From assembly GCA_011947345.1 (NCBI GenBank), contig JAAVTG010000365.1, forward strand, positions 41,859 to 105,858: DNA of 64,000 bases, given 5' to 3'. The position numbers and the translations under genes are program-made. The DNA is from Phytophthora quininea (lineage: Eukaryota; Oomycota; Peronosporomycetes; Peronosporales; Peronosporaceae). The notes beneath the pieces are model-generated. The model was not told where the DNA came from, did not search any database, and saw only the letters and a program-made list of their open reading frames with translations. Below are positions 1 to 64,000 of this stretch, in pieces (positions within the stretch are counted from its first letter, which is position 1; every line of letters begins with the position of its first letter).

Positions 1-3
1 ATC

Positions 4-1746
4 ATGGCCACTAGAAGAGGTCGTGGAGCTGAGCACCCATCACCGAACCCTCGTCGTCGCCGGCAGAGCAGAGTAAATGCTGCGAGTGATTCAGAGGCTA
101 CCCATCCGGCTACACGTTCAAGTACACGCAATAATCAGGCCAATTCAGCTACTGCAGACGCTGCCGCTGCCCAAGGTCCTTCGGGGCCGGACACGATGTC
201 CATGCAGCAGTTGTTAGTGTATATAACGCAACAGCAGCAACAGTATCAAGCCCAAATGCAAGCACAGATGCAAGCACAAATGCAAGCACAAATGCAGCAG
301 GCGAATGAACGCTTCGAGTTTCTCGTCGCGTCCAGAGGTGATCACAAGAAGAAGGACCCTCCTGTTTATGAGGGAAAGTATGGCGATGACATTGAGCTAT
401 GGATCTTTGCCACGGAACAGTACTACGCCAACAAACGCCAGTTAATGGAAGCAGAGTCGTCAGATTTTGTGACGCTAATATCCAGCAACCTGGGCAAATC
501 CGTGTTGAATTGGTATCGTGCCTTTATAGCGGACTGTGAGCGTGTGAATGTTCACAAGACGTGGTCACTGTTCAAGAGCCAGTTGCGTACGCGCTTCAGG
601 CCTAAGGACTTTGAATATGACCTTCGCGAGCGTATGTTTCACTTGAAGCAAAAGGAGACAATTCATGAGTATGTCTCCAAATTCCAAGACTTGTTGTCTC
701 AGACAGAGTTGGATATCAGTGAACTGGAGAAGCGTTTCTTTTTCCAGAACGGACTACGCGAAGAAACAGCGAAGAAGATCAAGGAAGAAAGTCCTGGTAC
801 GCTACAAGAGGCTATTGAAATTGCCTCTAACTTCGAGTTTGCACATTACTCGGGGAAACCACCTCGAGCTCCGTCCAAGCAACTTACAGGAAAGGATGCA
901 TCAAGTTCTCGTCCACCCAAGCAGAAGCAGCAATCATCAAAACGATCTGAGAAGAAGGGCAAGAAGGACGACTGGACGAAGACAGCTACGTGTAATAACT
1001 GTGGGGAGAAGGGACATATCTCGCCGCAGTGCAAGAAGCCTAAAAGTAAAGAGGCTAATCGCTTTATGAGCGGATCGGTGTATGCAATTCTCGAAGTCGA
1101 AGCTCAAGCGTACAAAAATGAAGATCAGAAGGAAGAAGTCTCTATCTTCATCGACAATGGAAGTAGCCTTAACGGCGTGACCGAAGAATTGGTCAAGAAA
1201 CTCGAACTGGAAGTCACAGAGCACGAACTTATGCAAGTCGACTTAGGATATGATCAAATCGTCCATCGTCGCCGTCGCACTGTTGACATGAACTTAGCCA
1301 TTCCTGGCTTTCCAGTTTCGTTGAAAACCTTCCAAGTTATGCCTGTTCCGGAGAAGAAAGACGTCGTACTAGGTATGGTGTGGGTCCGTGAGCAGAACCC
1401 AGATATTAACTGGGAAACGTTGCAAATCAAACCTCGCAACAATACAACAGCCAGTCCGATTCAAGTCAGACTGTCCAGCCCGACCAAACGTCCAGCAAGA
1501 CGAGTAGCTGGAAGACGCTATTCTCGCTTGGATAAAAGTCGCGAGATTTCCAACTTCTATCGCCATCATGGCCACCAAGGACAACACGGCTCTACGAAGA
1601 TCATTTCGTCGAACCAGTTTCTTCGAATGCTTCGAAAGGACAAGGACATTGAAGCTGTATTCATGATCAACCCCATGACTCCGAGAAGGCTGAACGCTTC
1701 AAGAGTCAAGGTTGGGAGGCTCTCAAGGACAATCCTGCGTATTTAG
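4..1746 (+). CDS. gag: E1 Gag with zinc knuckle and protease-like region
   Basis: The product packages retrotransposon RNA into virus-like particles. Starting at the ATG at base 4, residues about 70-105 are glutamine rich with repeated MQAQ units. A Gag-type helical region follows, with WNYW-like tryptophans and a LREETAKKI stretch. A lysine-rich linker precedes a CX2CX4HX4C knuckle at residues 330-343 (CNNCGEKGHISPQC). At residue 384 an IDNGSS motif sits where an aspartic protease usually has D-S/T-G, so the catalytic triad looks altered. The last roughly 25 codons are out of frame: a shift in the C run near 1672 ends the ORF at a false stop, while the conserved protein continues in another frame toward the reverse transcriptase. 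Confidence 0.85.
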   Translation: MATRRGRGAEHPSPNPRRRRQSRVNAASDSEATHPATRSSTRNNQANSATADAAAAQGPSGPDTMSMQQLLVYITQQQQQYQAQMQAQMQAQMQAQMQQANERFEFLVASRGDHKKKDPPVYEGKYGDDIELWIFATEQYYANKRQLMEAESSDFVTLISSNLGKSVLNWYRAFIADCERVNVHKTWSLFKSQLRTRFRPKDFEYDLRERMFHLKQKETIHEYVSKFQDLLSQTELDISELEKRFFFQNGLREETAKKIKEESPGTLQEAIEIASNFEFAHYSGKPPRAPSKQLTGKDASSSRPPKQKQQSSKRSEKKGKKDDWTKTATCNNCGEKGHISPQCKKPKSKEANRFMSGSVYAILEVEAQAYKNEDQKEEVSIFIDNGSSLNGVTEELVKKLELEVTEHELMQVDLGYDQIVHRRRRTVDMNLAIPGFPVSLKTFQVMPVPEKKDVVLGMVWVREQNPDINWETLQIKPRNNTTASPIQVRLSSPTKRPARRVAGRRYSRLDKSREISNFYRHHGHQGQHGSTKIISSNQFLRMLRKDKDIEAVFMINPMTPRRLNASRVKVGRLSRTILRI

Positions 1747-4702
1747 TATTGCGCAAGTATGCGGACACAGTTTTCCGTACGGAACTCCCTAATGAGACGC
1801 CACCGGTACGTGAAGGTATCGAGCATGAGATCCTGCTGAAACCTGGAACTCAGCCAATTTCGGTGAAGCAGTGGCGCCAAAGTCCTGAGCAACGCCAGAT
1901 TATACAAGACTGGACCAAAGAAATGGTCCAGGCAGGCATTATACGACCAAGTACGTCAGCTTTTAGTGCACCAACGTTCTGTGTGAAGAAACCAGTTGGA
2001 TGGCGTATCGTGCACGACTTTCGTCAGCTAAATCTAGCGACAATCTTGCCAGCAATCCCAATGCCGCGGAAGGAAGATACCTTTGACGCGATGGCAGGCA
2101 GCTTTTGGTATTCGTGCATGGATCTACTCTGGGGATATTACCAAGTCAAGCTAAGGGAATCCGATATACCCTTTACAGCGTTTTCGACTCCAGACGGTCT
2201 TTTTGAATACCTCGTCACTCCCATGGGACTCAGTGGTAGTCCAGGAACGTTTAATCGCCTTTTACAGAAGGTTTTCCGGGATTTACGTGACGGATTTACG
2301 TGACGTGATGCGAATCTATTTCGACGACATCTATGTGTTCACTAAAAGTGAAGATGTCTCTGAGCACCTCGAGGCTTTGGATCGAGTGCTCAAGCGCTGT
2401 GAAGAGCAGAAGCTCTACATCCAGTTGTCCAAATGCCAGTTTTGCGTGGATGAAATTCCATGCCTGGGCGACTTTGTTGGGCGCAACGGTGTCCGTATGG
2501 ACCCAGATAAGGTCAAGATCATTGCCGATTGGCCTATTCCAAAGACAAAGAAGCAAATGGAAAGCTTCTTGGGGACAACTGTGTACGTCTCCAGATTCTG
2601 CAAGGATTTTGCTCAATTTGCAGGTCCTTTGCATGAAAGTATCAAGGGCAAACGGTCTCGTGAGCCAATCCAGCTCACTGAAGACCAATTGCGATGCTTT
2701 GAAGAACTCAAGCGTCGCTTATCGTCTCCACCTGTCCTCAAACTTCCTGATTTTTCAAAGCCTTTTGGCATCAGGATGGACGCCTCGAACTTCGCGATCG
2801 GGGAGTCTTGTTTCAAAACGAGGGAGGGTTGGAACATCCAATTGCTTTTACTGGTCGAAAGATGAAACCCGCTGAGCTGAATTACCCAGTTCGCGAACAA
2901 GAGCTGCTCGCAATTATGCATGCTCTGAAGACATGGCGCGTCTATCTGTTGGACAAGCCGTTTACTGTCGAAACCGACCACAAGAGTATTGAGATGATTC
3001 TGACACAGAAGACGACTAACCGAAGGATTGCCCGTTGGTTCAATGAACTTGCTGAGTTCCAGCCACTATTCAAGTGGATTCCTGGAGAAACCAATACTGT
3101 AGCAGATGCGCTATCAAGAAAGCCAGACTTCGAGCACAAGGCCGCTCAAGTCAGCCTAAAAGAACTTCTTGAGTCTGCTCAAAACCGCGAAATTGTGGCG
3201 ACGATGGTTGCCTCAAAGGTGACTGTTGCCCAATCAGCTAAGCAGATGTACTCAAGGAAGAAGGAACTACTATGGATTATCAAACGTCTGAATGAAGGTG
3301 TCTCGATGCCACGTTATTCAATCAACGACGGCGTCTTATACTATCAGACAGGCGAAGATGAGACTCCACGTTTATACATTCCAGACGACGAAGATCTCAA
3401 GAATCGCGTTATCTGTGAAAACCATGACTCAGTGTCAGCTGGCCATCCTGGGTATTATAAGACCTATTTGGCTGTTCGCGAAAAGTACTATTGGCCAAGA
3501 ATGTCCAAGTATATCCAGCGCTATGTCAACACGTGTGAGATGTGTCAGCGCAACAAGGCTAGGCAAACAAAGCCACCAGGACTACTCCAATCGTTGGATG
3601 TTCCAAGAGGCAGATGGACTGATATATCCATGGATTTCATCGTGTCTCTTCCATCGACTAAAGAAGGATACAACTCGATTATGGTCATTGTTGATCGTTT
3701 GACCAAGCGAGCCAAGTTCATTGCAACTAAGACAACAGAAGATTCTACGGAAATCGCAAACGTGTTCATGAAGAATTACGTCAAGGACCATGGCATGCCC
3801 AAGACCATTGTGTCCGATAGAGACACCAAGTTTACGTCTAAGTTTTGGCAAGCAACTATGACAGCTATGGGAACGCAGCACAAATTATCGTCTGCATTCC
3901 GACCCCAAACCGACGGACAAACGGAAAGAACAAACCGTTTCATTGGAGACTATCTCCGAGGTGTCGTTAGTCCAGCCCAAAATGACTGGAATGACTATCT
4001 CCACTTGGCAGAAATTGCCTACAATCGACGTGTACACTCTACGATAGGGATGTCACCGTTCGAAGCGGATCTAGGATATATACCCTACATGCCAGATGAT
4101 GTGGCAGCAGATCCTGCCTTTAAGAAGTTGGAGAAATCAGCACAAGAGTTTTTGCTTCGACAAGAAACTCTGCTCAAGATTGCACAAGATCGCATGAGCG
4201 AAGCGCAGGAGCGTATGAAGCATTACTACGACAAGAACAGACACGTGCAGGACTTTGAAGTCAACGATATGGTGTTGTTAGACGGAAAGAATATGGACAT
4301 CCGTCACAAGGGATATGCCCAGTCGAAGAAGCTCGCTCCAAGATACATTGGACCGTTTCCAGTGTTGAAGAAGATCTCGAAGGATTCCTATGAGTTGGGA
4401 TTATCGAAGGGATTGAAGATGCACCCGGTGTTTCACACATCACTACTAAAACCGTACAAGAAGGACACCAATCGTAAGCAGAAGGTGAACAAAGTGGTGT
4501 TAGCCGATGGCTCCGAGGGACAACTCGTTGAGGCCGTAATTGGGCATCGCAAGTACAAGGGAAACCTCAGTACAAGGTTTGGTGGCTTGGCGAATCGAAG
4601 TCAGAGGCCACCTGGGAGCCCGTGGAGAATCTAAAGCAGATTCCCGGACTCATTGATCTCTATTGGGGAACCAAGAAGAGACCGAAGCCATTTTCGAAAT
4701 AG
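1674..4702 (+). pseudogene. pol: E1 Pol: RT, RNase H, integrase, chromodomain (frameshifted)
   Basis: This polyprotein copies element RNA to DNA and integrates it. The RT core includes FCVKKPVGWRIVHDFR and the catalytic YFDD at 2317-2328. RNase H shows TDHKSIE and ends in ADALSRKPDF. Integrase has the HHCC finger (CEMCQRNK) and the D-D-E core: DISMDFIVSLP, IVSDRDTKF and PQTDGQTERTNR. The C-terminus carries a chromodomain (WWLGESKSEATWEPVENL) ending in a TAG at 4700-4702. Reading is broken by a 13-bp tandem duplication just before YFDD, a missing base near 2802 in the RNase H start, and another shift near 4560 that removes the chromodomain from frame. Confidence 0.88.
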
Positions 4703-4724
4703 GCGTCTTCTTGAAGAGAGGTCA

Positions 4725-5297
4725 TGTGACGGAATTGCCGTCAGCGACAACATGTTGCAGACGACAACCCCGTCAATACGTTTTGAGACTATCCAGATTA
4801 TGCTGGATAGTTGGCTATCTTTATGGTAGTAAACATACATACATAAAGCATTCCTATTGGTCGAGGGCTTCAAGTTCAAGATTACACCTTCTAGGTGTCT
4901 CAAGAACGTCCCATAATCTTTACTCTGATTGGCTCTTAAGTTCTACGGATTTGAAAGAATCCAGTTATTGATGGATTCTTGATTATGGGACGCATCAAGA
5001 AGATTCAAGATTCGAGCTACGTTTCCAGTTAGGAGCTGTTCATTGGTAGATCTAGGATTTCATATGGACTTAGAGAATTGATAGGCTTTAGGATGGGAAC
5101 TGGATTTCCCTTTGCGTTTCCCCAACGCGCGCTAGCAAGATAAACCCGCCAGATCAATCTCACTTCTCAATTCTACTTCCAGGGCCAAGGCGCCTCCTCC
5201 AGCTGCGCCACCGCCAGTCTCCGCCGTTCGCCGTCTCCGCCAACTCGTCGCCGCCGCCGTCTCGCCCCAACGCCCCTCGCCCGCGCTACGTGTTACA
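4725..5297 (+). repeat. Putative 3' LTR of E1
   Basis: A purine-rich tract (GAAGAGAGG, 4713-4721) follows the pol stop and precedes TGTGACGG, a typical LTR start. I place the end at the first TGTTACA after a GC-rich stretch, where the TGT...ACA inverted termini agree. Only one LTR is in the window, so the right border is an inference. If it is right, the adjoining 5 bp (TGGAG) would be the target duplication. No ORF in this segment looks real. Confidence 0.6.
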
Positions 5298-5346
5298 TGG
5301 AGGGGGTATTGGTTTCGTTCCGTTGCTCGTGCGGCCGATTAATAAT
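5298..5346. other. Short non-coding gap between E1 LTR and Helitron remnant
   Basis: I see no feature here. All continuations of the Helitron frame stop or lose similarity, so this is either decayed Helitron sequence or part of the E1 insertion border. Confidence 0.4.
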
Positions 5347-5569
5347 TCAAATATTTGATCGCCTCGCAGACCGTACTCTTTGATCTGAGGCGACTTTCAG
5401 AGCGGTGTTTTTCACGTTCATCTTTATGTAAAGCGTGTTCCTCGCGCTTTGAGAAGTCAAAAAGTCAAAAGCCAACAACATGAACGCGTAATGGTGTTCG
5501 AAACGATGACCATGTACCCGCAAACATGGTAATATCCATCTTCGAGCCGAGAGATTGGTTTGACGATGC
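5347..5569 (-). pseudogene. Helitron-type Rep/helicase ORF, downstream fragment
   Basis: Read on the minus strand with one copy of the GATGC target duplication removed, this stretch continues in frame from the fragment at 11083. It gives a segment beginning RQTNLSARRWILPCLRVHG, then HYAFMLLAFDFLTSQSARN. This resembles the segment that follows the LFPxGxGGP motif in Helitron-like polyproteins. The frame stops at TGA (5347-5349), close to the putative right end of E1. The gene is therefore interrupted on one side by E2 and probably truncated on the other. Helitron ORFs normally encode a HUH endonuclease and a PIF1 helicase; neither catalytic domain is present here. Confidence 0.7.
5565..5569. 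repeat. Left target-site duplication of E2 (GATGC)
   Basis: GATGC immediately precedes the 5' LTR. The same 5 bp follows the end of the 3' LTR at 11078-11082. A 5-bp duplication is the usual product of Ty3/gypsy integrase. Confidence 0.88.
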
Positions 5570-5875
5570 TGTAGTGTAGATTACCAGCCATGCCCAGCCA
5601 GCCGCAGTGGTGGCGACTGGATGGTCTCGTGCACATCAATTCGTAACGCGAGCCAGGATGACATGGTATCGCAATACGTGATGACCTCCGAGTAGATAAC
5701 GATATTTGTGTTGACACGACTGTCAACCACCCAACTCCGTGCTCGGGGCACGGAATCCCCAAACGATAGACAAGCTCATTGTATCTCACTTGTCGATTAG
5801 CATCTAATAGACTATCGGCCAATTTAGGGAGCTTCGCTGACTCCCCATCGTGTCTTCATACCTGCAGACACTACA
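5570..5875 (+). repeat. 5' LTR of E2
   Basis: It begins TGTAGTGTAGATT and ends CAGACACTACA, so it has TG...CA termini. Compared with the 3' LTR I count seven substitutions and one indel in about 306 bp. Six of the seven show T here against C in the other copy. Confidence 0.9.
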
Positions 5876-5911
5876 AAGATATCTTTAGCAGTAAACTGCT
5901 GGATCGTGAAG

Positions 5912-6517
5912 ATGGCCAACACGCGATCACAACGCGTGGCCCAACAACCAAGTGATGACACCGGCGCCAGTGCAAATGCATCCAGAGGCAACCAAGGCAT
6001 CTCATCAAGCACTTCAGTGAGAAGGCGCCAAACTAGTGCTGCCAGAATCGTCCAGAACACGACGCCACTCTTCACGCCGCTGTTGCCGCCACGTATCACC
6101 AGCACTTCACATGCTGCGCTGGTGCAATGGCGCAAGGATCGCCGTGAGTACGAGGAGACGGCTCGGAACCGCGCGAAGGACGGCGCGACGGACGTCATCA
6201 CGTCAATCAAGGCAACGTTTGATCAAGGACTTCTGAAACTTTGGTGCCGGCTCCGTTGGCGCATGTCGATCGACGACGTCACCGATGTCCACATTTTGGC
6301 AGAAGTCGACAAGATCATCGAGTCAGTGAAGAACAACAGCGTTCCCGACATTGACCACGAGATGCGTGCCAGGCTACGCATGGATCTCAAGGAGACCGAT
6401 GTCAACGAACGAGTCATACAGTACTTCAAGCTGTGTCATGACATTATCGACGACAACGGTTGGAGCTCTTTTTCCGTGATGACACTGGAAGAAAGCAGTT
6501 ATGCCGCATCCTGCTAG
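5912..6517 (+). CDS. gag: E2 Gag, N-terminal part
   Basis: The likely start is the ATG at 5912, giving MANTRSQRVAQQ; the in-frame GTG six bases earlier is less likely. The first 60 residues are low-complexity Ser/Thr/Ala/Arg. They are followed by a charged helical region (VQWRKDRREYEETARNRAK) and a Gag-like domain with many acidic residues. The conserved frame is lost near 6460, where one T appears to be missing after DDNG; the protein then continues in the frame of the next entry. The last 18 or so residues before the TAG are therefore out-of-frame sequence. No CCHC knuckle lies in this part. Confidence 0.75.
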   Translation: MANTRSQRVAQQPSDDTGASANASRGNQGISSSTSVRRRQTSAARIVQNTTPLFTPLLPPRITSTSHAALVQWRKDRREYEETARNRAKDGATDVITSIKATFDQGLLKLWCRLRWRMSIDDVTDVHILAEVDKIIESVKNNSVPDIDHEMRARLRMDLKETDVNERVIQYFKLCHDIIDDNGWSSFSVMTLEESSYAASC

Positions 6518-9500
6518 CGTCTCTAGAGCCCCAAGCTTTGAAGGACGATGTGGAACGTACAATTCGCTTTCAGAAGCGCAAGGCGAAAGAGGACGAAATC
6601 ATTCTCCATGATTTGATCCTCGAAAAGGCATTAGAGCAGGAAAAGGACTTCCAGAGGCAAAAACGCGACAAACGCGGGCGAGCTGAAGGTGAAACCAAGC
6701 GTACACTGCCTGTGGAGCATACAAACACTGCGAAGCGAGCTCGGATTATTACCAAGTCTGTTGCTAAGGACGCCCGCCAGCAAGCGAAGTCTCCGGTTGA
6801 CCGACCCAAAGTGCCGCCAACGCCATGCCCACACTGCGAAGGTATGCACTGGCTGTCGGAATGTGACAAGGCCACTGATGATCAAAAGGCTGACATCCGT
6901 CGGAAGCTTCGCGCACAGCGAGTCAATGATGGGAACAAGAAATCTACTGCTCGTCTCAAACGTTTAAGAGAATGTCTTCCAACCGATGACAAGGTGGTGA
7001 CGTTGAATGGGGTGCTGACGGTGCCCTACTGCGCAGACACTGGTGCGGACAGAACTGCTGTTAGTCGTCAGCACGTTGTCGAACTGCAGCAGAGTGACCC
7101 ATCCGTCGTGATCAAGAATTTGCCTTCCCCAGTAGTAAATGTTGGCGTGGGCGAACATGAAATCCTGTGCACGGCATCTATCGATCTCCGTCTTCTCCTC
7201 AATACTGCAGCTGGACAAGTTGTGTTAAGTGACCCAGTCGAATGCTTGATCATCGAAGATGATGAACCAGAGTTCATCCTTGGTGCCGATGTACTGAGAT
7301 CACTTGGGATCGACGTCGACCACCAACTTGAGCAGCTGGCATCTCGAGGAGATGACGTTGATGATGGCGAGGACGAGCTGTTGGACGATATGCACATTGC
7401 TGCTGAACCCACCACTATCAATGAGCTGGATGTGGCCCTCGGCAAAATGCTAGAGAAGGCCTTGCAAGAAGGTTTTCCGCGCAGACTGGAGGACAGGCTC
7501 CGTGCAATTGTGCACAAACATGACATTTGGAGGTTGGAACTTGGCAGGGATCCACCAGCCAAGGTCGAACCACTGCAAATTCGACTGAAGCCACAGGCGA
7601 AAGCCATCAAGAGCAAACCACGCGCTTACCCACCGGCTGTGCGTAGTTTTATGAGGGAATTCAACGCGAAGCTCGTTGAGCTGGGCTGGGTGTATGAAAA
7701 CCCCAATAGCCGCTGGGCAAGCCCAGTGCTTCCAGTCACCAAGAGAGGTGAAAATGGCGATGAGTACCGCCAGACCTGTGATTATCGCCTGGTCAACGAC
7801 ATGATTGAGGCTTTGATCAGCACGATGCCACATATGGTTACACTACTGGAGCACACCCGTGGTAGGAAGCATTTCGGGCTTTTCGATCTTTAAAAGGGCT
7901 TCTGGCAATTGCCCTTGGATGTTTTAAGCCAGGAGGCCATGTCGTACATCACCGACTCCAAGATTTTCACTCCACGCCGCGTGCCACAAGGGTGTTGCGA
8001 CGCTGCTGTGCATTTTCAGCGGATTATGGAAGCATGTTTTGAGGGACTGCTTTACAAGTTCCTGATAATCTGGATCGATGACCTGCTTTTATTTGCCGAA
8101 GACATTGATACTTACCTCGTTAAGCTTGAGGAATTCTTCGATTTGGTCGCCGCTTTCGGACTGAAGCTTAGTGCGAAGAATAGCAGCTTGTACCAAACCT
8201 CCGTTAAGTGGTGTGGACGCCTTATCAGCTGCGAGGAGTTGCTCATGACCCCGCTAGAATTGACGCGCTTACAGCTATGCCTTATCCTACTACGGCTGGA
8301 CAGCTGCAACAGTTTTTGTGTGCCTCAAACTGGATGAGGGAATCAATCATCGACTACGCGCGTGCAGTCGAGCCTTTGCAGACGCTACTTGATGATGCTT
8401 TAAAGAATGGCAAGCGAACCAAACGCGTTGCGGCAGGGATTGTCATCGTGTTGAGTGAGGCAGAGCGTCATACGTACGACAAGGTCAAGACGTTGTTGGC
8501 TAGTGCTGCAACTCTAGCGCTGCCAGATGACAATGCCACTACTTGCATGTTCACGGATGCCTCGGACACAGGCTTTGCAGTCATCATCACTCAAGTATCT
8601 GACTTCGACCCCAAGACTCCCATTACAGCACAGCAACACAAGTTGCTGACGTGTGTTAGTGGAACTTTTCGTGGAGCTCAGCTGAATTGGTCCGTGATTG
8701 AAAAGGAGTCGTATCCTATTGTGCTCGCGTGCGATAAGCTAGACTATCTGCTTCTGCGAGCCAAACCTTTTCGTCTCTACTGCGATCATAGAAACTTGAT
8801 ACACGTTTTCGCCCCACACGCCAGCGTCAAGAAGCACATTAGGGGAAACTGCTGCGCTGGGCGGACATGCTCTCACGATGGGCTGGCCAACCCACCGTGA
8901 CGATCAAGACAAAGCGTCTCACTCGACGCGGGCGAAAGCCCAAGGGCGTGACTGAAAAGCCAAGTGCACAAGTCATTCTACGACCGCTCGATGACACAGG
9001 ATTCATCTGGCCATCGTTGGACGAGATTGCCACCGCCCAACAGAAGCATCGACCACCACCCGGAGCTGTCAAGGACTCTAGCAATGCACTGCGAATCATC
9101 AACGCACTTTGGATTCCCCGAGCATGCGCAGACTTAATCAGACGCCTGTGCATTGTTGCTCATTGCGGAGCCCAAGGGCATCGAGGGGAGCAGGCCATGG
9201 TCAACCATCTGCGTCGACTGTTCCACATCGCCGACATCCACCGTGTCGTACACGGGTTCGTGTCGACATGCCTGTTGTGCCCCCACGTCAAAGGTGGACG
9301 AATTATTCGTCGACCGTGGGGCGAGACAATCGAATGCGATGAACGCAATGGAGTCCTGCATTGGGATTTTCTTTTCATTGGTGAATCCTTCGGCAGCAGC
9401 AAATACCTACTCGTGCTGAAAGACCATGCTACGCATTTCTGCGAGCTAGTAGTATGCGATGCAGCCGACAGCGCCGTGGCAACAGCAGCCATCTTGGACT

Positions 9501-10470
9501 GGCACAGTCGATTCGGAGCCCCGCCGGTGTGGGTTAGTGATAACGGTAGGCACCTTAAAAACGAGGTGGTGACCGAGCTATCCCGGCGACTCAAGACGCG
9601 CCAGAAATTTACGGTCGCTTACAGCCCATGGATAAGCGGGTCGGTAGAGCGTGTCAATCGTGATGTGCTACAAGTTTTGCGTGCGATGATGTTGGAGTAC
9701 AAGATCTCTACCAAGGACTGGGTCTACCTAGTTCCGCTCGTGCAGTCGAGCCTTAACCATACTGCTATGCCATCACTCGGCAACCGAGCTCCCATGGAGC
9801 TATTCACGGGGCTGCCATGTCCGACGCCCCTGGCCGAGTTCTACGACGCCAGCACCAAGAAGCTGGTTAAGCTGCCGCAAACAACAGCTGCGATCTCTGA
9901 GCACCTGGCCACATTGCGCTCAAGCTTGCGAGAGATGCACAAGCCCGTTGCCGACCAGCGCCTCAAGCAGCGCCTCCTCAACAAGAAAAGGGAGCGGGGC
10001 GAGAACACCGTCAACTTTGACGTGGGGACTTCGTCCTCCGCTCCCGTGTTGATGAGAAGAAAGGCAACAAGCTCCTCGTCACATGGCAAGGACCCTACAA
10101 GGTGGTCCGAGCGGACTCTCACCCGTTCCGAGTGAGCCATCTCCTCACAGGAGATGAGCTAGATGTCCACCCGTCACGTCTTAAGTTCTACATGGACAAT
10201 AGTTTGGACGTGACCGAGGAGATACTCGAACATGTGGCTGCCCAGGGCATCATATTGGCCATCGATCAGCTTAGAAAGCATCGATGGAACTCCTCCATCA
10301 ACGACTACGAGATACTAGTGGGCTGGAAAGGCCTAGAGTCTGTAGAAGACTCGTGGGAACCGCTGACTTCCCTAGCTAAAAAAGTCAATGTTCTACTAGG
10401 TCAGTACATCCAAAAACAGGATGCCAAGGTACGCAAGTACTGGACAAGCGTTCATACCAAATTTCAATAA
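6460..10470 (+). pseudogene. pol: E2 Gag C-terminus and Pol polyprotein (broken)
   Basis: Domains in order: a Lys/Arg-rich Gag tail; a zinc knuckle CPHCEGMHWLSEC (CX2CX3HX4C, one residue shorter than usual); a protease with PYCADTGADRTAVS; RT with RWASPVLPVTKRG and IIWIDDLLLF; RNase H with FTDASDTGFAV; integrase with HCGAQGHRG, CLLC, LHWDF, VWVSDNGRHLKNE and SGSVERVNRD; and a chromodomain (YEILVGWKGLESVEDSWEPL) near the C-terminus. Breaks are a TAA at 7891-7893 between FGLFDL and KGFWQL, and frameshifts near 8232, 8848 and 10025. The protease and the integrase D-D-E residues are intact; polymerase and chromodomain are cut off from them by these breaks. Confidence 0.87.
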
Positions 10471-10755
10471 AAAGCTCTAGTAGTTTTGTCGCAATCAACA
10501 TTTGTTTGCTATGTATCAATTCCTGCTTACTACCACGTAGTATCAGCAATGAGCATTACATTCGTGGTTTTCCCAGCGAAAACTATCTAATATTGGCTCC
10601 GATATATACCGCTACAGATCAACCTCAACGCGTTGAACCTGTAACACCTGTGATACGGCCGGTCCATGGATACGTCGTACCGTTACTATCACCGACTTAG
10701 TTTACATAAACCCAACACGTATAACTGCTCCTACCTGGACAAGGCTTGGGGGCAG
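10471..10755 (+). other. E2 3' untranslated region and polypurine tract
   Basis: No coding sequence is visible between the chromodomain stop and the LTR. The G-rich run AAGGCTTGGGGGCAG directly before the LTR is the likely plus-strand primer site. Confidence 0.6.
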
Positions 10756-11077
10756 TGTAGTGTAGATTACCAGCCATGCCCAGCCAGCCGCAGCGGTGGC
10801 GACTGGATGGTCTCGTGCACATCAATTCGTAACGCGAGCCAGGATGACACGGTATCGCAATACGTGATGACCTCCGAGTAGATAACGACATTTGTGTTGA
10901 CACGACTGTCAACCACCCAACTCCGTGCTCGGGGCACGGAATCCCCAAACGATAGACAAGCTCATCGTAGCTCACTTGTCGATTAGCATCTAATAGACTA
11001 CCGGCCAATTTAGGGAGCTTCGCCGACTCCCCCATCGTGTCTTCATACCTGCAGACACTACACCTGCAGACACTACA
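10756..11077 (+). repeat. 3' LTR of E2 with a 15-bp terminal duplication
   Basis: It is collinear with the 5' LTR for 307 bp. The last 15 bp (CCTGCAGACACTACA) are then repeated in tandem. The target duplication follows the second copy, so the duplication lies inside the element and not in the host flank. Confidence 0.9.
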
Positions 11078-11082
11078 GATGC
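11078..11082. repeat. Right target-site duplication of E2 (GATGC)
   Basis: It matches the 5 bp at 5565-5569 exactly. Counting it once restores the reading frame of the disrupted minus-strand ORF. Confidence 0.88.
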
Positions 11083-12230
11083 TCTTTTGGCCCTCCGCAG
11101 CCTCCAGGAAAGAGAGTTGGGAACATTCTAACACACGCTTCCCAAGTATCCATAGGAACGTAGTCATTGGACTTGCGAACTAACACATCAAGTGGACCAC
11201 GTTGCTGTGGCTGCAGAAGGAAACTAGAGGCCCCAATCCACGTACGCTCAGCCAATTGATCAAAGTCTTCGTCAACTTGCGACCCGAAGTTGAAGTACGT
11301 GCTATCGTCGCGAATACCGTTCACCATAGCTGTATCACCTGGAGCGAGATTATCAACCGTTGTGCTATCAAGTATTACGCTCGCAGAAGTTCTGCTGGCT
11401 GTTTCCGGTGCCGGTTGGGGTCGACGACGCATAAATTCCCTGTTGTTGCCGTTCAGGTATTCGAGTACCCTTCGACAAAGCTTCAAGTTCAGGTCATACC
11501 GTTTTCTACAGGCTGCATCTTGGTTCGCCGTCATGCTCCCTACCATAGTCACGCGAACACGACCCGAGAGATTCCGAGGTAACATTTCCGTGATAGGCCC
11601 CTCTGTATTCCGAACAATGTAGTGGTGCGACTTGATGGTACGACAACTCCCACTGTCACAACCGAGAGCAACACACGGGAGCACGAGGGCCACAGCTTGG
11701 TCGTCGGTTTGAGTGAGCCACTCGAAACACGAAGGTAAATGACCAATAAAATTCCCGTTTGCAATTGACTCACTTGGTGGTTTCGACATCCGTCGGCGCA
11801 CGATATGGTCACTACACGACTTACAGATATGTGCTGTTGTGACGCCGCCCTCCCGGTAAACAGCTTATCAAAGCATATAAATACTGTTACATCCAGGATT
11901 GATTCATAATTTTCACCTTGCACACCTTGTGGAAAAAGTAGGAACCCTTTCAGCCTGGAATCAACGGACTCGGCACTGTATTGCTTCTTGATGAAGTTCG
12001 GTATCTCATTGGCAGGTGGACCTTGAAGGCAGCGCCGTAAAAGCTACCACGGACACGCAAAATGAATTTGTCAGTATCGACGCTGCGAAAGCTTAGCCAA
12101 AGCAGATACCTCCACAACATGGTCCGTCACTTCCACCTCGCAAATTTCGTTTTGGGGCCAGTCCAGTTCACATACACAGCACGGCACTAGTTCAGACGCT
12201 GCGTTTGTCATTGCTTTCGCTGCGTCGTCT
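11083..12230 (-). pseudogene. Helitron-type polyprotein N-terminal region (DUF6570-like)
   Basis: Minus-strand segments encode, in order, a Cys-containing stretch (PCCVCELDWPQNEICEVEV), then KPPSESIANGNFIGHLPSCF, a TQTDDQAVALVLPCVALG region and a cluster ending FPTLFPGGCGGPKEH. SIANG..IG..P and the LFPxGxGGP motif are landmarks of the N-terminal helitron-like/DUF6570 region of Helitron polyproteins. The longest clean part is 11083-11801; upstream of it the frame changes near 11800 and again around 12070. The ORF is cut by E2 right after GGPKEH and resumes at 5569. No HUH Rep or helicase motifs are in view, so this is a relic. Confidence 0.72.
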
Positions 12231-12244
12231 TTTATAGCTTGAAA

Positions 12245-12961
12245 TCAATCCAGTGTAGGAATAACAAAAGCATAATCGGTGTCCATTGTCAGTAGTTCTG
12301 CATCGCCGTACACGCCTCCAGCACATGTATCTCCCTGAGTGTGTTGGTCTTTATGGGTTTCATCTGGGGATCGATTCTTGCGTCGTCGAGATCGGTCAAA
12401 GTCTGCTGCAGTTTGGCATTGTTGTCCAGCCGATCGACGGTTTCTTCGTGTTGATGTCTCTTGTGGTAGGTAAGACTGAAAAATGGGAGGGATAGATTGC
12501 AGCACTTCGCAAGATGACCTTGCTAGAGGAGATGAATGTTCTGTATCTTGTCGAACTGGTTGTTCTCCCCGAAGAGACGCCGATTCAGTTAAAATCGCAT
12601 GGTGTGATGAAGCGTCCCGCGGACTTGGATTATCAATACGCAGGGCTACGTTGGCGTTCCTTTGGGATTTCCGTCGTGAAGATGTTCCGTCCCAATAACG
12701 AGCGGTTTCACCAGACCAGCAAATGCCATGTGATCGCTGGTTGCATTCACGACCGACACCTGTTCTTGGATCTTCATGTGGAGGTATGGCTGGGAACGGT
12801 GGTTGTGCGTGTTGCATTGTTTCGCTCCTCATCTGGGTCGGTGGTGTACTCCGTGGAAGGTCTTCATACTCTTGTCGTCGTCGACGTAGCAACTCCGTCA
12901 TCGATGGCAATGGAGGCGGCGTGAAATACACGCATTGTCGTGCCGGCAGGTCCAATGACAC
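12245..12961 (-). CDS. Hypothetical low-complexity ORF upstream of Helitron remnant
   Basis: A 238-residue ORF rich in Ser, Arg, Pro and Thr, with no domain I recognise. It contains ELLRRRRQEYEDLPRSTP. A related string, ELFRRHRQDHEDPAADL, occurs in the ORF at 14708-15220, and QRQQEYEAYPRGI occurs near 13000. The recurrence suggests diverged copies of one repeat-associated coding segment, possibly the N-terminal part of the Helitron polyprotein. It may not be translated. Confidence 0.3.
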   Translation of the reverse strand: MSLDLPARQCVYFTPPPLPSMTELLRRRRQEYEDLPRSTPPTQMRSETMQHAQPPFPAIPPHEDPRTGVGRECNQRSHGICWSGETARYWDGTSSRRKSQRNANVALRIDNPSPRDASSHHAILTESASLRGEQPVRQDTEHSSPLARSSCEVLQSIPPIFQSYLPQETSTRRNRRSAGQQCQTAADFDRSRRRKNRSPDETHKDQHTQGDTCAGGVYGDAELLTMDTDYAFVIPTLD

Positions 12962-14707
12962 TACCGACGAGACGGGTCAATATTGCTGCTGTTGACTCGG
13001 AAACAAGTCTATCCCTCGTGGATAGGCCTCGTACTCTTGTTGTCGCTGACTATGCACCAACCTCACAAGCGATTGCATCCCACATGCCGCGGGCTGCATC
13101 GATCCACCTATCGTCAAGCCCAGCCGTGCAACAGGTGTGTGGCGAAGCTCGGTGAAAAACTTGCGCCCAGGGAGTGTACAGTGGCGCGACCCGAATGAAC
13201 TGGTCTGCGGGGTAGCGGTTCCAGAAGGCCCTTGAGCAACCTGGAACCGTTGGCGTGTACCTTGTGTGCAATCCCTAAGGGTTCGAATCGCTGGACTCGA
13301 CAACCAGGGAGGACACCTGCTCAGGATACAGGAGACGGGTAGGTTAGTACTGCGGTTCGGGGTTCCCTGAACGCGCTTGCTACAGAGAGCGGGTTAGAAG
13401 AGTTAGAAGGTAGCTTGTCGTGGCACTCCAGGACCACACAGCCAAACCTTGTACAAGATAACAATTAACAATAGAGAGTTCGACACCGATATGCAGCCAC
13501 CACTTATTCTTTTGGACCCTCGAGTGGTGGGTCCTCGTCCAGGATCGATGGGGCGTATGCGGTTCGGGACACCTGGAAGGTCTCGAACACCCCGACGTTC
13601 GCGCACCAGCTCCTCGCGGAGCAACAGATACAGCACTCGGTTGCAAAGCTTAGGTCAGTCGATTCACAACGCAGTTAGTGTCAACGCCCTGGTGGTCACT
13701 GCTATCCAGCCACACAAGACGGTCAGGTCAATATGAAATGGGTGACGCCCGGATGTACCGACGGCCCAACTAGGATATGGAATGGGTCGGGGTCAGTCCA
13801 GGAGCAACACGCCCTAGGACTTCCCCTTCCCAACTGGACCTGAACACGGGGGAGTTCCACGCGAGGCTAGTCCCTAAGCCAAGGTGCCCTTAACGCCCAA
13901 TGCGGCCTCCGCTTGCTCGGAGCACTTGAGCACTTGGGGGAAATCGAACTCTGTTAAAATCTCATACAAACTACCTATGCAATACTAAGTACGAATCTTG
14001 AACGATCTTCTGACAATATCTTGACTTGAATATGGACGGTGTAAGTGACTTGGCCTGACTATGGAGTCATCACTGGATGCGCAATCCTGGAGCATCTCGA
14101 TTGCTCAATGGGGGTCAAGTTCCCCAAACGGGGTGACCTCTCGCAACTTCAACTCCAGGCTCTCCACATCACTCGCACTGGGGATTGATTCTGGACTTGA
14201 TGTTTGTATAGGGACTTCTACAACTTCATACATACAGAATTACGGTTCAGGGATTGGTCATCCTGAAACGCCGATCTGCGTCCAGGATACCGAATCCGGT
14301 TCCAGAGTCCTAGCGTGTCGGGAAATCCACTTTCATCGAGCGTAGCAACTTCTTGGAAGCGTAGTGTGTTGTGTAACACGTGCTTTGTTGGGGAGAGACT
14401 AGGTCTTGGGGGCCCTTAGCGTCACACTCATCGTGCGCTTTGGGACCAAGGCTACACAAGTCACAGAAGGGATACGTTCCCTCAATGTGATTTCCGCCCA
14501 CTCATGGGCACTTGCTGACGGACGAGGTGTGGCTTCGGACCGAGCCTCCAGTGCGTTTCGGGATTTACATACTCCCGACGCAGGCTTCCGAAGCCTACGG
14601 AACATCCTTGGTAGGACTCCCGCCACAGCCTTGTCCCAACTAGTCACACGTCTCCACAACCACGCATCCACTAAGTTAATATCCAACCAATCACAGCACG
14701 GGGATTG
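12962..14707. other. Degenerate repeat DNA, no supported gene
   Basis: The minus strand up to about 13300 continues the low-complexity Helitron-associated coding similarity, ending in a run of glutamines. From about 13310 to 14700 the sequence changes character: no ORF above about 100 codons is convincing, and it could be an insertion such as a solo LTR. I could not find matching termini or a target duplication by eye. Confidence 0.4.
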
Positions 14708-15220
14708 CTACCCATAGAAAATCCAAATCAACATCACCATAGATGCGTCGTGTCGATATTGTTGCTGTTGGATCCGGATCATCTGTAGACATCGTAGATC
14801 TGCTGCAGGGTCTTCATGATCTTGTCGATGTCTGCGGAACAATTCCATAGCTGATGGGCGTAGAGGTTGCCAGACTGGAATCGATAGCTGTATCGAGAGG
14901 CCCAGTGGCATAGTCGATGGGGAGTATCGACGATGCTCTTGGCTACGAGACATCTCCGACGTTCTCAAGATAACTTGGTCGATGTGAAGGCTTGGATTGT
15001 TTGTGGTCTGCCACGATATTCTGACGGCAGCGCCAACGCCTCGATTTAACTGGCGCAATCTGAGCCAGAAGATTTTGATATCACTAGACGTAGGAAAGTT
15101 GTGAAGTGAGCCAGTCTGACCAAGAACCGTGAACACACGGGAGAATACGTACAATGTGCATTGAGCAAGAATTTCATCCCGTTGAGCGCTCCAGTTGGTG
15201 AAGCCGATGGCGATACACAT
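14708..15220 (-). CDS. Hypothetical repeat-associated ORF
   Basis: A 170-residue ORF. The first 90 residues (CIAIGFTNWSAQRDEILAQ, then a region with SDIKIFWLRLRQLNRG) look like globular protein. The C-terminal part is low complexity with ELFRRHRQDHEDPAADL and IQQQQYRHD. The latter part is related to segments at 12245-13300, so this is probably an upstream exon or copy of the same repeat-borne coding sequence. No family assigned. Confidence 0.3.
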   Translation of the reverse strand: MCIAIGFTNWSAQRDEILAQCTLYVFSRVFTVLGQTGSLHNFPTSSDIKIFWLRLRQLNRGVGAAVRISWQTTNNPSLHIDQVILRTSEMSRSQEHRRYSPSTMPLGLSIQLSIPVWQPLRPSAMELFRRHRQDHEDPAADLRCLQMIRIQQQQYRHDASMVMLIWIFYG

Positions 15221-15413
15221 TTAGCAAACAAAACGTTACGAGAATTACCAAACCTTGAGCTGATTGGGTTTTTCATTCGGAGAGAGCACTGAATTTCTTT
15301 GCTACACCGCGATTATAGTCAATGCAACAAAGCTAATGAAGATACGTGTAGGTAACGCATCGCTACACAATCAATCGGTCAGCAAGTTTCAAGCTGGATG
15401 TGCGCAATCAATC

Positions 15414-16155
15414 CTACGCGGTGATGGTCGATCGTTGCTTCTTGGACGGTGTCGTCAATACCGCTCGTAGGGCCACGCCGCCACGCTTCCGGCGTCTCGT
15501 CGTCGTATCCACGACTGGTGTCGCCGATTGATCAGGCTCCGGCGACACGGCGGCAGGCGGTTGCGATGCAGCACCATCGATGTCGTCCGTGGCATGTTGT
15601 CGGCGGCGTTCCAGGTTTGCCATCACAAACCCAGGGGAGGTGAGCAGCCGAGGATGGATGCGTTGTCGTATTTGAATGCTGCCCACAGGGTTGCCGTACA
15701 ATAGTTGGAGAGAGTGAACCTTCTCGAAGCGGTAGCTAAATCCAGCGTGATAGTTGATCTCGCTGAGGTTGATGTTGCGGTTCTTCCACAGCGATAGCTG
15801 AAAAACGTACTTGCTGTGTCGAGCAGGGTCCAGTGGTTTGTACTCCGCCAGCGCGTCGGTGATCACCGGCTCGAGACTGTGGTCGACCAATTCAAGACGC
15901 CAACGCTTTTCCTCTTCCTCGATAGAGAGCACACATCTCGAGCGTAATGTTGTCACGAGACTATGGCTTCTCGTCGGTAATGAAGGAACGCACAGCTTGC
16001 ACGTCATGCAATGGCGGGCGAGCTTCCTCCGCGTCTTGAGCGGCTCGTTCAGCACAAAGAAGTTCCAGCGTTGTCACCATCAGCGCAAATTGGGAAATAA
16101 ACGGTAGCTTCGACGATTTAGCATCCCCAGTATGTTCCATAACTCGTCTTTTCAC
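15414..16155 (-). pseudogene. Unrecognised protein-coding remnant
   Basis: Two overlapping minus-strand frames appear to form one protein. The first (from 16155) reads SKLPFISQFALMVTTLELL, then AERAAQDAEEARPPLHDV. The second (to 15414) reads IEEEEKRWRLELVDHSLEPV and FQLSLWKNRNINLSEINYHA, then HSLQLLYGNPVGSIQIRQRI. The tail is basic and Ser/Thr rich, ending in KKQRSTITA. A shift near 15960 separates the halves. The middle looks like genuine globular protein, possibly DNA-binding because of the basic tail, but I recognise no family. Confidence 0.4.
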
Positions 16156-16407
16156 CTAAAAGTGTTGTCAGCAACCACCGCTTGGGGCCAACAAAACATC
16201 TCGTCAGGTGAAGGTGGCGGCACGACTCCGCCTCAACGGCGTTCGTCACCGTTCAGCTCTTTGCCGTTGCGAGTATGGCGCAACTTCCACACGCAGCGAC
16301 AGCTTTATAAAATGGCACATCTCCAGCACGTGAATTCAACCATTAACTGGGTTCGAGCCGCCGTCGGGACTCCATCGGAAACGGACGTTTAAATTGAGAC
16401 GACCTTC

Positions 16408-16605
16408 AACAGCAACAGGGTACGACCCCAACAGGATCACTTCTGCTTAGTTCGGCGCTGGCACTCCCTCCGGCAAACTTTAATCCTTGTGATCGCCAGG
16501 CGTACGACTCCATCAGCACAGTTCGGTGGCGAGCAAACTGATATCTCCATTCCGCGTGTGCACTACTCCGGTAGGCCCCGGCAATCGATGGCTTCCAACC
16601 TTCGA
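16408..16605 (+). repeat. Diverged direct repeat, copy A
   Basis: It begins with AACAGCAACAGGGTACG and contains GCTTAGTTCGGCGCT and ATCTCCATTCC. It aligns along its length with copy B about 510 bp downstream, at roughly 70-75% by eye. Shorter related strings around 16230, 16785 and 16850 (GTGCCGTTGC followed by a GCAGCGA motif) suggest a small tandem family. Confidence 0.6.
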
Positions 16606-16915
16606 ACTAGCAGCACAGCAGCACACCATAGCACCTTGCGTGGCTTTCTAATGCGCCGCTAAAATTTAGCGCAGGATACCGACTGCAGTAAATTCCAGTC
16701 CCTTTTTCCACCACTTCGAGAGGAAAAACATCAACGCACCCCTTCATTCCGTGATTCTGAGGGTACGACCCCGCCCTAACGGCGTTCATCACCATTCGAG
16801 ATAGTGCCGTTGCCACAATCTCGACACGCAGCGACCATCAACAGCAACAAATGTTCATCGCTGTTCGACATAGTGCCGTTGCAAGCACGCCGCAACCACC
16901 AGATGCAGCGATCAT

Positions 16916-17117
16916 CAACGGCAACAGGGTACGTTCACATCAGCATTCCTGCTGCTTAGTTTGGCGCTTTCACTCCGCATGACAAAACGTTAATGCTTTG
17001 GATCGGCAGAAATACGACTAGATGAGCACACCATCGACCCCGTTCGGTGGCAAAAATCGAAATCTCCATTCCACGCGCACACCGGTGACCACTGCCAATT
17101 TCGGTCACCACCAACCT
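16916..17117 (+). repeat. Diverged direct repeat, copy B
   Basis: It starts AACGGCAACAGGGTACG and keeps the internal GCTTAGTTTGGCGCT and ATCTCCATTCC landmarks of copy A, ending at a shared CCAACCTT. It lies upstream of the SET gene. I see no credible gene between 16156 and 17757. Confidence 0.6.
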
Positions 17118-17757
17118 TTAAATGCTCAACCACGAAGAAACGCCTCGGTTGACATATATGTCTATTGTGCTATGCACTGAGAACAGGCACGTCACCACCA
17201 ACCCCAAAGAGCACCGCAAAGAGCGGCACTGCCGTCCATTCAAGCAGACGAACGTGCAGCTCAAACAACACTACGCAAATCCATCGAAGACTGAAATATC
17301 AAACAATCTCGATGTGAAGATGGCACGACGACCAATGTCGCCGTCAGTCTTCGATGTCCACAAGCAGAGTACGTGGGAAGCCGTAAGCTGTAGCGCACAA
17401 ATGAGTACCAGCTTTGAGCGCTGTCGTCCGACCCGCAGAATTCAAAAGTGCGCCGAATTGTGCTCTGTGCGGGCGGCCCCAACGCGCCCAAACGTTCGAC
17501 GACGTTCGCCGTGCTCGCAGAAAAAACACACACACATACAAGCCATTTATCTTCTGCAGTAGCTTTATGTGGAGCAATCCCAACGCCGCAACCTTCGACG
17601 TTGTTCAGTACAGCAACGGCGATTTCTGTGCCGAGCATCATACGGTTAGCACGTCATCTGCTCCGAATTTGAGATCTTCCATCGCCGGGTGGGGACCATG
17701 CCCGCGTAAGTCGTTACCACTAGCGATGGCTCGGCACCACTAGCAACGTGACCTTCA

Positions 17758-18725
17758 TTGTCAAATTATCTGTCGAGAGCAGCCATGCGTGCGGCACCAC
17801 ACCACAACCACCTGCCTAGTCCTTCCGCACCCTTACCCAGTCCACCGCAACACTCGATTCACACTCCAGCAATCGCAGCAATGACGCCCGGTCAGAGCGT
17901 AGCTCAAATATCTGCTGTGCAATTGGCAATGCAGCACCAATCCTGGGTCCAACTCTTTCAAGCATCCGTCGGAGTCCTCCGTCGGCAGCAAGTTATGGCG
18001 AACCCACCCTCTCTAGCAGACCTCGTGGATCCAGTCATCACTCTACCGCCTGTAGGGGGCGATTACGATTTTGTCGCCCCCCCGAATGGCCAGCGAGCGT
18101 CATCCCGATCGAGTTTAGCGTTTTCTCAACGGCCCACCCATACCCCGTCACGAAGCGGTCGCCCGACGCGGACGACGAGTGCGGCTGCTCTGTGCTGTGT
18201 TCGAGATGGCGGAAGCTTCGTGTCCAGCTCGTGCTTGAACGTCGCTACCTACACGGTGTGCGACGAGTTTAATTGTTTGCTGGGGTCAGAGTGCGGCAAC
18301 AGGATGAAGCCACGCTATCCTCTCGAGCTGGTCGACACGCGCATGGGACTTGGTGTCGTCTGCAACCAAACCATTCCAAGCGGCGCGTTCATCATCGAGT
18401 ACGTAGGAGAAGTGTTTTGGAACCTGACGCTGTTAGTCGAGATGACAAGCGATATCAAGTCCAGCTTCGTACCAAGACAGGTTGGGGTGGTGGCGTCTCT
18501 GTGTTCGTGGACGCGCTCCGCTGCGGCAATGAGAGCCGCTTCATCAACCATTCCTGCCGGCCCAACTGCGCGCTGTACGAGTGCGTCTCGGGGAACTCGA
18601 CGAGAGTGGGCATCTTCGCCGTCACGGACATCCCACCACTGCAGGAGCTGACGTTCCGCTATCGTCAGCACAACCACAATCTTTTTGAGTGCCGTTGCGC
18701 GCAGCCGAACTGCTCTACCAAGTAG
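17758..18725 (+). pseudogene. SET-domain protein lysine methyltransferase (frameshifted)
   Basis: A SET enzyme transfers methyl groups from S-adenosylmethionine to lysine, usually on histone H3. The first ~150 codons are low complexity (Pro/Ser/His, then a TPGQSVAQISAVQLAMQHQ segment). Next comes an AWS-like Cys region (CDEFNCLLGSECGNR), then SET motifs: GLGVVCNQTIPSGAFIIEYVGEV, the cofactor and substrate loop RFINHSCRPNC at 18537-18569, ELTFRYRQH (usually ELTFDY) and a post-SET CRCAQPNC. Layout fits the SET2/ASH1 class. Between EYVGEV and LEPDAVSRDD near 18415 the frame changes by one, splitting the SET domain; a short intron there is not evident. The D-to-R change in ELTFRY is also unusual. 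Confidence 0.75.
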
Positions 18726-20739
18726 TAATTACTTTTCTTCATGCCTTGCGTAGCCCGTCAACGTAACGATAATGAAAGCCCATTTTCATCGGATACTGTG
18801 TCCACCCGATACGCGTGTTGGTAGCACGCAAGAAGAAGCTTGACCGCGCCCTCGCTGACTGGAGCCAAGACTGCATTGGTAGTGGATGTCTTGAATGGCT
18901 ACGACAATCGGTCCAGCCGGAAAAGTTTGGCGCCACGACGAATTGTGCCAACTGGGCGTAGTAGACGACCGACACCACCACAGGCCCGCGGTACCTCTAT
19001 CGTCACCGGGCCCCAGCCCAAAGCTGCACGTACGATGCCAACACAAACACGAAGCGTGCGCGGGGAAGGGGGCAGACCGTGCCTCTGCACGTACGATGCC
19101 GACCCTGAGGGGAGTGGGGCAGGCCGCCCCGAGGGAGGCGAGATCCTGTTTTTTTCAAGGGTGGGGAGTGCTCAGAACAACTTTGGGGGGATCGCTCGCA
19201 GAGAGACCTTCCGCACCAGCCTTCGGTCAGCCCAGCGATACCACGAGCTCATCCACGAGTGACCTTTGACCCAGTCTCCGGTTTGTACTGCAGACCGTGT
19301 GGGGAGCTGCTAAATCTTGCAAAACCTGAACTTAGCAGACGGTCGCCATCGGGCCAGGCCTTGGCTGACCACACGGTCGACTGTCTGCATTTCTCTACAT
19401 TTCTAACGGATGGGTACATCAGCTATAGTGAAATCAAGATTGGACGCGGCGTTGCTTCCATATTTAGCCTTAGCAGCGCAGGAGGCCACCCGATTGGCCG
19501 AAGCGTCACTTGAACGAGGCACAAAAGTATCCATAGAAACGCTTCAATACGATTCGATACCGAATAGAAAAGTAGCTCCTGTTTGATCAAGTAGCGCCTC
19601 ACATACAATAATCCTGCTTAACTGCAGGGGCTGCTACTTTTGCGGTTTTATTACCGCCCAAGACGGCGACTCTTCGCGCTATTTGCGTAGTATACGAGCC
19701 CACGGGGGCTAATTAAACGCAAGCATTTCGTTGGGAGTATACACACTGATTTTCGCAGCACGAGCGTCCCAAAAATGAGCCGTTCATAATGAATGCGAGT
19801 CAACGGCGTTGGTAACTCCAAGCTCATCTCCACTAAGTTTGTAGAAATGGCCCTGTACCACTCACAAAATCTGTAGCTCTCAGCTTTAGCTAAGAGAACA
19901 CTACCACAGAACCCAAAAGTCGGAGAGCTGATCGTGTGCCGTCTTCTCACCATTCACACTCGCCTTTGTCTTGGCGTCGAGGTTTTCAGACAGAATACCA
20001 TCACGCTAGTGATCGTTCGAAGCGAGAGACGAAGTCCATCCTCAACTGGTGCAGACTGTACCTGCGACTTCACGGATTGAATGACGCAGAATATGTTCAT
20101 TACCACCACCTTCAGCAGCAATGACCATCTGCGTGCAACGTTTGTAAGCTAGCGTAGGAAATCTCGCCTATTATTGGGATCCAATTTTTCGCATGCTTCG
20201 TTACCTTGAGTTTTGTATGCCATCAATAATGCTGCGAGTTGCAGCCCTTCTCGTAGCCGATACTTCCAATTCTCCTGAATTAGTTTGACAGAAGTAGGAT
20301 AGACGTCGGACAGTTGTTGGACGATGATCCAACAATTAGATCGATTGCATATATTCCAAGCTTTCGCCTGTTCAAGGAGTTTTTATAGAGCTGAGAAAGT
20401 TGGACGGTGTCACGCAGTAATGTGCAGCAGCGTACCTACAGCCTGAGCCCCCACAAACGCACAAGCAGCATTTGGAGAGGCAGTCGAACTGCTGACACCA
20501 AAGGAGCTAGTCCGTCTTTCACGGCGTGGAACAGTGACAGCCGGTCGCCCACTGTACTAGTCTTTCACGACAGCGCATGTCTTCCATGACTACAGCCATA
20601 TCGAGAGCAGGAAAATGGAGGGTTTTGCAAGTATCGGGGACCAGCTAAAGAACAATGCATTTCTCGTGCTACTATTGACGCTGGAGCAGGTACAGAGTGA
20701 CAAGTTTGAACGAGAATACCTCTGACAGAGCTGATACAT
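18726..20739. other. Gene-poor spacer
   Basis: Several ORFs of 60-140 codons overlap on both strands, with Arg/Pro/Gly-rich or shadow-like composition. None shows a recognisable domain. A GC-rich patch around 19000-19150 includes a run of seven T at 19149-19155. I see no tRNA or LTR. Confidence 0.4.
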
Positions 20740-21457
20740 CTAAACAACTACGACAGATTGGAAAATCTCACACGTACACGATTTATTGCATACTAACTCT
20801 ACGTGATCTATTATGCCGACGCTAGACCACTGCAACTGCTCCTTACGGCCGTATCTTCGCTGGGTTTGCTCCCCAATTGGTAGTGCTGTTCTTAGCATGC
20901 GTCTAGCTTGGTCAAGAGTTGGGTTGGACACGAAAGTGCCATTCTGCTGGTTAAGATTTTCTGAGTGCGCCATAACGAAGCAAAATCTGACAGCCTCTTT
21001 CGCGTATTTGCGCACGGCAAGTCCGTCGGTACCAGTGGTCGATATGGTGAGTGATGCTTACTCGGATTGCTGAACCACCGCAACTCCCAACCTACACAGA
21101 GCGGAACTTTTGGGAACGCAAAACCACTTGCTGGCTGATGCAGTTCTTCTATTGGCAAGACTTCCCAATTGTCGCAGGTACGATTTTTGCTGCTGAATCT
21201 CTCGGTGCAGTCAATTGATTGCTAACATTATCGGTTTGTGGTGCTGCAGAAGTACTTCGTAGCACCCGCGCAATCGCTCTGAAGTCCTCGTGAATTTTGG
21301 TCATCATTCGCTCCGGAGTAGCCAATAGGAATGCTTGCACTGTACAACATCGATTGCAGGCCGCTTCCCTGGGTTGACGGTAGGAAAACACAAACATGTA
21401 CAGAAAGTGGAGTTCGCGGTCGGTGGCGTCTACGTGTCGAGTCCGTGCACGAACCAC
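20740..21457 (-). pseudogene. Decayed unknown coding remnant at left flank of the tRNA array
   Basis: Three minus-strand frames in succession read like one protein: ERMMTKIHEDFRAIARVLRS, then ELHQPASGFAFPKVPLCVGW with ELRWFSNPSKHHSPYRPLVP, then KEAVRFCFVMAHSENLNQQN followed by VSNPTLDQARRMLRTALPIG. Frame changes lie near 21150 and 21010. The W..F..P and PYR..V arrangement looks like a regulatory or repeat-borne oomycete protein, but I cannot name it. The array begins about 100 bp to the right. Confidence 0.35.
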
Positions 21458-22000
21458 TGGGGCATGCGCTCATCGTCAGTAAGCGCTCTACACTCAAACT
21501 ACAAACATTATCACCATACCGAGTGTCCAGCAGCACCGTCAACTCAACCGCACGACCTACAGCATCACAACGTTCCCGAGCGCAAGCTGACAGGTCTCAG
21601 CACGCCCGATACACCTTGCATGGGTCTGGCGGCAGTGATAACTTCCGGCCAGTCTGACCTCGTGCTACGGGCCGGTCGTGCTGCGATCGCGTCACGACGG
21701 GAACGCGAAATGGTTTGCACACGTCCGGACATCGAAGACGCGCGGCGACACCCGCCAACACCCGCCAACACCCGCCTACGCCGCCGCTTGACGGTGCGTG
21801 CGTCCATCAGATGGGGAAGAGAAAGCGTCGCTGCGGCTGCATCGCTGTGGCTTCGGTACAGCTACGCGATCGGTGGTCTGGCCGGGCGAGTGGGTGGTCA
21901 TGGCGTGCAAGAAACTGGAGCGACGGCAGCGCGTGCAGAGAGCCGCGGGCAAGCGCTGTAGGGCGTGTTCGGTCGCAGTGGCGGCGCGCAGCAAAGGAAT

Positions 22001-22081
22001 GTCAGCTGTGGGATTTGAACCCACGCGTTCGAAAACATTACGACCTGAACGTAACCCCTTAGACCACTCGGGCAAACTGAC
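22001..22081 (-). tRNA. tRNA-Leu(CAG) copy 1
   Basis: A class II tRNA. The acceptor stem GTCAGTT pairs with AGCTGAC (one G-U), and the D arm contains CCCGAGTGGT. The anticodon stem TTACG/CGTAA encloses loop TTCAGGT with anticodon CAG. The long variable arm is GTT-TTCG-AAC, and the T arm GTGGG-TTCAAAT-CCCAC supplies a good B box (GGTTCAAATCC). CCA is not encoded, as in eukaryotes, and there is no intron. The gene body contains an internal TTTT in the variable arm. It reads CUG codons. Its spacer carries the AAGCTG marker and three CACCCGCC repeats. Confidence 0.95.
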
Positions 22082-22759
22082 GGGTTAGTGCCACACCAAC
22101 CGCACATAAACAAAAATCGCGCAAAACACACCAACAACCAAACATCACGCCATGCCCGCACACGTGCCGCAGCCGCCGTCCTCGACAGCCCATGCCGCGC
22201 TCGCTACACTTCTGTCACACCAGTGCATCCCCAGTATCCAGCAATATTTCCGCCGCTTCGCCGTCTCATCGCTCACCTGCAGCCGCCACGGATGGCCCAC
22301 GTCGCTACGTCCTAGCGTCACAGCGTCACAGCGTCACAGCGTTCCCGAGCGCAAGTTGACAGGTCTCAGCACGCCCGATACACCTTGCATGGGTCTGGCG
22401 GCAGTGATAACTTCCGGCCAGTCTGACCTCGTGCTACGGGCCGGTCGTGCTGCGATCGCGTCACGACGGGAACGCGAAATGGTTTGCACACGTCCGGACA
22501 TCGAAGACGCGCGGCGACACCCGCCAACACCCGCCTACGCCGCCGCTTGACGGTGCGTGCGTCCATCAGATGGGGAAGAGAAAGCGTCGCTGCGGCTGCA
22601 TCGCTGTGGCTTCGGTACAGCTACGCGATCGGTGGTCTGGCCGGGCGAGTGGGTGGTCATGGCCTGCAAGAAACTGGAGCGACGGCAGCGCGTGCAGAGA
22701 GCCGCGGGCAAGCGCTGTAGGGCGTGTTCGGTCGCAGTGGCGGCGCGCAGCAAAGGAAT

Positions 22760-22840
22760 GTCAGCTGTGGGATTTGAACCCACGCGTTCGAAAACATTAC
22801 GACCTGAACGTAACCCCTTAGACCACTCGGGCAAACTGAC
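22760..22840 (-). tRNA. tRNA-Leu(CAG) copy 2
   Basis: Body identical to copy 1 by eye. This unit is shorter because its spacer has two rather than three CACCCGCC repeats. It has the CCTG rather than CGTG variant in the TCATGGC(C/G)TGCAAG site. Confidence 0.95.
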
Positions 22841-23528
22841 GGGTTAGTGCCACACCAACCGCACATAAACAAAAATCGCGCAAAACACACCAACAACCAA
22901 ACATCACGCCATGCCCGCACACGTGCCGCAGCCGCCGTCCTCGACAGCCCATGCCGCGCTCGCTACACTTCTGTCACACCAGTGCATCCCCAGTATCCAG
23001 CAATATTTCCGCCGCTTCGCCGTCTCATCGCTCACCTGCAGCCGCCACGGATGGCCCACGTCGCTACGTCCTAGCGTCACAGCGTCACAGCGTCACAGCG
23101 TTCCCGAGCGCAAGTTGACAGGTCTCAGCACGCCCGATACACCTTGCATGGGTCTGGCGGCAGTGATAACTTCCGGCCAGTCTGACCTCGTGCTACGGGC
23201 CGGTCGTGCTGCGATCGCGTCACGACGGGAACGCGAAATGGTTTGCACACGTCCGGACATCGAAGACGCGCGGCGACACCCGCCAACACCCGCCAACACC
23301 CGCCTACGCCGCCGCTTGACGGTGCGTGCGTCCATCAGATGGGGAAGAGAAAGCGTCGCTGCGGCTGCATCGCTGTGGCTTCGGTACAGCTACGCGATCG
23401 GTGGTCTGGCCGGGCGAGTGGGTGGTCATGGCCTGCAAGAAACTGGAGCGACGGCAGCGCGTGCAGAGAGCCGCGGGCAAGCGCTGTAGGGCGTGTTCGG
23501 TCGCAGTGGCGGCGCGCAGCAAAGGAAT

Positions 23529-23609
23529 GTCAGCTGTGGGATTTGAACCCACGCGTTCGAAAACATTACGACCTGAACGTAACCCCTTAGACCACTCGGG
23601 CAAACTGAC
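23529..23609 (-). tRNA. tRNA-Leu(CAG) copy 3
   Basis: Body identical by eye. The spacer has three CACCCGCC repeats, CCTG variant, and three 8-bp GCGTCACA repeats. Confidence 0.95.
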
Positions 23610-24297
23610 GGGTTAGTGCCACACCAACCGCACATAAACAAAAATCGCGCAAAACACACCAACAACCAAACATCACGCCATGCCCGCACACGTGCCGCAG
23701 CCGCCGTCCTCGACAGCCCATGCCGCGCTCGCTACACTTCTGTCACACCAGTGCATCCCCAGTATCCAGCAATATTTCCGCCGCTTCGCCGTCTCATCGC
23801 TCACCTGCAGCCGCCACGGATGGCCCACGTCGCTACGTCCTAGCGTCACAGCGTCACAGCGTCACAGCGTTCCCAAGCGCAAGTTGACAGGTCTCAGCAC
23901 GCCCGATACACCTTGCATGGGTCTGGCGGCAGTGATAACTTCCGGCCAGTCTGACCTCGTGCTACGGGCCGGTCGTGCTGCGATCGCGTCACGACGGGAA
24001 CGCGAAATGGTTTGCACACGTCCGGACATCGAAGACGCGCGGCGACACCCGCCAACACCCGCCAACACCCGCCTACGCCGCCGCTTGACGGTGCGTGCGT
24101 CCATCAGATGGGGAAGAGAAAGCGTCGCTGCGGCTGCATCGCTGTGGCTTCGGTACAGCTACGCGATCGGTGGTCTGGCCGGGCGAGTGGGTGGTCATGG
24201 CCTGCAAGAAACTGGAGCGACGGCAGCGCGTGCAGAGAGCCGCGGGCAAGCGCTGTAGGGCGTGTTCGGTCGCAGTGGCGGCGCGCAGCAAAGGAAT

Positions 24298-24378
24298 GTC
24301 AGCTGTGGGATTTGAACCCACGCGTTCGAAAACATTACGACCTGAACGTAACCCCTTAGACCACTCGGGCAAACTGAC
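24298..24378 (-). tRNA. tRNA-Leu(CAG) copy 4
   Basis: Body identical by eye. The spacer has CCCAAGCGC instead of CCCGAGCGC, a variant shared only with copy 21. Confidence 0.95.
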
Positions 24379-25066
24379 GGGTTAGTGCCACACCAACCGC
24401 ACATAAACAAAAATCGCGCAAAACACACCAACAACCAAACATCACGCCATGCCCGCACACGTGCCGCAGCCGCCGTCCTCGACAGCCCATGCCGCGCTCG
24501 CTACACTTCTGTCACACCAGTGCATCCCCAGTATCCAGCAATATTTCCGCCGCTTCGCCGTCTCATCGCTCACCTGCAGCCGCCACGGATGGCCCACGTC
24601 GCTACGTCCTAGCGTCACAGCGTCACAGCGTCACAGCGTTCCCGAGCGCAAGTTGACAGGTCTCAGCACGCCCGATACACCTTGCATGGGTCTGGCGGCA
24701 GTGATAACTTCCGGCCAGTCTGACCTCGTGCTACGGGCCGGTCGTGCTGCGATCGCGTCACGACGGGAACGCGAAATGGTTTGCACACGTCCGGACATCG
24801 AAGACGCGCGGCGACTCCCGCCAACACCCGCCAACACCCGCCTACGCCGCCGCTTGACGGTGCGTGCGTCCATCAGATGGGGAAGAGAAAGCGTCGCTGC
24901 GGCTGCATCGCTGTGGCTTCGGTACAGCTACGCGATCGGTGGTCTGGCCGGGCGAGTGGGTGGTCATGGCCTGCAAGAAACTGGAGCGACGGCAGCGCGT
25001 GCAGAGAGCCGCGGGCAAGCGCTGTAGGGCGTGTTCGGTCGCAGTGGCGGCGCGCAGCAAAGGAAT

Positions 25067-25147
25067 GTCAGCTGTGGGATTTGAACCCACGCGTTCGAAA
25101 ACATTACGACCTGAACGTAACCCCTTAGACCACTCGGGCAAACTGAC
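25067..25147 (-). tRNA. tRNA-Leu(CAG) copy 5
   Basis: Body identical by eye. The spacer has GCGACTCCCGCC at the edge of the CACCCGCC repeats, shared only with copy 12. Confidence 0.95.
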
Positions 25148-25836
25148 GGGTTAGTGCCACACCAACCGCACATAAACAAAAATCGCGCAAAACACACCAA
25201 CAACCAAACATCACGCCATGCCCGCACACGTGCCGCAGCCGCCGTCCTCGACAGCCCATGCCGCGCTCGCTACACTTCTGTCACACCAGTGCATCCCCAG
25301 TATCCAGCAATATTTCCGCCGCTTCGCCGTCTCATCGCTCACCTGCAGCCGCCACGGATGGCCCACGTCGCTACGTCCTAGCGTCACAGCGTCACAGCGT
25401 CACAGCGTTCCCGAGCGCAAGTTGACAGGTCTCAGCACGCCCGATACACCTTGCATGGGTCTGGCGGCAGTGATAACTTCCGGCCAGTCTGACCTCGTGC
25501 TACGGGCCGGTCGTGCTGCGATCGCGTCACGACGGGAACGCGAAATGGTTTGCACACGTCCGGACATCGAAGACGCGCGGCGAGCTCGCGCCAACACCCG
25601 CCAACACCCGCCTACGCCGCCGCTTGACGGTGCGTGCGTCCATCAGATGGGGAAGAGAAAGCGTCGCTGCGGCTGCATCGCTGTGGCTTCGGTACAGCTA
25701 CGCGATCGGTGGTCTGGCCGGGCGAGTGGGTGGTCATGGCCTGCAAGAAACTGGAGCGACGGCAGCGCGTGCAGAGAGCCGCGGGCAAGCGCTGTAGGGC
25801 GTGTTCGGTCGCAGTGGCGGCGCGCAGCAAAGGAAT

Positions 25837-25917
25837 GTCAGCTGTGGGATTTGAACCCACGCGTTCGAAAACATTACGACCTGAACGTAACCCCTTAGAC
25901 CACTCGGGCAAACTGAC
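25837..25917 (-). tRNA. tRNA-Leu(CAG) copy 6
   Basis: Body identical by eye. This is the first unit with the GCGAGCTCGCGCC edge variant, combined with CCTG. Confidence 0.95.
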
Positions 25918-26607
25918 GGGTTAGTGCCACACCAACCGCACATAAACAAAAATCGCGCAAAACACACCAACAACCAAACATCACGCCATGCCCGCACACG
26001 TGCCGCAGCCGCCGTCCTCGACAGCCCATGCCGCGCTCGCTACACTTCTGTCACACCAGTGCATCCCCAGTATCCAGCAATATTTCCGCCGCTTCGCCGT
26101 CTCATCGCTCACCTGCAGCCGCCACGGATGGCCCACGTCGCTACGTCCTAGCGTCACTCAGCGTCACAGCGTCACAGCGTTCCCGAGCGCAAGTTGACAG
26201 GTCTCAGCACGCCCGATACACCTTGCATGGGTCTGGCGGCAGTGATAACTTCCGGCCAGTCTGACCTCGTGCTACGGGCCGGTCGTGCTGCGATCGCGTC
26301 ACGACGGGAACGCGAAATGGTTTGCACACGTCCGGACATCGAAGACGCGCGGCGAGCTCGCGCCAACACCCGCCAACACCCGCCTACGCCGCCGCTTGAC
26401 GGTGCGTGCGTCCATCAGATGGGAAGAGAAAGCGTCGCTGCGGCTGCATCGCTGTGGCTTCGGTACAGCTACGCGATCGGTGGTCTGGCCGGGCGAGTGG
26501 GTGGTCATGGCGTGCAAGAAACTGGAGCGACGGCAGCGCGTGCAGAGAGCCGCGGGCAAGCGCTGTAGGGCGTGTTCGGTCGCAGTGGCGGCGCGCAGCA
26601 AAGGAAT

Positions 26608-26688
26608 GTCAGCTGTGGGATTTGAACCCACGCGTTCGAAAACATTACGACCTGAACGTAACCCCTTAGACCACTCGGGCAAACTGAC
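26608..26688 (-). tRNA. tRNA-Leu(CAG) copy 7
   Basis: Body identical by eye. The spacer has a 2-bp insertion in the 8-bp repeat tract (GTCACTCAGC) and a G deleted from GATGGGGAAG, shared with copy 14. Confidence 0.95.
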
Positions 26689-27377
26689 GGGTTAGTGCCA
26701 CACCAACCGCACATAAACAAAAATCGCGCAAAACACACCAACAACCAAACATCACGCCATGCCCGCACACGTGCCGCAGCCGCCGTCCTCGACAGCCCAT
26801 GCCGCGCTCGCTACACTTCTGTCACACCAGTGCATCCCCAGTATCCAGCAATATTTCCGCCGCTTCGCCGTCTCATCGCTCACCTGCAGCCGCCACGGAT
26901 GGCCCACGTCGCTACGTCCTAGCGTCACAGCGTCACAGCGTCACAGCGTTCCCGAGCGCAAGTTGACAGGTCTCAGCACGCCCGATACACCTTGCATGGG
27001 TCTGGCGGCAGTGATAACTTCCGGCCAGTCTGACCTCGTGCTACGGGCCGGTCGTGCTGCGATCGCGTCACGACGGGAACGCGAAATGGTTTGCACACGT
27101 CCGGACATCGAAGACGCGCGGCGAGCTCGCGCCAACACCCGCCAACACCCGCCTACGCCGCCGCTTGACGGTGCGTGCGTCCATCAGATGGGGAAGAGAA
27201 AGCGTCGCTGCGGCTGCATCGCTGTGGCTTCGGTACAGCTACGCGATCGGTGGTCTGGCCGGGCGAGTGGGTGGTCATGGCGTGCAAGAAACTGGAGCGA
27301 CGGCAGCGCGTGCAGAGAGCCGCGGGCAAGCGCTGTAGGGCGTGTTCGGTCGCAGTGGCGGCGCGCAGCAAAGGAAT

Positions 27378-27458
27378 GTCAGCTGTGGGATTTGAACCCA
27401 CGCGTTCGAAAACATTACGACCTGAACGTAACCCCTTAGACCACTCGGGCAAACTGAC
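27378..27458 (-). tRNA. tRNA-Leu(CAG) copy 8
   Basis: Body identical by eye. The spacer has the GAGCTCGCG edge and CGTG variant, with three 8-bp repeats. Confidence 0.95.
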
Positions 27459-28131
27459 GGGTTAGTGCCACACCAACCGCACATAAACAAAAATCGCGCA
27501 AAACACACCAACAACCAAACATCACGCCATGCCCGCACACGTGCCGCAGCCGCCGTCCTCGACAGCCCATGCCGCGCTCGCTACACTTCTGTCACACCAG
27601 TGCATCCCCAGTATCCAGCAATATTTCCGCCGCTTCGCCGTCTCATCGCTCACCTGCAGCCGCCACGGATGGCCCACGTCGCTACGTCCTAGCGTCACAG
27701 CGTTCCCGAGCGCAAGTTGACAGGTCTCAGCACGCCCGATACACCTTGCATGGGTCTGGCGGCAGTGATAACTTCCGGCCAGTCTGACCTCGTGCTACGG
27801 GCCGGTCGTGCTGCGATCGCGTCACGACGGGAACGCGAAATGGTTTGCACACGTCCGGACATCGAAGACGCGCGGCGAGCTCGCGCCAACACCCGCCAAC
27901 ACCCGCCTACGCCGCCGCTTGACGGTGCGTGCGTCCATCAGATGGGGAAGAGAAAGCGTCGCTGCGGCTGCATCGCTGTGGCTTCGGTACAGCTACGCGA
28001 TCGGTGGTCTGGCCGGGCGAGTGGGTGGTCATGGCGTGCAAGAAACTGGAGCGACGGCAGCGCGTGCAGAGAGCCGCGGGCAAGCGCTGTAGGGCGTGTT
28101 CGGTCGCAGTGGCGGCGCGCAGCAAAGGAAT

Positions 28132-28212
28132 GTCAGCTGTGGGATTTGAACCCACGCGTTCGAAAACATTACGACCTGAACGTAACCCCTTAGACCACTC
28201 GGGCAAACTGAC
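28132..28212 (-). tRNA. tRNA-Leu(CAG) copy 9
   Basis: Body identical by eye. The unit is 754 bp because only one GCGTCACA repeat remains, a state shared with the next two units. Confidence 0.95.
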
Positions 28213-28886
28213 GGGTTAGTGCCACACCAACCGCACATAAACAAAAATCGCGCAAAACACACCAACAACCAAACATCACGCCATGCCCGCACACGTGCCG
28301 CAGCCGCCGTCCTCGACAGCCCATGCCGCGCTCGCTACACTTCTGTCACACCAGTGCATCCCCAGTATCAGCAATATTTCCGCCGCTTCGCCGTCTCATC
28401 GCTCACCTGCAGCCGCCACGGATGGCCCACGTCGCTACGTCCTAGCGTCACAGCGTTTCCCGAGCGCAAGTTGACAGGTCTCAGCACGCCCGATACACCT
28501 TGCATGGGTCTGGCGGCAGTGATAACTTCCGGCCAGTCTGACCTCGTGCTACGGGCCGGTCGTGCTGCGATCGCGTCACGACGGGAACGCGAAATGGTTT
28601 GCACACGTCCGGACATCGAAGACGCGCGGCGAGCTCGCGCCAACACCCGCCAACACCCGCCTACGCCGCCGCTTGACGGTGCGTGCGTCCATCAGATGGG
28701 GAAGAGAAAGCGTCGCTGCGGCTGCATCGCTGTGGCTTCGGTACAGCTACGCGATCGGTGGTCTGGCCGGGCGAGTGGGTGGTCATGGCGTGCAAGAAAC
28801 TGGAGCGACGGCAGCGCGTGCAGAGAGCCGCGGGCAAGCGCTGTAGGGCGTGTTCGGTCGCAGTGGCGGCGCGCAGCAAAAGGAAT

Positions 28887-28967
28887 GTCAGCTGTGGGAT
28901 TTGAACCCACGCGTTCGAAAACATTACGACCTGAACGTAACCCCTTAGACCACTCGGGCAAACTGAC
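28887..28967 (-). tRNA. tRNA-Leu(CAG) copy 10
   Basis: Body identical by eye. Downstream of the 3' end this copy has TTTT (CATTCCTTTTGC) where most copies have TTT, giving a minimal Pol III terminator. The spacer also has GTTTCCCG and a missing C in GTATCAGC. Confidence 0.95.
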
Positions 28968-29638
28968 GGGTTAGTGCCACACCAACCGCACATAAACAAA
29001 AATCGCGCAAAACACACCAACAACCAAACATCACGCCATGCCCGCACACGTGCCGCAGCCGCCGTCCTCGACAGCCCATGCCGCGCTCGCTACACTTCTG
29101 TCACACCAGTGCATCCCCAGTATCCAGCAATATTTCCGCCGCTTCGCCGTCTCATCGCTCACCTGCAGCCGCCACGGATGGCCCACGTCGCTACGTCCTA
29201 GCGTCACAGCGTTCCCGAGCGCAAGTTGACAGGTCTCAGCACGCCCATACACCTTGCATGGGTCTGGCGGCAGTGATAACTTCCGGCCAGTCTGACCTCG
29301 TGCTACGGGCCGGTCGTGCTGCGATCGCGTCACGACGGGAACGCGAAATGGTTTGCACACGTCGGACATCGAAGACGCGCGGCGAGCTCGCGCCAACACC
29401 CGCCAACACCCGCCTACGCCGCCGCTTGACGGTGCGTGCGTCCATCAGATGGGGAAGAGAAAGCGTCGCTGCGGCTGCATCGCTGTGGCTTCGGTACAGC
29501 TACGCGATCGGTGGTCTGGCCGGGCGAGTGGGTGGTCATGGCGTGCAAGAAACTGGAGCGACGGCAGCGCGTGCAGAGAGCCGCGGGCAAGCGCTGTAGG
29601 GCGTGTTCGGTCGCAGTGGCGGCGCGCAGCAAAGGAAT

Positions 29639-29719
29639 GTCAGCTGTGGGATTTGAACCCACGCGTTCGAAAACATTACGACCTGAACGTAACCCCTTAG
29701 ACCACTCGGGCAAACTGAC
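29639..29719 (-). tRNA. tRNA-Leu(CAG) copy 11
   Basis: Body identical by eye. The spacer has one 8-bp repeat and two single-base deletions (CGCCCATAC and CACGTCGGAC). Confidence 0.95.
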
Positions 29720-30407
29720 GGGTTAGTGCCACACCAACCGCACATAAACAAAAATCGCGCAAAACACACCAACAACCAAACATCACGCCATGCCCGCACA
29801 CGTGCCGCAGCCGCCGTCCTCGACAGCCCATGCCGCGCTCGCTACACTTCTGTCACACCAGTGCATCCCCAGTATCCAGCAATATTTCCGCCGCTTCGCC
29901 GTCTCATCGCTCACCTGCAGCCGCCACGGATGGCCCACGTCGCTACGTCCTAGCGTCACAGCGTCACAGCGTCACAGCGTTCCCGAGCGCAAGTTGACAG
30001 GTCTCAGCACGCCCGATACACCTTGCATGGGTCTGGCGGCAGTGATAACTTCCGGCCAGTCTGACCTCGTGCTACGGGCCGGTCGTGCTGCGATCGCGTC
30101 ACGACGGGAACGCGAAATGGTTTGCACACGTCCGGACATCGAAGACGCGCGGCGACTCCCGCCAACACCCGCCAACACCCGCCTACGCCGCCGCTTGACG
30201 GTGCGTGCGTCCATCAGATGGGGAAGAGAAAGCGTCGCTGCGGCTGCATCGCTGTGGCTTCGGTACAGCTACGCGATCGGTGGTCTGGCCGGGCGAGTGG
30301 GTGGTCATGGCGTGCAAGAAACTGGAGCGACGGCAGCGCGTGCAGAGAGCCGCGGGCAAGCGCTGTAGGGCGTGTTCGGTCGCAGTGGCGGCGCGCAGCA
30401 AAGGAAT

Positions 30408-30488
30408 GTCAGCTGTGGGATTTGAACCCACGCGTTCGAAAACATTACGACCTGAACGTAACCCCTTAGACCACTCGGGCAAACTGAC
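30408..30488 (-). tRNA. tRNA-Leu(CAG) copy 12
   Basis: Body identical by eye. The spacer returns to three 8-bp repeats and has the GCGACTCCCGCC edge of copy 5. Confidence 0.95.
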
Positions 30489-31174
30489 GGGTTAGTGCCA
30501 CACCAACCGCACATAAACAAAATCGCGCAAAACACACCAACAACCAAACATCACGCCATGCCCGCACACGTGCCGCAGCCGCCGTCCTCGACAGCCCATG
30601 CCGCGCTCCTACACTTCTGTCACACCAGTGCATCCCCAGTATCCAGCAATATTTCCGCCGCTTCGCCGTCTCATCGCTCACCTGCAGCCGCCACGGATGG
30701 CCCACGTCGCTACGTCCTAGCGTCACAGCGTCACAGCGTCACAGCGTTCCCGAGCGCAAGTTGACAGGTCTCAGCACGCCCGATACACCTTGCATGGGTC
30801 TGGCGGCAGTGATAACTTCCGGCCAGTCTGACCTCGTGCTACGGGCCGGTCGTGCTGCGATCGCGTCACGACGGGAACGCGAAATGGTTTGCACACGTCC
30901 GGACATCGAAGACGCGCGGCGAGCTCCGCCAACACCCGCCAACACCCGCCTACGCCGCCGCTTGACGGTGCGTGCGTCCATCAGATGGGGAAGAGAAAGC
31001 GTCGCTGCGGCTGCATCGCTGTGGCTTCGGTACAGCTACGCGATCGGTGGTCTGGCCGGGCGAGTGGGTGGTCATGGCGTGCAAGAAACTGGAGCGACGG
31101 CAGCGCGTGCAGAGAGCCGCGGGCAAGCGCTGTAGGGCGTGTTCGGTCGCAGTGGCGGCGCGCAGCAAAGGAAT

Positions 31175-31255
31175 GTCAGCTGTGGGATTTGAACCCACGC
31201 GTTCGAAAACATTACGACCTGAACGTAACCCCTTAGACCACTCGGGCAAACTGAC
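31175..31255 (-). tRNA. tRNA-Leu(CAG) copy 13
   Basis: Body identical by eye. The unit has ACAAAATCG (one A fewer), GCTCCTACAC (G lost) and a unique GAGCTCCGCC edge. Confidence 0.95.
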
Positions 31256-31936
31256 GGGTTAGTGCCACACCAACCGCACATAAACAAAAATCGCGCAAAA
31301 CACACCAACAACCAAACATCACGCCATGCCCGCACACGTGCCGCAGCCGCCGTCCTCGACAGCCCATGCCGCGCTCACTACACTTCTGTCACACCAGTGC
31401 ATCCCCAGTATCCAGCAATATTTCCGCCGCTTCGCCGTCTCATCGCTCACCTGCAGCCGCCACGGATGGCCCACGTCGCTACGTCCTAGCGTCACAGCGT
31501 CACAGCGTTTCCCGAGCGCAAGTTGACAGGTCTCAGCACGCCCGATACACCTTGCATGGGTCTGGCGGCAGTGATAACTTCCGGCCAGTCTGACCTCGTG
31601 CTACGGGCCGGTCGTGCTGCGATCGCGTCACGACGGGAACGCGAAATGGTTTGCACACGTCCGGACATCGAAGACGCGCGGCGAGCTCGCGCCAACACCC
31701 GCCAACACCCGCCTACGCCGCCGCTTGACGGTGCGTGCGTCCATCAGATGGGAAGAGAAAGCGTCGCTGCGGCTGCATCGCTGTGGCTTCGGTACAGCTA
31801 CGCGATCGGTGGTCTGGCCGGGCGAGTGGGTGGTCATGGCCTGCAAGAAACTGGAGCGACGGCAGCGCGTGCAGAGAGCCGCGGGCAAGCGCTGTAGGGC
31901 GTGTTCGGTCGCAGTGGCGGCGCGCAGCAAAGGAAT

Positions 31937-32017
31937 GTCAGCTGTGGGATTTGAACCCACGCGTTCGAAAACATTACGACCTGAACGTAACCCCTTAGAC
32001 CACTCGGGCAAACTGAC
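31937..32017 (-). tRNA. tRNA-Leu(CAG) copy 14
   Basis: Body identical by eye. The spacer has two 8-bp repeats, GTTTCCCG, the GATGGGAAG deletion and CCTG. Confidence 0.95.
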
Positions 32018-32703
32018 GGGTTAGTGCCACACCAACCGCACATAAACAAAAATCGCGCAAAACACACCAACAACCAAACATCACGCCATGCCCGCACGTG
32101 CCGCAGCCGCCGTCCTCGACAGCCCATGCCGCGCTCGCTACACTTCTGTCACACCAGTGCATCCCCAGTATCCAGCAATATTTCCGCCGCTTCGCCGTCT
32201 CATCGCTCACCTGCAGCCGCCACGGATGGCCCACGTCGCTACGTCCTAGCGTCACAGCGTCACAGCGTCACAGCGTTCCCGAGCGCAAGTTGACAGGTCT
32301 CAGCACGCCCGATACACCTTGCATGGGTCTGGCGGCAGTGATAACTTCCGGCCAGTCTGACCTCGTGCTACGGGCCGGTCGTGCTGCGATCGCGTCACGA
32401 CGGGAACGCGAAATGGTTTGCACACGTCCGGACATCGAAGACGCGCGGCGCTCGCGCCAACACCCGCCAACACCCGCCTACGCCGCCGCTTGACGGTGCG
32501 TGCGTCCATCAGATGGGGAAGAGAAAGCGTCGCTGCGGCTGCATCGCTGTGGCTTCGGTACAGCTACGCGATCGGTGGTCTGGCCGGGCGAGTGGGTGGT
32601 CATGGCCTGCAAGAAACTGGAGCGACGGCAGCGCGTGCAGAGAGCCGCGGGCAAGCGCTGTAGGGCGTGTTCGGTCGCAGTGGCGGCGCGCAGCAAAAGG
32701 AAT

Positions 32704-32784
32704 GTCAGCTGTGGGATTTGAACCCACGCGTTCGAAAACATTACGACCTGAACGTAACCCCTTAGACCACTCGGGCAAACTGAC
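32704..32784 (-). tRNA. tRNA-Leu(CAG) copy 15
   Basis: Body identical by eye. This is the second copy with TTTT just downstream of the 3' end. Its spacer lost an AC in CCCGCACGTG and has a GCGCTCGCGCC edge. Confidence 0.95.
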
Positions 32785-33473
32785 GGGTTAGTGCCACACC
32801 AACCGCACATAAACAAAAATCGCGCAAAACACACCAACAACCAAACATCACGCCATGCCCGCACACGTGCCGCAGCCGCCGTCCTCGACAGCCCATGCCG
32901 CGCTCGCTACACTTCTGTCACACCAGTGCATCCCCAGTATCCAGCAATATTTCCGCCGCTTCGCCGTCTCATCGCTCACCTGCAGCCGCCACGGATGGCC
33001 CACGTCGCTACGTCCTAGCGTCACAGCGTCACAGCGTCACAGCGTTCCCGAGCGCAAGTTGACAGGTCTCAGCACGCCCGATACACCTTGCATGGGTCTG
33101 GCGGCAGTGATAACTTCCGGCCAGTCTGACCTCGTGCTACGGGCCGGTCGTGCTGCGATCGCGTCACGACGGGAACGCGAAATGGTTTGCACACGTCCGG
33201 ACATCGAAGACGCGCGGCGAGCTCGCGCCAACACCCGCCAACACCCGCCTACGCCGCCGCTTGACGGTGCGTGCGTCCATCAGATGGGGAAGAGAAAGCG
33301 TCGCTGCGGCTGCATCGCTGTGGCTTCGGTACAGCTACGCGATCGGTGGTCTGGCCGGGCGAGTGGGTGGTCATGGCCTGCAAGAAACTGGAGCGACGGC
33401 AGCGCGTGCAGAGAGCCGCGGGCAAGCGCTGTAGGGCGTGTTCGGTCGCAGTGGCGGCGCGCAGCAAAGGAAT

Positions 33474-33554
33474 GTCAGCTGTGGGATTTGAACCCACGCG
33501 TTCGAAAACATTACGACCTGAACGTAACCCCTTAGACCACTCGGGCAAACTGAC
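33474..33554 (-). tRNA. tRNA-Leu(CAG) copy 16
   Basis: Body identical by eye. The spacer has GAGCTCGCG, CCTG and three 8-bp repeats. Confidence 0.95.
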
Positions 33555-34242
33555 GGGTTAGTGCCACACCAACCGCACATAAACAAAAATCGCGCAAAAC
33601 ACACCAACAACCAAACATCACGCCATGCCCGCACACGTGCCGCAGCCGCCGTCCTCGACAGCCCATGCCGCGCTCCTACACTTCTGTCACACCAGTGCAT
33701 CCCCAGTATCCAGCAATATTTCCGCCGCTTCGCCGTCTCATCGCTCACCTGCAGCCGCCACGGATGGCCCACGTCGCTAGCGTCACAGCGTCACAGCGTC
33801 ACAGCGTCACAGCGTTCCCGAGCGCAAGTTGACAGGTCTCAGCACGCCCGATACACCTTGCATGGGTCTGGCGGCAGTGATAACTTCCGGCCAGTCTGAC
33901 CTCGTGCTACGGGCCGGTCGTGCTGCGATCGCGTCACGACGGGAACGCGAAATGGTTTGCACACGTCCGGACATCGAAGACGCGCGGCGACACGCGCCAA
34001 CACCCGCCAACACCCGCCTACGCCGCCGCTTGACGGTGCGTGCGTCCATCAGATGGGGAAGAGAAAGCGTCGCTGCGGCTGCATCGCTGTGGCTTCGGTA
34101 CAGCTACGCGATCGGTGGTCTGGCCGGGCGAGTGGGTGGTCATGGCCTGCAAGAAACTGGAGCGACGGCAGCGCGTGCAGAGAGCCGCGGGCAAGCGCTG
34201 TAGGGCGTGTTCGGTCGCAGTGGCGGCGCGCAGCAAAGGAAT

Positions 34243-34323
34243 GTCAGCTGTGGGATTTGAACCCACGCGTTCGAAAACATTACGACCTGAACGTAACCCC
34301 TTAGACCACTCGGGCAAACTGAC
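34243..34323 (-). tRNA. tRNA-Leu(CAG) copy 17
   Basis: Body identical by eye. The unit has four 8-bp repeats, the only such case, and lacks the ACGTCCTA stretch before them. It shares GCTCCTACAC with copy 13. Confidence 0.95.
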
Positions 34324-35012
34324 GGGTTAGTGCCACACCAACCGCACATAAACAAAAATCGCGCAAAACACACCAACAACCAAACATCACGCCATGCCCG
34401 CACACGTGCCGCAGCCGCCGTCCTCGACAGCCCATGCCGCGCTCGCTACACTTCTGTCACACCAGTGCATCCCCAGTATCCAGCAATATTTCCGCCGCTT
34501 CGCCGTCTCATCGCTCACCTGCAGCCGCCACGGATGGCCCACGTCGCTACGTCCTAGCGTCACAGCGTCACAGCGTCACAGCGTTCCCGAGCGCAAGCTG
34601 ACAGGTCTCAGCACGCCCGATACACCTTGCATGGGTCTGGCGGCAGTGATAACTTCCGGCCAGTCTGACCTCGTGCTACGGGCCGGTCGTGCTGCGATCG
34701 CGTCACGACGGGAACGCGAAATGGTTTGCACACGTCCGGACATCGAAGACGCGCGGCGAGCTCGCGCCAACACCCGCCAACACCCGCCTACGCCGCCGCT
34801 TGACGGTGCGTGCGTCCATTAGATGGGGAAGAGAAAGCGTCGCTGCGGCTGCATCGCTGTGGCTTCGGTACAGCTACGCGATCGGTGGTCTGGCCGGGCG
34901 AGTGGGTGGTCATGGCGTGCAAGAAACTGGAGCGACGGCAGCGCGTGCAGAGAGCCGCGGGCAAGCGCTGTAGGGCGTGTTCGGTCGCAGTGGCGGCGCG
35001 CAGCAAAGGAAT

Positions 35013-35093
35013 GTCAGCTGTGGGATTTGAACCCACGCGTTCGAAAACATTACGACCTGAACGTAACCCCTTAGACCACTCGGGCAAACTGAC
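35013..35093 (-). tRNA. tRNA-Leu(CAG) copy 18
   Basis: Body identical by eye. The spacer has the AAGCTG marker of copy 1 and a unique CCATTAGATG substitution. Confidence 0.95.
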
Positions 35094-35782
35094 GGGTTAG
35101 TGCCACACCAACCGCACATAAACAAAAATCGCGCAAAACACACCAACAACCAAACATCACGCCATGCCCGCACACGTGCCGCAGCCGCCGTCCTCGACAG
35201 CCCATGCCGCGCTCGCTACACTTCTGTCACACCAGTGCATCCCCAGTATCCAGCAATATTTCCGCCGCTTCGCCGTCTCATCGCTCACCTGCAGCCGCCA
35301 CGGATGGCCCACGTCGCTACGTCCTAGCGTCACAGCGTCACAGCGTCACAGCGTTCCCGAGCGCAAGCTGACAGGTCTCAGCACGCCCGATACACCTTGC
35401 ATGGGTCTGGCGGCAGTGATAACTTCCGGCCAGTCTGACCTCGTGCTACGGGCCGGTCGTGCTGCGATCGCGTCACGACGGGAACGCGAAATGGTTTGCA
35501 CACGTCCGGACATCGAAGACGCGCGGCGAGCTCGCGCCAACACCCGCCAACACCCGCCTACGCCGCCGCTTGACGGTGCGTGCGTCCATCAGATGGGGAA
35601 GAGAAAGCGTCGCTGCGGCTGCATCGCTGTGGCTTCGGTACAGCTACGCGATCGGTGGTCTGGCCGGGCGAGTGGGTGGTCATGGCGTGCAAGAAACTGG
35701 AGCGACGGCAGCGCGTGCAGAGAGCCGCGGGCAAGCGCTGTAGGGCGTGTTCGGTCGCAGTGGCGGCGCGCAGCAAAGGAAT

Positions 35783-35863
35783 GTCAGCTGTGGGATTTGA
35801 ACCCACGCGTTCGAAAACATTACGACCTGAACGTAACCCCTTAGACCACTCGGGCAAACTGAC
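35783..35863 (-). tRNA. tRNA-Leu(CAG) copy 19
   Basis: Body identical by eye. AAGCTG and GAGCTCGCG are combined as in copy 18, without its substitution. Confidence 0.95.
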
Positions 35864-36551
35864 GGGTTAGTGCCACACCAACCGCACATAAACAAAAATC
35901 GCGCAAAACACACCAACAACCAAACATCACGCCATGCCCGCACACGTGCCGCAGCCGCCGTCCTCGACAGCCCATGCCGCGCTCGCTACACTTCTGTCAC
36001 ACCAGTGCATCCCCAGTATCCAGCAATATTTCCGCCGCTTCGCCGTCTCATCGCTCACCTGCAGCCGCCACGGATGGCCCACGTCGCTACGTCCTAGCGT
36101 CACAGCGTCACAGCGTCACAGCGTTCCCGAGCGCAAGTTGACAGGTCTCAGCACGCCCGATACACCTTGCATGGGTCTGGCGGCAGTGATAACTTCCGGC
36201 CAGTCTGACCTCGTGCTACGGGCCGGTCGTGCTGCGATCGCGTCACGACGGGAACGCGAAATGGTTTGCACACGTCCGGACATCGAAGACGCGCGGCGAC
36301 ACCCGCCAACACCCGCCAACACCCGCCTACGCCGCCGCTTGACGGTGCGTGCGTCCATCAGATGGGGAAGAGAAAGCGTCGCTGCGGCTGCATCGCTGTG
36401 GCTTCGGTACAGCTACGCGATCGGTGGTCTGGCCGGGCGAGTGGGTGGTCATGGCGTGCAAGAAACTGGAGCGACGGCAGCGCGTGCAGAGAGCCGCGGG
36501 CAAGCGCTGTAGGGCGTGTTCGGTCGCAGTGGCGGCGCGCAGCAAAGGAAT

Positions 36552-36632
36552 GTCAGCTGTGGGATTTGAACCCACGCGTTCGAAAACATTACGACCTGAA
36601 CGTAACCCCTTAGACCACTCGGGCAAACTGAC
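36552..36632 (-). tRNA. tRNA-Leu(CAG) copy 20
   Basis: Body identical by eye. Three CACCCGCC repeats return here, as in copies 1, 3 and 4, but with the CGTG variant. Confidence 0.95.
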
Positions 36633-37313
36633 GGGTTAGTGCCACACCAACCGCACATAAACAAAAATCGCGCAAAACACACCAACAACCAAACATCACG
36701 CCATGCCCGCACACGTGCCGCAGCCGCCGTCCTCGACAGCCCATGCCGCGCTCGCTACACTTCTGTCACACCAGTGCATCCCCAGTATCCAGCAATATTT
36801 CCGCCGCTTCGCCGTCTCATCGCTCACCTGCAGCCGCCACGGATGGCCCACGTCCTAGCGTCCTAGCGTCACAGCGTCACAGCGTTCCCAAGCGCAAGTT
36901 GACAGGTCTCAGCACGCCCGATACACCTTGCATGGGTCTGGCGGCAGTGATAACTTCCGGCCAGTCTGACCTCGTGCTACGGGCCGGTCGTGCTGCGATC
37001 GCGTCACGACGGGAACGCGAAATGGTTTGCACACGTCCGGACATCGAAGACGCGCGGCGAGCTCGCGCCAACACCCGCCAACACCCGCCTACGCCGCCGC
37101 TTGACGGTGCGTGCGTCCATCAGATGGGGAAGAGAAAGCGTCGCTGCGGCTGCATCGCTGTGGCTTCGGTACAGCTACGCGATCGGTGGTCTGGCCGGGC
37201 GAGTGGGTGGTCATGGCGTGCAAGAAACTGGAGCGACGGCAGCGCGTGCAGAGAGCCGCGGGCAAGCGCTGTAGGGCGTGTTCGGTCGCAGTGGCGGCGC
37301 GCAGCAAAGGAAT

Positions 37314-37394
37314 GTCAGCTGTGGGATTTGAACCCACGCGTTCGAAAACATTACGACCTGAACGTAACCCCTTAGACCACTCGGGCAAACTGAC
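37314..37394 (-). tRNA. tRNA-Leu(CAG) copy 21 (last)
   Basis: Body identical by eye. The spacer has a duplicated GTCCTAGC and the CCCAAGCGC variant of copy 4. The array ends about 115 bp to the right, after a partial unit. Confidence 0.95.
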
Positions 37395-37736
37395 GGGTTA
37401 GTGCCACACCAACCGCACATAAACAAAAATCGCGCAAAACACACCAACAACCAAACATCACGCCATGCCCGCACACGTGCCGCAGCCGCCGTCCTCAACA
37501 GCCCATGATGGGCGCTTCATCTTAATTGGGTGTAACATATATGCTTAGTGCAATTTCGTATAGTTTTTTGCAATAGTTACTACGTAATTGACATCTGATT
37601 GAAGACTTACCGAGTCGTGTTTGTATAGCATCGCTTTCGTGATTGGCAGGTACTTAGGACAATTATCTGTTTCTTGTATAGGCGTCCCCGTGAGAGTGCA
37701 TGCACCTTGAAGATTTTAGACGATTTTTCAGATGAG

Positions 37737-37862
37737 ACGGCGTACTGAAGATACTGCTGAGACCATCCCAGAAACGATCAGGATGACACTTTCTCTTCTA
37801 ACCTCACCAAACCACACATCCTACACCAGGCAATACCACGCTCAGAATCTTCAGTACGCCGT
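37737..37862. repeat. 16-bp perfect inverted repeat flanking about 94 bp
   Basis: ACGGCGTACTGAAGAT at 37737-37752 recurs as its reverse complement at 37847-37862. Similarity continues imperfectly inward (ACTGCTGAG against TCTGAG). It could be a tiny foldback element or a decayed transposon end. Confidence 0.6.
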
Positions 37863-38130
37863 GGTTTCGTTTCGTTGGCGAAAACTACATGAAAAGTTTG
37901 ATATGATTGGTTGTCTCAATGTTTTGAACGTGGCGATACGAGTCAAACGTGGGCATGTTCATCAGATCTGCGTCACTACTTTCTCTTAAAAGTAGGTGGA
38001 GTGCTTCGTAACTCTCTAGGTACTTGTACAGCACCGCTTAGAAGTTTTTGCCATCCCGTGGGTGCTATAGCTGGTCTGACCAACAAAACTGCAGTGCACG
38101 TTCTGAGGTAAAACATTTCTATAGCTAATG

Positions 38131-38135
38131 AAAAA
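38131..38135 (-). terminator. Pol III terminator of tRNA-Arg copy 1 (T5)
   Basis: On the minus strand five T follow the discriminator base by two nucleotides, as expected for RNA polymerase III. Confidence 0.75.
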
Positions 38136-38136
38136 G

Positions 38137-38207
38137 CGTCCTCGAGGGACTCGAACCCCAATCCCCGCCTTCGGAGGGCGATGCCTTATCCATTAGGCCA
38201 CGCGGAC
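38137..38207 (-). tRNA. tRNA-Arg(CCG) copy 1, T-stem one base short
   Basis: It is identical to copy 2 except for one missing C in the 3' strand of the T stem (GAGTCCCTCG against GAGTCCCCTCG). This leaves four instead of five bases between T loop and acceptor stem. Anticodon loop CTCCGAA gives anticodon CCG. The A box and B box (GGTTCGAGTCC) are present. The acceptor stem has a G-A mismatch at the fifth pair in both copies. The short T stem may impair this copy; a sequence error is the alternative. Confidence 0.88.
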
Positions 38208-38493
38208 ATCTGAATTTAAGCATATCAGTTCAAAGTTCTAGTTATTGGTGCTCTTTCGGACGCCAAACCTGAAAATTATCGGCGTAATCCAACAACAAAG
38301 CAAAAGCATATTATTTCAGTTCGTTGAATTGAAATGTTACTTCATATTAACACTGAACGATTGGAAACTGAATAAAGTGTATTGAATTTAATGATAAGCA
38401 ATACCTACTCTACAGGACGGATAACCACAGTATGAAACGATAGTTTACTGTAGTATCCGATTTATATATAAATATTCCGTAGATGTCTTGATT

Positions 38494-38565
38494 GTCCGCG
38501 TGGCCTAATGGATAAGGCATCGCCCTCCGAAGGCGGGGATTGGGGTTCGAGTCCCCTCGAGGACG
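38494..38565 (+). tRNA. tRNA-Arg(CCG) copy 2
   Basis: The acceptor GTCCGCG pairs with CGAGGAC except for one mismatch. The D arm has GGCCTAATGGATAAGGC. The anticodon stem TCGCC/GGCGG encloses CTCCGAA, and the T arm is GGGG-TTCGAGT-CCCC. No intron, no encoded CCA. It reads CGG codons. It lies about 286 bp from copy 1 in opposite orientation, so the two genes are transcribed divergently. Confidence 0.93.
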
Positions 38566-38569
38566 TTTT
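38566..38569 (+). terminator. Pol III terminator of tRNA-Arg copy 2 (T4)
   Basis: TTTT directly follows the discriminator G. Confidence 0.75.
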
Positions 38570-40748
38570 CCTTTTTGTGGGATGTATGCATTATCTCGAT
38601 TATCCTCCGTATGAATCTGCTGCTCGCCGAACGGCGCCTCTGGTGTCATTTCAGAATTCACTTGCGGACACGGAGGTTGATGGTGCCAGTTGGGAAGACG
38701 CCCAAGCACTACAGAGGAGACACAGAAGAAGAAGCGGCTGGAGATGGAGCGTTGTGAGAGGGACACAAGTATTGAATGCAGTGCCGCTCTACAACAAGCT
38801 GCTGTGAGGGCCAAGGCTGCCCTTGCTGATTCATCTTCTTCATGTCGTTGCGTAGCTGGAGGTGAAACAACGAGAGGAAGACGATGTCGGCGGGATCTGC
38901 CGTTGAGAACTTTTCTGCAGGCAACCAACAACAATGGCGCGATGTGTTAAACTGGTTGGGAGAATTATGAGTTGCTGCCAAAACTTATCCAGATACCGAG
39001 TGTTAACATGTTGCTTTTTGTTGGACAGATGAATCCAAGTTTGGCCCAGATCTCTACGATCCAAGTGCTAGTGTGCTTCGTGGCACCTAATAGCCTCTAA
39101 TATTGTTCTTCTATTTCATGTCAGCACAGTTGTAGAGCAAGATTGAGCTGGAAATCAATTATTATCACATGCATAATGTCCGTCCACGAGCTCGCGAAAT
39201 CCAGTAGAATCTACGCAAGAAGGATCCGCACAATGAGGAGCCACAAGTGGGATTTTCACCGCGAAATTCAACTACTGGCTGCCAGGGTGCTCGCTCCCCA
39301 CAAAAGCGGCTGCTTGCCTACTCATTGGTCATGCACGCAGCGCGGTGCTGTTCCTCATGGAACTTTTGGACCGTGACCTCCTAGTCACATATTTAATCAT
39401 GTCACGCAGGACCTACACTTCACGGACAGCAGCCGCAAGCACGGAAAGATGGGACAGGATTGTTGTTTACTCACATGCAAAGATTCGTTTGCGGGAATAT
39501 CACATCTTGATGGGCGATTCCGGTAGACGATTATTGTGAACATTTTCGAGGTTATTACCCCATCCCCATTCCCGAGCAGTTCGTCAAAATGATTCCTGTA
39601 AGATAGAGTCGGCGATGCAACAACTCCAGCGCTAACACCACAGATGTGTAGTAACGGTGTCGAAATGGCGATTCTGGTGACGGAAAAAGCAGAATATTCA
39701 TGTTGCGCATGACAGCAACAGCACCCGCCGAATTTTCAGCTAGGTTCGCAATCGTCTTTGTTGTCTCTGTACAACTCGACCCTATCTTAAAGAGCCTGTT
39801 GGATAACACGAACGTAAACAAAGTCTTCAATAACAAAAAATAAATATAAATGCCCAACAAGACACCTCAAAACTTAGTTTCCCACTTATCCAGCTTTATT
39901 TGGGAGGTTTTGACGTGAGCGAGTTAAAAAAGAATGATTTTATTGAAGCCAACTACAGATCGAGGATTGCAACCACAAACGAAAGTCATCTGCAAAGGGG
40001 ACGCGACGCTTCGTACTTTCCAGCCGCGTGTTAGCTGGAGGCATCCGTTCATTCGGCCGAATGTGTGTGTTTGATGCTGTATTTGAAGCTTTTGGCTCGT
40101 TGGGTATTTTCTCACCTTCTGTGCTAATTAGTGAGACCGTCCACATGCAAATGACCATAAGTGCAGACCGTGGTCAGCATCGTGCTTACGTGCGCGAGGC
40201 CGATGAAAGCGACTTTAATGAGTATGCCCTGTTTTAAATTGATGAAATGAGTTTGTACGGCTACTGCGCCAGTAAATACACCATATAAAGATGCAATCAT
40301 GTTGGTTTGATTGACCCGAAGTAAAATAAAAACTTACAATGGGCTCTGAATGCTAAGTTATTTGGTTCAAATGCGAGGACTCTATGGGAGACATCGGTCT
40401 GAAGTGTAGAGCGTCTGCACCATCCGAAAGTGTTACCGGAGGAAAAGTAGTCGCTGACAGCAAAATTCTTTTACTGCCTCGGCAATATTTGGAATCAGTT
40501 TAAATACTCTGGATTTTGTTGAAGACATCCCGATCAATGATCAAGCATCTATGGTATGCGACCCAAATTAGTCAACGCGATCACTTTAACGCAACCTGCA
40601 TAACTTGGCTCACAATCATTATGAAATTCGTGACACGCGCATCTGTGACGTGCGCTACAGCGGTTGGTAGAGATAACCTTCGACAGAGCCATCCGTTTGC
40701 TTTCCTGCCAGTGGCTTCTGCTCATTCTGAAGCCAGCTTCGCTTCTTC
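38570..40748. other. Spacer without recognised genes
   Basis: ORFs of 60-100 codons occur on both strands (for example 38690-38950 and 39143-39539) with no domain I recognise. The reading at 39345-39539 (LFLMELLDRDLLVTYLIMSR) looks somewhat protein-like and may be a repeat remnant. No LTR or tRNA seen beyond the Arg pair. Confidence 0.35.
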
Positions 40749-41145
40749 ACCATGAGACGAATTTACACCAGCTAGGAGAAGGCCGATGCTGTCTTGGCGT
40801 CGCGAAAGCAATCTCTAGAAGCTTTTCACGGAGCGTCCAGCTTTCCGACTAGTAATTTGTGATGGCTTAAAGAAGACACTGGTTGGACTGAAAAAGGCAA
40901 CGGGGGCACGTATCAGTTCGACAAGAAGCGTGGCCGGGCTCAGGTGTTGCCGCAAGAGGCCGAGAAAAGCCTTTATGAGTGGATAATCGCTTGACAACTT
41001 GACGGGGTTCCTGTATCCAGAAAAATCGTAATTAGGGATGCTTGTCAAATTTCCAAGATTCTGGGCGACACCAGCATTAGAGATAGCTGATATCGCAGAT
41101 TTCTGGAGCGCTGTCCTGACTTGCTCTTGCGAATTTACAGGTAGT
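40749..41145 (+). pseudogene. pogo-family transposase, DNA-binding N-terminus
   Basis: The plus-strand reading gives EKADAVLASRKQSLEAFHGA as a psq-type helix-turn-helix. It is followed by WLKEDTGWTEKGNGGTYQF and QVLPQEAEKSLYEWIIA. Then LDGVPVSRKIVIRDACQISK precedes YRRFLERCPDLLLRIYR. This is the CENP-B type HTH arrangement of Tc1/mariner-pogo transposases. Two in-frame stops (TGA after EWIIA, TGA after SIRDS) and one near the start show that it is dead. The catalytic DDE part continues about 850 bp downstream, beyond an insertion. Confidence 0.72.
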
Positions 41146-41995
41146 GTCAACAGTACGAAATAAACTCACTGATTTGGACTTGGCTGTGGTGAAGCACTTT
41201 CCCAGAATCTCGGATCAGCGAATGGGAAGCCAACATGAAGGGATCCATACTGGATCCGAAGAGATCCATAGTGGATCCAAGTGATCCAGGACCCCGGGCC
41301 CAGATCTCCACGTGGAACGCCCCAGCCATCGATCTGGCACGACACGAGCCCAAAGAGTGAAGATATCCAGTGCGGTAACATAGATCTGGCGATAAGATAG
41401 ACTTTAGGATAGGATCCAACCATAATTTGCTGAATACAGAGTCGAATTTGCCTTGTACACCACAAGTGCCCTTCTTAGCGCATAAGACCACGGGATCTAC
41501 ATTGGCCCAGTCCAGCTACGTCGGGATCACCGCGGATCAAGCAGCGCTCGGGTGATCTGGATAATATATTGGCCAGATCCACTCGCAGTCTGGATCCACT
41601 AGTACCAAGTGCAGATCCAAGGTCTACTGGAGTTACTACTTGGCCAGGACGACCGATCGACCCTCAACCCCCAACATCACGCTATTGGAAGCGTTCAAGT
41701 ACAGAAAAAGAAGACCACACACCCCTCAAGGCAACCCCCACCTGGATCCAAGATCCAGGCCCCAGATCCAAGTAGATCCAAGCGAATACTGGTCTGGCAA
41801 ATATTCAAGGACGCAGAGTGAAGATTCCCGCGCTGCTCCTGACCTCCCACGTCCCGCCAAGACGTTCGATCTTGACAGATCAAGCATCCTCGAAGCACCT
41901 GAAGAGCAGATCCAGCCCGCCGATGGGTACACAAGGTGAGCACACTTCAGCATCCCCACGGATATCGGAGTACCCCTCCGTTAGTCGGTGTCTGG
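41146..41995. repeat. GGATCC-rich insertion splitting the pogo gene
   Basis: This segment separates the pogo DNA-binding region from its DDE region. It is strikingly rich in GGATCC, AGATCC and TGATCC words (about 41230-41290, 41400-41420, 41515-41640, 41745-41790). No ORF is credible. Size and position suggest an inserted LTR or other non-coding repeat, but I could not identify matching termini or a target duplication. Confidence 0.5.
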
Positions 41996-42690
41996 GCGCA
42001 GTGGAAGCGGATTTTGATAAATCCCGCTACACCACATGGCGATTATATTTTCGTCTCTGGCTAAAGTCGTTATCGAGAACGACATGAACGGGAGACGAAT
42101 GTTCAACACCGATGAGACGGCGCTTGAGAGTTCGGGCAAAATAACGAGAATACTTGTGCTGACGGGGTCGAGGAGTGTATGGCATACGAACGCTACTGCT
42201 AGCTTTAACCTGTCGTTTGTGGCGTGCGCAAGCGCAGCCGGATTGGTCGTGCCGCCGTCTTTCGTTTTGCCGGGACAACGAGTTGACAATGAGGTACTAG
42301 AGAAGCCGCAGTGACAACTACAGATAAAGCGTTCATGACCGCCACACTGTTTGCGAAGTGGCTTCATTTTTTTCGTTGCAGTGCCTACCACCGTGATGCG
42401 GTTGCTTCTTCTACTAATGGATGGATGCTCTTCCCGCTTATCTCCGGATATTTTGATATAGCAAAATCGTACAGCACAACCTACTACTGCTGCCTGTTCA
42501 ACACGTTGGCAAGAGCAAAAAGCGCAAAACGAAGACTGTTGCAGGACGACTACTGACTTAAGAGATGTTAGAGCAAGAAGATGCCCCAATGCCATATCAC
42601 GACAAAAGCAAGACCAAAAGGCGAAGAAGACGATGCAGCCATCCCGTGCTGCGCTGCTGCAGGAGCAGCGGGTGATGTAGCGCTTTGGGC
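41996..42690 (+). pseudogene. pogo-family transposase, DDE domain remnant
   Basis: Readings give AVEADFDKSRYTTWRLYF, then SSLAKVVIENDMNGRRMF and NTDETALE (first catalytic Asp in the xxxDET motif). Further on are FVACASAAGLVVPPSFVLPG, FMTATLFAKWLHFF and LLLLMDGCSSRLSPDIL (second Asp, normally LDGHSSH). This is the order in DDE_1 (PF03184) transposases. Frame changes near 42050, 42310 and 42385 and a TAG after the second Asp break it. A Lys/Arg-rich tail with QEQ follows, as in pogo C-termini. The long minus-strand ORF opposite is a shadow. Confidence 0.75.
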
Positions 42691-42699
42691 TTCTTACCA

Positions 42700-43700
42700 C
42701 TTCCTGGTGTTGTACACGTGATACTCTTAAGTGAGTCAGACGGCTCCGCCCGGACGAGGGATTTATCCGGGGCCGTGACCTGGGGATCCTCCCACACAAG
42801 AGTTCTTCGGGACCCTGTTCGGGACCGGGAACGGGAGGGCCCTAGGCCAGTCAGTACCTTCACCTTGTGTACCCCCTTCGAAAACGGTTGTTTTGATCAG
42901 GGACCGGTCACCGAGTTGTTCAATGAACGCCTCGACCCGGTACGGGTGAGCTGCGGACGGCAGTTGTACACACAACGGTCCGGTACACTGCCTGGGTCCG
43001 GGACCGGGAACACGACACACAGTATACAATCTGTTCTTTCGGACGGAAGACTCCGGGGGCAATGGCCCTAGAAATATGGAATGTGCAAACCCGGGTCGGC
43101 CAGACCGCTGCCGGGACACACAAATATGAAATGCCTAACTCCCTGTGGGAGTGTAGGCAGAAAGAATGGAAATATTACCGGGATAGCCATAAGCACAGCT
43201 CCGGCCCTCTGTGGCCCTGGTCCCAGACGATCGCACTGAAGAGAACACTTGCGCGCTCGAGGGAAAAAGGTAGACTGAATTGGTCGCCCCAGCCTTCGCC
43301 GGGGCGAGTTACGTTCCTATGAAATATACTTGATTTCACTATGGACCCGGCCCGGGGCCCGGGTCCGCTGCCTCCGACGATGTCTCGACGTGGCCCAGGT
43401 GCGTACCTTGATCGACTTGACTTGGGAACACTATGGTTCATCGCACTTGACCTGGACCCAGTATGGTCCGGATGGGAGGCACTTCGGCACATCTCAGGAG
43501 AGAGTGTCACCTCGCGGTGGATTCTTCTGACTTGACTTGGATTGAGTATGGTCCGGGGAGGAGGTCTTGACCTCGAGACGAGACGACTTGCAGCTTGGCC
43601 CCGATGTGGTCCACACCGCTGGCCCGGGTCCCGATGAGACGGGCGCTGACACGGGAGCTCGCAGCACCATGCGACAAGCGTCATCGCCAAGTCGGCGATC
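42700..43700. repeat. GGGACCGG/GGTCC-rich low-complexity block
   Basis: About 1 kb with very frequent CGGGACC, GGGTCC, CCCGGG and TATGGTCCGG words and high GC, ending abruptly near 43700 where AT-rich DNA begins. ORFs on both strands here are rich in Pro, Gly, Arg and Ser and reflect composition. It recalls the palindromic-word richness of the GGATCC block 1 kb upstream, with a different word. Confidence 0.5.
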
Positions 43701-44843
43701 CCGAGTTATATGTGGCGAGGCTCTAGCTTCTTAAAAACTCCTCAGTTTTACGAGGTTTTGTGTATAAAAGGATAGAGAAAATAATCGAACTTTATCGAAA
43801 GAGGCTGTTTTTGTCGGAATAACTTTTTATAACTGGGTCTTAATACTTGAATCAAGGCAAACGTTTGCCTTAAATTGAAAATCTACCGAGATCGATTGCC
43901 TAACTTTAGGCAAGTTGTACGGGCCCCGCTAAGCCTGTAGTTCACTGAGAAAAGCATATTGCAATTATTGAAAAACAGGAGATTTCAACGTATTAGCCGC
44001 ACTCTTTAATGCGCTTTGCCTGTTATAGTGTTGAGAAGTGGACTGTCCATTTTCGCGCCTTATTTGGGCCGCTTATATTAAGATCGAACTCACGCCAGGT
44101 TGACCTAACCCCCAACAGCTGCCATTGATAGGACAATTACAAGGACCAAAAGTTAGTGAGCAATACCGATGCTAATATTGATAGTTGCAGGAACAGTTGC
44201 CCATGTTCGTATAGGTATCTGTTTCTTCTCTCCAATAAGCTATCGCATTACCGTATATTTTTGCCCCTCGCAATATAATGACCGGTTGAGTAAGTGTCTA
44301 TTAAGACATATCCTATTTACGAGTTGTCCTAACTTATAACCCAACATCCGCATACATCTTCTATGAAGAGCACTACATGGCTATAGTATGTCGCTGTACA
44401 CAATATATTATAACGGACACCGGTCATTTTGATGAAAATTTGCCAGAACCGTCATTTTGTGCTAGATTTTAGGACAAAACAATCGTGTATGCCGCACTAA
44501 TCTTCATTTGCTCGCTATTTCTAGAATAAAAAAATGTTTGGGAGACACAAGAACCAAAGGATGTCTGATCAACCATCTACCTGTAAATATTTGGTCTATC
44601 TAGAGACGATGGAGTTAGCGACAACGATGATTCTCTCCTCATCTCGTTTCTTGTCAATCCACTTGTGTAATACGTAGTTCTGAAACATGCTCGCATTGCA
44701 GTCTATGGATGCAGAGATTAGCATAGAAGTAACCGTCACACCTGATCAAGCCGTATAGTGCATTGAATGCTGACTAAATACCGGTAAGTTTTATCAGCTG
44801 CAGGAGCAGGCGAGGATCCAGGGGCACACCAAACGCTTATTTA
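43701..44843. other. AT-rich spacer
   Basis: No ORF above 60 codons, no tRNA and no LTR structure visible. It contrasts sharply in base composition with the block on its left. Confidence 0.45.
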
Positions 44844-45065
44844 GTGTGTAGAGTCGGCCACGAGCGGCAAAATGTTCCTGTCCCAGTACTCATTCAAGAC
44901 TATCAGGGCTGTAGACACCCACGATTAGCTACGAATGCAACGATACAGCGTTCTGTTTTTGGGCTGGTCGACAAGACTTTGGTGAATGCGTTCATCGTTT
45001 ATCACCATCACTTGAACGAAACTACTCACCACCACAGAATATTTTGCTACATGAGCAAAATTTAG
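44844..45065 (+). pseudogene. piggyBac-like transposase remnant
   Basis: The reading contains RQNVPVPVLIQDYQGCRHPR, then RSVFGLVDKTLVNAFIVYHH. The latter matches the segment near the third catalytic region of piggyBac transposases, where LxxGLVDxALVNAFIVY follows the YNxxMGGVDxxDQ motif. Here the GVD...DQ part is degraded. The reading runs on past the stop as NLAIDNVNFGEIEAAAVSVQ. A C-terminal Cys-rich segment may persist near 45250 (WFCVGCSRMVRCSC). It is too short and broken to be active. Confidence 0.55.
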
Positions 45066-47479
45066 CTATCGACAACGTAAATTTCGGTGAAATTGAAGCA
45101 GCTGCTGTATCTGTGCAGATAGAATCCCCGAAGAGGCTACGGACAGAGAGCATTATCTGCATTAGTGTCCTGACAAGCGGGGCAGGACACGAGCGTGATG
45201 AGGGGCGGAACGACAGGTAAATGACGCACATACCAGGTGTGCGCGATGCACCGCGTGAAGCTGCTCAAATATACGAGGTGGTTCTGTGTCGGGTGCTCCC
45301 GTATGGTACGTTGTTCTTGCGCTGCTTTTTCGCTAAGTGAACAGACAACTTTGGTTCTGGTAGCAGGAATTAAATGTGTTGTGGGAGAGGCCGCCCCAAT
45401 ACCTGCTTTAAAATTGGCACAGCGACCAGAAGAATGAAACAGCTGTTGGCGAGTATGCTGTCACACGCTTGCGTGGGGCGCAATCGTACGACTTGGACAT
45501 GTGCGTACATGTGTGTGCGTACAAGCGTACGACTCATGCATATTCAAGCTAGTGTGTGTTTGAGGGCGGCGGGCGCGTATTTTTACGGTGGCGCGTTTCT
45601 ATTTAGAACTGGCTACAAAGATAAGAACAAGAGGTTTAGTTGAAAGGAACGAAGGGCAGAGAGCGCCAGGAAATGCAGCTAGCACTGACTCAATCACACT
45701 CGCTTTTCATTTTCCAATCTCGACCACAAGCTTTCTTCCTCTCAACTCAGCGCTACGCCAACTTCCTTGTTCGGCTATCTGTTAAATCTCGGCTTGCGCT
45801 TATGAGAGAGTAAGAGGAAAAGTAAGTATATTTTCGAGGCGTATCGAACGGCACTAACACTTTTCTGCTACCAGGATTCTTACCTTAGTATATCCGGACC
45901 TGGACTCGATGAATCCTCGCCTGGACCTGGCCTCCTTCCAACACTACCTTGTCGAGCTTCAGCGCATTCACGATTGGGGTTCAGGCTCACAATACATGCG
46001 ACGTTGCTGCCGTGTTGACCAGGATGAATGAATTAGGATGGAGTGGTTGTGATAAAATTCCCATGTGCTATATTACTTTCTCCAACATGTCACGATCAAT
46101 TTGGCTTGTCAAGCCATATATGGCAGAATATGTTGTGCGCGCCTTGTTGTGCGATTGGGTTATATTCGTGAGTAATTTTGTACTTGCAGAGTTTAGTTCA
46201 GGGTTGGTCTACAAAATTCTAAATAAAATTATGCTGGATCACCAACATATCGAACTTAGATAGACTTCGCGCATCCGATGGGGTTTGAAGGGTTAACGGG
46301 ATAGTAGGCTGTTGTCAGTGGAGGAAGGCTCGATTCCTCCCAGCGGTAGCTGCAGCTGAAACGAAAGATCATTTTTAGCGCGCCATAGGACGAGGCGACT
46401 ATTGTAATGCCGGTAATGATAAAAAGCCCACTCAACTTTTCCTCAACTACTTCATGCGCATGATGGGGACGTCAGTACCGCTAGACTTTCTCCACTCCAC
46501 TAGAATGGGGACAAAACAGTCGGTACTGAGATGTGGGGACTTGCGTGACTTGTCTGAAAACAAGGTCAACTCGATAGTGAAATCCCGCACAGTGCGTCTC
46601 TGGCGGGATAGGCCCTGGGCTGCAACGTTGAGGGCAGGTGGAGGTGTAACTCTATCGTAGTGTCGTGCTTCTCAAGAAGAGTACAAAATGATAAGTGATT
46701 GAATTAGATTGCTAGTTACGTGGTGAAACAGTTTTTTCGCAAACATCGTGCCTTGTCATCAGCAGCAACACAAACTCAAAAGAGATCACGTCCTCTCGAT
46801 CATGTCGTCACTGTTATCCTTCACTAGCGCGCGATTTTTTCTGGTGACGCCAAGTCGTCCTGGAATTCAATTGAGGCCACCCTCACGTGACCCTCTCGAC
46901 ATCTACACATGAGAACGATTTTTTACATCCGGACAGAGTCCCAGGCGTATAAGCATGCAATGAACGACATCGACATGGTTAAAATGCTATTGGAGATCTT
47001 GCCAAATTACCCGAACTTTAAAGTTCAAACTCATTTTTGTGCGGCCGCCGTTCTGCAGAAGGAGGTCCGAAGTAGGAGTGGTGAGACCATTCAGGAAGTC
47101 CCATGGAAACACATTTGAACTTGGAATCAGTTAGTGAAAATGACAAACCAGGTTTGTGTCCACGTTCGCGGGTGATGCTGTTGTGAATTTTTCGACAGCG
47201 AAAGCTTAAATGAATCTATTCATTATTGTGTGTACATAAACCACGGAGTCAGCCTACGGATCATGTGTGGATTCTAATAAACACAAATTGAGAGGTATAT
47301 TTCGATTTGCAGAGGCTTTGGCCATTTTCAAGCAGATGCATGATTGATATGAAGCATCAGTAACGAACTACTAACTACAAATTGCTTAGTGCAATACTAA
47401 ATAGCTGGGCGGATGCAAAACATTATTTCTCAAAGCAGCAATCAATCCTCTCTGTTATATTAGCTAAATAGGGTTTATA
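45066..47479. other. Repeat-poor spacer, short ORFs only
   Basis: ORFs at 45949-46263 (104 codons) and 46909-47118 (69 codons) have no recognised domain. A GTGCGTACATG-type purine/pyrimidine tract lies near 45500. A hairpin GGAGGAA...TTCCTCC sits at about 46319-46340. I see no supported gene. Confidence 0.35.
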
Positions 47480-47513
47480 GGATATGCCGGGGTCGACAGG
47501 CCCCGACATATCC
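47480..47513. other. Strong 13-bp hairpin upstream of the DDE transposase
   Basis: GGATATGCCGGGG pairs with CCCCGACATATCC across an 8-nt loop with a single mismatch. It is followed by GATACCGATTTCCGATCTCCGATCTCCG, a short run of CCGAT(C/T)T words. It lies about 50 bp before the first ATG of the transposase ORF and could be part of a transposon end or 5' UTR. Confidence 0.6.
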
Positions 47514-47565
47514 GATACCGATTTCCGATCTCCGATCTCCGAAACATTGTAGTCCACACAAAAAG

Positions 47566-49454
47566 ATGGAGCCAGTGCAAGCGTACGTGGAGAAACTGCC
47601 CCAGCAAGATGTGAAGCGGCTTACATGTGAGGCCATGGCAGCGAAGAGGTTTCCCCTGTGCTACAGTACCCTGAATCTAGTCGAGAAGAGTCTCTACTCT
47701 CTACTCTGTTTTCGTGGCCTGTCGTTGTGTAGGTTCCTGAGTGCGTGCAGCCTTCTCGAAAGCCATTTTGTGTCGTTCAAGGATGTACATGCTCCCCGCG
47801 ACTGCGAGAGTTCAACCAGCGAGTGGTGGAGGAGGTGGACACGAAGTGTCATCTTCTCTACATCAAATACCAGTGCACGGGAGACTCTAAAACTTCGTTC
47901 TCAACTGTTAGTCCCTTGTACTTGCAGCGACAGGCACATCTGCTTTTGCACTTCTGCTACGTGCTAACTAAGAAGTATGGACTTTCAAAGCATGTTATGG
48001 AGCTAGTTCAGGAGGGCATGCTGTCTTTTCATGGACTATCAAGCGCGGTGAGCAACCTCAAGAGGCGTCGTGAAAAACGTTATTACAAGTTGTTGGCTCT
48101 GTTTGCAGATGAAGTGCGCAAGAACCAGCTTTTGAGCTCTACGTACTTAGCGCCACCACCGCCCACACCGGCACAATACTGTGCTAAGCAAAATCCCGTT
48201 GGAACTGAAACAATGTCGGCGGCTTGGCTTCAGGAATCTCGCATTTACAGTTCGTTGTGTGAGCAATTGATTCGGAGTCTCAAAGTGAAAAAAGCGCTAC
48301 GGGTCGATCACTCTGTAAAGTTTTGTAAGAAATTGCAAATTTGGACTGGGGGAACAGGCAAGAGAGGGAGTATGACGGACGCCAAAATGCTGCTGCTGCT
48401 TCAAAATGAAGTAGGACAAATTATTGGCCGCAGGTTGACCCGGTCGGAGAACAATGATGAAACTCGCGAATTACTCGAGCACGTGAAGAGCTCGTTTCCT
48501 GAAGATGGCGAGGAGTGCTATATCATCAGTGACAATGCAAACTCAATCCGCGGCATGGTAAGCGATGTGTTTGGAGCTGCCGTGAGCGTCCGCCAGGATC
48601 CATTTCATGTCGTTCAGAGATTTACTGAGAAAGTCAAAGACAGACGACTAAGAAAAGCAGTGGCAAAGAGACTGCACGAAGCACTTTACACTGTCGATGG
48701 ACACCTGCGGGTGCCAGCTGAAATGGCTGCTAAAGTTCAGGTAGCACTAAGTGGAATTTCGTATCATGATATAAATTGCACCATGCAAGAGTGGAGAGGC
48801 AGTCTGAGCAGCAACCTCGAACAAATTCAGCGAGGCGATCTCTACGTGAAGACAAACACGTACCAGGAAGGTGGCGGAAACAGCGTTCGGGTGCTGTCTA
48901 CGAGTCAGTTGGAAGGATTTCACTCCGCACTGAAAAACTCCTCGCCCGGTCTGTATCCGCCGAAGTGGGGCTTCGAGTTCTGGATGTGTTTATCTTGCGA
49001 CATAATCTCACGATCGGCTCGAACTACGGCCGCAATCCACCACTACAGCACTCTGATATTGTTACACTTGCTCAGACGCCGCGGCATAATACCAGAATCA
49101 CCACAACTCGAATTCGTGTCAAGGCTGCTGTCATCTCCGCTGGCGGTGCCGAAGTATCGCTCTGTCACCGACCACGATTTTGGATTTGAGAAGTGGGGTC
49201 AACTGTTTACTACAGCGCGCGTAGATACGGGAGCATTGGAGTTGAATTTACACCACGCCCAACAGCACGGCAGCACGATTAAAGAACTCCTGTCGAAGCA
49301 AGCCGTATTTGCCAACACCAGCCGCCTTCCAAAGTCGGCCTTCTTCAACACACTTTGCCTCACCGAGTTCAACTATGAAGCCGCCGCTGGGTTTTCATCA
49401 GAGGAGCTCACCCTGTTGCGGCAGCTGCGATCAGAGCAGGCAAACTCTGGATGA
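47566..49454 (+). pseudogene. DDE-type transposase-like protein of unresolved family
   Basis: An N-terminal frame (MEPVQAYVEKLPQQDVKRLT) shifts near 47760 into a 569-codon ORF. That ORF shows a catalytic-core-like layout: ALRVDHSVKFCKKLQIW with Asp near residue 188, CYIISDNANSIRGMVSDVFG near 262, VRQDPFHVVQRFTEKV near 285, and STSQLEGFHSALKN with Glu near 390. The DNxxSIR and DPFHVVQR motifs recall the DDE domain also seen in the vertebrate host gene HMGXB3 and in ISL3-like transposases; this is memory-based and not a firm family call. The long uninterrupted core suggests a fairly young copy. Upstream Cys residues (CVVQGCTC, YQCTG) could form a zinc-binding region. Confidence 0.6.
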
Positions 49455-49487
49455 ATTTGGACGGATTGTGCCTTAGTCGCGACGGTC

Positions 49488-49952
49488 ATGTTCAACATCG
49501 TAGCGACATCCAATTCCAACAAGCACCTGAAACTTAGACGACGCAGCTATGCCACAATTGCATCAAAATTCGAAGCGCTCGCGAAGCTCAAGACGGGGAA
49601 ATCAAGATCCACAACACGGCCTCAATTATTCCGCTATCAGTATCAAGATCCCGTCTCAAATGCTCTCAGTGGGCACGAGCAAGCGTTCCAGATCGATCTG
49701 TTTAACGCCCTTCGACAGATGCATAACCTTCGCAAGAAACGTCAAGTTTTCGTCAGACTGTATGACTTTGCGTCCTGTGTATGTCAAGGTATTCACCAGC
49801 GATCATCAGAAGACCTGCTCTCCAGATGGGAAAATCTAAAGCGTGCATCCAACAGAGGTGCCTCCCTGAAAATCAAGCTTAAAATCCCACCTGAGATGTT
49901 GCCAAGCGTGCGTGCAACGCCACGTAAAGCTAAAATGCCTGTGTCGTCGTGA
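49488..49952 (+). CDS. Hypothetical ORF downstream of the transposase
   Basis: A 154-residue basic protein beginning 34 bp after the transposase stop on the same strand. It contains RRRSYATIASKFEALAKLKT, then DLFNALRQMHNLRKKRQVFV and SRWENLKRASNRGASLKIKL. It has no recognised domain. Proximity suggests it is either the C-terminal part of the transposase cut off by a stop or a second element-encoded protein. A further 63-codon frame lies at 50022-50213, ending just before the solo LTR. Confidence 0.4.
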   Translation: MFNIVATSNSNKHLKLRRRSYATIASKFEALAKLKTGKSRSTTRPQLFRYQYQDPVSNALSGHEQAFQIDLFNALRQMHNLRKKRQVFVRLYDFASCVCQGIHQRSSEDLLSRWENLKRASNRGASLKIKLKIPPEMLPSVRATPRKAKMPVSS

Positions 49953-50238
49953 ACCGAGATTGCTACGAAAATTTGTCGAAGTTGTTACCATTTTCCAAGA
50001 TGGCAACTTGCGGACCGGCGAGTGGAGTTGGGGCGATGTGTGCGAGCCTTCGCAGAGGCATTTGTAAACGCAACTCTGTCCACTTTCAAGTTGCAAGTCA
50101 TCTACGAAAAAGAGGGCGCAGCTGAAATTAGCCTCAACGACCAACCTGATAACGGTTTAACAATTGTGCGACTTTTGACCGATCTAATGTTTGTTTCCAA
50201 TAAATTAGAATAAAGAAAAAGTAAAATTGTAGGACATC

Positions 50239-50243
50239 AATTA
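50239..50243. repeat. Left target-site duplication of solo LTR (AATTA)
   Basis: It matches 50486-50490 exactly. Confidence 0.85.
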
Positions 50244-50485
50244 TGTGCAAATATGGTCGACTCCACTCCAGATAGAACTTATCCGGTGTCGAAGGCCTTT
50301 ACGGTCGCTTTAGCGTTGAGGAAGCGAGTTGGAGAGCAACAGGAAGCTGCTCGACGACAAGATGTAAACGAGATCTTGTGACTGTTGGAGAAAATAACAA
50401 AGTGTATTTGCTTTAAACCCCGCTTTGTGGTTTCTGTTGCTACTTTTGTCCGTTTCAACACCACAGTTCTAATGGGGCTATGACA
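50244..50485 (-). repeat. Solo LTR of the E3 family
   Basis: 242 bp, collinear with both LTRs of E3 and more than 95% identical by eye, with TG...CA termini and a perfect AATTA duplication. No internal region is present, so it is the product of LTR-LTR recombination. It lies about 1 kb from the full-length E3 copy, but the different target duplications show that they are separate insertions. Confidence 0.92.
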
Positions 50486-50490
50486 AATTA
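50486..50490. repeat. Right target-site duplication of solo LTR (AATTA)
   Basis: It matches 50239-50243 exactly. Confidence 0.85.
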
Positions 50491-50828
50491 GCTATCTTCG
50501 ACTTTTTTAAGCTACTAAAAATGAATTGAGGCTAAAGCAGAGCTTTTGCTATTTTACTATTTTGGGGGGTTATACGTTTTACTGGGATCTGTCCCGCGAC
50601 CAAGTGCACCACTTCTGACCACATCTGACCATTTCTCACCACATCTTGTCCCGACCGATTGTCCCGCACAGCCCCCGTATCCGGCTCACAAAAGAAAGCT
50701 GCTTGGGGTGACGCGCTGGGCGACCGCCAACGCGCCAAGCGCCATCTAGCGCGCATGTCGCCCCCACAAAGAGAGTGTCTATGCTGGAGCAGCCACACGA
50801 GGTACAAACAATGAACACGAAAGCTCTA

Positions 50829-51410
50829 TTATGTTGGATAGTAATGTGATAAACACGTCTGATCTTTCTGTTTGCTAGCATTTGTGCAGTACGGGTTTTC
50901 ACTTAGGTCTCCGTATCGCTTTTTGCGACGCCGACAGCTTTCACACGATGTTCTCTTGCGGTTGAGCGCCGATGTTCCAGCGGCCGAAGGCTGCTCAGGT
51001 AGATCTTGAGTACGTTTTGATCGTGGCTTCGAGAAGTTAAGCCGGCATCGCAGAGCATTCATGGAGATATGTGAACCTGGGTCTGGATACAGCTTTGAAT
51101 ACGCGTCGTAGATGACATTCCACTTGCCACTTCTGTTTGGCAGGCCGGCTTCAAGCGCCCGAAGTCTGGCAATATTTTCTTCCGAAATGAATGCGGGCGG
51201 TGGCGAGTGAAGTGGCCTTGTTGAAGCATGAGTTAGAACGCTCTCAGTGTTTGCAAAAATGACGAGATCGTCGCTGAGGCAGGGTGAGGTTTCTCCTGGT
51301 GACTGCGATGGACTCGGGCGAGATGATGACGACACGGTATCGTCCGAATGGAGTTGCATTGGGGTCATCGACGTCCTTTTAAAAACTACAACAAACTGCA
51401 GATCGGACAT
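50829..51410 (-). CDS. Hypothetical protein, basic C-terminus
   Basis: A 193-residue ORF on the strand opposite the membrane-protein gene whose 5' end it overlaps. The N-terminal third is Ser/Thr/Pro rich. The middle has ISEENIARLRALEAGLPN and GKWNVIYDAYSKLYPDPG, which look globular and could be a small helical DNA-binding fold. The end has CESCRRRKKRYGDLSENPYC. No family recognised. The overlap with gene 1 on the other strand means at most one of them is likely to be coding over the shared 150 bp. Confidence 0.35.
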   Translation of the reverse strand: MSDLQFVVVFKRTSMTPMQLHSDDTVSSSSRPSPSQSPGETSPCLSDDLVIFANTESVLTHASTRPLHSPPPAFISEENIARLRALEAGLPNRSGKWNVIYDAYSKLYPDPGSHISMNALRCRLNFSKPRSKRTQDLPEQPSAAGTSALNRKRTSCESCRRRKKRYGDLSENPYCTNASKQKDQTCLSHYYPT

Positions 51411-51500
51411 CGTGGCATGTACTTGGTCGAGAGACTACATGCGTTCCAAGCGTATTGCCAGAAGACTTTGGCCTTCGAGCCTTACTGGTCTGCTTTTTTG
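51259..51500 (+). pseudogene. Membrane-protein gene 1, N-terminal part (interrupted by E3)
   Basis: Starting at the ATG at 51259 (MTRSSLRQGEV), the reading becomes recognisable at VIDVLLKTTTN. After a frame change near 51390 it continues as LQIGHRGMYLVERLHAFQAY. This aligns with the N-termini of genes 2 and 3 (QIGNRPYYSVERMLAFKDYY and QIGHRSHYSVERLLSFRDYC). It stops within the first membrane segment, where E3 is inserted, and resumes at 57249. This explains why the right-hand part lacks an N-terminus. Confidence 0.72.
51496..51500. repeat. Left target-site duplication of E3 (TTTTG)
   Basis: It matches 57244-57248. Counting it once joins the two halves of gene 1 in frame (tct gct ttt ttg acc cca). 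Confidence 0.85.
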
Positions 51501-51742
51501 TTGTAAATATGGTCGACTCCACTCCAGATAGAACTTATCCGGTGTCGAAGACCTTTACGGTCGCTTTAGCGTTGAGGAAGCGAGTTGGAGAGCAACAGGA
51601 AGCTGCTCGACGACAAGATGTAAACGAGATCTTGTGACTGTTGGAGAAAATAACAAAGTGTATTTGCTTTAAACCCCCGCTTTGTGGTTTCTGTTGCTAC
51701 TTTTGTCCGTTTCAACACCACAGTTCTAATGGGACTGTGACA
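51501..51742 (-). repeat. 3' LTR of E3 (left copy)
   Basis: On the minus strand it begins TGTCACAGTCCCATTAG. It differs from the right copy by GAAGACC/GAAGGCC, GTCGCTT/GTCACTT and ATAACAAAG/ATAACGAAG (left/right). At two of the three sites the right copy, and at two of three sites this copy, agree with the solo LTR. Confidence 0.92.
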
Positions 51743-54700
51743 CGAACTCCTTCAGAACGAGGTCCTCCTGGCTGAACGTCCAACTGCGAATTTTATATCC
51801 GTGCAGATAATGCTGCTGATTTTGTTCTTGTAGTCTGGTTGACCTTCTCGTCGGTAGGTTATTCGCTCGTCGATGATATTCACGGATCAAGCTGGGCACT
51901 GAGAGTAAGTTTGCTGTTGGTTCCCAGGTGATATCGTCTGATTTCCCCACCCACTTGCACTTGTATTGCTCTGAGCCATCTCTTTTGATTCGATGATCTA
52001 GTATTGCCTCGATGAGATGGCCTTCGGATCCATCTTTAAGTCGTATTGTCGGTATTGTTGAGTCTCGCACACAGCCCGTTGTGTCCTTGACGAACTTCTT
52101 CAGCGCCATGGTGTGGAAAACCGGATGAATCTGCAATTCGTGCGGTAGATTAAGCTCATAACTTGCTCCATCATGCAGAATTTTCAGCACTTCATACGGC
52201 CCAATCCATTTCGACGCCAACTTTCGTTGCACGGCGCCAATTGTCTTCGGGTTGAAATCTTTAGTAGAGATAAGAACCATATCGCCAATCTTGAATTTCT
52301 GATCGCGTCTCCCTCTGTCGTAGTAAAGCTTCATTTTTTCAGCACTTGTCCGAAGTTGAGCTTGTATAGAACGCAATATTTTTTCCACGTGCGCCACAAA
52401 CTTGCTCGCTGTCTCACAGTTCGTGTTCGGAAGTGCTAAATCCGTTGGAAGTTTGGGCGAATATCCCAAGTCTGCCACAAATGGACTCATTTCGATACTT
52501 GACTGGTATCGACTGTTGTAAGCAAATTCCGCTAGCGCTAAGTATTGGTCCCAATCATCTTGAAACCCGCTAACGTAGTGCCGGAGGTAGCCTGGAAGAA
52601 TTCCATTGATTCTTTCGACTTGCCCGTCGGTTCGTTGGTGATGAGCAGTAGCTAACTTGAGTTTAGTACCTAAAAGTTTTGCACACGATGTCCAGAACTT
52701 CGACGTGAACTTCGAGTCTCTATCGGAGACGATATCCGATGGTAAGCCGTGATGGCGAACATACTCTTTCACGAACAATTTCGCAAGTTCTTCGGCTGAG
52801 ATTGTAGCTACTGTCTCGATAAAACGTGCACGTTTAGTCACCCTGTCAGCAATGACCAAAATCGTGTTATATCCACTTTTGTTTCCGGCAGGCCAGTAAT
52901 AAAATCCATGCCGATTGATGACCATCGGCTCGAAGGGATTTCGAGTGGATGTAATAGACCTGGTGATTTTCCGGTCCTATGCTTATTTCGTTGGCACGAT
53001 TCGCACGTTGCAATATAATACTGAATTTTCTGATGCATTCGTTTCCAGTAGAATCGTTTTTGGACAGCATCATTTGTCTTCTCGACCCCGGGTGTCCAGC
53101 AATGGCAATGTCATGGAGTTCCCATAAGATAGTATGTTGTAACTCAATCGCCTCTTGTGGAATAAAAATACGCGATTCCTCCCCACAGGTCCAACGAATA
53201 AGATTTTCTTCCTCCACAAATGTGAATTTCGCGTTGCCTTTCGTCGGTTTTGGCAAGACTGACTTGCTAAACCCCGCTGTTTGCTGTGCCAGTTGAATCA
53301 TCTTGAGTAGCGACTTCTCTTGCAGTCGTCTGGCTGCATTCATTTGACGCTGTTTCTGTTGTAAGAAGTCAATCTCGAAGTCTGGTCTTCTGCTCATTGC
53401 GTCTGCTACGCTATTTGTCGGCCCAGGTATGTACTTAAATCGCAAGTTAAACTCTGCAAGTAAATTGTACCATCGGCACAGTCGCCGATTTATAGTTTTC
53501 TGCTTCAGCACCCGTTCCAATGAGTGGTGATCTGTTTCGACGAGACCTCCACCATCAAGTAGATAAATTCTCCATATTTGCAGGCAATGCACAATAGCGA
53601 GCATCTCCTGCTCATGGGTCGGGTAGTTTAATTCAGCAGCTTTCATCTTTCGTCCACAGAACGCTATAGGTTGTTCCAGATCTTTGTCGTTCAGCTGGAA
53701 TAACACCCCACCAACCGCGTATCGCGACGCATCCGTTCTCATGTGAAATGGCTTCGTGAAATTTGGGAGAGCTAGGACTGGTGTTTTACTCATCGCAATT
53801 TTCAGGTTTTCAAACGCCAGAATCTGTTCTTTACTCCATTCCAATGTTGACCTCCTCTTTGTTTTCACCAGTTCGAACAACGGCGCACTAATCTCAGAGT
53901 AATTTTTGCAGAATCGCTGCACATACACTGTAGTTCCGAGGAATGACTGCAATGCTCGCACGGAGGTTGGTCGAGGCCATTCTTGGATGACTCGAACTTT
54001 GTCAGGATCAATTCTAACTCCATCTCTCCCCACGAAATCTCCGAGGCACGGAATTTCGGGCGCACACACTACAGACTTGGCTAGCTTTAGATACAGTTTT
54101 TCTCCCGGCATCGTTCGAATACCTTTCGAACTGCTGCAAGGTGTGCCTCCATGTCGTGTGTTTTTGTGAAGATGTAAATGTCGTCAAAATACGTTGCGGT
54201 GAAGTCGCGCAGATCCGCGAAGATTCCTTGTACGATACGGTTGAAAGCTGCTGGCGCGTTGCTGAGGCCCATTGGTATGGCAATGTATTCATATAAGCCA
54301 TCGGGAGTCTGAAACGCCGTAAAAGGGATGTCTTTTTCCCGCATGCGTAGTTGATAATATCCGGAAAGTAAGTCGAAACAACTAAACCAGAATGCCAGAC
54401 TCATGCGATCAATAATCGAGTCTTTCCTTGGCATTGGTGAGGATTGGCGGACGGTTCGCTCATTCATTGCTCTGTAATCGTGAACTACTCTCCACCCCAC
54501 AGGTTTTTAATGCAAAACGTTGGCGCGGCATGTGGTGAATTACTCGGTCGAATTAACCCAGCTCGTAACATAGCTTTCACCCACTCTCGAAGTGCTCGTT
54601 CTTGGTCCGACTTCAGCCTCCATTGCTGTCGATAAACTGCCCCAGTGCCCTCTTTGATCTCCATTTCATGCTCACCATCAGCTGGTGACCCGATTGGTAA

Positions 54701-55440
54701 TTCTGTCCGAAAAATATCTGAGAATTCCTTCAGCAAATGGTACCCAGGATTATCGGCAAAACTTTTCAAGTCTGTAGTTAGTTGTCGTTGTTGTTTATCT
54801 GTGGGTTTCGTTGTTGCAATTGCTGCCGCTGCTACTGCAGCGGAGTACCCATCTTCTTTTAGGACCTCAACATACATTGCGTTGATGGTTGCCTGGGGTA
54901 TGACAGCTGCGAATTCCACATCTTTTTCCAGAATATCTTTTTGCCGTCTTGAGCGAGATGTGCTTCGTGAATCCCCACTTTGCGCTGTAGTATGCACTAC
55001 GTTCTGTCGGTAGTTTTAGGATAGCAAACGGGGACTCTCTTGCTTGTTGCCGTTCCGCGTGAATATCGGGTTTCTGTTTCTCCTGAAGTTTCTTTGCTCG
55101 CTCAACCTCTCCAATGTACTGCTGCTTGCTGTAAACTTGATCGGTTTCCCAGTCAATGATTGGTAGCGCTGTCCGCTTCCATGGAACTCCTAGCATTAAA
55201 TCACAACCGTTTGGGATAAAACAAATGTTGAAATCGAACGTGAGAGACTCCATGTCATCCACGTAAATTTTCAGCGTGATGGTTCTATTTGCTACTTGTT
55301 CCGTCTTGCCGTTAGCGTAGGATACTGCAAAGAACCCCAAATCGATGACATGATGCTCCCATTTGTTTCGTCGGATAAATTCCTCCGACACACCGCAAAA
55401 GTCTGCTCCCTCATCGAAGAATGTTCGACCCTGCGTGTGA
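51743..55440 (-). pseudogene. pol: E3 Pol: protease, RT, RNase H, integrase, chromodomain
   Basis: From the N-terminus: a protease-like FFDEGADFCGVSEEF, where the usual D-S/T-G reads D-E-G. RT follows with APTFCIKNL, VHDYRAMNERT and TYFDDIYIFTK. RNase H has RTDASRYAVGGVLFQ and TDHHSLERVL and ends in ADAMSRRPDF. Integrase has HDIAIAGHPG, CESCQRNK, MDFITGLP, IVSDRDSKF and QRTDGQVERING. The chromodomain is YKCKWVGKSDDITWEP, ending in FVSQSH next to the LTR. Frame changes lie near 54960, 54490, 54100, 53030 and 52900. The cleanest part, integrase core to chromodomain (51726-52870), is intact for about 380 codons. Confidence 0.88.
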
Positions 55441-55610
55441 GTGTCACCGCGTGTGCAGCCGACATTTTTTCAAATACCGTTTTCCCAGCTGTGTGCCAGC
55501 CGCGTTCTTTTGGAAGTAGGCTCGGTTCTCTTCCTTACCTGGGTCAAACACTTGCGACTCTGCATTGGAGGTGGCAGTGTCAGGTCCTGGGATGCCATCC
55601 CCAGAACCGC

Positions 55611-56970
55611 TTAGTTTAAATCACTTTTCAACTTATCCATGTCAGATTTGAGAGAAGACATCATTTTGAGCAGTTGATCCATTCCAACGCTATTGGATGT
55701 CGCTGATGTTGTTGTAGCTGCATTGTTTTTCTTGCTCTTTAACCACTTCGGTTGCAGTTCTGGATGCAACATCCAACACTTATCGGGTGTGTGACCTTGT
55801 TCCGTGCAGTGCATTGGCGTGCACTTCTGCGTGTCGGTTTTCTTTTCGCCCTTGTTCTGACTCCCCTTGCGGGATTTTCCTCCATCGGCCGAGCCAGCGC
55901 TTGCGGATTTCGCTGCACGCTTATTTGACTCTTCAGGCGCTGCACGTGGGTTCATTGTTCGAGCTGCATCGACGAGGTCTTCCAGCGATGTATATTGTTT
56001 CGTCTGGAGAAAATTTTGTAAATCCTGCGATTGCAAGCCTTTCTTAAAGAGAATCAGCTTAAACTTGACGGAGACTTCCTCCGTTCGGGCCAGCTGCAAA
56101 AACTCTTCAATGTACTCGTCCAGCGAGCGACATCTTTGGGTGCAGTCAAACAATCGTGCCACCCGATCTTCCTCGCGAGACTTGGTGAGAAATCGTTGTC
56201 TCATTTTCTTGGCAATTGAGCTCCAGCGCCATTCGCCACTGTATTCCTGCAGTAGCCATGCTTTTGCCTTGCCTTTTGTGTGACTCATCATTAGCTGGCC
56301 GACGCGGAAATCAACTTGTGGTTGTCGAAAAATAACTGGAAAGCTCCATACCACGAGATCATATTGAGCACATACACATCAATGTCTTCACTGTCTTCCC
56401 CGCCAAATATTGGCGTCTCTTTTGCTTGAAAGTCTTGGCTATCCGATCCTCGAGATCGTTTGCTGAGTATGATGTGGTTCCTTCTGGCATTTTGCCCAGC
56501 ACATCCCACTCAGGGTACAGCTCGGAATTATCCACTGCATTTGGACCAGCCATAGATGACATGTCCGTAATGGTTGCCCGCAGATCAGCTACTTCTTCAC
56601 GCTGAGCTTGAGCATCAGATTTCATCTGCTCTATTTCTCCGCGCATTTCGTTTAACTGTCTCGAATGACTCTCCATCGTGGCATAACTTCTGTCCGAAAA
56701 TTGCTGCATTTGCTGAATTACTTCTTGTAGAAGTTCATGAGTTCGTCCTGCTTGTGCCGTACTCTCGTGGTGACGCCGCTCAACTCGCGTGGCAAACGCC
56801 GCCACCGACTCCGTTAAATTTGTTTGGTCCCTTTGTAAGGCATGGAGGGTTTCTTCCAGCCGGGGCAACTTTGTGAGTAGGTCTCGGACTTCGTGCAGTT
56901 CGCTCGAATTGAGTCTGGACGTTGTAGCTCCATTGAAGTCGTCGATGTCGACTCCTTCACGATCATTCAT
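55611..56970 (-). pseudogene. gag: E3 Gag
   Basis: The N-terminal frame from 56970 (MNDREGVDIDDFNG) contains a long coiled-coil-like region with heptad Leu/Glu patterns. After frame changes near 56420 and 56310 the Gag core continues as SHTKGKAKAWLLQEYSGEWR, then MRQRFLTKSREEDRVARLFD and FKKGLQSQDLQNFL. A basic linker leads to a zinc-finger-like MHCTEQGHTPDKCW, then LHPELQPKW, a signature I associate with oomycete gypsy Gag proteins. The first Cys of the finger is displaced (CTPMHC). Stop at 55611-55613. Confidence 0.85.
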
Positions 56971-57001
56971 CTTGTTGTCTCACACGTAAAGCTCTACTAT
57001 G

Positions 57002-57243
57002 TTGTAAATATGGTCGACTCCACTCCAGATAGAACTTATCCGGTGTCGAAGGCCTTTACGGTCACTTTAGCGTTGAGGAAGCGAGTTGGAGAGCAACAGG
57101 AAGCTGCTCGACGACAAGATGTAAACGAGATCTTGTGACTGTTGGAGAAAATAACGAAGTGTATTTGCTTTAAACCCCCGCTTTGTGGTTTCTGTTGCTA
57201 CTTTTGTCCGTTTCAACACCACAGTTCTAATGGGACTGTGACA
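57002..57243 (-). repeat. 5' LTR of E3 (right copy)
   Basis: Collinear with the left LTR over 242 bp with three differences. The element interior begins on its left, where the primer-binding region (ACATAGTAGAGC on the minus strand) and then gag follow. Confidence 0.92.
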
Positions 57244-57248
57244 TTTTG
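57244..57248. repeat. Right target-site duplication of E3 (TTTTG)
   Basis: It matches 51496-51500. Confidence 0.85.
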
Positions 57249-58797
57249 ACCCCATTGCCGGCTCTTTTGGTGACAGTTCTGCTCGAGTGCATTCCGCTAA
57301 AAATCCTGATCTGGGCTGGAAGGCGAACTACATGTTTTGGATTCGCTTCTTCGTCAGTGGCGTGATCGCCAACATGTTGTTAACGTACCAGATAAAGGAT
57401 TTGGTCAACGGTTTGGAGCTGTCGATGGTACGGTGTCTTGGGATCGGGATGGTTTCGATTACTGTCTACGTCTTGACAACGATGGGAATTGCGAGTGTCT
57501 GGGTGCTCCCCGTTCCGTTCGGTATTATCCTGGGCGTGGGGCCTTGCTTTGTGGTTTATCTCTGTGTGCTGTACTGTGCAATCGGCCGCAAGAACTTTGA
57601 GGAAAATCCAACGTTGAGAGAAGAGTTAAAATTCCAACTGTACGTCATGGGTGTTCAAGCGATTCTCACCATGATTTATCCAGCATTCAACGGACTCTAC
57701 GGCCAGGTGGACGCTGTCCATCGAGCAGCTTTAGTGCTTGTCCTTCCAGTCACGAAACTCTTTATGAGAAATGTGGTCGCTTGGACTTGCTCCCACTTGG
57801 AGAATACGTTCCCGTCGTGACAGTCTTCTCGGTCGAAGTCTTCAACGCGCTGCACGTGGCTACATGCATGCAGGCCGCAACCTCTGGCTTCGCGAGAATC
57901 ATAATTGTTGGCCTTGATGCTGTGCATGGTATCGCTGCATTTCGCGATCTAGAAGTCCACACTCGAGCGATTCGAGAGCAGCACTCGCTGTTGGTTAAGA
58001 CGACGCCGAGCCTGAAGCATTCCTCGGAAGATCTCGTGTCGACAGTCATGTCGACCTGCCAGAACCTCCGCATGTTCCGGACCAAGAAGGGTAAACTAAT
58101 CCGAGTACGGTCGCCGCTGAAACACTCCGTTGGAACGATCCGAGCCAGCCAATGTAGAGTGCTGGACAAACTGGCAGTTCAGCAGCTCACGTTCGCCAAC
58201 GTCGAAGCCTCGACTAAAGCCACTCCCAAAACCATCGTCAGCAGCTCTGCAGAGTTTCCTTTGTGTTCCGGATCGTCAGGACGACGATTCTCACAAGCAG
58301 AAGCGATACGCGAGCAACTGATGAAGGAGATTCAGCAGGTTGAGATCGTCGAGAACACGCTGCGGGTGCTCTTTCGTTGCGAGTACCTCACGTTGGTTGA
58401 ATACGTCGAATGTGCTGTGCCGATTCTCTACGGAATTTACTTAAAGGTTTTGTGTCTCCTTCCAACGGAGTATTTCCCACATACTCAAGACATTACGCCG
58501 GACCGACTCCAAGCCACACTGACAAATTTGTGCGTTTACGTGGCTTTAGAAGTCGTCTCGTTGGTGGTTATGCATGGTGTGGTGAAGTGCAAACTCGGGT
58601 TATCTTCGCTCTACCTGCTAGCATTTGTTCTCGAGACCCACACTGTTCAATTACAGAGTCGACTGTTTGTTTGGATCATATTCATCCTTCAGTTCACATT
58701 ACAGCACTACAGCGTGGACTTTATTTTCCACTTCGAGTGGGTCCACTGGGATAAATCAACACTATTTAACGAAGAAGTTACGATAATGGTACGTTGA
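57249..58797 (+). pseudogene. Membrane-protein gene 1, remainder
   Basis: It continues the N-terminal fragment with TPLPALLVTVLLECIPL, matching the first membrane segment of gene 2. One base is missing in the A run near 57300 and one or two near 57803 (HLEN against HLEEC in gene 2). In between and after, the sequence aligns with genes 2 and 3: GWKANYMFWIRFFVSG, VWVLPVPFGIILG, VEVFNALHVATCMQA, then a hydrophilic loop and a C-terminal membrane block (FRCEYLTLVEYVECAVPILY and LFVWIIFILQFTLQHYSV). The C-terminus runs on through HYSVDFIFHFEWV without the intron of its paralogues. Its 3' end overlaps that of gene 2 by 20 bp, in convergent orientation. Confidence 0.82.
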
Positions 58798-60755
58798 TAT
58801 TGACGCCTACAGGCATGATGAAAACAGTAAGCACAAATATACAATTTAGCAGACACCAAAACTGTCGTACCGTAGTGCAGCAGCGTGAGTTGAAGAATGA
58901 AGATAATCCACATGAAGAGATGGCCTTGAATGGTAGCTGCTTCCGTTTCCAGGACATAGGCCAGCTGATAAATCGGCGAGTAGCCAAATCTGCGCTTTAG
59001 CATTACGTGGAGACCAAGGAACGACGCAAATTCGAGCAAGCCGTACACGATCAACTGGGCGACGGTCGTCGTCATTTTCTTGTGCGATAAATTCCTTGTA
59101 TGCGGATAGTAGGCTGCAGTCGGGAGGTGGAATAACCCGGCAAGATAGACGGCATAATGCAGCGGCAGCGCACACTCAACGTACTCTGCCAAAATGACAT
59201 ATTCGCAGTGGAATAAAGCCTGAAGTCCTTCCTCCACACCCTCTTCAGCGCTTGAATCGAGAGTCAACGGACCAGCACCGACCGGCACTAGCGAAGCTCG
59301 GCGTAAATTCTCAAGAAGAGAGCGCGAGGGCAGCAGCACTGGACTTGCTTGCGATACTTTCCTTTTCACGGATCGAGAACGTTTGATCTGAGGGGGTTCG
59401 GACGGCGGAAGCAGCAACTGAGTCGGAGCAAAAGTGCTAGGAATGAGTGTGCCAGTAGTCAAATGCTTAACACGAACTGGTTTGTTACCCGAATTACCAT
59501 TTCTTTCGAAATAGCGTGAAATTTCATCCACGATAGGCCCCGCTTTCAACGTTAATGTTTGGTTTGTAGCTGCTACTTGAATTCCTCTCCTTCCAGCGAT
59601 TTTGTTCAGGAATGTCTTGCTATCTGTCGAAAGAGAAAGTTTAAAAGGAGCGTAGACTTGAACCGGTCCTGAGTACTCGTCCTGCGGTTTACTGAATGCT
59701 TCCCGGACCATTGCTGGCATCCCTTCCAGATAGTTGAGAGCGTGATGAAGTCTCCAAATTGTGTTTGCACGCTCGCGGTGCTGCTGAATCACGTGCGTGT
59801 GGTAGTAAATGGTGCGCAGAGCCAGCAAAATGTGGAAAACATCCGACGTCATTAACAGGATTGTCGTGAGCACCGACTGCGCCGTCTGCATACAGATGAC
59901 CACATAAAGCACATTAAACACGTCGACAGTGAAGACAATGATGCTGGCGACGCATTCCTCCAAATGCGGCGACGCCCTTGCGATCATCTGCTTCAGTGTG
60001 AATTTTAACGTGGGGAGAACCATCACAAATACTACCTGCTGGAAATCCGAGAGTCGAATGAAAATGGCACTGAAAATGGGGTAGATGACTACCAGCAACA
60101 ACTGAGCGCCGACCACCGACAAGTGCGCGACAATTTGCTGTCGTAGCTGGGGATTCACCTTGACAATTTGAATCCCGATATTCACCACAAACAGTCCGTT
60201 GACAAGCACTACGAAAGGCAGGGCTAAGAGAACCAAACCAAATGGGATGGGGAATCTCCAAGCTGCAGCAATTCCGATGGATAAGCCCGTGTAGAAGACT
60301 GAGGTCACAGCGGCCGTGAGGATCGTCCGAGTGTTGGAGATGACGTCGAAATTGATCGCTGCTTTGAAGTGGAACACCATACCAGCGGCAATAACGAAGC
60401 ACGAGATTGCCATTCGGAGCCACAACGCCCAGTTGGCTTCCCACCCGTCCGGAGGGTCTCGTAGTGGAATGCACTCAAAAATGAACATGGTCAGGAAAGC
60501 AGGTACCAGATACAAAACACAGACAGCGAGGACTTGAGTCGTGGACGTTCGTTCATAGTAGTCTTTAAACGCGAGCATTCGCTCGACCGAGTAGTACGGA
60601 CGGTTGCCAATCTGACTGCGATGCCAAGCTAGTGCCAGCTCATGGTACGTCGTGACAAATACGTCGAGTAAGCCCGTTTCCGTGTCCGAGCGGAAGGAAG
60701 AGTCGTCACTGACGGAGGATGCACTCAACGGCTGCACTCGGTGCGTGAAAATCAT
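58778..60755 (-). CDS. Multi-pass membrane protein, gene 2 (intact paralogue)
   Basis: Unknown family, apparently expanded locally. With one 64-bp intron (58807-58870) the product is 637 residues: exon 1 ends in LLHYG and exon 2 adds VNINVPLS. Start chosen at MIFTHRVQPLS because gene 3 has the matching MNSTHKVQPSQ. About 11 hydrophobic segments: around residues 74-97, 111-131, 145-165, 170-197, 211-234, 240-250, 269-292 and 296-318, then a 200-residue Ser/Thr/Lys-rich hydrophilic loop (about 320-520), then three more including LFMWIIFILQLTLLHYG. Shared motifs are QIGNRPYYSVER (48-59) and ECIPL. The topology suggests a transporter or channel-like membrane protein, but nothing shows a substrate. 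Confidence 0.85.
58807..58870 (-). other. 64-bp intron in gene 2
   Basis: GTACGA at the 5' splice site, CTGTAG at the 3' splice site. Splicing joins HY-G to VNINVPLS, which aligns with HC-G/VDLDAPFK of gene 3 and HYS/VDF of gene 1. Confidence 0.72.
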
Positions 60756-60910
60756 CCAGAAGGACTCTGTCCATGCAAAATAACAATACCCATGAAGTCC
60801 GTATCTTTATCAGTGACACCAGCAGCTATTCTCACCTGGAAGTCCTCAAAGTAGCGGCGATGACGAACTGTTATCAAAACCAACGTCACTCGACGCGAAT
60901 TTCCTCGGTC

Positions 60911-62822
60911 TTATTTAAACGGAGCATCGAGATCGACACCTTCATTGGCATGTAACCAAAATTCGTTGTTAGCGACAATAAAAATTGACGGCATGCTGGA
61001 GATTCTTACCGCAATGAACCAGCGTCAACGGCACGATGAAGATGACCCAGACGAACAGCAGACTCTGCACCAAGACCACGTGCGTTTCCAGTACAAACGA
61101 CAGTTGATAAACTGGAGGGTAGCCGAGTCTCCTTTTCATCAAAATATGCAGCCCCACGAAGGACAGAAATTCGAGAGCGCCGTAGACAACCAATTGGACA
61201 AGCGTGGACGCCATTTTGGCTGGTGTCAGCGACCGTGTGGACGGATAGTACTTGTGTATTGGCATATGGAACATGCCGAAGAGATACCCGGCGTAGAACA
61301 TTGGCAGCATACACTCGGCGTATTCGGTCAGGATGACGTACTCACAATGAAAAAGAGCTGGAGTCCTTCCTCAGTTGCTTTCTCGAGGGCAAGACGACGT
61401 GGAGCTTCGGCCTGGGATTTTTGACCACGCACGCTGCTGACTTGGCTCAAATTCCCACTTCGATAGAGTTTTGGCACACTAAAACCCTCAATTGAAGCGT
61501 CAGCAGACATTGCTGGTGTGATGCTGTTGCTCTTGGCCATAAATTCGAGAGATTGCTCTAGCGATTCTTGTTTCGCTTCTTGTGCTGGAATTGAATTGGT
61601 CGTCGGCCCTGAATTTACTGCTGCGATTAAAGTAGCAACTGGTTCATCCACTACTTCCCACATACAACGGAATTCTTCGAGGAAGCTTTTGCTAGGCGGC
61701 GAGATCGGCAGCTTGAATGGCGCCGAAATGCGAACCGGTCCTCGGTACGGTTTGCGTCTTGGTTTGCATTTGTTCAGCGACTTGAGCAGCGACAGAATTC
61801 TTTCGATAGAGGTGACTTCTTGGTGGCCTCGGAATGAGAGCTTGCGTTCTTCGTCTTTAGGTTCGTTGGTTTGAGCGTAAATGGATTGGAGCACCATAAC
61901 GATGTGGCAGACGTCGGTAGACATGATCAGCATGGTCGTGAGAGGCGATCGGGCGATCTGCATGCAAATGGAGACGTATAGGACGTTGAAAACGTCGACT
62001 GAGAATACGATGACGGCTCCGAGACAGTCTTCCACATGAGTGGACACTCGAGCGATGACCTGCTTCGTCGCGAATTTGATGACGGGCAAGACACAGATGA
62101 AGCCAGCTTGCTCGACTCCTGAGAGCTGCAGGAAAATCGCGTTGAAAGTCGGATAGGCGACCACTAGAAGCGACTGCGCTGTGGACGAGATGATGTGCCG
62201 AGCCAGTTGGTTCTGAAGCTTGAGGTTGGTCTTCAATACCTGAGGACCAATGCTGATGATAAGTAGACCCATGATGACATTTACGAAAGGAAACACCATC
62301 AATACCATCCCAAACGGAATCGGGAACTTCCACGTCGCAGCAAGCAAAATTCCCAACGCAGTGTAAAATACAGCGGAAGCCACAGCGATGTTGAAGCATT
62401 GAGCAGTCGACACGGCGCTGTCTTCCAGCACCGCCTTGGCCAACAAGACGATCCCACCGGCCACGATAAAGCTCGATATAAAGACCCGGATACAGAGCGT
62501 GTAGTTGGCCTTCCACCCCAGTTCTGGGTCTTTGAGAGGGATACTCGATCAACAGCACGACGACTAAGGCTGGAACTGGAGTGAATGCACACACGAGAAA
62601 AGCTCGAGTGGCTGACGTTCGTTCGCAGTAGTCTCGAAATGAGAGCAGTCTCTCGACCGAGTAATGGGATCGATGACCGATCTGGACGTGGTGCCAATGC
62701 GCTCTAACTCGACGGAAAAAGGAGACGGTAACCCACAAGAAGCGTCGAAATCCTTGGAGAGACTTGGCATTTCGCTCTCGAGTTTCGAGTTGGGACGGCT
62801 GGACCTTATGCGTGGAATTCAT
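60911..62822 (-). pseudogene. Multi-pass membrane protein, gene 3 (frameshifted)
   Basis: Start at MNSTHKVQPSQ, aligned with the start of gene 2. Recognisable segments: HWHHVQIGHRSHYSVERLLS, LVCAFTPVPALVVVLLIEY, LGILLAATWKFPIPFGMVLM, VFSVDVFNVLYVSICMQIA, a hydrophilic loop, EYAECMLPMFYAGYLFGMFH, and LLFVWVIFIVPLTLVHCG. After a 70-bp intron the C-terminus is VDLDAPFK. Two single-base losses break the frame: near 62540 after LLIEY, and near 61358 in EEGLQ-LFH. Apart from these the coding sequence is well preserved, so sequence error is a real alternative to pseudogenisation. It lies 155 bp upstream of gene 2 on the same strand. Confidence 0.8.
60940..61009 (-). other. 70-bp intron in gene 3
   Basis: A strong 5' site GTAAGA, a branch-like GCTAAC 26-31 bases before the 3' end, and AATGAAG at the 3' site. 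It sits at the same codon and phase as the intron of gene 2. Confidence 0.75.
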
Positions 62823-62849
62823 TTCGTGTCGAGTTGTGAAGTCGCTTGC

Positions 62850-63410
62850 TATTTTTTGTCTCGTAACATCAGTCGAAATGGACGTTGAAAACCTTAACTC
62901 CCCCACAAACGATTCGGAAGGCTCTGTCAAGAGTGTTCGAGTGAGGATGCGGTACGTAGATATACGTGATGGAATCTCCAAACGCTCCGACGTCTTTGAC
63001 GTGCTCTGCACCACTTGGCCAAGTTGGCATTGCGAGGTTTGCAGACTCGAGGTGTCAAAACGAGAGCCAATTCCTTCGACACGTGCATAAATGCAATTGA
63101 GCACTGCCCTCTTGACGGTCTGTACGTCCACGTCAACATTAATTCCCGACGGACCAGGTGGCAACACGAGTCCCGCAGCCAGAGCTTGCTCTTGAGCCAT
63201 CCGAATGGCATCGACGAAAAGCTCCACCTTCTTCCTCCATGATCTGGTTGTAGCGGTGTTCATCTCCGTTGCTCTTCGGTACATCCTCCATCAAAGCCGT
63301 AGACGCCATCGCCTTGCTGTTCTTTTGAATGTCAAGATGGAAATCAATTTGAAAACGTTGTCGATGAATTGTGACCAGAGGATTGGGTGGTAGTGCTAAT
63401 GAGAGCGCAG
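62850..63410 (-). pseudogene. Unknown gene B, copy 2 (degraded)
   Basis: It encodes STALMEDVPKSNGDEH in one frame. After a shift near 63290 it gives KKVELFVDAIRMAQEQALAA, then VDVQTVKRAVLNCIYARVEG and, further on, LTEPSESFVGELRFSTS. It aligns with copy 1 at 63447-64000. The C-terminal frame runs without a stop into the gene 3 start region, which could be mistaken for a fusion. The conservation of a start in genes 2 and 3 argues against one. Function unknown. Confidence 0.5.
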
Positions 63411-63446
63411 AAAATGAATCAATTCCGGTTGGGCTGCCGTACTTCA

Positions 63447-64000
63447 CTAAACTGAAGCACTACCAGGAGGACAAAACTGTCCCCACAAACTGTTCGGACT
63501 TGGTGCAGTGGCAACGACGAGAATGTTCGAGCGTGGAAGTGGCACGTAGACAAACGCGATTGGCAGCGCTCCAGCCACTGCGAAGGTTTTGACACGTTTA
63601 ATCCATGGGTCCGCGTCCAGCCTGTCCAGCATTATCGGCGTTCGACCATAGTGCTCTTGCGAGCACGGGAGACACGACGTACCAAGGCGATCCGGAGCTC
63701 CTTCGGGTCGTGCGTAGTTCAGAACGGCCATTTTGAAGGTCTGGACATCAACTCCAGCTCCAATTCCCAGCGGACCAGGAAGTAGTGGCGCCCCTCCATC
63801 AGCTAGAGCTCGATCTTGAGCCGTCCGAATGGCCTCGACAAAGAGCTTCACGTCCTGCCATCTGATCAGCAGCAACGGATTGTCTTCCACATTGACAGCA
63901 AGCGTCAGGATCTTGGACAACAGATAATCTTCTCCGTTGGCCTTCAAAACGTCCTCGAACGAAGCCGTCTTTTCATCATCACGCTTCGAACTTGTCGATT
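63447..64000 (-). CDS. Unknown gene B, copy 1 (5' end beyond window)
   Basis: The open frame enters from the right edge (STSSKRDDEKTASFEDVLKA), then SKILTLAVNVEDNPLLLIRW, QDVKLFVEAIRTAQDRALAD, GVDVQTFKMAVLNYARPEGA and MLDRLDADPWIKRVKTFAVA. It ends at a stop after PPGSASV. The first 110 codons look like a small globular domain with a buried DNPLLLIRW..V.LFVEAIR helix. The last 50 are less protein-like, and copy 2 aligns there in another frame, so a frame change near 63600 is possible. No family recognised. Confidence 0.55.
   Translation of the reverse strand, partial: STSSKRDDEKTASFEDVLKANGEDYLLSKILTLAVNVEDNPLLLIRWQDVKLFVEAIRTAQDRALADGGAPLLPGPLGIGAGVDVQTFKMAVLNYARPEGAPDRLGTSCLPCSQEHYGRTPIMLDRLDADPWIKRVKTFAVAGALPIAFVYVPLPRSNILVVATAPSPNSLWGQFCPPGSASV

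Follow-up and report, generated by a model that had tools for sequence, protein, structure and literature searches.

Homologous tandem arrays of identical tRNA-Leu(CAG) genes at two loci of the Phytophthora quininea genome

A head-to-tail array of 21 tRNA-Leu(CAG) genes

The window analysed here, a stretch of 64,000 nucleotides of contig JAAVTG010000365.1 from Phytophthora quininea, carries a long tandem array of tRNA genes. ARAGORN reports 21 tRNAs at positions 22000-37394, all on the minus strand, and Rfam independently returns 21 hits with RF00005, scoring 52.3 bits where the gathering threshold is 29. ARAGORN names all of them as Leu with the anticodon CAG, and their 82-nt bodies are identical in 21 of 21 cases. 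The genes follow each other head-to-tail, one per unit, with start-to-start spacings of 752-771 bp (n=20), and homology to the unit spans positions 21562-37507, comprising 20 full units and a partial unit at either edge. The first-pass annotation, which had proposed about 21 identical minus-strand tRNA-Leu(CAG) genes at 21561..37508 with one gene per ~769-bp unit, is thereby confirmed as to extent, gene content and spacing. The oomycete nature of the host is apparent from protein matches (36-53% identity), four of seven being to Phytophthora, namely the four that bear a species name. The features are listed below; all tRNA genes were called by both ARAGORN and Rfam, the array extent rests additionally on unit homology, and C659 designates the contig bearing a second array.

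21562-37507, minus strand: whole tRNA-Leu(CAG) array, 21 genes
21562-21999, minus strand: left edge, partial unit, spacer only; same unit position as the C659 array edge
22000-22081, minus strand: tRNA-Leu(CAG) 1
22759-22840, minus strand: tRNA-Leu(CAG) 2
23528-23609, minus strand: tRNA-Leu(CAG) 3
24297-24378, minus strand: tRNA-Leu(CAG) 4
25066-25147, minus strand: tRNA-Leu(CAG) 5
25836-25917, minus strand: tRNA-Leu(CAG) 6
26607-26688, minus strand: tRNA-Leu(CAG) 7
27377-27458, minus strand: tRNA-Leu(CAG) 8
28131-28212, minus strand: tRNA-Leu(CAG) 9
28886-28967, minus strand: tRNA-Leu(CAG) 10
29638-29719, minus strand: tRNA-Leu(CAG) 11
30407-30488, minus strand: tRNA-Leu(CAG) 12
31174-31255, minus strand: tRNA-Leu(CAG) 13
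31936-32017, minus strand: tRNA-Leu(CAG) 14
32703-32784, minus strand: tRNA-Leu(CAG) 15
33473-33554, minus strand: tRNA-Leu(CAG) 16
34242-34323, minus strand: tRNA-Leu(CAG) 17
35012-35093, minus strand: tRNA-Leu(CAG) 18
35782-35863, minus strand: tRNA-Leu(CAG) 19
36551-36632, minus strand: tRNA-Leu(CAG) 20
37313-37394, minus strand: tRNA-Leu(CAG) 21
37395-37507, minus strand: right edge, partial unit; same unit position as the C659 array edge
38136-38207, minus strand: tRNA-Arg(CCG), neighbour of the array; position kept at C659
38493-38566, plus strand: tRNA-Arg(CCG), opposite-direction neighbour; position kept at C659

Retrotransposon genes lie on both flanks of the array, and the GC content ranges from 0.52 to 0.55 across the four 2-kb steps left of 22 kb and from 0.46 to 0.52 across the four right of 38 kb. 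In several units a long ORF runs on the plus strand, opposite to the tRNA gene. A gene hidden in the spacer is disfavoured, since the one spacer ORF scanned has no Pfam match and Rfam reports no family besides tRNA above threshold in the window.

The tRNA-Leu(CAG) cloverleaf is recognised by the covariance model and by ARAGORN, and an A73 and a long variable arm are discernible by eye in the sequence; the minimum-energy single-strand fold is not a cloverleaf. The body holds a B box, GGTTCAAATCC, matching the consensus GGTTCRANTCC. Upstream, a 60-bp flank contains CGATTTTTG, which starts 38 nt before the gene. Gene 4 serves as an example of both flanks:

24379-24438, minus strand: 60-bp 5' flank; the consensus units of both arrays are identical here
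24283-24296, minus strand: 3' end region; T3 only, TTCCTTTGC

This T3-only arrangement is found in 19 of the 21 genes of the window, the other two having a T4. The 19 genes, devoid of a T4-or-longer terminator just downstream, have just TTCCTTT there, the next T4 lying 612-645 nt further, and the corresponding sequence in the C659 array is TTCTTTT (18 of 20 genes). Among the matches listed, 17 of 47 tRNAs at 13 other loci also lack a T4 within 60 nt. Since other tRNA families of the genome share this absence, it is less peculiar to the window array, and the idea that the missing terminator is an oddity of this array is weakened.

A homologous array on a second contig and homogenisation of the units

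The first-pass annotation had suggested looking for the unit at other loci, and a homologous array was indeed found. A search of the 87.2 Mb genome with an 81-base pattern, allowing up to 3 mismatches, reports 41 tRNA-Leu(CAG) genes at two places, 21 in the window and 20 on C659. All 41 matches are exact, against 0 in the control, so chance matching is of no concern, and none of the 41 is a copy with 1-3 mismatches. Badly decayed copies would escape this pattern; the search with the 770-bp unit, of which 38 of 46 candidates were scored, does not show any either. The tRNA-Leu(CAG) supply found in the genome therefore consists entirely of the two arrays. A SINE or another dispersed tRNA-derived retroposon is ruled out, as matches with up to 3 mismatches occur at these two loci only, both being head-to-tail arrays. 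C659 is the homologous locus, as indicated by its collinear flanks, matching array edges and matching Arg(CCG) pair. Its array comprises 20 genes plus a 4.2-kb insert, and the longer contig stretch with these 20 genes rules out that it is a two-unit remnant.

The mean substitution distance between units is 0.0032 in the window array and 0.0008 in the C659 array, versus 0.0407 between the two. The units are thus homogenised within each array and distinct between arrays, which supports the earlier suggestion that the array is a homogenised repeat with a Pol III gene in it. Spacers differ by 4.6% between the arrays, versus 11.1% for the adjoining single-copy DNA. Within the window, the 20 spacers comprise 19 distinct sequences; two short tandem repeats, the 8-bp AGCGTCAC and the 10-bp CCCGCCAACA, hold much of this variation, and substitutions occur at 14 alignment columns. 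The initial description of spacers varying at many sites was right in that the variation is real but overstated it, the spacers being nearly identical. By simple arithmetic, if 14 changed columns were scattered over ~790, a given 82 bp would be left untouched about 1 time in 5, so that an unchanged tRNA within the window array alone is not striking. Between the consensus units of the two arrays, the tRNA and the 60 bp upstream are without change: the probability is P = 0.020 for the 82-bp tRNA, P = 0.029 for the longest event-free stretch (145 bp), and P = 0.058 for the 60-bp flank tested by itself, values that assume changes spread evenly over the unit, an assumption violated by the short tandem repeats. 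Apart from this tRNA-bearing stretch, the longest identical runs shared by the two arrays measure 71 and 65 bp. In the window array, closeness of two units does not make them significantly more similar (Mantel r 0.09, p 0.20); a local exchange gradient is hence not supported, and a simple model of local exchange is not positively shown.

Codon use and the possible meaning of the arrays

Oomycetes possess very large tRNA gene sets. In P. quininea, 1,513 B-box-like matches were obtained versus 278 in a reversed control, and arrays also occur for Leu(AAG), Leu(CAA), Thr(TGT), Glu(CTC), Tyr(GTA), Gly(TCC/CCC), and Arg(ACG)-Gln-Gln. In the tRNA family search, 63 of 4,332 candidates were scored, and its matches on contig C389 seem to stem from an organelle genome and not from the nucleus. 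Leu(AAG) reaches 84 genes, twice the Leu(CAG) count, Leu(CAA) at least 37, about as many as Leu(CAG), and Leu(TAG), for a rarer codon, at least 5; Leu(CAG) thus represents 41 of the 167 Leu tRNA genes counted, the Leu(CAA) and Leu(TAG) numbers being lower bounds.

The arrays are very probably ordinary oomycete tandem tRNA arrays, made of supply genes that were multiplied and kept alike by exchange, with the tRNA under selection. Each 0.77-kb unit looks like a complete Pol III gene, with a tRNA body, an internal promoter, and the conserved 60-bp upstream stretch. Unequal crossing-over and gene conversion would account for the likeness of the multiplied units, and selection would preserve the tRNA sequence. 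The tRNA-Leu(CAG) genes are presumably transcribed; exchange is presumably the homogenising process, and dosage may be the target of selection.

A more specific proposal, put forward in the first-pass annotation, is a single-isoacceptor amplification raising dosage for CUG, the commonest Leu codon, for which CAG is the exact-match decoder. CTG accounts for 115 of 230 Leu codons (50%) in a small sample of seven elongation-factor sequences. However, Leu(CAG) makes up just 41 of the 167 genes counted, whereas the 84 Leu(AAG) genes serve about 28% of the sampled codons. With Leu(AAG) twice as numerous, Leu(CAA) about equal and other isotypes arrayed as well, the array is indeed of a single isoacceptor but a cause special to CUG is unlikely, and since copy number does not follow Leu codon use, fine-tuned dosage is weakened too. 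This disproportion would suit a satellite whose units multiply by tandem-repeat recombination, most copies being surplus and perhaps silenced while a few supply tRNA. The low count for Leu(TAG), which serves a rarer codon and has at least 5 genes, points the same way, as do the modest correlation in P. infestans (R = 0.41; PMC9584435, in excerpt) and the Arabidopsis SYY cluster, silent in most tissues (PMC12308677, in excerpt). Yet surplus genes should gather mutations unless homogenisation is fast, and none of the 41 genes has 1-3 mismatches although spacers and flanks have diverged, which makes a satellite possible but rather doubtful.

The B box in every unit would also fit a chromatin boundary or nuclear-organisation element made of many TFIIIC sites. 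Excerpts of Matson 2022 (PMC9584435) raise nuclear organisation as a question, those of PMC4041453 implicate a human tRNA tandem repeat as a boundary, and there is a small GC step, the left side being a little higher. Retrotransposon genes on either side of the array, and identical runs no longer than 71 and 65 bp outside the tRNA stretch, speak against such a role, which is very unlikely. Lastly, tandem repeats are error-prone in assembly and other arrays extend to contig ends (C33, 60,791 bases; C38, 79,505 bases), a sign that arrays strain this assembly; one or two real units might have been expanded by the assembler. The two contigs argue against this, since their separate arrays each show variants of their own and are bounded left and right by unique sequence, as do the 19 distinct spacers of the window array and P. 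infestans copy numbers that matched read depth (PMC9584435, in excerpt). For the array as such an artefact is highly improbable, the counts of 21 and 20 being those of the assembly.

A further reading is that the arrays are held near 20 copies with continued unit exchange, as the counts of 21 and 20, the matching edges, and the lower divergence of spacers than of flanks would suggest. In the window array, with its 19 of 21 genes devoid of a T4 terminator, each gene might then use the T-rich element upstream of its neighbour as a backstop terminator, promoter and terminator functions being common to neighbours and Pol III being passed along. This full scheme is quite improbable. The assembled pair of homologous arrays with private variants offers a compact place to measure the rate of unit exchange, and to study copy-number constancy and the handling of weak terminators by Pol III.

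Comparison with known tRNA arrays

This kind of array is already described in P. infestans (excerpts of PMC9584435), and its existence alone adds little. The matched copy number at two loci, the spacers less diverged than flanks, and the frequent T4 absence are possibly new; Leu(CAG) arrays and matched copy numbers of homologous oomycete arrays were not found in the open-licence literature surveyed. According to the same excerpts, ~64% of P. infestans tRNA genes belong to same-gene arrays, including tRNA-Leu(AAG), and repeats of monomeric arrays on a single chromosome are nearly identical. As in P. quininea, these arrays are single-isoacceptor and head-to-tail, with near-identical units of several hundred bp, those of the same isoacceptor at different places diverge, and copy number is poorly tied to codon use. 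In contrast, the present genome is another one (87 Mb), Leu(CAG) is not among the examples named in the excerpts, and the present comparison is made unit by unit between homologous arrays of 21 and 20 genes. Entamoeba, an unrelated lineage, also has tandem tRNA arrays with mostly uniform units and no link to codon use, which in E. histolytica cover over 10% of the genome, and some species have short tandem repeats between the tRNA genes; however, its units contain up to 5 tRNA genes instead of one (Tawari et al., PMC2652664). Tandem tRNA units likewise form the Arabidopsis Ser/Tyr (PMC12308677, in excerpt) and tRNA-Cys clusters, the latter with 0.4 kb units (PMC10701932), but from these sources the clusters appear as exceptions among dispersed genes, whereas arrays look common here. 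The human tandem tRNA repeat at 1q23.3 is, from the excerpted account (PMC4041453), GC-rich with 9-43 units that bind CTCF, and its non-tRNA part is mostly not conserved with mouse; its units measure 7.3 kb, unlike those of 752-771 bp in P. quininea.

The Leu(CAG) array and its neighbourhood

On the minus strand of the window, between 22000 and 37394, ARAGORN analysis reports 21 tRNA-Leu(CAG) genes, and Rfam concurs for 21/21 (52.3 bits each, for a gathering score of 29). The 82-nt tRNA bodies are identical in all 21 genes, as proposed by the first-pass annotation (about 21 identical minus-strand copies), with start-to-start distances of 752-771 bp (20 spacings). The same annotation described spacers variable at many sites, which holds in part: 67 columns vary among the 20 full window units in a first alignment and 61 in a joint alignment with a second array, yet only 14 of these 61 carry substitutions, many of the others falling in two short tandem repeats. 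The spacers are therefore homogenised too, and do not vary freely. The array is genuine and clearly bounded, belongs to an already known kind, and is best read as a homogenised tandem series of ordinary genes for tRNA supply. The window features are:

21562-37507, minus strand: Leu(CAG) repeat array (extent of homology to the unit)
2808-10135 and 51726-52925: fragments of LTR-retrotransposon genes (integrase, RNase H, chromodomain), one region to each side of the array
17758-18651: ORF weakly matching an AWS domain, below the Pfam cut-off
58707-62464: two adjacent ORFs, alike by eye

The AWS domain occurs in SET-domain histone methyltransferases. The first ORF of the adjacent pair, for which a Pfam scan returns no match, resembles Phytophthora hypothetical proteins and sits in the best-conserved flank block. 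A 682-aa window protein has seven matches, three of them without an organism name; the four that carry a species name come from Phytophthora (two from P. fragariae, one each from P. megakarya and P. cinnamomi; 36-53% identity), so that the host is taken to be a Phytophthora-like oomycete.

A homologous array on a second contig

A search of the whole genome (87.2 Mb, 993 contigs) with an 81-base tRNA pattern, allowing up to three mismatches, returns 41 Leu(CAG) places, all exact: 21 in the window and 20 in a second array on contig C659. The unit, whose presence at other loci had been raised at first pass, is found again there. In the C659 array, 18 genes are followed by a spacer that contains a 4.2-kb insert, and then by two further genes:

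C659:44007-48237: hAT-like transposon inside the sister array

This insert is bordered by a target duplication of 8 bp, identified by eye as GCCTACGC, and one of its ORFs encodes a hAT dimerisation domain, hence its assignment as a hAT-like transposon. Part of the insert also matches a PLP-dependent enzyme (PF00291), and may be a piece of a host gene acquired by the element.

Outside the arrays, the two loci align collinearly (about 87-96% identity) apart from insertions on either side, the array ends fall at identical unit positions on both sides, and a divergent tRNA-Arg(CCG) gene pair comes after both arrays. The loci are therefore homologous, and would represent either alleles or two halves of a hybrid genome. 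Uncollapsed haplotypes are a plausible source, since other presumed haplotype pairs are present in the assembly (98.1% identical over 3.1 kb, 97.4% over 3.6 kb, and 99.6% over 1.3 kb); the window/C659 locus has diverged further than these three.

Mean substitution distances are 0.0032 within the window array (20/20 units) and 0.0008 within the C659 array (18/19 intervals, the insert-bearing one being dropped), versus 0.0407 between arrays; units near-alike within arrays and diverged between them indicate concerted evolution. Unit position and similarity show no significant relation in the window array (Mantel r 0.09, p 0.20), which does not favour purely local exchange. The two consensus units differ by 35 events (30 substitutions, 5 gaps) over 791 columns, none of which falls in the tRNA body (P = 0.020) or within 60 bp upstream of it (P = 0.058). 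An event-free stretch of 145 bp is the longest (P = 0.029), ahead of segments of 71 and 65 bp, located elsewhere in the spacer, over which the units are identical. Spacers differ at 30/654 sites (4.6%), versus 186/1,678 (11.1%, p about 4e-7) in directly adjacent single-copy DNA and 737/8,662 (8.5%, p about 2e-4) in nine summed collinear flank blocks, a sum omitting a tenth block (57244-61955, with the 682-aa ORF) that differs by 3.2%. The spacer may be constrained, or the two arrays may still exchange units. With its near-equal copy number, common edges and spacers less diverged than flanks, the paired array may merit another look.

Pol III signals, other tRNA genes and known arrays

The B box of the Leu(CAG) genes is GGTTCAAATCC. 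At the 3' end, 19/21 window genes possess only TTCCTTT, the next T4 lying 612-645 nt downstream, and 2/21 have T4; the C659 genes exhibit TTCTTTT (18/20) or T3 (2/20). This T4/T3 terminator difference, nearly fixed between the arrays, may also deserve further attention. Among 47 listed tRNAs (46 distinct, two loci overlapping at one gene) from 13 other selected loci, 17 have no T4 in the next 60 nt (every examined copy of Leu(CAA), Arg(ACG) and Gly, together with 2/4 Glu and one Thr). Weak terminators are therefore common among the examined arrays and not peculiar to that of the window. Upstream, T-runs of at least four begin at -46 to -20 in 12/17 sequences (4.2 in shuffles, 0/2,000 reaching 12); since the two Leu(CAG) arrays and the two Arg(CCG) genes are part of this sample, and the interval was picked after some of the sequences had been seen, the possible enrichment is a lead.

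Genome-wide, the GGTTCRANTCC B-box pattern returns 1,513 matches versus 278 for the reversed control, suggesting more than 1,000 tRNA genes. Further arrays encode Thr(TGT), Glu(CTC), Tyr(GTA), alternating Gly(TCC/CCC), and Arg(ACG)-Gln(TTG)-Gln(CTG). Features on other contigs are:

C8:247807-257827: Tyr(GTA) array, 14 B-box matches spaced by exactly 770 bp
C752:1064723-1101573: Leu(AAG) array, with a strand switch at about 1078-1080 kb between two diverging blocks
C389, about 93-142 kb: mixed cluster of densely packed tRNA genes, in two copies about 36.6 kb apart

The four copies read in the C8 array are intron-bearing tRNA-Tyr(GTA). In the C752 array, five adjacent copies share a single-base difference close to the D arm. 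C389 appears to be an organelle genome in which some parts are duplicated.

The isoacceptor counts speak against a special amplification for CUG decoding, envisaged at first pass. Leu(AAG) has 84 genes within three mismatches (78 exact), Leu(CAA), assigned by ARAGORN in the loci examined, at least 37 places (38/46 candidates scored; 21 within three mismatches, the other 16 one base shorter), and Leu(TAG) at least five genes at 99-100% identity (40/94 candidates scored). CAG accounts for just 41/167 genes counted for these four, CAA and TAG being lower bounds, though CTG represents 115 of 230 sampled Leu codons (CTC 48, CTT 17, CTA 10, TTG 38, TTA 2). These codons come from seven elongation-factor sequences, each presumed haplotype pair being represented once (three partners were dropped), a small sample that includes organelle-type factors and two sequences with almost identical starts; it gives no hint of CAG over-supply.

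For P. infestans, in which tandem tRNA arrays are described, Matson et al. 2022 report 7,519 tRNA genes, propose unequal crossing-over, and raise nuclear organisation as a question (PMC9584435). Looser parallels to the window array exist in the tRNA arrays of Entamoeba (PMC2652664), the tRNA clusters of Arabidopsis (PMC12308677; PMC10701932) and a human tRNA repeat (PMC4041453).
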